Source: Mytilinidion resinicola (Eukaryota > Ascomycota > Dothideomycetes > Mytilinidiales > Mytilinidiaceae). Taken from it: DNA of 64,000 bases. Below are positions 1-64,000 of the stretch, in pieces. A program made the translations under genes and the position numbers. Location: contig NW_022985443.1 of NCBI RefSeq assembly GCF_010093595.1, forward strand, positions 1,016,928 to 1,080,927, given 5' to 3'. The first letter of the stretch is position 1. Each line of letters opens with the position of its first letter. The notes under the pieces are model-generated. The model ran no database searches. It was not told the origin of the DNA and saw only the letters and a program-made list of their open reading frames with translations.

Positions 1-181
1 CTTCGAACTCTCCGAATGTACGACAGCCAACGGCTGCCCACTAAGGGGATTCTCTATCAAAGCCTACACCGGCCGCTGTTGTAGCAAATCGTCCAAAGAT
101 TGACCTCACTGCATTCCTAACGCACCAGAGCCGTTTTGCACGACCTCCACAACGCGGGCCATACTTAGCTCGTCCAATCGA

Positions 182-1130
182 GCTCTAGCAGTCTGTTACA
201 GCTCTCGGCCTACTATGGCATCGCCGCCTAGGCCACGCCGGCCCCCGGGCCCTGCAGCATCTAACTGCTGCTGTTGTCAAAGATGCACTAGAAAGCAGAG
301 TGGAACTTATTGGCCCTACTATCTCCGAATGCTCTAAATGCGCCCTGAGCAAAGCTAAGCAACAAATCTCCCGTGTACCTGTTTTAAAGCCCTCCAGGCC
401 ATTTGAACTTGTATAATTCGACGTTATATATAAAGAACATAGCTACAACGACAACAGCTACGCTGTCCACTTCTTCTGCCCGTATACGAAAGCACACACG
501 TGCCGAATATTCGGTAGCATGGCTAATCTGACCCAAATCGTTATGGACGAAGTTGCCCTTATTGAAAAGCAATGGAATGTTACTGTACGTACGCTACAAA
601 CCGATGGAGAACGATCGCTCGGCAACGAATTTGGGGCATGGCACCGCAGCAAGGGCATTAAATTCAATTAATCTACGGCCTACAATGCTACACAGAATGG
701 TGGAGCAGAGCGCTCTGGCGGAATTATTATTGAAAAAGCCCGTTGCATACGAGAGGAAAGCCAATTGCCTATAAATCTATGGCCGGAAGCATATAAAACA
801 GCCGCCTATTTGCTTAATAGGACGCCCACCGAAGCGCTAGGTTGGAAAACTCCAATTACAGCCTTGCAGGCTGCAACTGGCAGGCCGATAGACCCCAGCG
901 TGCAGCATCTACGCGTGTACGGATGCAGAGCATATCCGATGTTGAAAAAGCTACCAAAAACGCCGAAAACAACACCCCGAGCAATTGTTGGCTATCTTGT
1001 TGGCTACGAATCGGCCAACATCTATAGAATATAGGTGCCAAGCAAGGATGAGGTTATTAGGGCACGGGACGTTACGTTTGACGAAACGCTATTTTATAAC
1101 CCCCTATTGGAAGATCTGGCTATGCAACTA
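182..1130 (+). pseudogene. copia integrase region, degenerate
   Basis: The frame carries the zinc finger (H-RRLG-H ... C-SK-C), the DDE catalytic triad region and the downstream 'YGCRAYP' and 'GYLVGYES' motifs typical of copia integrase C-terminal parts. It is broken by TAA at about 415, TAA at about 670, TAG at about 1033 and tandem stops near 1136. Integrase inserts the retrotransposon cDNA into host DNA; this copy cannot make an intact enzyme. No intron signals explain the stops. Confidence 0.85.
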
Positions 1131-1261
1131 CTAATTTAATAGGTAAAGCACGTCCTAAACGTAGGAAGCCTCTTAAAGCCGCCCGTTGCACGAACCTACC
1201 GGGTAATAGAGGATGACGATTCTGACGACCCCCTATTCGACAAAATTGAAGTACAACCCCG

Positions 1262-1330
1262 TGCAGAGCAACAGCAGCAGCCGCCTGCACAGCAGCAGCC
1301 GCCTGCACAGCAGCAGCAGCCGCCCGGCTC
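1262..1330 (+). repeat. CAGCAGCCGCCTGCA tandem repeat in copia pol linker
   Basis: About four imperfect 15-bp units (CAG/CCG-rich) code for Gln/Pro-rich sequence in the linker between integrase and reverse transcriptase. Long antisense open frames across it are by-products of the repeat. Confidence 0.8.
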
Positions 1331-1394
1331 GCCGAGCTCAAACAACGACGACTGCTCCAGCAATGGCCGTTCGGAGCCTGCCTTGCCTACGCCA

Positions 1395-1575
1395 AATCCT
1401 ACGCCGTTACCTAGCCGTCTTCCTACGGCATCGCCTACGACCTCTGCTACGGTATCGCCTACGGCCTCTGCTACGGCATCGCCTACGGCCTCTGCTACGG
1501 CATCGCCTACAGCCTCTGCTACGGCATCGCCTACGGCCTCACCAACGGCCTCACCAACGGCCTCTGTAGTGGCTA
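1395..1575 (+). repeat. 24-bp minisatellite in copia pol linker (Pro-Thr-Ala-Ser repeats)
   Basis: About five imperfect copies of a 24-bp unit (core CTACGGCATCGCCTACGGCC) followed by shorter 'ACGGCCTCACCA' units. It is open in several frames; the pol-like frame gives a PTASATAS-type repeat. It lies in the variable spacer between integrase and RT. Confidence 0.85.
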
Positions 1576-1685
1576 CCACGGCAGCTTCCTTAAGGCCTAC
1601 CCGTGACCGCAAGCCGGCCAAACCCCGTGCAGCCTTGTATACAGCAATTGTATAAGCCGAAGCTCTAGACAAACGCCTACCTACT

Positions 1686-2352
1686 TTGCATGCTGCTTTT
1701 GCCGCAGGCGTTACCGGAGGCAGCTATCGAGAATCCCTTCCAGAGCCACCTAGAAACTGGAAGCAGCTACTGCAGCACCCCGAGCGCCAGGGGTTTATGG
1801 CAGCCGCTATTAAAGAACTCGACGGCTTGGTGGAACGCGGTAGCTTTACAGCTGTAGAAGAGACGCCAGAAATAAAGGCCCTAGCTGTGCCGGTCACCTG
1901 GGTATTTACATACAAATTTGATGAAAACGGCTTCCTTATGCGCCATAAAGCACGCCTATGCGTGCGCGGCGACCTCCAACAGCCTACAGAGCTAGACACC
2001 TATGCAGCTACGTTGGCCGGAAAGACCTTTCGGGCCTGTGCAGCTATCATCTGTGCAGCTAATCTTGATACCTGGCAGGCTGACGCTGTGTTGGCCTTTA
2101 CAAACCTAGAGCTAGACGAAGAAGTATATATCTACTACCCCGACGGTTTCCGCCGTAAGAGCTACCTGCTGCGTGTAAATAAAGGCCTCTACGGCCTCCG
2201 CCGTTCCCCCCTGCTATAGCTAAACGATTAATTGAAAACGCTGCGGGAATTGGGGCTTAAAGAGGTGCCCGGCGTGCCATGCCTGTTTGTTAATTAACAC
2301 CTGATTGTATTCTTCTATATGGACGATCTTGTAGCATGCTGCATGCCACAAC
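1686..2352 (+). pseudogene. copia reverse transcriptase, N-terminal half (cut by hAT insertion)
   Basis: An open frame of 177 aa (1686-2219) carries the copia RT entry motifs: 'WKQLLQHPE', 'VPVTWVFTYKFDENG', 'KARLCVRG', 'DVLAFTNLELDEEVYI' region and 'GLYGLRRSP'. It then stops at a TAG (about 2217) and continues in frame to 'FFYMDDLV' at about 2310-2335. The next bases are an 8-bp target duplication (2345-2352) and the hAT element. The missing continuation is on the minus strand from 18509 downwards; once one copy of the duplication is discounted, the frame runs straight across. Confidence 0.88.
2345..2352 (+). repeat. hAT target-site duplication A (GCCACAAC), left copy
   Basis: Eight bases immediately before the hAT copy 1 terminus. 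The partner is not at the other end of copy 1 but at 18510-18517 (GTTGTGGC on the plus strand, the reverse complement) beside hAT copy 2. Confidence 0.93.
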
Positions 2353-5277
2353 CAGAGTGGGGAACAATCAACTTAAGTTGATAGATTGATTGATTTGATT
2401 TGGTTCAACCAAATCAATCAATCAATCCGAAGAGGTGGATTTTATCAATCAAATCAACTTCAAGGCATCAAATTGATTGATTTGATTGGTTTGATTGATT
2501 CCTATTTGCGGAGCGTAGATAGAGTATCCTATAGAGAGCCCACCTAGCAGAAGTGCTTACTAAGCAGTCTCCTAACCCTGATTTTCATCCTAACTCACAT
2601 CAACGCGTCCAACACCATACCACCTCTGTACAATATCGCACCCAGCAATGAATCAGAACCTTCAGAACGTACAGCAGGAAGTTATCGCACGCGCAAATCG
2701 AAAGAAACCTCCCCGTAAGGTTAATTCTATGCGCGCCGAAGTCAACACGAATGAACACGTCGAAACACCTGCCACGAACAACGACGACGTTGACAACGAC
2801 AACCTATATGAGAACCTTAATTGGCTACGGGTACCGCATCTGCAGAGAAGGCCTTACAAAACCTTACAACCGTCAAAAGCAAGCTGGATTTACGCGTACG
2901 GTTGGCCTGTTTACCATTGAAAGCAGCGCCAGAAGTTCTGGCTCTGCAAGTACTGCCACATATACAGAATACCTAGCGGCGAGTTCAACGTTAAGAAGGC
3001 TACTTTGTTAGCTATAGCTCACCTAAGGCGGCAACAGCGTGGCCACAAGGTTAATAAAGATGGCCAGATTAACTTCTCTACTCTAAACCAGACATTAGTA
3101 TTGGCGATAATGCAGTTCCAGGGCATTAATGTTCCACAGGACGTGGCCAACAAGCTAGCGGACAGCTTTAATCGGGCGAAGTTTCTACGCGCTGTTTAAT
3201 ACTAGGTTGCTAATAATAATCAGGCTTTACGCATTATTAAGAAGCCTGCCTTCCGCAGCATAATTGCTGCTGCTAGACCTATTACTAAATTAAGCCTATA
3301 GAAGACCTATTATACACTCTAAAAATCTATTATAGCTAAGTATAATTCCTATATACCCGCTGTAATTAAACACCTCTAGTAGGCAACTAGCCTTATCTAT
3401 ATATTATTTAATAATTAGACTTTAGTTAGCAATAAGCGTGCACTTACTAGGATATATATATATTATCTAAATAAGAATAGCCGGCTAGAGGACTACTTAT
3501 TAGGCCTGCCTATTTTTCTAGGCCAGCACTTAGGCAAGAATATTACAGAAATAGTTAGCTTAATATTATAATTGTTTAAAATTAATACTAAGCGCCTTAG
3601 CTACTTTATACTTAATAATACTATAAATAATAATACTGCTTTAATAGCAATAGCCGATAAGTTTAAGTTTAGTATCTCCTAGTATTAGTTATACTATACC
3701 TGCTATATTCTTAACTTAGCTGCCTAAGCAATTATATAGGGTAAGGATAAGAAGGTATTTAAAAGTATAGATATAAATATATAGGTAAAATTATATCTCT
3801 AATTTTATTACTATTCTATATTATACTAATAGTAATATAGAAAAAAAAACTACTAATAGTAAAGTAAAGGAAAGCCGGGCCTATTAGGGTGCTATTTAAT
3901 ATTATATTATCTATTAGCGCCTTTCTATAAGCCTAAGAGCTATTTATTAAGCTATAGGCAGAGGACTTAAAGCGCTATAATAAATCTTATAAACTAAAGA
4001 AGCTTATTAAGCCTATTAGAACTTAGTAGAACTCTTACTATAATTACTTTAAGCGCGCCTATAAGCTCTAAGGCCTTTTTAACGCATATATATATATAAA
4101 GCTTAAGGAATATAATATTAAAGCAGTATCTCAGCGCAAGAATATAAAAAAGGAGAAACCGCAGTGCTTTATTAAGGAGCAAGGGCTAAACACAGGTAAT
4201 TAGGCAATAATTATAGAGTATAAGCAGCTGCTTAAGCTATTTAAAAATGCAATAATATAGCTATAAGGCAGAGGTTTAGCTAGTAGCTATAGAGCTATTT
4301 AGGAAGTTCTTATTATATTTAAATAGCTACTCTTAGCCCTTAAGGAGCAGAAGGAGAGGCTTAAGGCTATTAACTATAAAAATCTAAATATACCTAAAAA
4401 TTACTTAGTTATTAATATTAATACTGCCTATAAAAAGCTTATAGATTACTACAGGAAAATAGAAAACACCCCTATCTATTTTGCAGCTATAATACTTTAT
4501 CTAGTATATAAACACGCGCTTAAGGGGCTATAGAAGGTGCTAAAGGATTATAATATAAAGCGCGATAGGCCACATCTATATAAGAACTGGCTTTTAAATA
4601 GCTATAGCTCCTTCTAGCTGCTGTGGCAGGCATATAAGGATAAGGTGGCTGCAAAGGCTGCTGGCGCAGCATCTCCTACCTTGTCTCCTAATATAAGGCC
4701 TGCAAAACGCCGTTGAACAAGCCCTACAAACAACCGAGCAGACTTCCTTAGGAACTCTATAGAGGAGGGCAAGCAGGAGATAGAGGAAACTGTTAACAAC
4801 AAGTACAAGAGGTGGAAGCGCGAGCCAACTCTAAAACAGGACAACCTACTAGCGAAGGACCCTATTTAGTACTAGGTTATCACAAGAGATCGCTATCCTA
4901 TTCTAGGCCAGCTAGCCCTTGATATCTACTCCATCCCAGCCTCCTTAGCTAATTATAAGAGAATTTTCAGCGAACTTGGCGATCTCCTGGGCGTACGACG
5001 CCTTAATATAAAGCCTGAGTTACTTAGTGCTCTGCAATCTATACGCTCCTGGCGTCGAATTGGCATCAAACCTCCTAAGTAGTAATCAACTTATCAATCA
5101 ATCTATCAATCAAACCAATCAATTCAACTTGGGGGTCAAAAAGTATCAATCTCATCAACTCAACTTGAGCATCTCAGAAATTAATCAAATCAAATCAAAT
5201 CAATCACAGCCTGTTCAACGAAGCAATCAATCAACTTGGAGACGTCAAAGTTGATTGATTGATTGATCCCCACTCTG
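2353..5277 (+). mobile_element. hAT DNA transposon, copy 1 (2925 bp, RIP-degraded)
   Basis: Seen: termini CAGAGTGGGGAACAATCA (left) and ...TGATCCCCACTCTG (right) form terminal inverted repeats. Both ends are full of TTGATTGA/TCAATCAA subterminal repeats (2365-2500 and 5085-5265), typical transposase-binding arrays of hAT elements. The interior codes for a BED-finger/hAT-dimerisation transposase, heavily mutated to TpA-rich sequence at about 3200-4600. It inserted in the copia RT. It is exactly as long as copy 2, and positions pair as x and 23795-x. The 8-bp flanks differ on the two sides (GCCACAAC / AGGTGGCC), which is abnormal for one insertion and is explained by recombination with copy 2. 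Confidence 0.95.
2648..5082 (+). pseudogene. hAT transposase, degenerate (copy 1)
   Basis: The first open stretch starts at ATG 2648 ('MNQNLQNVQQEV...', 90 aa). It contains the start of a BED-type zinc finger: 'SWIYAYGWPVYH', then after a TGA 'FWLCKYCHIYR' and His-containing 'LLAIAHLRRQQRGH' near 2930-3045. The middle (3200-4600) has dozens of TAG/TAA stops from C-to-T/G-to-A change. The C-terminus (about 4858-5082) is clear: DP..Y.V..RDRYPILGQLALDIYSIPAS, then 'FSELGDLLG' and 'LLSALQSIRSW', the hAT family C-terminal dimerisation domain, ending at TAG 5080-5082. No functional protein is possible from this copy. Confidence 0.9.
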
Positions 5278-5285
5278 AGGTGGCC
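5278..5285 (+). repeat. hAT target-site duplication B (AGGTGGCC)
   Basis: Eight bases immediately after hAT copy 1. Its partner is at 21443-21450 (GGCCACCT on the plus strand, the reverse complement), beside hAT copy 2. Confidence 0.93.
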
Positions 5286-6202
5286 GAGAGTGAAGCAGTT
5301 GTGGGACCAGAGTACTTTTTAGTCCAAACTTGGTCAACGCTCTTTGAAATAACTTGGTTACACCTTGCAATGGGGGGCCAAGAATTTACCAAAGAAGGGA
5401 CTCGTTGTACTCTCTCCGGGGTCGATTGGCCATGTATCATTTAAGAGAGTGCGGAAGATTGGGAACAAGAAGCGGTGAGTTTATTGGAAATGGAAACCAG
5501 AAAAGCTGCAGAAAACTATTTCCATCCATATTCCCCAAAACAGTCAAGCTCTACTCATGCACGGGAAGTAAGCATTGGCCCGAAGGCAACGTCGTATATG
5601 TTTCAGTGACTGGGGCCCCTGGCGTTGAGGGTGACGACGGTGCCGCAACTAAGCCCTGCTCCGGAGTAAGTGACGATATACAGATTAGAAATATGACTGC
5701 TAATGGATGTTGTACCTTTGAGGTCGATGCCTACCATTAGCAAAGCCGACAACGACAACTACAGTATCCACATCCTCCCGGGCTGTGTTACGGAGGTTAA
5801 ACATATGTGTAAGCGTAGTAAGAGGGAACTCAAAAGGCCGCGATATAACCGACTGCATTAGCCAAGGCGGGGAGGCCATATATGCGGTTAGCTAGCGAGG
5901 GGGTTCCCCGGGAGCAATGATGTTTGTAGTAACCGCATTTACAACCGTCCATAATGCTCAACTGCAAAGTGCTTCACATCAGTCAGGGAGGTGATGCGGG
6001 ACAAGGGAAGTGCGTTGGTGTAAACATTACCTTGTTCATCCTTTTTGTGATAGGACAGTCTGGAACTCTCTACAGCATCCCATGGCGAATTATAAATAGT
6101 ATGCCAACCGCTTTTCAAGTAATATGCCACTGCTAACAAGGCTAGTTGCCAATGTTACTCTGATGAAGGTCTAGAAGTGGGACCAGTCTCTCAGGCAGCC
6201 CA
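5286..6202. other. unassigned DNA, possible decayed gene remnants
   Basis: Normal base composition. A 128-aa open frame (5354-5740, plus) contains Cys-bearing segments (YSCTGSKHWPEGNVVYV near 5549-5600; NGCCTFEVDA near 5701-5733), but has no signal peptide, and I recognise no family. A second frame picks up after 5740 ('NDNYSIHILPGCVTEV'). It may be the 5' part of the secreted-type pseudogene at 6203-6600 or a separate remnant. I do not call a gene. Confidence 0.4.
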
Positions 6203-6600
6203 TTGCAGCATTCCGAGCCTCCCTCGCACTTCCTAATTTCAAACTTCCTGGCGATAACCATCCCGGCCTCGAATGCTACCACCACAACAGCAGCGACTGG
6301 GCCAAGGGTAAAAAGGGCTTGGCCTGGGGATAGCGAGGCGTATTGCAACAAGGTTATGACTCCCGATGACGAGGTCCACATTGAGTTCAACGAATACTCA
6401 GCGGTGGGTATGAAAACCAATTTTGACGATCCTGATGAGCCGAACCAGGAATGCCGGGATTTTTCCAGCTAATTGTGGACGCCTGCATCGAGCCGGGGTT
6501 CCCGCGTGATGTGAGGTTTGGGGGTGAGTTGACCAACGCGAGGATGTCCCACATGCATCCTATCAGTGCATTGGCATGGGGGCCAAAATGAAAAGGTGGA
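6203..6600 (+). pseudogene. decayed small secreted-type protein gene (tentative)
   Basis: An 89-aa frame (6203-6472) ends '...YCNKVMTPDDEVHIEFNEYSA...PNQECRDF'. It is then cut by a frame change in the T-run near 6460-6466. The next frame continues in a matching way ('QLIVDACIEPGFPRD' then 'RFGGELT') to about 6590. The pattern ...CRDFF..IVD.CI......FGG.. resembles the C-terminal part of secreted hypothetical proteins common in Dothideomycetes (from memory; not searched). The apparent single-base indel makes it a pseudogene unless an intron is present. It lies at the edge of the inverted block, next to hAT copy 1. Confidence 0.35.
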
Positions 6601-7079
6601 AAGACACCTGGGCCCGGGTACGAGACTAGACTGTACGACGTTCGCTCGCAGTAGAGACCTTCAAACCGAGATACTAGCCGTTAGAACATATAACTATCAC
6701 GTGATGCTCTCCCACAGCGATTTCAGTAACCCTTCAATAGATTCAAGTCAGTGGATGTTGCACTCTGTCGGCGGGCCTTTCATGGGACTGATATGCGAAC
6801 CTGCTTCCCAATAATCTTCATTAAAAGAAGACGGGGCTGTTGAGAAAGGATCTTGCAATTTTGAAAGATAATATGCGTAAAATGCAGACATGACATCGAC
6901 GTCAACCTGACTGTGAAGCCCACTCATAATCCTAAGTCCCGCTACGCGACCCGCACTCACCATGCGCGCTCCTGAAAATGCAGCATAATAGCAGAAACCC
7001 TAACCCATGCTTTATTCCCGTGCGCTATGCAGCAGTTCCCAAGATGAAAAGCTGACCGGTTCCGGCCCGCAAAAAGTAC
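6601..7079. other. intergenic, 3' side of SAE2
   Basis: Only short shadow frames are seen on either strand. It contains the 3' untranslated region of the minus-strand SAE2 gene; no other feature was recognised. Confidence 0.5.
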
Positions 7080-9915
7080 TCACTCATCCCTAAAGATCCA
7101 CCGTCCGCCATCTCTCATCGCATCCCTCCATCGCTCTTCTACCTTAGCCCTATCAAGCTTCCTCGCCTCTTCCCTATCCTTCTCTGTCTCCTGTGTGGTC
7201 GGAAAATCAGTTCTCCAAAAGCCTGGCGGCGTCGATCTTCGCTCATAAGCCTGCTTATGTCTGCCATGCCTGTCTGCTAGCAGACGAGTCCGTGCCTGGA
7301 GTAATAGTTCTTCCTTTTCGTCGGTCGGCATACGGCTAATCCTTGCCACATCATATGCATCGCCCATGTAGTCTTGCAGCAAACGCGTTTCGTCATCAGC
7401 TTCGTCGTCCACGTCGAAGAGGCCTCTCGGAGCCGCTAAGGTTGGAGCAGCCATTGCGAGGGCTCGGAAAGCTGAGCCACAGCATTCGGGATTCGTGCAG
7501 CCTGGCAGACATTTTCGAGCATCCCGTCCACGAACGGTCTCGACAAAGGCATAGTCGAGACCTTGGTTGTAGGCTGGATTTGGCTTAAAGTGGTCTAGGG
7601 TAAGCTGCTCGACTGGACGAGAACGAAGAGCAATGTTCGATGCTCGAGAACCTGGACGAGATGCGGGTGACTTCGACAAATGGCTCAATGCGGATCTGGT
7701 AGTTGGAGTCGCTTGAGCTACCAATTTATCGCGAGTAGAGCGAGACTTTCCAGTCGTAGGTGGTGTTGGATTCTGCATAAGAGGGCGAATCGCGGACTGT
7801 CTGGCCGGAGTCCCATCACGCCCAACATAACGTCTTAGTTGATCAGTAACACCAAGACGCTCTCTTCCATCATCAGCAACTTTGCGTTTGCTAGTTGGGG
7901 TGTTCCTAGCAGCTTGCTCAATTGCTTTGCGCCTTCGCTTCCGAAGAGGCTCCTGCTCGCTGCTTTCAGTGAGGACCTTGGTGTTTGGATCCAGCGTATT
8001 CAAGACGCGTGATGTTGTGGTTGCGGGCTCTAATTGCTGAAATTCAGCAGGTGCGCTGTTCGCCCGGTCCTCTGCAGTTGTTTCTACATTGTCTAGATAT
8101 GTCAGCGCTGCTGTTGTTTCAAATAGTCTGACGTAAGGTTGATAGTCCCCACGAGGCTCATCTTTGACAGCTGGTTCGCTGGTAGATCGTTCATGGCGGA
8201 GTTTCTGGAGGGCTAGTAATCGAATGGACCCCTTCGTAGCACCAGGATTGAGGGGCGGGTGCAATATCCGTTTTCGGGGGGTGGCGATTCTGAAACCCAA
8301 TTCATCGAGGTCAAGCGTCTCGGTTCGATCTAATCTCCTCGGTGAGCGTAGAAGAGCTAGTGGACTACTGTGCAGTTCATCCTTCACGGGGATTGGTGTG
8401 GCAGATCCACCCTTTCGAATTTGATTGTCGTTGAAGACTTCCACGGTATCTGGCCCCCGCCTCTTTCGCTTTAGAGACTTTGCAGATACAAAAACCGGCA
8501 GGTCGTCGTCATCGGCTTGATCTATCGGCTGGATGACAACCATTCCTTCTTCAGTGGCTGCATCATCCTGGGTGGTTTGACTCGATGGTAACTTTTCGGG
8601 TGCTAACGGTCCAGCAACACTCGATGTGTCGAATGCAAAATCCATGATACCGATACCAGGGTCCTTGCTTGTCTCTAAAGAACCGCCGTGCTGGATTTCC
8701 TCAAAGATTGTCGAAGAGTCCTGGATTGACTCCTTTTCAGACTCGGTGTGCTCTCCGGCGCTCGATGTGTTAAACGGGAGGTCCAAGGTACGTCTTCTAA
8801 CAACGTCCCATACATGCGTATACAGCTCCTCCAGGCTCTCCAAGGGTAGCCGATCCAGGACCAGCCTTCTTCCCATCTCAGGGTCACTCCGCCGAACGAT
8901 TTCCTTTGCACCTTTAAGGTCTCGGCCCTTGACCTCTCTCCAATGTGCGCTGATGTATTGATGCAGCTCATGGGTTCGCTTAGCAGAGCTACCATCCTTG
9001 GAAGTATTGGCAAGATTGGCTTGAGCTGCATCAGGCACTGTTAGAGGGCTTTGGATTGTTTCCGTCTTTGAAGCCGATGGCCGGTCATCGGTGCTATGTG
9101 GCAACGTCGGAATGTTCGGCTGCTGGCTTTCCTCTTTGAGTAGAGTGACTTGTGGAAGCTCATCGAGAGGGCACAATCTATCCTCTGCATTCGAGGGTAA
9201 ATGCGGTATTGGCGAGCTAGTCCAGTCCGAAGGAGCTGTTGGGGGTGAAGTAGTTACTGAGGGGTTTAAGATCACCGTTGCTCCGTTGGCGGGAGCTAAA
9301 ATGGGCAAGCTGGACTTCTGACTGGGGCTTGCTTTCAATTCGGCGTACATCCGCTTCATTTTGGCTCCGTAAGCTTGCCATTCTTTACAAGAGTCTTTCA
9401 ACTTGTGGAATTTGTGGTCCCAAAGTTTGACCTTCTCTCTGAGACGTTCGTTTTCATCGATGGCACTTTCCAACGTCTCTTCAGTGGTAACGTTTCGCGT
9501 CCGGAGCTCCTCTAGCCTTGAGGTGAGATTGGCATAGTCCTCATACGGAACAGGCTTGTCTTTTTCTGCTATGGCGCCTTCCTGAGTCTTACTACTAGAG
9601 CCATTCTTTTCGTTTGAGGGCACTACTTCAGGTTGAAAAATAGGTAACTGGTCTTTCAATCTGTTGTTTTCTTGAAGGAGTTGGGCGTTCTTGATAACAA
9701 GTTCAGAAATGTGATCTATGAGGCTTTGCTTTTCTTCATCCCCTAGATAGCTAAATATGAGTTGAAATTCACTCCATGGGTTGTGTGTATAGTAAGATCG
9801 ACTTACGACGCGCTATTTCTGCCTCTAGGTTGTTGAACGCCACCTCATGAACGCGTGCCTGCTCGGCCAATACCGCGTTCTTGTGATTCTCGAACCACCC
9901 AGCCGGCTTCTCCAT
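7080..9915 (-). CDS. SAE2: DNA double-strand-break resection factor Sae2/Ctp1/CtIP
   Basis: Two exons: 9807-9915 and 7080-9742, with a 64-bp intron (9743-9806, GTAAGT..CTAG). Predicted product 923 aa. The start ATG (9913-9915) opens 'MEKPAGWFENHKN' and gives an N-terminal coiled-coil region (about residues 15-150), where Sae2/CtIP proteins oligomerise. The middle is long, Ser/Thr/Pro-rich and likely disordered. The C-terminus (about 750-923) has the family signature: CLPGC (781-785) and CC (790-791) in the Cys motif, then RHGRH (861-865) and PPGFW..DFP. In the family this protein activates Mre11-Rad50 endonuclease for 5' end resection in homologous recombination and meiosis, in the nucleus. 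It lies inside the inverted block and shares a divergent promoter with the F-box gene. Base composition is normal and the frame intact, so it is probably functional. Confidence 0.88.
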
Positions 9916-10129
9916 TGCATGTCCGGCGTGCTACAAGAGATAAGAAAACGCGTCGAGCTGTCGAAGTGTGGTGTTCTGTATCGTTGTCGAGGGCGCAAAT
10001 GGCTCGCAGGCAGCTAAAAGCACGGCGACCCGTTGGCACGTGATATTTGCCAAGTCCGCCCTGCCACTCGCGCGGCGACATCGACTTCTCCAAGGCACTC
10101 CTCTATAAGTTTACACCAACTCCAGCGCC
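9916..10129. promoter_or_regulatory. shared divergent promoter of SAE2 and the F-box gene
   Basis: Only 214 bp separate the start codons of the two divergent genes, so both must initiate here. No individual element is assigned with confidence. Confidence 0.6.
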
Positions 10130-11848
10130 ATGGTGAAACGCGCATATGATGAGGGCGGCCCTTCAGGACGAGCGCCCAAAGTTCCACGCCACGAATCGGT
10201 CGACCGGCTTTCACAACTCAGCGACGAACTGCTCCTCCGCATTCTATCTTTCGTTCCCACGTCGACTTTGGGCCTTTGTCAAAGGTAGGTTGCTCACATA
10301 TGTACCATATTTTCAGACACTAACATCTACAGGCTATCCCACAAGTTCCGGCGGATAGCGGGTGATTCGCAACTATGGAAGGCGGTATACTACAACCGCT
10401 TTGTACGTCCCAGAGCGTCTCGTCTACCAGGCATCAAAGACCCCAGCATGTCCTCCAATCACCTTTTTTACTCTTCGAAATTGTCCAAGTGGCTGGACGA
10501 CGAGCATCTTGTGCGGAGAGGCCAAGAGACAAACTGGAAACGGCAATATAAACTACGCCACAATTGGTCGCAAGGGAAATGTGCCGTTCGGGAGATATCT
10601 GTCACGGAGAAGCCACCGGTACCACCGCTAATAGTAAGCATGCATGAGGGAATTGTGTATACAGTGGACTCAATTGCAGGACTCCGAGCCTGGTCCTCCA
10701 AGAAGGACCGCAAGCTCATCGCCTCGGTCGAGCTTGAGACGCAAACGAACGGCAGCCCGACCTCCTTAGCAGTGGATACGCAGGAGTTGTCTATGAATCG
10801 GCACCGACTTGTGGTCGGTTTTGAGGACGGCCACTTCTCCGTTTACGAGCTTCAGGTACACACGGGCTGTTTTCTCGAACTCTATCACCACCCACAGTCA
10901 TCGAATGGCATGCTATCGGCAGTGGCGTACGCATCACCGTATCTCGTTACTATGACGGAAGGGCAACTGCTCTCGTTGTACAAGTTTCCAGAAGCAAAAA
11001 AGGACGACCTGGTGCAGGATCTGCTTGACCCACCACAATTGCTCCACTCTCTCCGGTCACATACTGTCAGCCCACCGCTGTCACTTACCATCCGGCCAGC
11101 ATCAGGCAGTATAATAGCTTCTATAGCGTACTCTGTGCCGACATACCTTTCCGGATGGTCAGTAGGCATTCAAGAGATGCGGTTGACATCCGATGGAGAG
11201 TTGATCGAATCACGACTGGCCTCCGCCGCGAACGATGACTTCCATTCTCTCGCTCGCTCAGGCCCGTTCTCCTCGCTGTCAACTCGGCCATCTTCCCCAA
11301 ATCTCGTTCCGGCTCAGGGCTCGTCTTTTGGGTCTCGGGACGCGCACGCTAAACCTACATCACTATCCTATTCTCACCCATATCTTCTGGTGTCTCATCC
11401 AGACAACACCCTTACGCTGTATCTGGTTACATCCACGTCTTCTTCACTATCGATTGGCCCCGGAAGCCGGTTATGGGGTCACACTTCCTCCGTCTCTGGG
11501 GCTCACGTTGGTGGCAGGGGTAAGGCTGTGTCTGTTAGTAACCACGGGGATGAATTACGCGTATGGGAATTGGAAGGAGGAATGGCGTCGTCGGCAACCA
11601 GGAGAAAGCTGGTCACTGGAGAGCTCAGCGTGCGACTCAGACCTGAGAATGGCGTGTCTTCTCAAAATCTGGATGCTATATCTGATGCAATTCTGCAACG
11701 AGGATTTGGCTTAGGCCTCGCCCTGGAGCATAAGATGGAGAGCATGTCGGTGACCCGTGGATGGGTGGGATTCGATGACGAAAATGTCATCGTTTTGCGG
11801 GAAAAGAGCCAAGGCAGTCAAGCGTTGGTTGTATATGATTTCACATGA
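10130..11848 (+). CDS. F-box protein with C-terminal WD40-like beta-propeller
   Basis: Two exons: 10130-10284 and 10333-11848, with a 48-bp intron (GTAGGT..CTACAG). Predicted product 556 aa. Residues about 20-70 form an F-box: 'LSQLSDELLLRILSFVPTSTL' pattern, then 'LSHKFRRIAGDSQLWKAVYYNRF'. From about residue 110 the sequence alternates blocks ending in short hydrophobic/Trp motifs ('GIVYTVDSIAGLRAW', 'LRVWELEGG'), consistent with a degenerate propeller. F-box proteins bind Skp1 and present substrates to SCF ubiquitin ligases; the propeller would be the substrate arm. The substrate cannot be inferred. The intron splits the F-box, and omitting it loses the N-terminal half. It ends at TGA 11846-11848. 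The frame is intact and base use matches the neighbours. Confidence 0.85.
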
Positions 11849-12480
11849 TCCTAGCTCCAGCAAGCATTAGATACCCCCCAGTTGAAGACTTAGCCCCAGT
11901 TGAAGACTTCTTTGTTATCGCTCACACCAGAAGCACCAAGTGAGTATGCAGTTCGCTTTCAGCGAGATCATCTTTTGAGCAAGCAATGAGACCCTACATA
12001 TGTTGAACAATATGCAGACCAAACCGCTGGGCAACCCTAGACAGTTTCTGCATGTTCCCGCTGCACTGAAATACCAAGGAAAGGAAAGGCGCATGTGGCG
12101 CGTTCAACCTCACTTTACATTTCTCAATACCTTCAAGCTTGACCACCATTAGACATTAGTCACTTGTTTGCATCTTGACATTTTTCTGCCTCTTCTAAGA
12201 GGAATTTGCTGGCATTCCAGTGGCCCCTCGTCATCAAACAAAGCCAGCGGCCTGGCGGCGACTCCCGGAGTAACCGCGGTTCGCTAGCCGCATTAGGACT
12301 AGCGCTTCCGACGGGGCACTTCTCAAAAAAACTCAAGAGCCGACTCTCAACTTTGTTACCGCCCATCGCCATCACCGCCACCGCAGTCGCCTTACAACAC
12401 TCGCTCGAGTGTGAACTGTCTGGCTAACAGCAATCAACAGTCTCTTAACTATCACTTCACCTTCAGTTCTCCCATCCCAC
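11849..12480. other. intergenic plus CNBP/Gis2 promoter and leader
   Basis: It contains a 16-bp direct repeat (CCCCAGTTGAAGACTT at 11876-11891 and 11894-11909) just past the F-box stop, then the upstream region of the zinc-knuckle gene. The 73-aa open frames near 12160-12427 have no family features and overlap the probable leader, so they are not called. Confidence 0.5.
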
Positions 12481-12556
12481 GTGAGTCCCCAGTAGACATC
12501 CGACAAAGTCGGGCGTCGCGCTTTCCTCGCGGACCGTTTTACTGACAACAATTCAG
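12481..12556 (+). other. probable 5' UTR intron of the CNBP/Gis2 gene
   Basis: A GTGAGT donor at 12481 and an AATTCAG acceptor ending at 12556 frame a 76-bp segment just 14 bp before the start codon. A leader intron is common in highly expressed fungal genes. Inferred from splice signals only. Confidence 0.55.
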
Positions 12557-12570
12557 GAACTACCTACAGC

Positions 12571-13589
12571 ATGGACTTCAACGCCGGTGCTGCCCCAGGT
12601 GGAGGACGCGGTTGCTACAACTGTACGTACTGACCGCCCTCGATTTTCTCGCATTGTGCTTTGCCCGCCCTCTTCTCGCGAGACATTCGATCGACTATGA
12701 TCTTCATTTGCCCTCAAAGTCATGTATCACGCACCCAACCTTCGATTCAGCGTCCCCCTTGTCAATCTCGACTCAACCCCATGTTCACCGTCTGTTTCGC
12801 CTCGAGCTTGTCTCCCAGTCAGCGGCCTGGAGAAAATGCCACTTCGAGAACCTTTGTTGTATGCACGGCATATCAAAGGCCTCGAGGTTCCATGGACTCT
12901 TGCTTACTCGCGCTTGTTTATTGTACCTCGCTGAAGCTTTGTTGCAATTACACATTGTGGTGGGCAATACTAATGGTGTTAAGGCGGTGACACTACCCAC
13001 CAAGCGCGCGACTGCCCGTCCAAGGGAAACCCCACTTGTTACAACTGTGGCGAGAAGGGCCACCTGAGCCGCGAGTGTACCCAGCCGCAGGCCGAGAAAA
13101 CCTGCTACCGATGCGGCCAAACCGGCCACGTCTCGCGTGACTGCCCGACCGAAGCGGCCCCTGGAGGCTTCGGAGGAGGAGCGGGAAGCTCCGGTCAAGA
13201 ATGCTACAAGTGCGGTAAAGTCGGTCACATCGCCCGTTCGTGCACTCAGAATGGCGGCGGTAGCTACGGCGGAGCCCCAGGCGGATACGGCGGAGGAGGA
13301 TATGGCGGTGGAGCCGGTGGCTACGGCGGAGGACAGCGACAGACGACCTGCTACTCTTGCGGTGGCTACGGCCACATGTCTCGCGACTGCACCCAAGGCC
13401 AGAAGTGCTACAACTGTAAGCCCACACGTCACACTTTCAAATCAAATCAGCTTGCTAACGTTGAATCACAAATCCATAGGCGGCGAAGTCGGTCATCTCA
13501 GTCGCGACTGCCCATCCGAGACCTCCAATGAGCGCGTCTGCTACAAGTGCAAGCAGCCGGGCCACGTCCAGGCTTCATGCCCCAACTAA
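12571..13589 (+). CDS. GIS2: CCHC zinc-knuckle nucleic-acid-binding protein (CNBP/Gis2/Byr3 type)
   Basis: Three exons: 12571-12622, 12984-13415 and 13480-13589; introns of 361 bp and 64 bp; product 197 aa. There are seven C-x2-C-x4-H-x4-C knuckles: [84 protein letters not shown] and [15 protein letters not shown] Gly/Tyr-rich, RGG-like linker lies between the fourth and fifth. Seven knuckles match yeast Gis2 and vertebrate CNBP, which bind single-stranded nucleic acid and ribosome-associated mRNA in the cytoplasm and act in translation control. Both introns interrupt the second Cys codon of a CYNC motif at the same phase (T|GC), which fixes the exon ends. It is intact, and long antisense frames across it are shadows of the Gly-rich codons. 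Confidence 0.93.
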
Positions 13590-14798
13590 ACTCTCCACCA
13601 CTCGCTTCGCCTACGATCGCCTGCCAAACTCTCGATACACCGGAAGACTCGTTTTCGCCGACAAAATCCTCTCAACCCTTTCGAGCCGCGGCCAGTCGAT
13701 GTTCGTTAAGCGCCTAATTTCTTTTCTTGTATCATGATTGCTCTTGTTCGCTCGGTGCCACCAGCATGTGGGCCGATTTTTGCACTGGATGTCCAATCCT
13801 GGAAGGATCCAAAAAGCACTTTTTGTCAGACAAGTTGGAAAACCAAGTTGTGTTAGCTTGGAAGGAAGCGACACTGTTCACTTGGGCTTTTTTGCATCGG
13901 ACTTTGGAGTCGGTAACGGCAGTCACGAAAATTCAATGAGTCATGGCATTCTGGTGTGATGAATGAGTTCCCGCTTGATGATGTTCCTCGGGACGATGTG
14001 TACGATAACTGAGCAGGACGGAATGTACAATACTCAGAATCAGACAACTTTCCGTTCGATACGTGTATCCATGGGGGGGGAGTGAGGCGAGCGCGAAGCT
14101 GAATGTCCTGTCAAGTCTCATGATATCATTTCCCGACACCGCTACTATCAGTCGTTGACACCTGTTTTTTCGGATTCCGTCTTCCTCCGCCGCAGTTCCC
14201 CACCTCAATATCAAGACGTCTCGGAGCTAATGCGGCATTAACTCTTTTAGGCATGTCCCAATCAACCCGATCTACAACAGTCGCTCTTCATACCGTCATT
14301 TTCCTGGTCACCAGCCCAGCGTACGGCCCTCGGGCTTCCACACCGGCTGGTGTTACCTGCCACTCTGCCATCGGCTAGATTGGCCCCAACCCCGCGTGTG
14401 CAGCCGCCCCGTCGGCGTCCCATCCGATGATGTACGAACGAGACTGTGTGAGGCTATTATGTGAGGCTAGCGGGGTGCGCGTTAACGTTGTGAAGAGTAC
14501 TGGCGAAGATGCGACAATTCGAATGGATATATTACGGCAGGCTGAGAGGTCGGTATCGTGAGTTTGTCGGAGAGGGAACTTCGGCTTGCAGATGCAGGAT
14601 GTTGGATGCGGTCTGGGGTGGACGGCAATGTCGATCGTGGGGATTATGGAGCTAGGCACAAGATGCTGAGATGCTAATGCTCCAGTAGTGACTAGTAGTA
14701 AGTACTATTTTCGCATTGGTTCATTTCACTGATCAGGCCTGCTGTTCCGTTTGGATCGTACCGTATTCTACTTACTAAGACTACACTGTTTTCCAGCT
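13590..14798. other. intergenic region
   Basis: It begins with the CNBP 3' UTR. Several 60-95-aa frames occur on both strands but none has a recognisable domain, signal peptide or consistent splice structure. Nothing else is called. Confidence 0.5.
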
Positions 14799-14927
14799 AT
14801 GCATTGCCAGTATTCAGCCCTCTTCACGGACTCAATCGCCCTGTCGACATTCCTCCTCCTCGGCCACATCTTCTCCATGCTCATGCCATTGGCATGGATA
14901 TATAACCGCATCCAGCGCTTCTGGTGA
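14799..14927 (+). CDS. possible small membrane-protein exon (hypothetical)
   Basis: A 42-aa frame 'MHCQYSALFTDSIALSTFLLLG...' has one strong hydrophobic helix (about residues 12-33) followed by a basic tail, ending at TGA. It is directly preceded by TTTTCCAG, a good splice acceptor, so it might be the last exon of a small gene whose first exon I cannot place. Equally it may be chance. No family recognised. Confidence 0.22.
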   Translation: MHCQYSALFTDSIALSTFLLLGHIFSMLMPLAWIYNRIQRFW

Positions 14928-15129
14928 AGACCCGTCCATCATATCCTGTCTTCTAGCCATAGACACTCACTTTTCTATGACCAGCCATTCAAAGAAGAAC
15001 TCCTGAGGTAATAACATGATCTGCGTCGATCGTTGGGAGCTATACTTTTGGGATCCACGTTCTTTGCCCAGCAGAAGAAGATGGACGTTGTCAATGGCGA
15101 GTCGTAATCGAGCCATTTACACACTCTGG

Positions 15130-15746
15130 TCAAGACACTCGCGTTTGGGATACATATGGTATTATTCCAGTTGTATTCCAGATCCGAAATAATCTTCTTG
15201 CGTAAGTTCTTGCAATCGTACCTTTGTAGGTTGTTGCAAAGACGTATGCATCGAACAGCTCATCGAAAGCTTCGTTGAATCCTGGAAGGTTGGTGTCGTT
15301 GCCTGCATGCGGCCCTTCGTCTGCGCTACGCTTGCGTTTCAGGCCTCTTTCGGTCCTGGCTCTGCTACGTGCCGCTCTGAACGTCGGTATGTGGCAGAGA
15401 ATCGACGAATCATTAAAATCCCACCGAAGCCACATATCGATAATCTCGAATGCCCGGACGCTTAATCGTTCAGAGTTACGACGCCGTCGGAGGACGTGTT
15501 CTCTGGAGCTTCAAAGAGTCTTCGGAACGTTGATGACGGTCCCCATACATCGTATAGTGCGTTCCTGGAGACCTGAAACGTCTGTTTCTCTTCGCCTTCA
15601 GATCCGACCTTGCATATCGCGTAGTCATCTGACTTCCAACTACCGGACATCAGGGGAGCTCGAAAACAAGAAATTACGGCGATGGAATACTTACCGGTCT
15701 AGCTCAGGTGGACCCTGAGACTCCCCGGCGCTGGCGGTAAGGACAT
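15130..15746 (-). pseudogene. BTB/POZ domain protein, broken (BTB-2)
   Basis: From ATG 15744-15746 a short exon ('MSLPPAPGSLRVHLS') hits TAG at 15699-15701. A GTAAGT..GTAG intron (15640-15694, 55 bp) then leads to 'KSDDYAICKVGSEGEEKQTFQVSRNALYDV', the start of a BTB fold, and 'FRRLFEAPEN...GVVTLND', the 'F.xxF.E....VxL.D' BTB segment. The frame ends at about 15462. One base off, it resumes with 'AFEIIDMWLRW', the next BTB helix, and runs to 15130 with 'LFDAYVFATTY'. One stop (CAG to TAG would fit RIP) plus one frameshift make it a pseudogene. BTB proteins typically mediate dimerisation or cullin-3 binding. Confidence 0.65.
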
Positions 15747-16287
15747 CTTGACTTTGGACGCGCTGTTTTGGTGTTGTGCTCTGGATGATCCACCAAGAGC
15801 AGTCTCCAACCTACAATCTAGGTTTGAGATACGCTTGCGAGAGCGCACCTTGTGGGAAGCATCCAAAATATATTCACCCCGAGTTTGCCACTTCAAAGCA
15901 GTTCCGGAAGCGTCAAGCGGGTATTAAAGCTTGCAGCACTTTCTGACATCAAACTGATTGATTTTTCAATCTCATCAGTAGTCTTTGCGAACTCGTCACG
16001 TAGAGCGTTTAGACATACAACGCTCTGGAAACTGAAATAACGATATTGCAGGCATCTCTTCATCCAACCAGAAGACGAATGTATTTCAAGGCGTTTCAAA
16101 GACCAGCTTCACAACCAACAAAGGCCGCCATCATCTATCAAGAGCCTTCTGCGGCGGATCAATAGCTTCGGAATGACTGTACCCAACGGCTCACTCGCTC
16201 CTCTAGTGGAAGCCGTCTTACTTGACATTACTGTTCCAGTTCTCCATATCTTTCTCGTTCCTCTTCATTCTCGCTCTAATAGACATA
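15747..16287. other. unassigned DNA between two BTB remnants
   Basis: A 68-aa minus frame (15893-16099) contains an amphipathic, coiled-coil-like stretch ('LRDEFAKTTDEIEKSISLMSE') but no recognisable domain or start context. It may belong to a third decayed gene. Confidence 0.35.
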
Positions 16288-17219
16288 CTAGTTAGGCGCC
16301 CAGCTTCTGACAATGTCATGTTCTGGTCGATACCCAGTTCGCCGTCCCCAGTGCCCGTCCTCGTCCTTATGTCGCTCGAACTTGAAGTCCCCCTCGATGA
16401 AATACTTCTCCCGCTTTTGCCGACATTCCTCGATCAATCTTTTGCCCACTTCACCAGATTTCTCATGTTCGTGATAGTAGCAGTTCTCAAAGAAAACAGG
16501 ATAATGTTCAGGCATACCATGCCAATCCATGGCTTTCAGTCTGGCCTCGGAACCTTTCTGAAACGCCTTAACTATCTCGACCAACATGTCCGGCGCTAGC
16601 TTGCCTAAAGCTGAGACTTCCCTAGGTCGTAACCCTCATCGACGGCTGCCTAGCCATATCTCCATGTCATGTATGCCAGAAGAGCCTTGACGAAAGGTGA
16701 GTCAGAATGGAGACGATCATGGCGTATTTCGAGGAGTAACGGGACCTCGAACCCTAGGGTGGCAGTCCAAGAACGCCTCTCCAATTTTTGAACGATAGCC
16801 TCGCGCAGATCCGGTACATCTGTGAAATCAGCGAAAATGTACAAATCGCGAAGCTTCATGATATCCTCTTGGCGTTGGTTTATGATAGCATCTGCCCACT
16901 CCCGGTACATTTTTGTGTTCTCTAATTTGTCTTCCTCTAATTCGTCTTCTTCTACTTTATCAATGTCCTTAGTATTATCACCTTCACTGCCTTCACAAGA
17001 CGCGATACTGCCATCATTCTCGCTTTCGTCTTCTTGTTCTTCCGGCGAAATGAGCAGCATTCCAGTCTCCAACCAAGCCGTGAAGAGCTCAATGGTTTCC
17101 ACACTTTCATCTTCAAGAGGAAGAACAACGCCGGTCTTTGACTCCCTGAAAGGTCCGGTCAAAGTGTTTTTATAATACTTGGATTTGGCGATAAGACGAT
17201 CTATCGGAACTACTCAGGT
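16288..17219 (-). pseudogene. BTB/POZ domain protein, truncated by copia insertion (BTB-1)
   Basis: Reading leftward from about 17210: 'VVPIDRLIAKSKYYKN', 'LTGPFRESKTGVVLPLEDES' and 'IELFTAWLETG' form the central and C-terminal part of a BTB domain. An acidic insert (Glu/Asp-rich, about 17060-16930) and the usual BTB C-terminal helices ('LRDLYIFADFTDVPDLREAIV', 'FVKALLAYMTWRYG') follow. A TAG (16650-16652) then interrupts it; after a frame change the coding sense continues (16288-16620, 'LAPDMLVEIVKAFQKG'). The N-terminal half of the BTB domain is absent: the frame meets an in-frame TGA and then the 3' LTR of the copia element at about 17220. The retrotransposon therefore appears to have landed in this gene; the missing part should lie beyond the window's left edge. 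Confidence 0.75.
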
Positions 17220-17430
17220 TGCAAATTGACGTGAACTCTGTCTTATTTCGGGGGCCCGAAGGCCAAACTATATACTACGTAGGAAGTGACTGTACGCGTA
17301 GGCAGAAGCACTAATTAGAGACAGCAGTAGGCACGGTAGGCACGGTAGGCCACCGTACCCCAACCCCTCTCTGTAGAAGTTGTAACTGGCTAGGCATGTA
17401 GGCAGCTACTATGCCAGCAACTCCAAGTCA
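17220..17430 (-). repeat. 3' LTR of the copia element
   Basis: A polypurine tract (AGTTGGGGGG on the minus strand, about 17431-17440) sits just after the pol stop and is followed by TGACTTGGAG, a canonical LTR start (17430). The far edge is uncertain: ...GTCA at 17227 pairs with the TGAC start, or ...TTTGCA at 17220. Length 204-211 bp. A GGCACGGTA short tandem repeat is inside (about 17330-17350). The other LTR is outside the window, so identity cannot be checked. Confidence 0.6.
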
Positions 17431-17511
17431 CCCCCCAACTTCGGAAGAGAGATGAGACTGTAGAAGTGCATGAGATATAGGAAATCTTGGCAATTTGTGG
17501 TGTTTGTAGGG

Positions 17512-18509
17512 CTATTTGTCGCCGTCGGATTCATTGGCCGTGGTGCCCTGGCCGATGCGATCGAATATATCAACGAGGTTGAGCTGTCGAACGAAATTCT
17601 CGTGTTTCTGTCGAGATAGGACCTTTGTAAAGCCGTCTGCTATCATACGTTCGGATGCAATCCATTCAATTTGTACGTTGCCGGCTTGTACTTCTTGGCG
17701 TAGCCAGTGGCTGTGTATATCAACGTGCTTAAGGCTAGTAGTAAGCTTGCTGCCGGCCGTTGTAAGTAGCCGGATGGTTTGCTGGTTATCGCACAGCACG
17801 GAAATGGCCTGGTTGCCCTCTAGGGCTAGATCTAGGTGTACAAATAGGCGTTGCCACCACATGAATTCCGACACAGCTGCCGATATAGCTGTAAGCTCTG
17901 CATCGGTGGAGGACTTCGTCACGTGCGTTTGTTTGGTGGCCTTCCAATCGACAGGGCCACCAAAAAGCTTCAGGATATATCCTTGTGAGCTTCGGCGTGT
18001 AGCAACATCGTCGGCAAAGCTGGCATCGCTGGCTCGTACAAGCATTTGATCGGTGTTGATCGTGGAGGCAGAATACTGCAGTGCATATCCCCTTGTTTGA
18101 TAGAGATAGGCAAGTGCTCGGTCAGCAGCATGGTGGTGAGCGGGCGACGGGTTCCTGGCAAATTCGGCCAGCCGTGAGGTTGTACGGGCTATATCCGGCC
18201 GTGTATTAATAGCTGCATAGAGCAATGACCCTATTTTCTGTTGATAGCCGTGGATAGAGGATGCACTGGCTGCTGCGGCTTCATAGGGAATAAGGCCATC
18301 TGTGGCCATCGGCGTATACACACGGAGGGCCTCCTTCTGCCGGAATTTGCCTGCAATTTTGTCGATATACAAATCCTGGCAAAGCCACAGTTGGCCGGCG
18401 GCTCGGTCACGGAGTATACGAATGCCTAGGAACCAGGAGGCTTCCCCTAGATCTTTCATCTCATACCGAGCTATCAGGGCATGTTTGAAATTGGCCAATT
18501 TATCGCCGT
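17512..18509 (-). pseudogene. copia reverse transcriptase C-terminal half and RNase H
   Basis: An uninterrupted frame of about 330 aa starts just inside the hAT junction. 'YEMKDLGEASWFLGIRI' follows the YMDD box in intact copia RTs. Then 'KIGSLLYAAINTRPDI' and the RNase H acidic residues in 'DASFADD', 'SSTDAELTAISAA' and 'CDNQQTIRL' follow. It ends '..NESDGDK' at TAG 17512-17514, next to the polypurine tract. It has no start codon of its own and is a fragment, but it is far less damaged than the 5' part. Confidence 0.9.
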
Positions 18510-18517
18510 GTTGTGGC
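18510..18517 (-). repeat. hAT target-site duplication A, second copy
   Basis: GTTGTGGC on plus, GCCACAAC on minus; it adjoins hAT copy 2 and is identical to 2345-2352. Confidence 0.93.
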
Positions 18518-21442
18518 CAGAGTGGGGATCAATCAATCAATCAACTTTGACGTCTCCAAGTTGATTGATTGCTTCGTTGAACAGGCTGTGATTGATTTGA
18601 TTTGATTTGATTAATTTCTGAGATGCTCAAGTTGAGTTGATGAGATTGATACTTTTTGACCCCCAAGTTGAATTGATTGGTTTGATTGATAGATTGATTG
18701 ATAAGTTGATTACTACTTAGGAGGTTTGATGCCAATTCAACGCCAGGAGCGTATAGATTGCAGAGCACTAAGTAACTCAGGCTTTATATTAAGGCGTCGT
18801 ACGCCCAGGAAATCGCCAAGTTCGCTGAAAATTCTCTCACAATTAGCTAAGGAGGCTGGGATGGAGTAGATATCAAGGGCTAGCTGGCCTAGAATAGGAT
18901 AGCGATCTCTTGTGATAACCTAGTACTAAATAGGGTCCTTCGCTAGTAGGTTGTCCTGTTTTAGAGTTGGCTCGCGCTTCCACCTCTTGTACTTGTTGTT
19001 AACAGTTTCCTCCATCTCCTGCTTGCCCTCCTCTATAGAGTTCCTAAGGAAGTCTGCTCGGTTATTTATAGGGCTTGTTTAACAGCGTTTTACAGGCCTT
19101 ATATTAGGAGACAAGGTAGGAGATGCTGCGCCAGCAGCCTTTACAGCCACCTTATCCTTATATGCCTGCTACAGCAGCTAGAAGGAGCTATAGCTATTTA
19201 AAAGCCAGTTCTTATATAGATATAGCCTATCGCGCTTTATATTATAATCCTTTAGCACCTTCTATAGCCCCTTAAGCGCGTGTTTATATGCTGGATAAAG
19301 TATTATAGCTGCAAAATAGATAGGGGTGTTTTCTATCTTCCTATAGTAATCTATAAGCTTTTTATAGGCGGTATTAATATTAATAACTAAGTAATTTTTA
19401 GGTATATCTAGATTTTTATAGTTAATAGCCTTAAGCCTCTTCTTCTGCTTCTTAAGGGCTAAGAGTAGCTATTTAAATATAATAAGAACTTCCTAAATAG
19501 CTCTATAGCTACTAGCTAAACCTCTGCCTTATAGCTATATTATTGCATTTTTAAACAGCTTAAGCAGCTGCTTATACTCTATAATTATTACCTAATTACC
19601 TGTATTTAGCCCTTACTCCTTAATAAAGCACCGCAGTTTCTCCTTTTTTATATTCTTGCGCTAAGATACTGCTTTAATATTATATTTCTTAAGCTTTATA
19701 TATATATATGCGTTAAAAAGGCCTTAGAGCTTATAGGCGCGCTTAAAGTAATTATAGTAAAAGTTCTACTAAGTTCTAATAGGCTTAATAAGCTTTTTTA
19801 GTTTATAAGATTTATTACAGCGCTTTAAGTCCTCTGCCTATAGCTTAATAAACAGCTCTTAGGCTTATAGAAAGGCGCTAATAGATAATATAATATTAAA
19901 TAGCACCCTAATAGGCCCGGCTTTCCTTTACTTTACTATTAGCAGTTTTTTTTTCTATATTACTATTAGTATAATATAGAATAGTAATAAAATTAGAGAT
20001 ATAATTTTACCTATATATTTATATCTATACTTTTAAATACCTTCTTATTCTTACCCTATATAATTGCTTAGGCAGCTAAGTTAAGAATATAGCAGGTATA
20101 GTATAACTAATACTAGGAGATACTAAACTTAAACTTATCGGCTATTGCTATTAAAGCAGTATTATTATTTATAGTATTATTAAGTATAAAGTAGCTAAGG
20201 CGCTTAGTATTAATTTTAAATAATTATAATATTAAGCTAACTATCTCCACAATATTCTTACCTAAGTACTGGCCTAGAAAAATAGGCAGGCCTAATAAGT
20301 AGTCCTCTGGCCGGCTATTCTTATTTAGATAATATATATATATCCTAGTAAGCGCACGCTTATTGCTAACTAAAGTCCAATTATTAAATAATATATAGAT
20401 AAGGCTAGTTGCCTACTAGAGGTGTTTAATTACAGCGGGTATATAGGAATTATACTTAGCTATAATAGATTTTTAGAGTGTATAATAGGTCTTCTATAGG
20501 CTTAATTTAGTAATAGGTCTAGCAGCAGCAATTATACTGCGGAAGGCAGGCTTCTTAATAATGCGTAAAGCCTAATTATTATTAGCAACCTAGTATTAAA
20601 CAGCGCGTAGAAACTTCGCCCGATTAAAGCTGTCCGCCAGCTTGTTGGCCACGTCCTGTGGAACATTAATGCCCTGGAACTGCATTATCGCCAATACTAA
20701 CGTCTGGTTTAGAGTAGAGAAGTTAATCTGGCCATCTTTATTAACCCCGTGGCCACGCTATTGCCGCCCTAGGTAAGCTATAGCTAACAAAGTAGCCTTC
20801 TTAACGTTGAACTCGCCGCTAGGTATTCTGTATATGTGGCAGTACTTGCAGAGCCAGAACTTCTGGCGCTGCTTTCAATGGTAAACAGGCCAACCGTACG
20901 CGTAAATCCAGCTTGCTTTTAACGGTTGTAAGGTTTCGTAAGGCCTTCTCTGCAGATGCGGTACCCGTAGCCAATTAAGGTTCTCATATAGGTTGTCGTT
21001 GTCAACGTCGTCGTCGTTCGTGGCAGGTGTTTCGACGTGTTCATTCGTGTTGACTTCGGCGCGCATAGAATTAACCTTACGGGGAGGTTTCTTTCGATTT
21101 GCGCGTGCGATAACTTCCTGCTGTACGTTCTGAAGGTTCTGATTCATTGCTGGGTGCGATATTGTACAGAGGTGGTATGGTGTTGGACGCGTTGATGTAA
21201 GTTAGGATGAAAATCAGGGTTAGGAGACTGCTTAGTAAGCACTTCTGCTAGGTGGGCTCTCTATAGGATACTCTATCTACGCTCCGCAAATAGGAATCAA
21301 TCAAACCAATCAAATCAATCAATTTGATGCCTTGAAGTTGATTTGATTGATAAAATCCACCTCTTCGGATTGATTGATTGATTTGGTTGAACCAAATCAA
21401 ATCAATCAATCTATCAACTTAAGTTGATTGTTCCCCACTCTG
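18518..21442 (-). mobile_element. hAT DNA transposon, copy 2 (2925 bp, inverted relative to copy 1)
   Basis: Same termini, same subterminal TTGATTGA arrays and same degraded transposase as copy 1. Length is identical (2925 bp) and positions correspond as 23795 minus copy-1 position. The two copies differ at scattered sites, mostly transitions (for example copy 1 CGCCGTTGAACAAG versus copy 2 CGCTGTTAAACAAG near 4709 / 19083). Its flanks are GCCACAAC on one side and AGGTGGCC on the other, each matching one flank of copy 1. Confidence 0.95.
18713..21147 (-). pseudogene. hAT transposase, degenerate (copy 2)
   Basis: Mirror of the copy at 2648-5082. The N-terminal 90-aa frame starts at 21147; the BED-like segment 'FWLCKYCHIYR' lies near 20840-20880; the hAT dimerisation segment and 'LLSALQSIRSW' end at about 18713. 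The middle is saturated with stops in the same AT-rich tract as copy 1. Confidence 0.9.
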
Positions 21443-21450
21443 GGCCACCT
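21443..21450 (-). repeat. hAT target-site duplication B, second copy
   Basis: GGCCACCT on plus, AGGTGGCC on minus; identical to 5278-5285, which lies beside hAT copy 1. Confidence 0.93.
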
Positions 21451-22139
21451 CTCCCCTTAGAATGTTCTAACATCCAAAAAGCTGCCGTCTCTCAGTATTA
21501 CCGCGCTGCGCACTAAGGCTTCACGTGAGACTAGGGAGGAGGGAATCCCCGCCCCTATCTGCGGGGTAGAGATCCTTAGGAAGGATTCGAGGCTAGTTGC
21601 GTCCTAAGTTCCACGACTACCAGGTCCAGGTCCCTGAGCTGGGGCCGCCTCCATAGCCCGTACCACGATAGTACAACTCGCTGCAGTTAGAAACCACTGA
21701 CATATCGTGGTCACAGCGGGGTATCTGTGCTCGATAATTTGGGGTCTGATAATAGGATTTTTCCTGTTCACGTGCCACTAGCCTTGCACTTCGAGGCTGT
21801 TCGTGTACTTTTTCCTGCTCCTTCGTTACAGCCTTGCTCAATTGCTAATATTAGGGAGGAGGAAACGACATGCTAATATCTAGCAGTTAGATTGGGATGA
21901 TGAAAGTAGGGATAAGTGAGGGAATCTGTAACCTACAGAGTGAATGCCTGTAAGCGTTTGAGAAGTATTGAGGTGGGGGCCAAATTCTCCAAAAGTAGCA
22001 ACATCATTCGAGCACAAATGTGCCTTTTATAAACACTTCGAAGATTTGTGAGTGCTTTTATTATCCCACGAATCCTCTGCGTCTGAGATTTCTGTTCTGT
22101 ATTTCTCGGATTCCATCAGATTGGCCAGATCTGTTCGTG
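21451..22139. other. intergenic; weak hypothetical frame 21617-21841 (minus)
   Basis: A 74-aa minus-strand frame ('...KEQEKVHEQPRSARL...YRGTGYGGGPSSGTWTW') lacks an ATG but is preceded by CTAATATTAG, a possible branch site and acceptor. It could be the last exon of a small gene or chance. The rest is the upstream region of the esterase; no other feature is seen. Confidence 0.3.
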
Positions 22140-24073
22140 ATGAGGGTCACTCTACTTACATCGTTATTTGTATCTTCTGCCACTGTGCTTGCGGCTCTTC
22201 CCACCGTGACTATCTCCGGTGGGACCCTGGTCGGGACAACCACAACTCTCCCGAGTGCCACTGCATCCGTAAACAAATTCCTAGGCATCCCATTCGCAGC
22301 CGTACCAACTAGCACACTTCGCTTTGCCACGCCGCAACCTGCGCCAACGTACGGCACAATACAAGCCAATAAATGGAAACCGGCCTGCATGCAACAATTT
22401 ACCAGTCAGCATATCCTTCTTACTCCCCCAATATACTACTGACGCCGAAGAAGTTGGTGCCATAATTCCAAATCAAACCCAAATCAAAGAACTATTTGAC
22501 ACTCCTGATCCCGGAGAAAGTGAAGACTGCCTATACCTCAACGTCTATGTCCCAAGCACAGGCTCCACGGGAAAGGCGGTTATGTTTTGGATATACGGCG
22601 GAGATTTGCAGTATGGCACTGCATCAATGCCGCTGTATGACGGATCTAGTTTTGCAGCCTTCCAAGATGTCATTGTCGTGGCTGCAAACTATCGCACGAA
22701 TAGTAAGACAGCCGTCTATTTATCCATGAAGACATTTACTTAAGAGACGTAGTCTTCGGCTTCCCCCACTCTAGTGAGATAGGGTCAACACAATGGAATG
22801 TAGGCTTCTACGATCAGAGACTAGCTTTGCAATGTAAGTGACCGTAATATTTTCCGTATGAAGCGAAACAGCGTTGACTTTTCATTCTTCAAAGGGGTTC
22901 AAAGCAACATTGCAGCATTTGGAGGTGATCCTGCCAAAGTCACGATCTTTGGCGAGAGGTATTTCCAACTCCAATCTCTTTCCTTCCCCATATCCGGTCT
23001 AAGAAGTCAATATAGCTCTGGGGCAACCTCCGTCGACCGCCTGGTAACCACCATGCCGAACAATACTCCCTTTCGTGCCGCGATTATGGAGAGTGGCACC
23101 TCCTCAGTAACACCGGGCAGTGCCTCCAACTCGACGGACTCGACGGAATGGAACAACCTCGCCTCTGGGCTAGGTTGCAGCGTCACACCCCCTAATCTCG
23201 GCTGCATGCAAAAAATAGCGGCGACCAACATAAAGAGTGCCATCGAAGCACGATACACTAACAACGGCGCATATATAAATTACGGCTTCCCACCCATACA
23301 GGACGGCGTCACTAACCTCGTGAATCCAGAAGCTGCACGCCTCGCAGGAAATATTGCCAAAGTACCGGTATTACAAGGAACCAACGCGCAAGAGGGGCGC
23401 CTTTTCTCAGCCTCATTCAATGGTCAAAACGGCTTGAACTTGCAGTATTTTGTTGACAATTATATCCGCGGGTCCAACGACGCTGACATCGTCGCTGCAT
23501 ATCCCGTCCCCGGGACGTACCCAGACCAAGACTCCGCGACCGCGCAGTGCTGGACTGAGTGGGTGTATCAATGCGTAGGTACTTTCTTATCATCTCCTAG
23601 TTCTGCACGCTTTATAACTCAAGAACTAACGCCATCTCTCTTCATAGCCTGCGTCAGTCGTCACCGCCGACGATGCAACAGCCGGTATTCCAGCTTGGCG
23701 CTACTACTTCAACGCCTCATTTGCCAACTACGGCAGCGTACCAGGCTTCACAAACCGTGGTGTTTATCACACTATTGAACTTCCAATTGTGTTCGGGACG
23801 TACCCTTCTTCTGGAGCGACCGCCCAGGAGATCGCACTGAGCAGCTACGTGCAAACGGCATGGGCTACGTTTGCAAAAAATCCCGATGGTGGACCGGATC
23901 CTGCATGGCCGAAGGTCAGCACAGGGAGTGGTGGCGCATATATTGGTATTTTAGGCAATTCGGGGAACACATTTGCGAATCTTACGGTTGTGCAGTCGAC
24001 AAATCTGGATGCAAGGTGTGTGCAGTTCTTCAACAGTAGGTATAGTCAGTCGAAGTATGGCAATTCATGGTAG
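22140..24073 (+). CDS. secreted type-B carboxylesterase/lipase (alpha/beta-hydrolase)
   Basis: Six exons: 22140-22404, 22451-22702, 22753-22833, 22895-22958, 23016-23574 and 23648-24073. Introns are 46, 50, 61, 57 and 73 bp, and every join keeps frame. Product 548 aa. Residues 1-19 look like a signal peptide (MRVTLLTSLFVSSATVLAAL). Family landmarks: 'FLGIPFAAVP', 'SEDCLYLNVYVP', 'WIYGGD' oxyanion region, 'VVVAANYRTN|IFGFP', '[20 protein letters not shown]', and the nucleophile elbow G-E-S-S-G-A with Ser221. The acid lies in 'GTNAQEG' and the His in 'RGVYHTIELPIVFG'. It would hydrolyse esters outside the cell; substrate unknown. The elbow is usually GESAGG, so SGA is a variant. Intron 1 has a weak donor (GTCAGC) but a consensus branch (CTGAC). 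It appears intact, contrary to the fragmented frames seen without splicing. Confidence 0.9.
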
Positions 24074-24286
24074 GGTGGGGTGAGTAGATGATATGTCTAT
24101 TTCAACATGGACGAATTGATTGGGCGAGCCAAAGTGGTTCCTGGACTCACTAGTATAATATCCCAAGGGATAGCACCAAGAAGATTTTCCATTCTCTTTC
24201 AACACTTTCATTGATGAGCTTGCTCCACCACTTCTATCATATCATATCTATATCAGCTTTTCACACAAAGCATCACGACAAACCAA
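24074..24286. other. intergenic, promoter of small membrane gene 1
   Basis: Short spacer containing the esterase 3' UTR and the promoter of the next plus-strand gene; no motif assigned. Confidence 0.4.
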
Positions 24287-24736
24287 ATGGAAACCTACAA
24301 GCAAGCCTACAAGTCTCTCAAGTCAACCTATGGGCCTGGATTCCGCTTCATCGCCAAATGGATCATACTCTCCACCACAGTGGTTTTCATATCGGCGGTT
24401 TTTTTCGCCATATTATTCCTCTTCCGCAAGCTGATAGATCCTGGAAAACGCAACAAGCTCTCAACGAGCAGGGATACTTCGTCGCCCAGCATTATCAGCC
24501 TGCTTTTCTGGCCGCCCTACCACTATCTTACTAGGTCTTTCGCAATGGGATATGCGGAAGTACACAATTCCGCCTTACTCTCTTCCATATCGGCAAAATC
24601 GTGGCTTGTTGGCGCCTTTTGGAGTCTGTTGATTTTGTCAATAGTGGTAGGAATGCTTTATGGAATTGCCTGGATTATTGTGGGGAGTCTGGTGTGGGCT
24701 GGTAAAGTGCGGTTGTATCGAGTGAGATCATACTAA
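24287..24736 (+). CDS. small three-helix membrane protein 1 (hypothetical)
   Basis: 149 aa from ATG 24287. Hydrophobic helices lie at about residues 22-46 (IAKWIILSTTVVFISAVFF), 70-88 (IISLLFWPPYHYL) and 113-140 (LLILSIVVGMLYGIAWIIVG). The third is preceded by 'SAKSW'. No signal cleavage site or enzymatic motif. The end of the protein strongly resembles that of the gene at 25077-25592: AKSWLxG...SL..L...xG.LY...WIIVG. No function known; it is probably integral to a membrane. Confidence 0.65.
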   Translation: METYKQAYKSLKSTYGPGFRFIAKWIILSTTVVFISAVFFAILFLFRKLIDPGKRNKLSTSRDTSSPSIISLLFWPPYHYLTRSFAMGYAEVHNSALLSSISAKSWLVGAFWSLLILSIVVGMLYGIAWIIVGSLVWAGKVRLYRVRSY

Positions 24737-25076
24737 ACACCTTACGTATTTAACTGGGGCAATAAGTCTCCTGAAGGATATCATCCGCAGCTCTATTTTG
24801 GTATTTCCCCCTCACCTCCGCATCTTGTGGAGAAAGAATCTAAAAATATGGGCTCGAATAGTATTTCCGGAAATACGCCCCATGGCCGTGCTGGTGCTGA
24901 ACCATGGAAATTTGGCACCTAGATGGATTACGATATTGGACCACGCTCCAAAACAAGCTCCAAAAACCCTTCTCAGTGGCACATCTACTCTTCATCAGCT
25001 CATCGCCATCGTCAACTTCGCAGCTCTCGCTCACATACCATCGTCAAACGAGCATCTCTGCCACACCACCTACACC

Positions 25077-25592
25077 ATGGCATTCGCCCTCCCCCTTTCC
25101 GACTTAACACCAAACGGAACGGCACCACCTCCCTACGAATTGGCATCAAAGCGCCAGCCAAGCCGCCGCCACCTCCAACCCAGCTATCCAACGCCACCTC
25201 CCTCCTTCCTCTCCTCCACCTTCCAGCCCGCCATCCGTCCCGTAACCGTCTTCTCCATCTTCCTCTCCACCACCGCAACCCTAGTTGCCGCTATATACCT
25301 ACTATCCTACGAGCTCATGGCCCTCGGCTCCGACGAGGTCCAGATCCCGCCGATCGTAACCACGTGCGTGCTCTTCCCTTTTGCTACCCTGGTGCACCTC
25401 GCTTCCACGGTTGCTTATGCGAAGAAGCGGCCGCGGGCGAGCCCGGAGGAGGCGGTGGCTGGGAAGAGTTGGCTTATGGGGAGTTTGCAGAGTCTGATTG
25501 TGATTTTGGGGGTGCTGGCGGGGTTGTATGCGTTTGTCTGGATCATTGTGGGGATCTTGCTCGCTGCTGGAATTGCGGAATTGCATGGATAG
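25077..25592 (+). CDS. small three-helix membrane protein 2 (hypothetical, paralogue of 1)
   Basis: 171 aa from ATG 25077, chosen because the upstream part of the open frame (from 24798) has no membrane-protein character. The N-terminus is Pro-rich and polar (residues 1-55). Helices are at about 58-80 (PVTVFSIFLSTTATLVAAIYLL), 93-113 and 135-165 (the last preceded by 'AGKSWLMG' and containing 'YAFVWIIVGILL'). The same layout as gene 1 and a shared C-terminal motif suggest tandem duplication. Function unknown. Long frames in other registers here are shadows. Confidence 0.6.
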   Translation: MAFALPLSDLTPNGTAPPPYELASKRQPSRRHLQPSYPTPPPSFLSSTFQPAIRPVTVFSIFLSTTATLVAAIYLLSYELMALGSDEVQIPPIVTTCVLFPFATLVHLASTVAYAKKRPRASPEEAVAGKSWLMGSLQSLIVILGVLAGLYAFVWIIVGILLAAGIAELHG

Positions 25593-26570
25593 CCGAGGAA
25601 ATGGAGTTCGTGGAGGTGTTGCGATGACGAGACGGAAATTTTTTTGCCTATGAGAGTGAAAGCGGCTGCATAGGGAAGAACTGGACGCCGCTCGTTTCTA
25701 GTACTGCTTCACTACTTCATTTATTCGACCCCTTCATTGCTAAAACCTCCCTTAAGACGTTCGCCTATTCACACCTCATAAGTTCTTTCGTGCACGCCTA
25801 TCCTTAGCTTTTCTCTGGTATTATAGTGTTTCACTCTCAGCCTCTTACCATCAACACTCGGACTGGCACTTATCTTCCGCAAATCTTTTCATAAAAGTCA
25901 ATACACAAACACTCTGAATATTGGGAACTCAGCCACTATACGCAATAGCGCAATCCCTCCAATATACAACCCAGTTGTTGTAGTTGCGATCGTCGTGTAC
26001 AGCCTCACTGATTCTCTTGGTGCGCATCACGTGTATCCCGCATTGGGATTGGCGCTTATTCAGCCTTGCCATAAGGCCGCACAACACCAACCTCCGAGCA
26101 TCATCGAGGCAACAAGGCATCAACAAACTCGACGTCCAGAACACTACAATCCCCTCAAGGTAAGCAGGAAGGGTAAGCAAGGAAGGGGCTTCTTGATTTA
26201 CGCTCCATTCTTTACCATAACTTCGATCCCTGCTGGTGGTTCATGCCGATCAGTGGAATCTGCCTCGTCGCCACCGAATTGCCTTACCAACAGAGCCTCG
26301 TGGCTGAGTCGCTTGTACAACTCCGTAAACTCTTCTAATACTCAAATCCACAACGCTTTTTTCATAACCTTCACTTCTTAATTCTCACGAAACCCATCCT
26401 TCGCTCGAGCACCCTCTCACTGTGCCGTCACTCTACCCTTACAACGTAACCCCGACCTAGATTTCGATCCTTCTACATCCACATCTCGCTCCCCACAAAC
26501 CCAATCCCAATCCCGCCAGACCAATCCCTACCCTCCCCCTCCCACGCCTCACACGTCCCAAACTACCACC
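25593..26570. other. intergenic between membrane-protein genes 2 and 3
   Basis: A 128-aa plus frame (25995-26381) and an 83-aa minus frame show no domain, start context or splice consistency. The stretch just before 26571 is CT/C-rich, as in many fungal promoters and leaders. Nothing is called. Confidence 0.45.
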
Positions 26571-27068
26571 ATGCCCTGCCCCACCCTCCTCGTCACAAGC
26601 ATCACCCTCGGCCTGCACGCCACCGCCGCCATCACCGCCTTCATCTGCACCCTCGCGCTCCTCGCAATCCCTACCTTCCTCCTTTTCGCCTGCTTCAACT
26701 CGCCCACTCCCGCACCACCCACCCCTCAAACCAGCAGCCCCAGCTCCAGCTCCGCCTCCAACCCCCTCGCCGGCGCCGCCATCGGCAGCCTCCTCCTCAC
26801 CCACCTCGTCACCACCCTCTCCATGGCGCCGGCCGAGGGCGGGATCGCGCGCGGGAGCGTGAAGAGCGCGCTCGCCATCGGGACCGTGCTGGTGATCTTC
26901 TTGACAGCAGTTGTGGCATTCTTGGTTGTGAAAGCGGTCGGGGACGCGTTGATTGCGCATGGGGACAAGTCTTGGCCTGCGGCGCGTGGGAGCGTCGAGG
27001 CGGCGAGTTCGCCAGCTCAAAGCAAGACGGAGACGGATGGAAAGGAAAGCGTGGTAGGGAAGGAGTGA
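26571..27068 (+). CDS. small three-helix membrane protein 3 (hypothetical)
   Basis: 165 aa from ATG 26571. Helices at about residues 15-45 (ITAFICTLALLAIPTFLLF), 64-84 (GAAIGSLLLTHLVTTLSM) and 99-125 (ALAIGTVLVIFLTAVVAFLVV). A Pro/Ser/Thr-rich loop separates the first two, and the C-terminal tail is polar. The order and spacing of helices and the 'SVKSA' before helix 3 parallel genes 1 and 2, but sequence identity is low, so paralogy is a suggestion. Coding bias is strongly C/G in wobble positions, which opens long antisense frames that I reject. Confidence 0.55.
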   Translation: MPCPTLLVTSITLGLHATAAITAFICTLALLAIPTFLLFACFNSPTPAPPTPQTSSPSSSSASNPLAGAAIGSLLLTHLVTTLSMAPAEGGIARGSVKSALAIGTVLVIFLTAVVAFLVVKAVGDALIAHGDKSWPAARGSVEAASSPAQSKTETDGKESVVGKE

Positions 27069-27916
27069 GGAGAGGCGTTGGTAGGGCTGACGCGTTGGTG
27101 GGACGGCGAGGGTGCGGGTGCGGGGTATGGAGGGGGTGGGATAGGGATGAGGTTGCTGGGATGGGGGTTGTGGAGATCGAGTTTCGCGCGTATCTTTAGT
27201 GTTCCGATAACTGGACTACCTTCGTTCGCTTTGCTGCTGGTTGGCTTCAAAGGTGTCAGAAATTTGTGCTGTGTGAGGTGTCGTGTCGGTTGACATTCAT
27301 GCTGAGTCCCCGCTCAATCATCGGCAGGCATTAAACCAAGGACCTAGCGAGCTAGGAAGCTGAGATTCTTTACATAGATACGACTATAACGTTTTTTGTA
27401 ATACAGATCAGATAAGGTAATAGGTTATACGTATGCTTGCGAGCTTTGCAAAGGGTTTTATTCCAGTAGGGATAGCTATATTAGTCCTTGTTTAGAAACA
27501 GCCGTTATAGAAGACGAATCAGGAGAAATATATCACTCTTTATGCGTCCCAACCACAGACTGTAGCCACTTTAAAAATGCAACACAACGACATAATATAT
27601 TTTCAAGACGATCGCCACCTTTTGTCACGATGAGAAGATCAATCGCAGAGAACATAAGGGGAGCCCATAGTGAAAGTTTTCATACCAGTGCAGATTCGAT
27701 TTTTCAGAAGTATTCAGAAGTAATGAAATAGTATAGTGACGAGAACCCCATATTCGATACTACCACACCCGTCTAAAACGCTTCCACTAACTTCAAGTTC
27801 TTCAGAATGTGTCGAACTCGTTCAATCTCGATAGGTAGAGTTGCACGAATGATTGGCACCTTGAAACATCTTCGTTAGGACTGCCGCTTCTACTGCTGGA
27901 CTTTACTGTTACTGAC
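27069..27916. other. intergenic
   Basis: G-rich 3' region of the previous gene, then AT-richer sequence. No coding frame of note and no RNA gene recognised. Confidence 0.5.
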
Positions 27917-28249
27917 CTAAAATAGTGGGATGATCCTGAGTGGCTGGTCTTCTTCCACTTGGTAATTTTGGCAGATCTCGCAAGCGGTATGTTTTGAGAC
28001 CTTGACCCGGATCGGCCGAGAGAGGTTGGCCCACTTGTCCTTCAACCATGAGTGCTTTTGCTCCCTGCGCCTGCAACGGTCGCAGATTTCCAGTACTACC
28101 TTTGAGTTCCGTTCATCAATGGTGTGATTTATGTGAACGAAGCCTTGTTGACCAGGCCGTAACTGATAAAAGACGGGACAGGGAAGGGAATACACTCCGC
28201 CGTGGTTCGTGCAACAGCAAGGGCAGTGGTTTTCGGCAGCCGTGCACAT
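27917..28249 (-). CDS. small Cys-rich protein (hypothetical)
   Basis: 110 aa from ATG 28247-28249. It contains Cys clusters 'HCPCCC' (about 8-13), 'ICDRCRRREQKHSWLKDKW' (about 55-73) and 'ACEICQNY' (about 90-97), a pattern compatible with zinc binding. Fungi have many short proteins beginning with MC and with similarly spaced Cys pairs; I recall that pattern but cannot assign a function. An upstream exon in 28250-28440 is possible. It sits at the last normal-composition DNA before the transposon island. Confidence 0.45.
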   Translation of the reverse strand: MCTAAENHCPCCCTNHGGVYSLPCPVFYQLRPGQQGFVHINHTIDERNSKVVLEICDRCRRREQKHSWLKDKWANLSRPIRVKVSKHTACEICQNYQVEEDQPLRIIPLF

Positions 28250-28709
28250 CCTGTCTCGAAGTATAAGATTGTTCGTACCAGCGATCCTCTGCGAACTTTT
28301 CGAAATGCGAGGTTTGGCTTGGATGCAGAGGCCAGCAATCGCCGCGAAAGACTGCTCGACTGCGGTGGGTGGAGATGGAGATTAAGCGACAGCTCAAGGC
28401 AGAGCGAAAGGAGCCACGTCATAATATGAATATACAATATAATACGACTAAGTTAACGTGGTTAACGTCAGCACGCTGTTCTGCAGGGCTGAGGCATGTT
28501 GACACAGGGGTGACACCATTTTATGGGGTTTGAGCACGTGACTATTAAGCCGGAAACAGGCGACTGCCACGCGCGTGGCTTACTTGAACCAACGTTCAGG
28601 GTGCGAAACATCCTAAGGTTCGTCGTGAATATTGAATTCACTTAACCTGCAAGAACCTTCTCCTCTATTGCCGCCCAGTAACGCATTAAGAATTCGAGAA
28701 TTAGGGAAG
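28250..28709. other. intergenic edge of the AT-rich island
   Basis: Upstream region of the Cys-rich gene, grading at about 28,600 into AT-rich sequence. No gene seen. Confidence 0.45.
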
Positions 28710-29317
28710 GGATAAACGCATCTATATATACCCCCCCTTTTATCTAATCTCCTAATTAGCTTAAAGTAGTATAAAGCTTTTTCTAGGTATACTATCACCC
28801 CCTATTTTGTAGATTTAGCCTAGCCCCGGCTCGTAATAACTTTGGTCCACTAATTAGGCCGTTGCTTAGGCGATAATATTGTTTAATAACGGGTTTTAAT
28901 TTACTAATATAGCACTAGATCTCTCCGCCAGATAAGCCGGCACCCTAACAGTAACTAAGGGCTCTATTTCCTTAGTCCCTAACATTTAACCAGCTCTTAA
29001 GGATGGCCCTCTATCTACTTCTAAGGAAGAGGCTGTTCGTAGTAAAGGAGCCGGTGCAGTATAAGGATATTCGAGTGTAAAACCTTAGTATAATAGTGTA
29101 TACGGCGTTCTTTTCAATCGGCAATTAAGAGGTGGCTATATAGGCGCTTTCCGCTTCTAGGAGTTATATAATTCTTTGTATAGGCTGTAAGTAAGTAAGT
29201 ATAATTAGTGGAACAATATTAATACGGGCCGGAGCTAGGCTTAATTTAGGGGGGGTAATATACAGCAAAATAGGAGGTGATATATAGTAAAAAGGGGGGT
29301 AATAAGTAGGCTTATCT
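28710..29317 (+). mobile_element. short MULE derivative (MITE-like, about 0.6 kb)
   Basis: The left part (28,730-28,860) has C-tracts and 'CTAGCCCCGGCTCGTAATAA', a mutated version of the MULE 5' terminal repeat. The right part (about 28,880-29,317) matches the MULE 3' end: 'CTATTTCCTTAGTC', 'AGGCGCTTTCCGCTTCTAG', 'GTGGAACAATATTAATACGG' and the G-tracts of the 3' TIR. The transposase interior is missing. The exact ends and target duplication are not clear because of mutation. It is interpreted as an internal deletion derivative mobilised by the full-length family. Confidence 0.6.
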
Positions 29318-29365
29318 ATATTATACTAGCTATATACAAAGTTAGTATTTTAGGTTAACTAGGAA

Positions 29366-29373
29366 TAGTTTAG
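29366..29373 (+). repeat. 8-bp direct repeat TAGTTTAG, left flank of the composite MULE block
   Basis: It directly precedes the TIR start GGACAAGCTTAATTAC at 29374. The same 8-mer in the same orientation directly follows the opposite TIR at 58061-58068. Confidence 0.85.
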
Positions 29374-32103
29374 GGACAAGCTTAATTACTACCCCCCTAT
29401 TTTCTCCGTATTACCCCCTTTTTCTCTTCTTGCCACCCCCTCTATATCTAGCCTAGCGCCGGCCCGTATTAATATTATTCCACTAATTATATTTACTTAC
29501 TATTTATGCTTAATAAGGAATTTATATTAACTGCGCACTTATAATATATTAACACTACGTCCTCTATATTACTACCCTTACTGCTATACCGCTCCGGCCG
29601 CCCCCCTAGGGCCGCTATGCATCCGTAGATAAGGGTATAAAGTCCGTTAACAATTAGGTAAAAAAGAAAGGATACGCGATTATTAAATACAATAATAAAA
29701 TAGATAAGCGCACTCCACCTTAGGTGCGGAAGGTGCTTATTTATTGCAATTATGCGGGTATATATAAGCCGGCTAATAGGAAGAAAAACACCTATATAAA
29801 GAAGTCTAATTACCTTATAAAAGGAGCTTTTATAAGAAATCTATAGCTAGGTAATTAGTTTTTTAAAGTTAAGGTTTCTATTTATAATTATAAGCTATTT
29901 AATACTAATAAAGGGACTCTAGCTATATACTAAAATCTAGATAAGGATATAATTTAAACTATATATAATTAGCTTAATAAAGGCACGCCTATTAGTGCTA
30001 TTTTTAACAACCTACTTACTAAAGGCAAGAATATAATAATATAGGACCTATATAATAAAAAATAAAAGTAGAAGAAAATAAAGCTTTAGAGGCTTACTTT
30101 AACTTAGGCTATATTTAAGGTGCTTAAGAAATATAGCAGTAATAACCTAGACACTTATTACTACTATAAATATAAGCTAGATAAAGTAAACTATATTAAG
30201 TATCTATACTTTATATATTTTAAGAGTGTTTAGATATTCTAGAGGAATCCTAATATTATTCTTTTTAACTACACCTATAAAATAAATAAGTTTAAGATAC
30301 TACTTCTTTATATTAATAGTGTTACTAACTAGGGCAGAAACTATAAGCTAGGCTATTATTTCCTTCTAGAAAAAGAAAAAAGGGACTATATTTTTATAGT
30401 ATATAAGCTTTATTTTATATACTAGTACCTAGAAGTTTCGCCAGGCGTTTTTATTATAGATAAAAAGCTAGCACTTAAAAATATACTAGCTAAGTTTTTT
30501 CCTACTATTTCTTAACTTCTATATAAATAGCACGTGCAGAAGAATATTACTAGTAAGGCTATAGCTATCTAGAAAAATAATAAGTAAGTAGTAACTAATA
30601 CTATAGATTTATAGGATATAGTATATACCTTTTAAAATCTAATAATAGCTAAAATTAAGGTTATATAGAAAGATTAAAAGAAATTTATTAATAAGCTTAA
30701 CTTCTGCCTAGCAAAACCTATAGAGGATAAGTTTATAGCCGCTTAGAATAAAATAAAATTAGATTATATATATAAATAACTCCTAATTAATTACTTTACT
30801 AAAAAGTAGTAGCTATATAAAAAGAAGATTACTATATATTATACTAGCCTTCTGCTATACTTTAGTAATACTATAACCTTATAGCTTAAAGGTTTAAATA
30901 GCAGTATTAAATTATATTTTTAGATCTTAATAGGTAATTTATATAATATAGTTATACTACTATTTTAATATATTTACCGCTAAGGTATAGAGCTAAAGAA
31001 CTAGCTTAGCCGATAATATAGAGCTCCTTAGCATAAGGTAAAGCTGCCTAAATTTAGTAAGGTTATTAGAAAAGTTACTAAGCAGGGCCTTTAATTAATT
31101 GCTAAGCAGATTAAAAAGGCTAAAGATAATAATTTTAACCTAATATATAATAAAATATTTAGAGGAACGTATAGTATACTATACTATTACGAAATATATA
31201 GAAAACTACACGCTATATTAATAGCTAAGTATAAAGTTATACTAGAGGATATTTATTAATACTAGTGGTTTAATTATCCTATTCTAAATAAGGTGGACTT
31301 TTCTATAAATCCTCTCCTTTTTATTAAGGCTCTAGCAATTATATAGTATTATAAAGGCCGGCTAATAGGCTCTACTGCACCTTATTAAATAATAGCAGGC
31401 TATAGCTATAGCAGTAGCTATAGTAGTAGCAGTAGTAGTAGCAGTAGCTGTGGCCGTAGCCGTGGCTGTATATTTATATCTATTAACTTAACTTAATATA
31501 ATTAATTTTAATTCGAAATTAATACTTAATAAAATTTAGTAAGCGTAGCGCAGTAAGTATAATAGCGTGGTAGAGGACTAGGATTATATAAAGGAATATT
31601 ATATCTCCGGTAAACTTATAAAACTACTGCTTATATATAATAAAAGCAAAGTATTATAAGTAGATAGGAACTAACACAATTAATATAGATTATAATACTA
31701 GCTAGCTAAATTACTATAGTAGGTGTCTTTATAAACACGCCGGTAGTTAAGAAAACTATTATAGTATTTAATAATCCTATATAGTTTATAAATATAGTAC
31801 TAGACCTTTCTGCCGGATAAGTAGGCACCCTAACAGCGGCCTAGGGCTCTATTTCCTTAGTCTCTAATAGTTAAACAGCGCTTAAAAATAGCCCTTTATA
31901 TACTTCTAAAAAAGAGGCTGTTTATAGTAAAGAAAATTTTTTAGGTATAAAACTTTAGTATAATAGTATATACAGCGTTCCTTTTAATTAGCAATTAAAA
32001 GGCGGCTATCTAGGCGCTTTCCGCTTCTAGACTAGCTAGAGTAGATAGAGTAAATAGACTGTTATTATTATATATATATATATTCTATACAATTCGTGTA
32101 TAT
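29374..32103 (+). mobile_element. MULE, left copy (3' end missing, RIP-degraded)
   Basis: Starts with the TIR (GGACAAGCTTAATTAC then C-tracts). The transposase reading sense is plus, the same sequence as the right copy but with most CpA/TpG changed to TpA: for example 29,570-29,780 corresponds to the intact frame at 57576-57890. A trinucleotide-like repeat (TAGCAG/TAGCTATAG) lies at 31,398-31,475. The copy ends at 32103 where a gypsy LTR starts; the final about 170 bp including its 3' TIR are not found on the other side of the gypsy. Confidence 0.85.
29540..31400 (+). pseudogene. MULE transposase, degenerate (left copy)
   Basis: Approximate limits. Recognisable by alignment to the right copy: a FAR1-like N-terminal DNA-binding region (29,640-29,860) and the MULE DDE core, including a 'LLNCTYKINKFK'-type strand in the right copy. 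Stop codons are everywhere. Not translatable. Confidence 0.75.
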
Positions 32104-32636
32104 TATTATAACCTGTAATACGAACAACCTAAGCGCAGAGGCACTTGCGGAGATAAGTAAGCAGATAAAACTAATTACGCAGAACTAGGTTACAGGACTA
32201 AAAGGGTTACGTGTAGGACGTATAGGGATCCTAGATTCCCCTACAGACTGCTAGTAGATAGGAACGATCTAAAAATAGGATATTACGAGGACAGGGTCAC
32301 GTAATAGCTTATTAGGCTCGTAGAGAAAAGTAAGCATAGAGCCGAACGAGCGCTTATCGGGCTCGAGGCGCTTAGGAGCTGCGAGCTCTAAGAGCAGAAT
32401 AAGTAAAAGGTTTTTTAGGACGGAGCTTTTATATAAAGGGACGCTCCTTTATATAAATAGGAACCTTATATTTAACTTAAGACTTTAATACTACCTATTA
32501 GAAGTAATAACCCCGTTTTAGACCTTAATTAATTATTACCTTACCTTTTAAAGACTATTGCACCCCGATAACAACTTACCTATACCCTGCCTTAGTGTAA
32601 GACACTTAGAAGGTATAAAAAAGACAACCTATTATA
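32104..32636 (+). repeat. outer gypsy 5' LTR (533 bp, type 1)
   Basis: Begins TATTATAACCTG (the mutated form of TGTTACAACCCG seen in the 3' LTR) and ends ...CAACCTATTATA, directly before CTTTAAACACCGC. Contains a U3 block (about 32,266-32,420, 'GGGCTCGAGGCGCTTAGGAG') not present in the inner element's LTR. Confidence 0.88.
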
Positions 32637-35600
32637 CTTTAAACACCGCTATATTAAAGGAGTTATATACGGATAATTAATTAAGATGGCCCTACTAACC
32701 CCTTTAGGTAGTATAACTGCTAGACTAACCCTAACTATAACTAAGGTAGTAATATATATACAGGCGTTGCTTATATAAATATAAACACTAGAAGAAGCTA
32801 GTAACACTAAGAATAAAAAGATTATAGCTTTATAGGGAAATTTCTAGACTATTTAAGGAAAGCTTACTACTACTAGAGTAGTTAGCTATAGAGGCTATAA
32901 AATAAATAAGCCCGAAGAGTTTACTAGGGAAAGAGAAGCTTTATAAGCGTTTATAACGCAGATAAAACTATACCTGCGTATAAACTAAAGCAACCTCGAA
33001 TTCGAATCGGATAAGGTCTGTATAGCAGCCACCTTTTTAAAGAAAAAAGTGTTTAACTGGTTTAACCCGATGCTTATAGACTGGCTCGGCAACGCCGACG
33101 CAGACGATTGGAAACCAGAAACTAATATTATATTTAGCAATTACGGATACTTTAAATTAGTACTTTAGATAACTTTTGGAGACACCGATAAAAAACGGAT
33201 AGTAGAATAGAAAATAGCAGTTCTAAAGCAGAAAGGCTTAACTAGCCGCTATACTTTAGAATTTATATAAATCGCGTCTAAGCTATTATAGGGAGATAAA
33301 GCTCTATAAGTATAATACTATAGAGGTCTTAAAAAAGATATTAAGAATAAAATTATATAAGGCGAGAGGCCTCTAACCCTCTATAAACTCGAGGAAATAG
33401 TAATATAGATTAATAGTTAACAGTATAAACAATAACTAAAACGGGCAGATAAAAGAGAACTTTGTTTTTACGCCTAACTAGCTAGACTAAAGCTAAGAGT
33501 AACCAACCGCGACTATAGAGATTGTATAGAGATCGATATTATAAAACAACGTAATAACTAAAAGAGTAGACTAATTACCGATAAAAAAAGGTAAGAAAGA
33601 AGATACAACAGCGCATGCCTATTATACGGAGAATAGGGATACTTCGCGAATAAGTGCTCTAAAAACACCCGAACAGCAGCAGTTATAGCAAAGCTAAATA
33701 TAGACCGCTACAATTCTATATTATAGACCGCGTGCTATAATAATAACTGCTTTACCTATTAGTTAGATAAGCAGGTAATAGGGTACTATCTAATATAAAG
33801 GATAAAGGAATATACTATTGCTATAATAAGGAATAAAAAGTATAATAGCAACCCTATAAACAACTACTACGCTAATATAGAAGTTAAAAGTATAGAGATT
33901 AACTACCTATTAAAAACGGATAAGGCGTTCTAGATAATTAAACCGTAATTAGAACCCTAAACTAATATACCTAAGCTACTAGATAATAGCGAGGCCGAGT
34001 TACTAAACACGGAAGTATAGGTTAACAGAGTTGTAGCCACGTATAAATAAAGCGCAAGAGAAATTCTTGCACGTTTTAATAAAGGATAAGAAGCGTAAAA
34101 GGCCGAAAACGCTATAGCAGGCGCAGAGCTAAAAGCACTAGCTAGTCACCAATTCCTAAGAGCTATAGGAAGAGTTATAGAACAGCTTACTAGAGAAAAA
34201 GAAGTAAGAATAGCCGCAGCCGCAGGAGTATTAACAGCAACTATTAGCGCAAGAACCCGCACTAGATTAGATATATTAGAAGGCCTAAGCCGCAATATCT
34301 GGCAAAAACTAGATAATAAATCACCTGTTAAGAATAGTAAAAAATACTATAATAGTAATAAAGACCGTAAACTAGAAAAGTAGTTTAGCAACGGCAAATT
34401 TAGTATAGGGCTAGAGCAAGAACCGCTAGAGCTATATAGAAGGCAAACCGAGATTAAAATCTATAGAGCTTTACACCCTATTAGTAAAACAGGCGTTTAT
34501 AATAAGGAAGATAAACGGCTAAATAGAAACCATCTACTTTATAGACAGATATCTTAGGTATTTTATATTAAGGACGAATGCGATAAGCATATAATATATA
34601 AGAAATATTAAGAATAGTACCTATATTAGATAAGATATTATATTATTACGCAACTAGTACTATTTAAGGAAACAGAGCACTATATTATAGGTAAGAAAAA
34701 CAAACTTATAGAAGTAGCTACTATAGTTGCGGACCCTTAGTACCTAATAGAATATAGGAAAGGTAAAAACTAGCGGATATGCTACTAGGACTTATATCTA
34801 GTATATTGCAAAATAAAACACGCAAACTATTAGCTATAAGAATAGCTAAAAAAACGAGCAGGCGCTTAAGCAACAGGATAGCTAGAGCAGCTAAGAATAA
34901 GGTCCTATAGAGCAGCCAAAAACAAAGGAATATAAACCGCGACTATTACTACTCTAGTAGGAAAAGCTAATATTACAGAAAAAAAAAGGAACCTAGCAAC
35001 GCAGCCTAATTCTATTCCTATTTAGAACTATAGATATATAATCCTATCGGTTAAAATTAGTAGGAACCCGGCGAGAGCACTGCTAAATAGTAGTGCGCAA
35101 GGAAATTTTATATTCTATAACTTTATTAGGAGAAACCGGATCCCTTAGTAATAGAAAAACAGACCCTATAGACTATATATAGTAGATAGCACACCTGTGT
35201 AATATAGCAGCGGGCAGGTAACTATAGAAACTTAGCTAGGTGTTATATAGATTAAGGAATATAGAGAAACTATTAGTATAGATATAATAAACACGGTAAA
35301 ATATAATATAATTTTAGGTATACTATAGCTAAAAAAGTATAACCCCTAAGTTAATTAGAAGTTTAATAAAGTAAGGATTTAACCGGAAAGCGGACTAAAA
35401 GGCACCCCGCGCTAGAATAAGCCTAAGCAAAAATAAGATATTAATATAGATACCTTAAGAGGTAAAAAGGCCTAAAAAGAAAATAGGGTAGTAAGCTAAT
35501 AGTAGCCTAGACCCCTAAGCAGCCGGCAGCTAGCTAAGGCAGTAAAAGCACTAGTTATACTAGAAAAATACAATAAATTTAAAGAAATCTTTATAGAAAA

Positions 35601-38088
35601 AGTTTAGAATATATTACTAAAGCACTAACCTTAGGATTACTATATTCCCCTAGTACTAGGCGAATAACTGCAGTTTAGACCGATCTATTTACTAGCCTAG
35701 AACAAGCTAGAAGTGCTAGAAAAATACCTAGAAAAGAACCTAAAGTAAGGATTTATTAGACTATTAGAATTGCCCGCAGGTTACCCCGTAATATTTGTCC
35801 TAAAGGTAAATAGTAAGCTACGCCTTTATATAGACTATAGATAACTAAACAAGATTATAATTAAAAACCGCTATTTATTACCTTTAATTTCTAAACTTAA
35901 AAACTAACTATATAAAGCTAAGTACGTTATAAAGTTAAACCTATATAAAGGATACTATTTAATTTAGATAAGAGAAGGAGAAAAGTGGAAAACGGCTTTT
36001 AGAACTTAATACGGACACTTTAAGTATATAGTAATGCTATTCGGGCTTACTAACGCGCTAGTAATATTCTAGGTAGTAGTTAACTTAGCGTTAAAAGGCT
36101 ACCTAGATCGGTTTACAGTAGTATACCTTAATAATATCCTTATATACTTAGAAATACTAAGCGAATATAAAATATATATATAAAAAGTACTTAAAAGACT
36201 TAGGGAATATAATTTTATAGTAAACCCGGACAAGTGCGAGTTCTATAGGCAGAGAGTTGGATTCCTAGAATGCGTTATTAGTCTAGAATAGATTAAGATA
36301 GAAGAAGGTAAAGTGTTCTCTATCTAAAAATAGCTAGAGCCCGCGAATTTAAAGGAACTATAGTTATTCCTAGGGTTAGCTAATTACTATAGGCAGTTTA
36401 TTAAGAGCTACTTAAAAATTGCAGAGCTACTTATAGAACTTACTAAAAAAAATATTAAATATAAATAGACCCTAGAAGCACAGGGTGTATTTAATAGGTT
36501 AAAAGCACGGTTTACTTTAAAACTAGTATTAGCAATTTTTAACCTATAGAAACTAGTTACTATTAAAAGTAATATATTAGATAAGGCAGTAGAAGTAATA
36601 CTTAACTAACTAAATAAACGAGGGAAACTGTATTCTATAGCATTCTACTTATAGAAACTAAGTATAGCTAAGCTAAACTATAATATCTATAATAAGGAAC
36701 TGTTAGCTATAATAGAAGTATTTAAATAGTAGAAAGTTTACCTTAAAGGGGTAGTATATACAGTATAGGTGTATATAGACTATAAAAATCTAATATACTT
36801 TACTATAACTAAGGAGTTAAACGGAAAATAGAAAAGATAGTTAGAAAAGCTAGGAACCTTTAATTTTAGGATTATATACTAAAAGGGATCTAAAAATACT
36901 CGTGCAGACGCACTTAGCAGAAGGCCGGACTATATAGAAGGAGCCGAAAAGACTAGGCAACCTATACTTAAGGAAACTAGTCCGGGAACTCTTAAATTTA
37001 ACCACGTATAAGCAGTAGTTGCTTATAGGTCTAAGGATAATAAGTAGTATAAGCGAATTAAGGCAGTATAGAAGGTAGATTAAAAAAGCCGGGATTTAGC
37101 AGGTTATAACTAGCAAAGTTTGCGCCTAGAACCTATAAACTAAAAACGCAGAGAAATCTAGAACAGTATTATTACCTTATAGAATAAGATATTTATACCT
37201 AAAACCTTATAAAAAGAGCTTATTAAGGAATTCTATAGTACACCAGTGTATAGGTACTAGGGAGTGGAAAAAACACGGGAAAAAATTGTAAGAATATTCT
37301 ATTTCCCCGGACTTCGGAAACTAACGGAGAAAATTGTATATAAATGCGAGTGCGCGAAGAATAAGTCGGTATAACACGCACCGTACGGACTAATAAAGAG
37401 TTCCTCTACACCGGAAAAAGTATAGAAATCTATTATATAGAACTTTATAGTTAAGCTACTATAGTCTATTAAACCTATAATAGATATAAAGTATAACGCA
37501 ATATTAGTAGTTACGGACCGACTAACTAAATATATATACTTTATCCCTTACTAAAAAGTATTAATAGCAGAAGATTTGGCCTACGCTTTTTTAAAGTATA
37601 TTATTAGCAACTATAGGCTACTATAGGAGATAATTTTAGATTAAAATAAGCTCTTTATATTAAAATTCTAGCAGACCCTTACTGTATAACTAGGGACAAA
37701 GTATAAGCTTTCTACAGCGTTTTACCCTTAAACGGACGGGTAAATAGAAAGGCTTAATTAGACTTTAGAATAATACCTATAATACTATATTAATTACAAG
37801 CAGGATAATTAGGTATTACTACTACTAATAGCCTAGTTCGCCTATAATAGTGTATCTATAGAGTTAATAAAGGTATTACCCTTTTTTATAAACTATAGTT
37901 TCGATCTAGAGGTATATTAAAAACCCTAACTTAATAGTATAAGGGCCTAGAGGGCACTACTATTAGTTAAAAATATTAAAGAGCTATAGAGACAGCTTTT
38001 AATAGATATCTAATTCCTAATACTAAGGTTAGCAAGATATTATAACTAACACCGGGGTGTTGCACTAACTTTTAAAAGGGGAGATAGA
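32637..38088 (+). pseudogene. outer gypsy gag-pol, first part
   Basis: Landmarks: gag to about 33,600; zinc knuckle near 33,613-33,660 with a His/Cys lost to mutation; protease 'LLNSSAQGNF' near 35,085 (active D changed to N); RT about 35,780-36,170 with 'YLNNILIY' in place of YLDDILIY; RNase H about 36,600-36,950; integrase HHCC and core about 37,190-37,930. D-to-N changes at both active sites are G-to-A transitions, typical of RIP. It is interrupted at 38088 by the inner gypsy. Confidence 0.85.
38084..38088 (+). repeat. 5-bp target duplication ATAGA of the inner gypsy (left)
   Basis: Matches 45720-45724, immediately after the inner element. The outer pol sequence is continuous when one copy is removed ('GGGGAGATAGAGTCTA', as in the inner copy at 44,062). 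Confidence 0.9.
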
Positions 38089-38607
38089 TGTTACAACCTA
38101 TAATATAAACCACCCGAGCGCAAAGGCACTCGCGGAGATAAGTAAGCAGATAAAACTAATTACAGAGAACTAGGTCACGGGACTAAAAGGGTTATATATA
38201 GGACGCATAGGGATCCTAGATTCCCCTACAGACTGCTAGTGGATGGGAATAATCTAAGAATAGGAATTACGGGATAAAGAGGTTATATAATAGATTAGAA
38301 GGAAAGAACTAAGAATTACTATAATCTAAGGATAGGTTATAGATTAGACCGATCCAGGGACGGATTAGAGTAATCTATAAATTTCTTGGAAAGAAGCTTT
38401 TATATATAGGAATACTCCTTTATATAAATAGAAACCTTATATTTAACTTAAGACTTTAATACAACCTATTAGAAGTAATAACCCTGTTTTAGACCTTAAT
38501 TAATTATTGCCTCACCTTTTAAAGACTATTGCACCCTAATAACAACTTACCTATATCCTGTCTTAGTTAGAGCCGCTAAGAAGGTATAGAAAAAACAACC
38601 TGTTATA
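38089..38607 (+). repeat. inner gypsy 5' LTR (519 bp, type 2)
   Basis: TGTTACAACCTATAATATAA ... CAACCTGTTATA. The first about 160 and last about 200 bp resemble the outer LTR, but the U3 block (about 38,250-38,395) is different. Confidence 0.9.
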
Positions 38608-41600
38608 CTTTAAACACCGCTATATTAAAGAAGTTGTATACGGACAATTAATTAAGATAGCCCTACTAACCCCTTCGGGTAGCATAACTGCTGGACCCAC
38701 CCTAACTATAACTAAGGTAGCAACACGCATGCAGGCGTTGCTTACACGAATATAAACACTAGAAGAAGCTAGCAACACTAAAAATAAGGAGATTACGGCC
38801 CTATAAGGAAACCTCTAGACTGTCTAAAAGGAGCTTACTACTACTAAAATAGTTAGCTATAGAGGCTATAAGATAAATAAACCCGAAGAGTTTACTAGTA
38901 AGAGAGGAGCTTTGCGAGCATTTATAACGCAGATAAGGCTATACCTGCGCATAAACCAAAGCAACCTCGAATTTAAATTAGATAAGGTCTGTATAGCAGC
39001 CACCTTTTTAAAAAAAGAAGTGTTTAACTGGTTTAACCTAATACTTACAGATTAGCTTAGCAATACCAACGCAGATAATCGGAAACCAGAAACCAATGTT
39101 ATATTTAGCAACTACGGATACTTTAAGTCAGCACTTTAGATAACCTTCGGAGACACTAATAAGGAACGGACAGCGGAACAAAAAATAGCAGTTCTAAAGC
39201 AGAAGGGCTCGACCAGCTGCTATACTTTAGAATTTATGCAAATCGCGTCTAAGCTATTATAGGGAGATAAGGCTCTGCAAGTATAGTACTACAGAGGTCT
39301 TAAAAAAGATGTTAAGAATAAAATTGCACGAGGCGAAAGGCCTCTAACACTCTATAAACTTAAGGAAATAGCAATATAGATTAATAGTCGACAGTATAAA
39401 CAACAACTAGAATAGGCAGATAAAAAAGGACTTTGTTCCTACGCCCAACTAGCTAGACTAAAGCTAAGAGTAACTAACCGCGACTATAGAGATCGCATAG
39501 AGATTAATATTGCAAAACAACGCAGCAACTAGAAGGGTAAACTAATTACCGATAAAGAGAGGTAAGAAAGAAAACGCAACAGCGCGTGCCTATTATGCGG
39601 AGAACAGGAACACTTCGCGAATAAGTGCTCTAAGAATACCCGAACAGCAGCAGTTATAGCTAAACCGAATATAAACCGCTATAATTCTATATTATAAACC
39701 GCGTGCTATAATAATAACTGCTTTACCTATTAGTTAGATAAGTAGGTAATAGGGTACTACCTAATACAGAGGACAAAGGGATATACCATTGCTATAATAA
39801 GAAATAAAGAGTATAACAGCAACCCTATAGACAACTACTACGCCGATGTAGAAGTTAAGAGTATAGAAATCAACTACCCGTTAGAAACGGATAAGGTGTT
39901 CTAGATAATTAAACCGCAATTAGAACCCCGAACCAACGTACCCGAACTACTAGACGACAGCGAGGCCGAGTTACTAGACACGGAAGCACAGGTTAACAGA
40001 GTTGTAGCCACGTACGAATAAAGCGCAAGAGAAATTCTCGCACGCCTTAATAAAGGACGAGAAGCGCAAGAAGCCGAAAACGCCACAGCGGGCGTAGAGC
40101 CAAGGGCACCAGCAAGTTACTAATTCCTAAGAGCTATAGGAAGAGTTACAGGACAGCTCGCTAGAGAAGAAAAAGTAAGAATAGCTACAGCCGCAGGAAC
40201 AGCAGCAATAACTATCGGCGCAGGAACCCGCGCAGGATTAGATATGTTAGAAGGCCTAAGCCGTAATATTTAGTAAAAACTAGATAACGAATTACCTGTT
40301 AAAGACAGTAAGGAATACTATAACAGTAATAAAGACTAAAAACCGGAAAACTAGTCCAGTAATAGAGAAATTAGTATAGGGCTAGAGCGAGAACCGCTAG
40401 AGCTATATAGAAGATAAACCGAGATTAAAATCTATAGAGCTTTACACCCTATCGGTAAAACAGGCGTCTATAATAAGGAAGATAAACGGCTGGATAGAAA
40501 CCACCCACTTTATAGATAGATATCTTGGGTATCTTATATTAAAGACAAATGCAATAAGCACGTAATATATAAGAAATATCGAGAATAGTACCTATATCGG
40601 ACAAAATATTATATTATTACGCAACTAGTACTATTTAAGGAAACAGAGCACTATATTATAGGTAAGAAAAATAAACTTATAGAAGTAGCTACTATAGTTG
40701 CGGACCCTTAGTACCTAATAGAATATAGGAAAGGCAAAGACTAGCGGATATACTACTAGGACTTATATCTAGTATATTATAAAACAAAATATATAAACTA
40801 TTAGCTATAAAAATAGCTAAAAAACAAGCAGGCGCTTAAGCAACAGGACGGCCAGAGCAGCTAAGAATAAGGTTCTATAGAGCAGCTAAAGACGAAGAAA
40901 CGCAAACCGCAACTATCGCCACTCTGGTAGGAAAAGCCTATATTGCAGAGAAAAAAAGAAACCCGGCAACGCAGCCTAACTCTATTCCTATTTAGAACCA
41001 CAGACACGTAATTCTATTAGTTAAAATTAGTAGGAACCCGGCGAGAGCACTGCTAGACAGTAGCGCGCAAGGAAATTTTATATCCCACAACTTTATTAGA
41101 AGAAACCGGATCCCTTAGTAATAGAAAAACAGACCCTATAGACTATATACAGTGGATAGCACACCTGTATAACACGGTAACGGATAAGTAACCACGGAAA
41201 CTTAACTAGGTGTTATGCAGATTAAAGAATATAGAGAAACTATTAGCATAAATATAATAAACACGGCAAGATATAATATAATCTTAGGTATACTGTAGCT
41301 AAAACAGCACAACTTCTAAGTTAACTAGAAATTTAGTAAAGTAAGGATTTAATCGGGAAGCAGACTAAAGAGCACCCCGCGCTAGAATAAGCCTAAGTAA
41401 AAACAAGATACTAGTATAGATACCTTAAAAGGTAAGAAAGCCTAAAAAGAAGATAGGGCAGCGAGCTAACAGTAGCCTAGACCCCTAAGCAGCCGGTAAG
41501 TAGCTAAGGCAGTAAAAGCACTAAACGTGCCAGAAGAATATAATAAATTCCGAGGAATCTTTATAGAAAAGGTTTAGAATACACTACTAAAGCACTAACT

Positions 41601-44527
41601 TTAGAATTACTATATTCCCCTAGTACCAGGCGAATAACCGCAGTTTAAACCAATCTATTTACTAGCCCAGAATAAGCTGGAAGTGCTGGAAGAATACCTG
41701 GAAAAGAACCTAAAGTAAGGATTTATTAGACTATCGGAATCGCCCGCAGGTTACCCTGTAATATTCGTTCTAAAACTAAATAGTAAGCTACGTCTTTGCG
41801 TGGACTATAGATAACTAAACAAGATTATAATTAAAAACCGCTATCTATTACCTTTAATCTCCGAACTTAAAAACTAACTATATAAGGCTAAGTACTTTAT
41901 AAAAATAGACCTACGCGAAGGATATTACTTAATTTAGATAAGAAAAGAAGAAAAGTAGAAGACAGCTTTTAGAACTTAATATAGATACTTTAAGTATATA
42001 GTAATACTGTTTAGGCTTACTAACGCGCTAGCAATATTCTAGGCAGTAGTTAACTTAGTATTAAAGGGCTACTTAGATCGGTTTGCAGTGGCATACCTTA
42101 ATAATATCCTTATATACTTAGAAACGCTAAGCGAATATAAAATACACGTGCGAAAGGTACTTAAAAGACTTAAAGAATATAACCTTATAGTAAACCCGGA
42201 TAAGTGCGAGTTCTATAGCTAGAGAGTCGGATTCTTAGGATACGTTATTAGTCCAGGGCAGATTAAAATAGAAGAAGGCAAGGTGTCCTCTATTTAAGAA
42301 TAGCTAGAGCCCGCAAATTTAAAGGAACTATAGTTATTCCTTAGGTTAGCTAATTACTATAGGCAATTTATTAAGGGCTACTCGAAAATTGCAGAGCTAC
42401 TTATAGAACTTACTAGAAAGGACATTAAATACCGATAGACCTCGGAAGTATAAGGTGTATTTAATAAACTAAAGGCATAATTTACTTTAAAGCTAGTATT
42501 AGCAATCTTTAATCTATAAAAACCGGTTACTATTAAAAGTAATGCGTTGGATAAGGCAGTAGGAGCAATACTTAACTAACTAGACGAATAAGGGAAACTA
42601 CACCCTATAGCGTTCTACTTACGGAAGCTAAGCACGGCTAAGCTAAACTATAACGTCTATAATAAGGAACTGCTGGCTATAATAGAAGTATTTAAACAGT
42701 AAAGGGTTTACTTTAAAAGGGCAGTATATATAGTATAGGTGTATACAGACTATAAAAATCTAATATACTTTACTATAACTAAGGAGTTGAACGGAAAATA
42801 GAAAAAATAGTTAGAAAAACTAGGAACCTTTAATTTCAGGATTATATATAGAAAAGGATCTAAAAATACTTATATAAACGCACTTAGCAGAAGGCCGGAC
42901 TATATAGAAGGAGCTAAGAAAACCAGGCAACCTATACTTAAGGAAATAAGTCTAGGAACCCTTAAGTTTAACTATATATAAGCAGTAGTTGCTTATAGGT
43001 TTAAGGATAACAAGTGGTATAAACAAATTAAGGCAGTATAAAAGGTAGATTAAGAAAGCCGGGACTTAGCAGGTTATAACTGGCAAAGTTTACGACCAGA
43101 ACCTATAAACTAAGAACGCGGAGAAGTCTAGAACGGTATTATTACCTTATAAAACAAGATATTTATACCCAAAACCTTATAAAAAGAGCTTATTAAGGAA
43201 TTCTATAACACACCAGTACACGGGCACTAGGGAGTGGAAAAGACACGGGAAAGAATTGCAAGGACATTCTATTTCCCTAGACTTTAGAAACTAACAGAGA
43301 AGATTATATATAGATATAAGTGCGCGAAGAATAAGTCGGTATAATACGCACTGTATAAACTAATAAAGAGTCCCTCTATACTAGAAAGGGTATAGAAATC
43401 TATTATATAGAACTTTATAGTTAAGCTACTACAGTCTATTAAACCTATAACAGGCATAAAGTATAACGCAATATTAGTAGTTATAGACTAACTAACTAAA
43501 TATATATACTTTATCCCCTACTAAAAAGTATTAACGGCAGAAGATCTGGCCTACGCTTTCTTAAAGTACGTTATTAGCAATTACAGGCTACCCCAGGAGA
43601 TAATCTTAGACCGAGACAAGCTCTTTATATTAAAATTCTGGCAGACCCTTACTACATAACTAGGAATAAAGCATAAGCTTTCCACGGCGTTTTACCCTTA
43701 AACGGACGGGCAGACGGAAAGGCTTAATTAGACTTTAGAATAGTACCTATAATGCTATATTAATTACAGGCAGGATAATTAGGTATTGCTACTACTAATA
43801 GCCTAATTTGCCTACAACAGCGCATCTACGGAATTAACAAAAGTATTGCCCTTTTTTGCAAACTACAGTTTTAATCTAGAGGCGTATTAAGAACCCTAAC
43901 TTAATAGTATAAGGGCCTAGAGGGCACTGCTATTAGTTAAAAATATTAAAAAGCTATAAAGGCAGCTCTTAATAGACATCTAATTCCTAACGCTAAGGTT
44001 AGCAAGATATTACAACCAATACCGGGGTGTTGCACCAACCTTTAAGAGGGGAGATAGAGTCTATCTACTCTGCAAAAATATTAAGATAAAACAACTAAGT
44101 ATAAAGTTAGACTATATTAAAATTAGACTATTTAAAATACAGGATATTATTAGCCTAGTAAACTATAAGCTTAGGCTACCTAACAGGATAAAAATACACC
44201 CGGTCTTCTATATATTGCTACTAGAACCCGCACTACTAAACGCTAAGCTAGAAAATAATATAGAGGTTAACAACAATAATAAATATAAGGTCGAGCAAAT
44301 CCTGGATTCCTAATAGCACGGTTAGTAAATAAAGTACCTAATTAAGTGGAAAGAATACAGCACCTTTAAGAATATATAGGAACCGGTTAAAAGTTTAGCG
44401 AACTGTTAGGAACTCCTGCAGCAGTTTCACCGCCAGAATCCGGAACAGCCTAAAAAAATAGCGACAGCGCACTATCTAACTAGGAAGGATTAAAGGAACC
44501 TAGAGAAGGAATGCCACTGCTATATAA
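38608..44527 (+). pseudogene. inner gypsy gag-pol
   Basis: gag zinc knuckle CLLCGEQEHFANKC at about 39,591-39,632, protease 'LLDSSAQGNF' near 41,050, RT about 41,750-42,170 ('YLNNILIY'), RNase H about 42,580-42,900, integrase about 43,150-43,900, GPY-like segment and chromodomain to about 44,460. Many TAG/TAA codons, most explainable as CAG/CAA/TGG changed by C-to-T or G-to-A. It is not translatable but is the best template in the window for the family. Confidence 0.87.
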
Positions 44528-45080
44528 TTAGAATATATAGCAATAGAACAGGCGGCTGGCAGTGCCCAGCACACCCAGGAAGAAGGGAGAATACCCGACA
44601 GTCCCCGAGGCAGAAGGCGAGCCTTCCTGCTCGGCACGCTCTTGTCCTTTCTACTTAGCCTTTTTCTAATCCTCCTCTTCTATCTCCTCTAGAGTGGAAA
44701 AACCTCTGCGGAGCATATTAGAGCAACGCTGCTCTAAAAGCTTACGCTGCTTGCGCAACCGATAATGTTTAGCATACGCGGCCTCCTCCTCTTGTTCTAG
44801 CTGCGCCACGGCGGCATCTAGCTTGCGAACTACAGGACGTTAGTAAGAAATAATAATAAAGCTAGGATAACCTACAGGCAACCTTATTAATGCTAAAGAT
44901 ATTACATATACTACTAATCTTCACATATTCCCTATACTAAGTATTCCCTTCTAACACCTTACAGGCCAGACCTTTATCGCAACAGTAGAAGTAAAAAGGT
45001 ATTTTAATTCCAAATCTTGCGGAACAATTAGATAGAAGGTTACGTTGCAGAGACTTACAAGATTTCGGAACTTTAGGTAT
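44528..45080 (-). pseudogene. gypsy antisense accessory frame, type 2 (inner element)
   Basis: It lies between pol and the 3' LTR, antisense to gag-pol. It would begin at 45080 (ATA, a mutated ATG at the same place as the intact ATG of the type 1 frame). The N-terminal half has a Cys cluster around 'FYCCDKGLACKVLEG'. After stops and a frame change, the C-terminal half is a charged coiled coil: 'RKLDAAVAQLEQEEEAAYAK', 'RLRKQRKLLEQRCSNMLRRG', 'STLEEIEEED'. The tail '...GTVGYSPFFLGVLGTASRLF' overlaps the pol 3' end. The architecture recalls a common ascomycete hypothetical-protein family (Cys cluster then coiled coil; from memory). Function unknown. Confidence 0.6.
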
Positions 45081-45200
45081 TATAAAGGAAGAAACAGAAC
45101 AGCACAATAACGGCCCAGCAGATAGGGCATCGCCAGCTATTTATCCGAGACCCCACCACGGAACTACTTTCGGGCCGAAAGCCTTAAAAGGGGGAGCGAG

Positions 45201-45719
45201 TGTTACAACCTATAATATAAACCACCCGAGCGCAGAGGCACTCGCGGAGATAAGTAAGTAGATAAGACTAATTACAGAAAACCAGGTTACGGGACTAAAA
45301 GGGTTACGTGTAGGACGCATAGGGATCCTAGATTCCCCTACGGACTGCTAGTAGATAGGAATAATCTAAGAATAGGAATTACGGGATAAAGAGGTTATAT
45401 AATAGATTAGAAGGAAAGAACTAAGGATTACTATAATCTAAGAATAGGTTATAGATTAGACTAATCCAGGGACGGATTAGAGTAATCTATAAATTTCTTA
45501 GAAAGAAGCTTTTATATATAGGAACGCTCCTTTATATAAATAGGAACCTTATGTTTAACTTAAGACTTTAATACAACCTATTAGAAGTAATAACCCTGTT
45601 TTAGACCTTAATTAATTATTACCTTACCTTTTAAAGACTATTGCACCCCGACGACGACTTGCCTATATCCTGTCTTAGTTAGAGCCGCTAAGAAGGTATA
45701 GAAGAAACGACCCGTTATA
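45201..45719 (+). repeat. inner gypsy 3' LTR (519 bp, type 2)
   Basis: TGTTACAACCTATAATATAA to ...CGACCCGTTATA; same length and block order as 38089-38607. It is followed by the duplication ATAGA (45720-45724) and the remainder of the outer pol. Confidence 0.92.
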
Positions 45720-46193
45720 ATAGAGTCTACCTACTCTATAAAAATATTAAGATAAAATAACTAAGTATAAAGTTAGACTATATTAAGATTAGACTATTTA
45801 AAATATAGGACGTTATTAGCCTAGTAAACTATAAGCTTAGGCTACCTAATAGGATGAAAATACACCCGGTTTTCCACGTATTGCTACTAGAACCCGCACC
45901 ACCGAACGCTAAGCTAGAAAATAATATAGAGGTTAATAATAATAATAAATATAAGGTTAAGTAAATCCTGGATTCCCGATAATACGGTTAGTAAAAGGAG
46001 TACCTAATTAAATAGAAAGGATACAGCACCTCTGAAAACACATAGGAACTGGTTAAGAGTTTGGCGAACTGTTAGGAACTCCTGCAGCAGTTTTACCGCC
46101 AGAATTCGGAACAGCCTAGAAAGACGGCAACAGCGCACTGTCTAACTAGGAAGGATTAAAGGAACCCGGAGAAGGAATGCTACTGCTATATAA
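45720..46193 (+). pseudogene. outer gypsy pol, C-terminal part with chromodomain
   Basis: Resumes the outer pol after the nested insertion. It contains the segment after the integrase core and the chromodomain (about 45,945-46,110), aligned with inner positions 44,064-44,530. Confidence 0.85.
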
Positions 46194-46803
46194 TTAGAAT
46201 ACATGGCAATAGAACAGACGGCTAGCAGTGCCTAGCACACCCAGGGAGAAAGAAGAATACCCGACAGTCCCCGAGGCAGAAGGCAAGCCTTCCTGCTCGG
46301 CACGCTCTCGTTCTTTCTATTTAGCCTCCTTCCGATTATCTTCCTTAAGCTCTTCTAGAGTCTCGAAACCGCGATGTATTATCTCCTTACTACGCTTACG
46401 CAACAACTTCTTTTAAAAATCCAGGCAATTAAGCTTTATTATAGCAGCTCTCTAAGCATCTAAGAGAGAGGAAAGAGTCGCATAAGTCTCTAACTCCTCG
46501 CGACGGAGTTTATCCTTATTGCGGGACAACTTTCGCTCTGAACAACTTAGCGAAGGAACTAAGAAAAGCAACGGTAGATTGCAACAGCTTACAGGCAGCC
46601 GCTAAAATACCAGCAATATTACAGTTCAATTGTTGCGCCCAAACACAGGCGGCACAATAATCCGAGTTAGATGTGGAAACTATACACAATAAACCCCGAG
46701 ACTTGCACCGGGAATAAGGTATAACTTTTAAACTAGACGCGTTAATACGATTAGCAAGCACGAGACAGCTTTCTTATTTCTTAGCTTTTAAGGCGTTGGA
46801 CAT
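46194..46803 (-). pseudogene. gypsy antisense accessory frame, type 1 (outer element): Zn-cluster plus coiled coil
   Basis: Starts at ATG 46801-46803 ('MSNALKAKK', then TAA). An 81-aa open part (46516-46761) holds 'YSRCKSRGLLC', 'DYCAACVWAQQLNC', that is C-x6-C-x9-C-x2-C-x7-C. The Tyr three residues before the first Cys could be a lost Cys (TGT to TAT). After stops and one frame change, a charged coiled coil follows ('KLRKRSKEIIHRGFETLEEL') and a tail '...ASGTVGYSSFSLGVLGTASR' ends at TAA 46194-46196. Same layout as type 2 but a different sequence from about 46,310 to 46,795; sequence on both sides is shared. Function unknown; the cluster suggests zinc and possibly nucleic-acid binding. Confidence 0.62.
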
Positions 46804-46923
46804 TGTAAAGGAAGAAACAGAGTGGCACGATAACGGCCCAACAGATAGGGTATCGCCAGCTACTTATCCGAGACCCCACCACGGAAGTACTTTCGGGCCG
46901 AAAGCCTTAGAAGGGGGAGCAAG

Positions 46924-47456
46924 TGTTACAACCCGTAATACAAACAACCCGAGCGCAGAGGCACTCGCGGAGATAAGCAAGCAGATAAGACTAATTACGC
47001 AGAACTAGGTTACGGGACTAAGAGGGTCACGTGTAGGACGCATAGGGATCCTAGATTCCCCTACGGACTGCTAGTAGATAGGAACGATCTAAGAATAGGA
47101 CATCATAAGGACAGGGTCACGTGATGGCTTATCAGGCTCGTAGAGAGAAGTAAGCATAGAGCCGAACGAGCGCTTGTCGGGCTCGAGGCGCTTAGGGGCT
47201 GCGAGCTCTAAGAGCAGAACGAGTAAGAGGTTTCTTAGGACGGAGCTTTTATATAAAGGGACGCTCCTTTGCATAGATAGAAACCTTGTGTTTAACTTAA
47301 GACTTTAATACTACCTATTAGAAGTAATAACCCCGTTTTAGACCTTAATTAATTATTACCTTACCTTTTAAAAACTATTGCACCCCGATAACAACTTGCC
47401 TATACCCTGCCTTAGTATAAGATACTTAGAAGGTATAAAAGAGACAACCTGTTATA
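46924..47456 (+). repeat. outer gypsy 3' LTR (533 bp, type 1)
   Basis: TGTTACAACCCGTAATACAA to ...CAACCTGTTATA. Less mutated than its 5' partner: GC-rich U3 text such as 'CGCTTGTCGGGCTCGAGGCG' is preserved. Same 533-bp length. Confidence 0.9.
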
Positions 47457-47466
47457 TATATATCCT

Positions 47467-47732
47467 AGATAAGCTTAATTACTACCCCCCTATTTTCTCC
47501 GTATTACCCCCCTTTTTTCTTCCTGCTACCCCCCCTATATCTAGCCTAGCGCCGGCCCGTATTAATATTATTCTACTAATTATATTTACTTACTTATTAA
47601 ATATATAAAATAGTAAGGCTATATAAATTGGAAAAGATATATATATAAATCGCATAGAATATATATATATATAATAATAATAGTCTATTTACTTTATCTA
47701 CTTTAGCTAGTTTAGAAGCGGAAAGCGCCTAG
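47467..47732 (-). mobile_element. right MULE, 3' end with TIR (separated from the body by a gypsy)
   Basis: On the minus strand it continues the right MULE: CTAGGCGCTTTCCGCTTCTA, an AT tract, 'AATATTAATACGGGCCGGCG', G-tracts and the TIR end 'GTAATTAAGCTTATCT' at 47467. The gypsy at 47733-55419 separates it from the body; CCTAG is repeated on both sides. Confidence 0.88.
47728..47732. repeat. 5-bp target duplication CCTAG of the third gypsy (left)
   Basis: Matches 55420-55424. Removing the gypsy and one copy restores the MULE sequence seen uninterrupted in the left copy near 32,005-32,025. Confidence 0.92.
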
Positions 47733-48279
47733 TATAACAGGTCGTCTCTTCTATACCTTCTAAGTATTTTACACTACGGCAGGGTATAGGTAAGTTATTA
47801 TCGGGGTGTAATAGTTTTTAAAAGGTAAGGCAATAATTAATTAAGGTCTAAAACAGGGTTATTACTTTTAATAGGTAGTATTAAAGTCTTAAGTTAAATA
47901 TAAGGTTCCTATCTATATAAAGGAGCGTTTCTATATATAAAAGCTCCGTTCTAAAAGATTTGCGGATTACTCTAATCTATTCCTAGATTACTCCGATCTA
48001 TAAACCGTTCTTAGATTACGCTAATTTATAAACTGTTTTTAGATTACACCGATTTTTAGTCTCTTTTTTCTAATCTATTATATAACCTTTTTATCTTATA
48101 ATTCCTATTCTTAGATTATTCCTATCTACTAGCAGTTTATAGGGGAATCTAGGATCTCTACGCGTTTTATACGTAACCCTTTTAGTTCCGTAACCTAGTT
48201 CTTTATAATTAGTCTTATCTACTTACTTATCTCCGTAAGTGCCTCTGCGCTTAGGTGGTTTATATTATAGGTTATAATA
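47733..48279 (-). repeat. third gypsy 3' LTR (547 bp, mosaic type)
   Basis: Ends TATAACAGG... / ...TTATAATA on the plus strand. Its U3 block resembles type 2 but has about three copies of a roughly 30-bp unit (TAGATTACGCTAATYTATAA), while its U5 end ('AAGTATTTTACACTACGGCAGG') resembles type 1. Confidence 0.88.
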
Positions 48280-48399
48280 CTTACTTCCTCTTTTAAAGCT
48301 TTCGGCCTAAAAGTAATTCTATAGTAGGGTCTTAGATAAATAGCTGGCGATGCCCTATCTGCTAGGCCGTTATTATACTATTCTGTTTTTTTTTTTATA

Positions 48400-48952
48400 A
48401 TACCTAAAGTTCTAAAATCTTATAAGTTCTTATAATATAACCTTTTATCTAATTATTCTGCAAGATTCGGAATTAAAATGCCCTTTTATTCCCGCTATCG
48501 CGATAAAGGCCTGGCCTATAAGGTGTTAGAGGGGAATACTTAGTATAGGGAATATGTGAAGATTAGTAGTATATATAATGTTTTTAGTATTAATAAGGCT
48601 GCCTATAGGTTGTCCTTAGCTTATTATTATTTCCTACTAATATCCCGTAGTTTATAAGCTAGATGCCGCTATAGCATAGCTGGAATAAAAAAAGAAGGCT
48701 GCTTATACTAAATATCGTCGGTTGCGTAAGCAGCGCAAGCTCCTAAAGCAGCGTTGCTCTAATATACTCTGTAGGGGTTTTTCTACTCTAGAAAAAATAG
48801 AAGAAGAGGATTAGAAAAAGGCTAAGCAGAAAAAATAAGAGTATACCGAGCAGAAAGGCTTACCTTCTGCCTTAGAAACTATTAGGTATACTTTTTTCTT
48901 TTTAGGTGTGCTGCGTACTCCTAGTTGTCTTCTTTAAAGCCGTGCATTCTAA
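48400..48952 (+). pseudogene. gypsy antisense accessory frame, type 2 (third element)
   Basis: Antisense to this minus-strand element, in the same place as in the inner element. It shows the mutated start (ATA), Cys-cluster remnant ('CRDKGLAYKVLEG'-like) and coiled coil ('RRLRKQRKLLKQRCSNILCRG'-like) with stops. It is the same version as in the inner gypsy, not that of the outer. Confidence 0.55.
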
Positions 48953-51900
48953 TTATATAATAGTTGCAATTTGTTCTTAAATCCTTTTAACCCTTCCTAG
49001 TTAAATAGTGCGTTGTTGCCGTTTTTCTAGGCTATTCCGGATTTTGGCGGTAAAACTGCTGCAGGAGTTCCTAATAGTTTACTAAACTTTTAACCGGTTC
49101 CTATATATTTTTAGAGGTGCTATATTTTTTCTATTTAATTAGGTACTTCTTTTGCTAACTATACTGTTAGGAATTTAGGATTTACTCGACCTTATACTTA
49201 TTATTATTGTTAACCTTAATATTATTTTCCAGCTTAGTATTAGGTAGTGCGGGTTCTAGTAGTAATACGTGGAAAACCGGGTGTATTTTTATCCTATTAG
49301 GTAGCCTAAGCTTATAGTTTACTAGGCTAATAACATCCTATATTTTAAATAGTCCAATTTTAATATAGTCTAACTTTATACTTAGTTGTTTTATTTTAAT
49401 ATTTTTGCGGAGTAGGTAGACTCTATCTCCCCTTTTAAAGGTTAGTGCAATACTCTAGTATTGGTTATAATATCTTACTAACCTTAGTATTAGAAATTAG
49501 ATGTTTATTAAAAGCTGTTTTTATAGCTTTTTAATATTTTCAACTAATAGTAGTGCCCTCTAGGCCCTTATACTATTAAGTTAGGGTTTTTAATACGCCT
49601 TTAGATTAAAACTATAGTTTATAAAGAAGGGCAATACCTTTATTAACTCTATAAATGCACTATTATAGGCGAACTAGGCTATTAGTAGTAGTAATACCTA
49701 ATTATCCTACCTGTAATTAATATAGTATTATAGGTATTATTCTAAAGTCTAATTAAGCCTTTCTATTTATCCGTCCGTCTGTAGGTAAAATACTATAGAA
49801 AGCTTATACTTTATTCCTAGTTATATAGTAAAGGTCTGCCAGAATTTCGATATAAAAAGCTTATTTTAGTCTGAAATTATCTCCTAGGGTAGCCTATAAT
49901 TGCTAATAATATACTTTAAAAAAGTATAGGCTAGATTTTCTACTATTAATACTTCTTAGTAAGGGATAAAGTATATATATTTAGTTAGTCTATCCGTAAC
50001 TACTAATATTATATTATACTTTATACCTATTATAGGTTTAATAGACTATAGTAGCTTAACTATAAAGTTCTATATAATAGATTTCTATACCTTTTTTAGT
50101 ATAAAGGAACTCTTTATTAGTCTATACAGTGCGTGTTATACTAATTTATTCTTCGCGTATTTGCATCTATATATAATTTTCTCCGTTAGTTTCCGAAGTC
50201 TAGGAAAATAGAATGTTCTTGCAATTCTTTCCCGTGTTTTTTCTACTTCCTAGTGCCCGTGCACTAGTATACTATAGAATTCCTTAATAAGCTCTTTTTA
50301 TAAGGTCTTAGGTATAAATATCTTATCCTATAAGGTAATAATACTGTCCTAGATTTCTCCGCGTTCTTAATTTATAGGTTCTAGGCGCAAGCTTTGCTAG
50401 TTATAACCTGCTAAATCCCGGCTTTCTTAATCTACCTTCTGTGCTGCCTTAATTTATATATACTACTTATTATCCTCGGATCTATAAGCAACTGCTGCTT
50501 ATATATAGTTAAATTTAAGGGTTCCCGGACTAGTTTCTTTAAGTATAGGTTGCCTGGTTTTCTCGGCTCTTTCTATATAATCCGGCCTTTTGCTAAGTGC
50601 GTTTATATAAGTATTTTCAGATCCTTTTTAATACGTGATCCTGAAATTAAAGGTTCCTAGTTTTTCTAACTATTTTTTCTATTTTCTATTTAACTTCTTA
50701 GTTATAGTAAAGTATATTAGATTTTTATAGTCTGTATATATCTATACTATATATACTGCCTTTTTAAGGTAAACTTTCTACTATTTAAATACTTCTATTA
50801 TAGCTAACAGTTCCTTATTATAGATATTATAGTTTAGCTTAGCTATACTTAGCTTTTATAAGTAGAACGCTATAGGATATAGCTTCCCTTATTTATCTAG
50901 TTAGTTAAGTATTGCTTCTACTACTTTATCTAATATATTACTTTTAATAGTAACTGGTTTCTATAGGTTAAAGATTGCTAATACTAGTTTTAAAGTAAAC
51001 CGTGCTTTTAACCTATTAAATGCACCCTGCGCTTCTAGGGTCTATTTATATTTAATATCTTTTCTAGTAAGTTCTATAAGCAGCTCTGCAATTTTTAAGT
51101 AGCCCTTAATAAACTGTCTATAGTAGTTAGCTAACCCTAGGAATAACTATAGTTCCTTTAAATTTGCGGGCTCTAGCTATTCTTAGATAGAGAACACCTT
51201 GCCTTCTTCTATCTTAATCTGTCCTAGACTAATAACGTATCCTAGGAATCCAACTCTCTGCCTATAAAACTTGCACTTATCCGGGTTTACTGCAAGGTTA
51301 TATTTTCTAAGTTTTTTAAGTATCTTTCGCACGTGTATTTTATATTCGCTTAGCGTTTCTAAGTATATAAGGATATTATTAAGGTATACTACTGTAAACC
51401 GATTTAGGTAGCCCCTTAACGCTAAGTTAACTACTACCTAGAATATTACTAGCGCGTTAGTAAGCCTAAATAGTATTACTATATATTTAAAGTGTCTGTA
51501 TTAAGTTCTAAAAGCTGTCTTCTACTCTTTTCCTTCTTTTATCCGAATTAGATAGTACCTTTTATATAGGTTTAACTTTATAAAGTACTTAGCCTTATAT
51601 AGTTAGTTTTTAAGTTCGGAGATTAAAGGTAATAGATAGCGGTTTTTAATTATAATCTTGTTTAGTTGTCTATAGTCCACGCAAAGGTATAGCTTGCTAT
51701 TTACCTTTAGGATAAATATTATAAGGTAACCTGCGGGCAATTTTAATAGTCTAATAAATCCTTGCTTTAGGTTCTTCTCTAGGTATTCTTCTAGCACTTC
51801 CAGCTTATTCTAGGCTAGTAAATAGATTGGTCTAAACTGCGGTTATTTGCCTAGTATTAGGGGAATATAGTAATCCTAAGGTTAGTGCTTTAGTAATATA

Positions 51901-54872
51901 TCCTAAACCTTTTCTATAAAGATTTCTTTAAATTTATTATATTTTTCTGGTATAACTAGTGCTTTTACTGCCTCGGCTAGCTGCCGGCTGCTTAGGGGTC
52001 TAGGCTACTATTAGCTTGCTGCCCTGTCTTTTCTTTAGGCTTTTTTACTTCTTAAGGTATCTATATTAATATTTTGTTTTTACTTAGGCTTATTCTAGTA
52101 TAGGGTGCCTTTTAGTTTGCTTTCCGATTAAATCCTTACTTTACTAGACTTCTAATTAACTTAGGGGTTATACTGCTTTAGCTATAGTATACCTAAGATT
52201 ATATTATATTTTACTATATCGGTTATATCTATACTAATAGTTTCTCTGTATTCTTTAATCTATATAACGCCTGGTCGAGTTTCTATAGTTACCTATCCGT
52301 TACCGTGTTATATAGGTGTGCTATCTACTATATATAGTTTATAGGGTCTGTTTTTCTATTGCTAAGGAATCCGGTTTCTTCTAATAAAGTTATAGAATAT
52401 AAAATTTCCTTGCGCGCTACTATTTAGCAGTGCTTTTACCGGGTTCCTACTAATTTTAACTAATAGAATTACGTGTCTATAGTTCTAAATAGGAATAGAG
52501 TTAGGCTGCGTTGCCGGGTTCCTTTTTTTCTTTATAATATAGGCTTTTCCCACTAGAGTAGCAATAGTTGCGGTTCGCGTTCTTTTGTTTTTAGCTGCTC
52601 TATAGGACCTTGTTTTTAGCTGCTCTAGCCGTCCTATTGCTTAAGCGCCTGCTTATTTTTTAGCTATTCTTATAGCTAATAATTTGTATACTTTGTTTTA
52701 TAATATACTAGATATAAGTTTTAGTAGTATATTTACTAGTTTTTACTTTTCCTATATTCTATTAGGTACTAAGGGTCCGCAACTATAGTAGCTACTTCTA
52801 TAAGTTTATCTTTCTTACCTATAATATAGTGCTCTGTTTCCTTAAATAGTACTAGTTATATAATAATATAATATTTTATCTAATATAGGTACTATTCTTA
52901 ATATTTCTTATATATTACGTGCTCGTCGTATTTATTCTTAATATAAGATACCCAGAATATCTATCTATAAAGTAGGTGGTTTTTATCCAGCTATTTATTT
53001 TCTTTATTATAAACGCCTGTTTTACTAATAGGGTATAAAGCTCTATAGATCTTAATTTTAGTTTGCCTTCTATATAGCTCTAGCGGTTCTTACTCTAGCC
53101 CTATACTAAATTTGCTATTACTAGACTACTTTTCTAGTTCGCGGTTTTTATTACTGTTATAGTATTTTTTACTATTCTTAACAGGTAATTTATTATCTAG
53201 TTCTTGCTAGATATTACGGCTTAGGCCTTTTAATATATCTAATCCTGCGCAGGTTCCTGCGCTAATAGTTGTTGCTAATATTCCTGCGGCTGCGGCTATT
53301 TTTACTTTTTTTTTTCTGGCGAGCTGTCCTGTAACTCTTCCTATAGCTCTTAGGAATTAGTAACTTACTAGTGCTCTTAGCTCTGCGCCTGCTATAGTAT
53401 TTTTAGCTTCTTACGCTTTTTATTCTTTATTAAGGCGTATAAGAATTTCTCTTGCGCTTTATTTATACGTAGCTATAACTCTATTAACCTATATTTCTAT
53501 ATTTAGTAACTTAGCTTTACTATTATCTAGTAGCTCGGGTATATTAGTTTAGGGTTCTAATTATAGTTTAATTATCTAAAACGCCTTATTTGTTTCTAAT
53601 AGGTAGTTAATCTCTATACTCTTAACTTTTATATTAGCGTAGTAGTTGTCTATAAGGTCGCTATTATACTTTTCGTTTCTTATTATAGTAATAGTACGTC
53701 TTTTTACCCTTTATATTAAATAGTACCCTATTGCTTACTTATCTAACTAATAGGTAAAGTAGTTATTATTATAGTATGCAGTCTATAATATAGAATTATA
53801 GCAGTTTATATTCGGTTTTACTATAACTGCTGCTGTTTAGGTGTTTCTAGAGTACTTATTCGCAAAGTATTCCTATTCTCTATATAATAGGCACGCGCTG
53901 TTATATTTTCTTTCTTACCTTTTTTTATTAGTAATTAGTTTACCCTTCTAGTTATTACATTATTTTATAATATTAATCTCTATATAATCTCTATAGTCGC
54001 GGTTGGTTACTCTTAGCTTTGGTCTAGCTAGTTAGGCGTAAGAATAAAGTCCTCTTTTATTTGCCTGTTTTAGTTGTTGCTTATACTATTAACTATTAAT
54101 TTATATTGCTATTTCCTTAAGTTTATAGAGTATTAAAGGCCTTTTACTTTATACGATTTTGTTTTTAATATTTTCTTTAAGACCTCTGTAGTATTATGCT
54201 TATAGAGCCTTATCTCCCTATAATAGCTTAGACGCGATTTATATAAATTCTAAAGTATAGCGGCTGGTTAAGCTCTTCTGCTTTAGAACTGCTATTTTCT
54301 GTTCCGCTGTCCGTTTTTTATTAGTGTTTCCGAAGGTTATCTAAAGTACTAACTCGAAGTATCTGTAGTTGCTAAATATAACGTTTGTTTCTAGTTTCTA
54401 ATTATCTGCGTCGGTGTTGCTAAGCCAGTCTATAAGCATTAGGTTAAACTAGTTAAACGCTTTTTTCTTTAAGAAGGTGGCTGCTATATAGACCTTATCT
54501 AATTTAAATTTAAGGTTGCTTTAGTTTATGCGCAGGTATAGTCTTATCTGCGTTATAAACGCTTGTAAAGCTCCTTTTTCCCTAGTAAACTCTTTAGGCT
54601 TATTTATTTTATAGCCTTTATAGCTAACTATTTTAGTAGTAGTAAGCTTTCCTTAAACGGTCTAGAGATTTCCCTATAGGGCTATAATCTTTTTATTCTT
54701 AGTATTACTAGCTTCTTCTAGTGTTTATATTTATATAAGCAACGCCTATATATATATTACTACCTTAGTTATAGTTAGGGTTAGTCTAGTAGTTATGCTA
54801 CCTAAAGGGGTTAGTAGGGCTATTTTAATTAATCGTCTGTATACGACTCTTTTAATATAGCGGTGTTTAAAG
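48953..54872 (-). pseudogene. third gypsy gag-pol
   Basis: Minus-strand pol. The only sizeable open stretch is RT (51603-51797: '..YLCVDYRQLNKIIIKNRYLLPLISELKN', the gypsy RT motif). Chromodomain about 49,030-49,210, integrase about 49,500-50,300, protease about 52,420, gag about 53,900-54,800. All other frames are closed by RIP-type stops. Confidence 0.85.
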
Positions 54873-55419
54873 TATAACAGGTTGTCTTTTCTATACCTTC
54901 TAAGTGTCTTATACTATAGCAGGGTATAGGCAAGTTATTATTAGGGTGCAATAGTCTTTAAAAAGTAAGGTAATAATTAATTAAGGTCTAAAACAGGGTT
55001 ATTACTTCTAATAGGTAGTATTAAAGTTTTAAGTTAAATATAAGGTTTCTATTTATATAAAGGAGCGTCCCTATATATAAAAGCTCCGTTCTAAGAGATT
55101 TACGGATTACTCTAATCCGTCCCTAGATCGCTCCGATCTATAAACTATCCTTAGATTACGCTAATCTATAAACCGTTCTTAGATTACGCCGATTCTTAGT
55201 CTTTTTCTTCTAATCTATTATATAACCCTTTTATCTCGTAATTCCTATTTTTAGATTATTCCTATCTACTAGCAGTTCGTAGGGGAATCTAGGATCCCTA
55301 CGCGTCCTATATATAACCCTTTTAGTCCCGTAACCTAGTTCTCTATAATTAGTCTTATCTGCTTACTTATCTCCGCAAGTGCCTCTGCGCTCGGGTGGTT
55401 CGTGTTACGGGTTGTAACA
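54873..55419 (-). repeat. third gypsy 5' LTR (547 bp, mosaic type)
   Basis: Same length and block order as 47733-48279 and less mutated at its outer edge (GTTACGGGTTGTAACA at 55404-55419). Confidence 0.9.
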
Positions 55420-58060
55420 CCTAGATAGCCGCCTTTTAATTGCTAATTAAAAGGAATACTATATATACTATTATACTAAGGTCTTATACCTAAAAATTCT
55501 TCTTTACTATAAATAGCCTTTTCCTTAAAAGTATATAGAGGGCTATTTTTAAGCGCTATTTAACTATTAGAAACTAAAGAAATAAAGCCCTAGGCCGCTG
55601 TTAGGGTGCCTACTTATTTAGTAGAAAGGTTTAGTACTATATTTATAAACTATATAGGATTATTAAATACTATAATAGTTCTTTTAACCGCCGGCGTGTT
55701 TATAGAAATACCTGCTATAGTAATTTAGCTAGCTGGTATTGCAATCTATATTAATTATATTAGTTCCTGTCTACTTATAATACTCTACTTTTATTATATA
55801 TAAGCAGTAGTTTTATAAGTTCGCCGGAGATATAATATTCCTCCACGTGATCCTAGTTCTCTACCACGCTGTTATACTTACTATACTACGCTTACTAGAT
55901 CTTATTAAGTATTAATTTCGAATTAAAATTAATTATATTAAGTTAAGTTAATAGATATAAATACACGGCTATAGCTATAGCTACAGCTACTGCTACTGCT
56001 ACTGCTACTGCTATAGCTACTGCTATAGCTATAGCCTGCTATTATTTAATAAGGTGCAGTAGAGCCTGTTAGCCGGCCTTTATAACGCTGTATAATTACT
56101 AGAGCCTTAATAAAAAGAAAAGGATTTATAGAAAGGTCCACCTTATTTAGAATAGGATAATTAAACTACTAGTATTAATAAATATCCTCTAGTATAACTT
56201 TATACTTAGCTATTAATATAGTATATAGTTTTCTATATATTTCGTAATAGTATAGTATACTGTACGTCCCTCTAAATATTCTGTTATATATTAGGTTAAA
56301 ATTATTATTCTTAGCCTTCTTAATCTGCTTAGCAATTAATTAAAGGCCCTACTTAGTAACTTTTCTAATAACCTTACTAAATTTAGGCAGCTTTACCTTA
56401 TGCTAAGGAGCTCTATATTATCGGCTAAGCTAGTTCTTTAGTTCTATACTTTAGCGGTAAATATATTAAAATAGTAGTATAACTATATTATATAAGTTAC
56501 CTATTAAAATCTAAAGATATAATTTAATACTGCTATTTAAACCTTTAAGCTGTAAGGTTATAGTATTGCTAAAGTACGGCAGAAGGCTAGTATAATATAT
56601 AGTAATCTCCTTTTTATATAGCTACTACTCTTTAGTAAGGTAATTAATTAGAAGTTGTTTATACGTATAATTTAATTTTATTTTATTCTAAGCAGCTATA
56701 AACTTATCCTCTATAGGTTTTGCTAGGCAGAAGTTAAGCTTATTAATAAATTTCTTTTAATCTTTCTATATAACCTTAATTTTAGCTATTATTAGATTTT
56801 AAAAGGTATATACTGCATTCTATAGATCTATAGTATTAGTTACTGCTTGCTTATTATTTTTCTAGATAGCTATAGCCTTGCTGGCGATGTTTTTCTACAC
56901 GTGCTATTTGCACAGGAGTTAAAGAATAGTAGGAAAGAACTTAGCCAGCGTATTTTTAAGTGCTAGCTCTTTATTTATAATAAAAACGCCTGGCGAAACT
57001 CCTAGGTACTAGTATATAAAATAAAGCTTATATACTGCAAAAATATAGTCCCCCTCTTCTTCTTCTAGAAGAAAATAATAGCCTAGCTTATAGTTCCTGC
57101 CCTAGTTAGTAATACTATTAATATAGAAAAGTAGTATTTTAAACTTATTTATTTTATAGGTGCAGTTAAGAAGAATAATATTAGGATTCCTCTAGAATAT
57201 CTAAACACTCTTAGGATATATAAAGTATAGATACTTAATATAGTTTACTTTATCTAGCTTATATTTATAGTAGTAATAAGCGTCCGGGTTATTGCTGCTG
57301 TGTTCCTTAAGCACCTTAAGTATAGCCTAAGTTAGAGTAAGCCTCTAAAGCTTTATTTTCTTCTACTCCTATCTCTTATTATATAGGTCCTGTATTATTA
57401 CATCCTTACCTTTAGTAAGTAGGTTGTTGAAGATAGCACTAACAGGCGTGCCTCTATTAAGCTAATTGTATATAGTTTGAATTGTATCCTTATCTAGATC
57501 TCGGTGTACGGCTGGAGTCCCCTTATTAGCATTAAACGGCTCGTGATTGTGAACAGAAACCTCAACTTCAAAGAACTAATTACCTAGCTGTAGATCTCTC
57601 GTGAAAGCTCTTTTTATAAGGCAATTGGACTTCTTTGTACGGGTGTTCTTCTTCCTGTTGGCCGGCTTGTATATACCCGCACAATTGCAATGAACAAGCA
57701 CCTTCCGCACCTGAGGTGGAGTGCGCTTGTCCATTTTATTGTTGTATTTGACGATCGCGTATCCTTCCTTCTTTGCCCAATTATTAACGGACTTCATGCC
57801 CTCATCTACGGATGCATGGCGGCCCCAGGGGGGCGGCCGGAGCGGCATAGCGGTGAGGGTGGTGATGTAGAGGACGTGGTGTTGATGCATTACGAGTGCG
57901 CAGTTGATGTAAATTCCTTATTGAGCACAAATAGTGAGTGAATATGATTGGTGGAACAATATTAATACGGGCCGGCGCTAGGCTAGATGTAGGGGGGGTG
58001 GCAGGAAGAGAAAAGGGGGGTGATGCGGAGAGAATAGGGGGGTGGTAATTAAGCTCGTCC
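55420..58060 (-). mobile_element. MULE, right copy, body and 5' TIR
   Basis: Minus-strand element with TIR GGACGAGCTTAATTACC at 58060. Including its 3' end (47467-47727) it is about 2.9 kb. From about 57,500 to 58,060 the sequence is unmutated and coding. From 55,425 to about 57,480 it is TpA-saturated like the left copy. A trinucleotide-like CTGCTA/CTATAG repeat sits at about 55,965-56,040, matching the left copy. Confidence 0.88.
57576..57890 (-). pseudogene. MULE transposase N-terminal region (only undamaged part)
   Basis: A 104-aa open frame: after 'MPLRPPPWGRHASVDEG' (a likely true start) come 'MKSVNNWAKKEGYAIVKYN', 'VRKVLVHCNCAGIYK' and basic residues. This is the FAR1-like DNA-binding N-terminus typical of fungal Hop-like MULE transposases. 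It stops at TAG 57576-57578, after which the same sense continues to about 57,480 ('VEVSVHNHEPFNANKGTPA') before mutation erases it. The residues beyond include a MULE DDE-type core in decayed form. It cannot make an active enzyme. Confidence 0.75.
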
Positions 58061-58068
58061 TAGTTTAG
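58061..58068 (+). repeat. 8-bp direct repeat TAGTTTAG, right flank of the composite MULE block
   Basis: Directly after the TIR end GCTCGTCC. Identical and in the same orientation as 29366-29373. Confidence 0.85.
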
Positions 58069-58953
58069 CTAGGCCTAGCTAACTAAGCTAGCCCTGGCTA
58101 AACGGCCTATATCGATGCCGCACGCCAAGTCGGGCCAAGACCGTGGTGAATAGGTACACAACAGCAGTGCGGACACCGGTTGTCGGTCCAGCGGGCAGCG
58201 ACGTCGCCGCTGCCAAGGGAACGTAGTAGAACAAGGCGCTGCAGTGGTGTATAAATCCCGAGATGGACCGGAGTAGTGACCCCAGTGGCCGTTACGTCAG
58301 TATCGCAAGCGTGTGCAGCAGACTGTCAAGTTTCGGGTGAGAGTGCAGGTTCCGGTCCAACACTGTGCGATGAGTGGATGTTGACGGTTGCTAAGAGTGG
58401 CTTGTGGATGGTGAAGGAGAAAGAAATGTTTTAATGTTGATGCGAGGGTTGGACATGAGACGAGCTACTATACATAATTTAGTGTACGAAGGTCACTCAC
58501 GCACCTGCAATAGCACACCGATAATCATCAACACTTCCTCCATTCTAAAACACTCGCAAAAATCGCCGCCGTAGCTCACGATCTACATACACAAACAAAA
58601 AAACAAGGTTCGGGGGGAAAGGATCGATCAAAAGGAAAATGTATTAATGGAGCTTGCAAACTAGCAGCGGTGGGGGGTGAGGAACGTTGGAAAACCGGCT
58701 CAAGCTTTTTCTCTATAAATCGGGAGTCGATATATTCGAAAAAAAGAATTACACCTCATCCAGAATTGAGAAGGGTTCCTATGAGCCGGCCCAACTATTA
58801 CCAGTTGTGGTTTTGCAGGCTTTGTAGTGTGTTGGGTTTTTTTTGGGGGGTGTATAATATCGACAACTCCTTTGATCTTCCCTTTCCTCGCAACCTCCCG
58901 TCACTCAGACCTTGGTATTAGAAAAAACATGCAAATCATCAAACAGGACGATT
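58069..58953. other. intergenic, 3' side of PMA1
   Basis: Normal composition. CTAG-rich sequence follows the MULE, then unremarkable DNA and the likely PMA1 3' UTR (poly-A and poly-T/G runs at 58,735-58,850). An 83-aa frame (58670-58921) has no features. Confidence 0.5.
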
Positions 58954-61900
58954 CTACTCGCCCTTCTCGTGCTTTGTCGAGACGCGTTGTAACGAGACAA
59001 CTGTTAAGAATATTAGAATGTTATACTGGTGGAATAATGAACGGATTATAATCTTTTGACTTACCGAAATCTTCTAGTGACCGCTGCTTTTGGTCCTTCT
59101 TTGGCGACTTGCCGTGCATGAGGTTGTCGAATCCGGCGCTGTCCTGGAGGAGGTAATACACACCACCCAGGACGCAGAAGACACCGAAGGAGAAGATCCA
59201 AATACGGACGACAGCAACAATGGAGGTCTGGCCACCAATGAACCAACCAAAGAGACAGAAGAAGGTGGCGATCAAGTCCACAGACAGGATAGCACCGGCA
59301 AGTTGCCACGAGGGGATAGACGACCAGAAAGGACCGTTGGCACGAGTGATGAAGATCAGCCAGTTCTCAGAGAGAGAGATCTGGAGGAAGAGAACTTCGT
59401 CACGAACACCAAAGTTCTGAACAATACCACCGCTAATACCCTGGTGGGCTGCGTTGGGCAGATCCTGGTAGGGGAACATGGTGGTAAGAGTGATCCAGGT
59501 ACCGACGGCGAGGACAACACCGAGAAGGACGGACAAGCCCCAAAGCTTGGGCAGGTTCCACTTGACTGGGGTCTTGGAGAAGGGGGCGTTGTCGTAGGCG
59601 ATGGCAAGAGTGGCGATATCAGCGAAAATAGCGATGAAGACAACGAGTTCCAGATTGAGTGAGGTGTTGAGGATGGCAATCCAGAGACCGAGGAAGAATT
59701 CCAGATGCAGCGAGAGCGCAATACGATAGACAACGTAGGCGTACATACGATGGAAAATTTGGCGAGAGGTCTTGAGAGCATCAATGATGGCGGAGAGACC
59801 GGGGGCAAGGAAAACAATGTCGGCGGCGGAACGGGCAGCATCGGAAGCACCCTCGACGGCGATACCGGTATCGGCCTTCTTGAGAGACGGGGCATCGTTG
59901 ACACCGTCACCAGTCATGGCAACGAGGTAGCCACGCTGTTGCAGAATTTCGACGACGTTGTACTTGTGCTGGGGGAAAACCTCGGCAAAACCATCAGCGG
60001 CCTCGACGAAATCATAGACCTCGGAACCGGGCATCTCTCCTCCTCCACCGAGACCAAGACGTTCAGCGTTGTAGACGTTAGTGCCGAGACCGAGTTGCCG
60101 GGAAGTTTCACGGGCGATACCGACGGCATCACCAGTCAACATTTTGATGGACAGACCGAGAGTCTTGGCTTCGTTGATAGTGCGGGCAGTATCGTGACGA
60201 GGAGGGTCGGAACAAGGCATTATACCAAGGATCTCCCAGCTGGCATCACCACGCTTGCGTGCAACACCGAGGGAACGGAAACCACGAGTAGCGAATTCGG
60301 CAACCTTGTTCTTGTAGGCTTCATCAACAGCTTCGGGAATGGGGTGGTCCTCCTCGACGGTCTTCAAGACGAAAAGAGGAGCGCCCTTGACACAGATGAT
60401 GCGCTCGCCCTGGGGAGACTCGACAACGGCCTGAACCTTCTTGGAGACGGGGTCGAATGGGTGGAAGTCGATGACCTTGTACTTGGAGAGGACGCCCTTG
60501 GCACGCGGGTAGAACTTGAGGGCCTTGAGGAAAGCCTTGTCAATGGCATCAATACCCTTCTTCTTGCGGGAGGCGGCCAAGCAAGCAGTCAACATGAGGT
60601 CTTCGGGCTCAACACCCTCGACAGTGTAGGGTTCGGCGAGAGAGAGCTTGTTCTTGGTCAACGTGCCAGTCTTGTCAGAGCAGAGAATCTCGACACCGGC
60701 CAAAGACTCAATAGCGGAGAGCTTCTGGACGATAGCCTGCTTCCTGGCAAGGTAGGCGGCACCGACAGCCATGGTGGTGGTGACGACGGCGGGGAGACCG
60801 ACGGGCACACCGATGATAGTGATGGCGAGGGTGAACTCGAGGATGGTGACCAGAGAATTGGATCGGTAGAAAGACGACACCCAGACGACGAGCAGTGTGA
60901 TGATGACGAGAATAAGAAGAACCGTGCCAATGCCGTTGAGCACCTCAGTGAAATGACCAGTACCACCGGAGGCAGAGGCTACGAGAGAGGCGGCGCGACC
61001 AACGAAGGTGCTGTCACCCGTGGCAGTGATAACCATGAAAGCTTCCCCACGCTTGACGGCGGACGAGGCATAGCAAGTGTCGCCCTTGTGCTTGTCCACG
61101 GCGAGAGACTCTCCGGTGATGGCGGACTGATCGACCTGGAGGAACGCGTCCTCGGTGACAATGCGGCCGTCGGCGGGGATGATTGTACCTTCTTCGATCT
61201 GGAGGATGTCACCGGGGACGACTTCAGGTGCCTCGACATCGGCGAGAGCACCATCACGGAGAACAGTGGCCTTGAGCGCGAGAGTCTTTTTCAACTCCTC
61301 GACGATGGAACCAGCCTGGAATTCCTGGATGAAACCGACAGAGGCGTTAAGCATGAGCAAGGCGCAAATGACACCGAAATCAACCCAATCCTGGAGACCG
61401 GCAGCGAGAACGGCGGCAGCCTCCATGACGAACTGGATAGGGCCAATGAAGTAACCCAAGAATTTGAGAATCAGATTCTCCTTCTCCTCTGCGCGCTGTT
61501 AGCGGTGCCAAGGCACAGAAATTCCAGACGCGACGTACCCTTCATCTGATTCAGGCCGAACTTCTTTCGGCGGATGAGGACCTCGGCGGAGGTCAGACCG
61601 GTGCGGGTATCGGTCTGGAGCAGGTCCTCGGCGACGGGCCTCGCACCACCAGGCTGTGTGACCTCCTCTTCCTCGGCGTCGATGCCGGCGTCCATGGACT
61701 CGAGCTCCTCGATCAGGGCGTCAATGTCCTCGTCCTCGTCCTCGTCTTGCTCGAGCTTCTTGGGCGGTACATCGTTGCCAGCTTCGGGGTGTTCGGTAGG
61801 ATACTCCTTCTTCTCGTCCTGGGCCGGGCACGTTAGAAGCGGTACAAAGAGCGCGTCGCACCAAGTCGAGCTGCATCGCGCGCAGGCAGTTCCATAGCGC

Positions 61901-62070
61901 GATGGACGAGCAGGCGCGAGGGGAGTCACTCACCAGGCCGCCGGTAGGAATGTCGCTCCCGAGGTGGTTTGGAGGCGTCTCCGTGTGTTCAGAGACACCG
62001 GTATGTGTCTGCATGCGGTCAGCGAGGAGCGAGAGTGTGAATAGGCAAAGAGCGAGCGTACGTCGGCCAT
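58954..62070 (-). CDS. PMA1: plasma-membrane H+-ATPase (P3A-type)
   Basis: Five exons: 62062-62070, 61934-62008, 61539-61818, 59065-61488 and 58954-59000. Introns are 53, 115, 50 and 64 bp, all GT..AG and in frame; product 944 aa. Exon 1 codes only Met-Ala-Asp. The N-terminus is acidic ('[19 protein letters not shown]'), as in fungal Pma1. Then come transmembrane pairs, the TGES loop (about 246-249), the phosphorylated Asp393 in CSDKTGT, '[10 protein letters not shown]', and the hinge '[19 protein letters not shown]', followed by the C-terminal helices. The last exon, [15 protein letters not shown], is the autoinhibitory tail with the usual phosphorylatable Ser/Thr. The pump exports protons using ATP and sets the membrane potential for nutrient uptake. 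Intact and strongly codon-biased, as expected for an abundant protein; the bias opens a 614-aa antisense frame that is not a gene. Confidence 0.97.
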
Positions 62071-63842
62071 GGTGCTGCGACGGCGAGCAGTGAGCTAGCG
62101 ATAAACGACTGCTGGAGGATGTATTGGCGTGTCGCGAGCGGATGTGGTGTTGAGAATGCAGACTGGACGAGGGTTAGCTTTTTGTTGTTGCCGCAATCTC
62201 TTGCGAGGGTCTGTGCGGCAGCTGTCCCGTGGGAGCTCGCCTTGGAGCTTCCCGGTCGCAGCAGCGTACACGACAAGGCGGGCAAAACGCACCTCGGCAG
62301 ACCAATTAGCAGAGAGGCAGCCCAGCTACGCTCACAGAAGACGCAATGGGAGGCTCGCCGTCGAGGAGAGGTGATGCGGAGGGAGTGGAGAGGGGTGGTG
62401 AGCTGGAGGATGAGCACGCCGGGCTAGGTGGCGGGCGGGACGGCGGCTTTATTCATCGAATGCGCCACGGACCACTCCTCTCGCGCTAGCCAATATGCCT
62501 CTGCGAGATAGGCCAAGACGAAGCCCACGCGCCCAGAGCAGCCTGCACCTCAGTGGCCCGGCCGAGAGCAGATGCCAGAACTGCCAACCGGCGATCCCTC
62601 CACGCCGTGCTTCGAGGCCGCGAAAGCATCCTCTTCTGATGCGCCGAAGCCCATTGCAGCTCCATCTCAACCACAGCGCGACGTCTTGGGCGCCTCTTGG
62701 CGGGCCGAACCACGGCACAGCGCCGGACTGGGCCCCGTCGTGACAGGCCCGTCGCTGTTTGGGGCCGTGGACGTAGACAATGGAGCTATGACAGTCGCCA
62801 TTATGCCCCAGCACCAGGGTTCCACGGCAACCTCGCCAGCCTGAAACATGCACCGGTGTTGCTCAGGCGCGGCATTGTCCGCTGGCCGGGCTCAGTAAAC
62901 TGCTTCCAAGATGCAGCGAGACCACGCAGTTCAATAACATCCAATCTCCCGCCATTAAAATCGCTGGCGCCAGATGGGCGAGGCCGAAAATCGCGCTTCG
63001 CTGTGGCTTCTACAACATTCTCCGGCGCCGTATCGAATGCCATGCGTTTAGCCCGATCTGTGACATGGATACGGGCACGTAAACAAGTTTTGCTTCGAAA
63101 CACTGCGGCTCAGGTCCACGAGAAGTGGACATTTAAGGTTGCAGCCCTCAAACACACAAAGAACCATCTCCCCAGCCTCAGTTGACGTCCCGCGACGCAT
63201 TTCCTGACTCCAGCCTCGGCAGGGCTCTTATCTGCCTCGAGGACGCCGGCCGACCGCTGGCATCGACGCCAGGCGCTTCTGTGACCACGCCCAGCTTCTG
63301 GTGTCGCCTTGAACCGGTCGCCAAGACGGCGCTGCTACGAACCCCAAGTCGAATGGCGAGTCTTGCATGCATCATTGAGGCTGTCACCACGATGCCCGGT
63401 CCGGCAAATTCAAGCTTCACATCTCAGCGCCATCCGCCTCTCTCTCCGCACTCTCTGTTCTGTCCCACACATGTCGTCTCTCCCCAGCTTCCCCGCCAGC
63501 GCTCGATTCCCCACTTGCTTTTGACGGCGCCCGCAGGCCCACATTGCCCGTAGCGCGCTCCTTTAGCGAGGCGTGGTGCAAACTTTTCCGCAGAAAGGCT
63601 CAGGTTGCTATGTCGAGCGCTCCCGGCGCAGGCCTGTCGCTGCAGGATCTCTCCCTGCCCTTGTCCAAAGCCGTTGGCTGATGCGCTCCTGGGCGCCCAA
63701 TCACCGTGACGGGTTTCACCCACCTCTGCGAATGACGGCAAGGCTTGCGGGACTTATGCAGCCTGCTGGCCCTCTCAACGTCGGTCAGCAGTATTCATCA
63801 GCCAAGAGCCCAACACAGCGTGTGGTGATGCTTCCCGTCGCC
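62071..63842. other. PMA1 leader and promoter region; no further gene seen
   Basis: Immediately upstream of the PMA1 start. Open frames of up to 162 aa exist on both strands (62449-62853, 62697-63185, 63182-63553), but they overlap each other, show no domain and arise from GC-rich sequence. A long promoter/leader is normal for PMA1 genes. I find no motif I would assign. Confidence 0.5.
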
Positions 63843-63892
63843 GGTGCATCCGCTGCTCAACGTCGACGGTGCATCCGCTGCTCAACGTCGAC
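63843..63892 (+). repeat. perfect 25-bp tandem duplication
   Basis: Two adjacent identical units beginning GGTGCATCCGCTGCTCAACG and ending TCGAC (63843-63867 and 63868-63892). No mismatch, so recent or assembly-related. No coding context. Confidence 0.9.
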
Positions 63893-64000
63893 GCAGCTCT
63901 CCCCTCTCGAGACTTCAGTACTCGGTTTCCGAGGCGTTCTGCGGCCGCTGATTAAGAGTGGTTCACTGCATCTTACAGGCCCCCCCAGCCTATCACGCTC
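63893..64000. other. unassigned right edge
   Basis: No feature recognised in the last 108 bases. Confidence 0.5.

Follow-up and report, generated by a model that had tools for sequence, protein, structure and literature searches.

The window, a 64,000-nucleotide stretch of the genome of Mytilinidion resinicola, a member of the Mytilinidiales in the Dothideomycetes (C7:1016928-1080927; 47.1 Mb in 44 contigs), contains two long, nearly identical hAT transposon copies in opposite orientation. It raises the question of whether the block between them has been turned around and, if so, whether homologous exchange between the copies or transposition itself did it.

Two hAT copies with exchanged flanks

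The two copies and their 8-bp flanks were located as follows.

2353-5277, plus strand: hAT copy 1, 2,925 bp, RIP-degraded, TIR CAGAGTGGGGA intact
18518-21442, minus strand: hAT copy 2, 2,925 bp, in the opposite orientation to copy 1 and 98% identical to it
2345-2352, plus strand: GCCACAAC, outer flank of copy 1 (partner, 18510-18517)
18510-18517, read on the minus strand: GCCACAAC, inner flank of copy 2 (partner, 2345-2352)
5278-5285, plus strand: AGGTGGCC, inner flank of copy 1 (partner, 21443-21450)
21443-21450, read on the minus strand: AGGTGGCC, outer flank of copy 2 (partner, 5278-5285)
5278-18517, no strand assigned: inverted segment of 13,240 bp, marked by the exchanged duplications and the halves of a copia element and a BTB-like gene

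The original prediction had placed two hAT copies of exactly 2925 bp each at 2353-5277 (plus) and 18518-21442 (minus), and both coordinates and lengths were reproduced. It had also described each 8-mer as common to the two copies and not the same on the two sides of one copy, and the flanks were found to be so. The order is GCCACAAC, element, AGGTGGCC for copy 1 and, in its own sense, AGGTGGCC, element, GCCACAAC for copy 2. Each breakpoint is thus occupied by one of two homologous hAT copies in opposite orientation, and their homology ends at the hAT ends. The copies differ at 59 positions, all of them transitions, with 0 indels and 0 transversions, and the TIRs of both are intact. Dimer_Tnp_hAT (PF05699) matched 4879-5079 of copy 1 (E 1.7e-10), in the C-terminal piece only; two N-terminal pieces of copy 1 gave no hAT match in Pfam. 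That the block was flipped between two near-identical hAT copies, with flanking scars revealing the original order, is very well supported.

A genome search returned at least 21 further hAT copies or parts, 16 of them with both ends readable; L017, L019, L023, L027 and L028 were left out because an end was missing or unreadable. Fifteen of the 16 readable copies have their own matching 8-bp duplication (14 exact, one with one transition), and 8-bp duplications fit the hAT superfamily. Flank-to-flank comparisons were then made among 18 copies (n = 1,224, at most one mismatch). Only the two exchanged pairs matched, and a chance match of the exchanged 8-mers is negligible.

The remaining readable copy, L030 (C7:704488-707362), is the only other one with unmatched 8-bp flanks (CTGTGTAC and CCCAGGAC). 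The genome search returned no partner for these flanks at up to one mismatch, and L030 possibly reflects a deletion between two copies. Several hAT copies at different sites (L018 and L019, also L017, L022 and L011) carry a large common set of RIP-type changes. C16 (L018, C16:482724-485591) and C7_97k (L019, C7:97371-99738) have about 235 such changes each and show 3 differences over 2,368 aligned positions. L018, L022 and L011 have perfect duplications of their own. RIP-dead hAT copies seem to have moved in trans.

A copia element and a BTB-like gene split by the inversion

Copy 1 lies inside a copia element, and the copia element lies inside a BTB-like gene. Parts of both were found at the two ends of the inverted block.

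1-2352, plus strand: copia 5' part, with RVT_2 in 1686-2219; its 5' LTR is outside the window
L032:6790-7006, plus strand: copia 5' LTR, some 2.1 to 1.9 kb upstream of the window
17212-18517, minus strand: copia 3' part, in the inverted block, including the 3' LTR, with RVT_2 in 17512-18498; supported by empty-site copies
17212-17428, minus strand: copia 3' LTR, 217/217 identical to the 5' LTR and inverted relative to it
17207-17211, minus strand: AGTTC, the 5-bp copia target duplication (partner, L032:6785-6789, directly before the 5' LTR)
16291-17213, minus strand: C-terminal part of the BTB-like gene, in two frames, with paralog matches; frame open at the empty site
L032:6348-6788, plus strand: N-terminal part of the BTB-like gene, outside the inverted block

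The copia 5' part had been predicted to end at 2352 and the 3' part to begin at 18509 on the other strand. The split of the RVT_2 profile bears this out: the left part covers profile positions 14-128, and the right part, on the other strand, covers 182-243. The further claim that the pol frame is continuous once one 8-mer is discounted holds at the junction, but the left part has in-frame stops at 2217, 2229 and 2295. The LTRs of a normal element are direct repeats. Here AGTTC borders each of the inverted LTRs on its outer side in the element sense. Because the LTRs are identical, the sequence suggests a recent date for the copia insertion and so for all later events. A short tandem repeat (72-bp match at 87.5%) lies within copia at window positions 1423-1566.

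The left flank of hAT copy 1 was used as the query in a genome search for other copia copies. In six of six, the two flanks adjoin each other, separated by a single 8-mer; these are paralogous copies, not the uninverted chromosome. For L049, the aligned ends overlap by exactly 8, with a right side that matches only 146 of 1,311 bases. For the other five, the local alignments were lengthened at their ends by up to 28 bases, and one of these five, L054, is only 67-71% identical. At the AGGTGGCC target, both flanks have one genome match each, which leaves no other copy for an empty-site comparison.

The N and C parts of the BTB-like gene adjoin the outer sides of the two copia LTRs. Brought together at the copia empty site, they give an open frame. 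The gene was split by copia and by the inversion. An upstream tandem paralog is 47% identical to the N part and 42% and 44% identical to the C part at the protein level. The second frame in the C part could be due to either a mutation or an intron. BTB genes had been predicted in the block; for the one examined, this was upheld in part, as the paralog has a weak Pfam BTB match (E 1.4e-4) but the pieces of the split gene itself have no Pfam match. SAE2, F-box and GIS2 genes had also been placed between the hAT copies, and Pfam profile matches confirmed all three.

7080-9659, minus strand: SAE2/CtIP gene (PF08573, E 6e-34), with a protein 100% identical to one of Mytilinidion resinicola
10448-11848, plus strand: pof12-type F-box protein (PF25499, E 5e-137)
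12983-13528, plus strand: CCHC zinc-knuckle (GIS2-like) gene (PF00098, E 6e-34)

SAE2 of Lophium mytilinum is 76% identical.

When the block is un-flipped, both hAT targets, the copia element, its LTRs and the BTB-like frame are all rejoined. An inversion between the hAT copies is shown by three features: the exchanged duplications, the two-part copia and the two-part BTB-like gene. The predicted inversion of 5278-18517 is thus strongly supported, and the copia empty sites, the LTRs with their 5-bp duplication and the split BTB-like gene are evidence beyond that on which it was first proposed. It had been called an unusually clean case of a known recombination class, and we agree that the example is very clean and that the class is already known. 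The ancestral gene order can be read from one haploid assembly through nested, independent marks, without a second genome.

A different origin, through independent insertion of both copies next to flanks that agree by chance or through movement of a composite element as a unit, is exceedingly improbable. Both targets have a GCCAC core, so some target preference may exist. Nevertheless, two exact reciprocal 8-mers are expected at about 4^-16 per given copy pair (equal base chances). The outer flanks differ, whereas a composite move should have left them alike. The copia halves and the BTB-like halves also match independently of the hAT flanks. The chance 8-mer match and composite-element transposition were both rejected on the flanks and the copia and BTB-like junctions.

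RIP marks and the kinship of the two copies

The 59 differences were polarized by taking A and T as derived states and a less-degraded copy, C8_754k, as the outgroup, in which 57 of the 59 sites are G or C. RIP in Neurospora prefers CpA. The CpA context accounted for 37 of the 59 differences, compared with 22% of C sites (p 4e-11). In the element sense, G>A outnumbers C>T by 22 to 4 in copy 1, and C>T outnumbers G>A by 25 to 8 in copy 2. Read along the chromosome, 47 of the 59 differences are G>A on the same strand (p 5e-6). Agreement between the two copies in the chromosome strand affected would by itself be expected half the time.

If RIP had preceded the exchange, or if the assembly had been mis-joined inside the copies, the polarity should flip in both copies at the point of crossover. 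A strand-polarity switch along the element, taken as a crossover mark, was not significant (p 0.24). An excess of minority-strand changes to the right of site 1133 (0/15 vs 12/44, p 0.026) was considered and rejected; it was post hoc and fails the strand-switch test (p 0.24). Compared with RIP after the exchange, an exchange after RIP at a random point had a mean likelihood ratio of 0.17-0.21, about 5-6 times less likely; this ratio is an average over all crossover points and presupposes RIP that acted chiefly on one strand of each copy. The strand bias and the lack of a polarity switch indicated that the last round of RIP probably came after the inversion, and they also make a mis-join within the elements less likely. 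The strand argument is compatible with an exchange in the outermost ~240 bp.

A mis-join at the two hAT copies, with a real chromosome that is not inverted, is improbable. A chimeric assembly at two inverted repeats would give exactly such a pattern. However, a join inside the element should flip the RIP strand polarity, and no flip was seen, although a join in the outer ~240 bp would go unnoticed by this measure. The copies are also distinguishable, as they differ at 59 sites with neighbouring sites at most 184 bp apart. In addition, the contig is 2.06 Mb long in an assembly of 44 contigs, and the window is without N.

Other hAT pairs were compared in the same way. Opposed bias was also found in C9_141k against copy 1 (21:43 and 41:19) and in C4 against C10_314k (4:10 and 9:3; all G>A to C>T in the element sense). 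The bias is therefore an ordinary product of RIP, and the clock argument rests on its evenness along the element and not on its opposition between copies. The strand bias of C9_56k and C17 was balanced, and that of C4 and C16 was 15:5 and 7:10 (G>A to C>T). Private RIP sites were enriched where other copies were also hit (22/45 vs 26/290 in C9_141k). Several other pairs had a like enrichment, among them C4/C16 against C9_141k (14/22 vs 45/244), and others had no enrichment or too few sites. We read this enrichment as RIP hot spots; shared ancestry or conversion are the alternatives. In the first 225 bp, RIP-type changes were 0/85 in copies 1 and 2, 27/83 in C9_56k, 26/85 in C17 and 18/85 in C40.

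The pattern resembles that of Neurospora, where C>T or G>A changes are clustered on one strand and, according to the available text of PMC7296669, 91.9% of RIP clusters hold only one change type. Unlike there, as far as that text goes, the bias serves here as a clock for a rearrangement, and it is 47/59 over all sites and not exclusive. RIP strand polarity may place a repeat-mediated rearrangement before or after the last round of RIP. It may also expose a mis-join within a repeat, and both uses could be explored in other RIP-active fungal assemblies.

The relationship between the two copies was examined with the same outgroup, C8_754k. Copies 1 and 2 have 242 RIP-type changes in common, 16 of which are absent from all five other full-length degraded copies. 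Derived sites shared exclusively between copy 1 or 2 and any of those five numbered at most 2, and C9_56k, C17 and C40 share 19-28 such sites per pair among themselves. Exclusive sharing would mark kinship, and is open to parallel RIP. The two copies are mutually nearest over the whole length and in four of five segments. In segment 0-1100, C10_314k appears nearer, over its 435 readable sites only; in segment 2300-2925, the lead of the copy 1/copy 2 pair is small. Judged by these shared changes, copies 1 and 2 are sisters. Maximum chi-square analysis against 11 other copies detected no breakpoint of chimerism in any comparison (lowest permutation p 0.29). Sister copies would give no chimeric signal even after recombination, so the absence of chimerism fits either hybrid insertion or recombination between sister copies. 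Likewise, sister copies would result from a hybrid insertion as well as from a local hop and subsequent recombination.

Homologous exchange and hybrid element insertion

The exchanged duplications had been taken to prove homologous crossing-over. This was too strong, since hybrid element insertion yields the same exchange (PMC2775673). As described in the available text of Delprat et al. 2009 (PMC2775673), the two processes have strikingly similar outcomes and differ in the copies, which are identical after hybrid insertion and chimeric after recombination. Exchanged target duplications alone do not decide between recombination and aberrant transposition.

The account we favour, with moderate confidence, consists of a copia insertion, two hAT insertions, a homologous exchange and later RIP. 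A copia retrotransposon would have entered the BTB-like gene with the 5-bp duplication AGTTC. A RIP-degraded hAT with intact ends would then have entered copia at GCCACAAC, immediately downstream of the YMDD motif of the reverse transcriptase. A sister hAT copy would have landed at AGGTGGCC in the opposite orientation, about 13 kb away. Homologous exchange between the inverted 2.9-kb copies would have flipped 13,240 bp and swapped the inner duplications, and a later, strand-biased RIP round would have put most of the 59 differences on both copies. We infer host recombination as the cause, this order of events and RIP as the last of them. Recombination was favoured because 2.9-kb inverted repeats, once present, are good recombination substrates and because alternative transposition is less frequent than the standard kind; we judged it only moderately likelier than hybrid insertion. 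What counts against it is that its positive hallmark, chimeric copies, was missing in all 11 comparisons.

In hybrid element insertion, there would have been one hAT, and an aberrant transposition involving the sister chromatid would in one step have inverted the block, added the second copy and created the new 8-bp duplication. We consider this possible but doubtful. The same exchanged duplications are predicted, but with identical instead of chimeric copies (PMC2775673, available text), and the 242 RIP-type sites common to both copies, the lack of chimerism, the restriction to transitions and the lack of a significant polarity switch count in its favour. The 59 differences, being all transitions, are compatible with RIP after the inversion. 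hAT elements such as Ac/Ds are known for alternative transposition, which is nevertheless reported to be rarer than the standard kind (PMC8225341, available text). The ends of the element are intact and 15 of the 16 other copies keep a matching duplication, and it may be a cut-and-paste element competent for transposition. On the other hand, a local hop with later recombination would also account for the sister relationship. It is tentatively proposed that a transposase from elsewhere moved a RIP-dead hAT by one-step hybrid transposition, making both the inversion and the second copy. If true, the locus would hold a one-step hAT inversion of natural origin in a fungal genome, and the later RIP strand would date the inversion as older than the last RIP round.

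Homologous exchange, the preferred reading, has its closest parallel in the Galileo inversions 2j, 2q7 and 2z3 of Drosophila buzzatii (PMC2775673). According to the text available to us, these have inverted transposon copies at both breakpoints with exchanged duplications, and the uninverted sites have a single target copy, as the paralogous copia copies do here. Galileo is a P-superfamily element that makes duplications of 7 bp, and chimerism has been demonstrated for its 2z3 copies (PMC2775673). In contrast, the present case involves a fungal hAT with 8-bp duplications, a 13-kb block and RIP, and no chimerism was seen. A further difference is that an older copia element and a split host gene serve as internal controls.

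Inversions caused by Ac/Ds and fAc in maize are also similar in the hAT superfamily, the 8-bp duplications and the transposon at each breakpoint (PMC8225341, available text). Reversed-ends transposition in maize uses two direct copies, and the fragment between them is lost; this mechanism, with linked direct copies, does not fit here because it would lose the intervening fragment (PMC8225341). At the present locus there are two inverted full copies, and nothing was lost at the copia junction. Among ascomycetes, the DNA transposon impala of Fusarium has reportedly caused rearrangements through non-standard transposition (Hua-Van et al. 2002, as cited in PMC8225341). Impala is a Tc1/mariner element, of a superfamily other than hAT. 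A literature search, at the level of titles and abstract openings, met no fungal hAT inversion with exchanged duplications, and we do not claim that none has been described.

A large nested repeat block was also observed elsewhere in the window, at 28873-58060. Within it, 38085-45723 matches 47729-55423 in inverted orientation at 86%, and further related repeats are present. From its sequence, this block perhaps consists of nested LTR elements.
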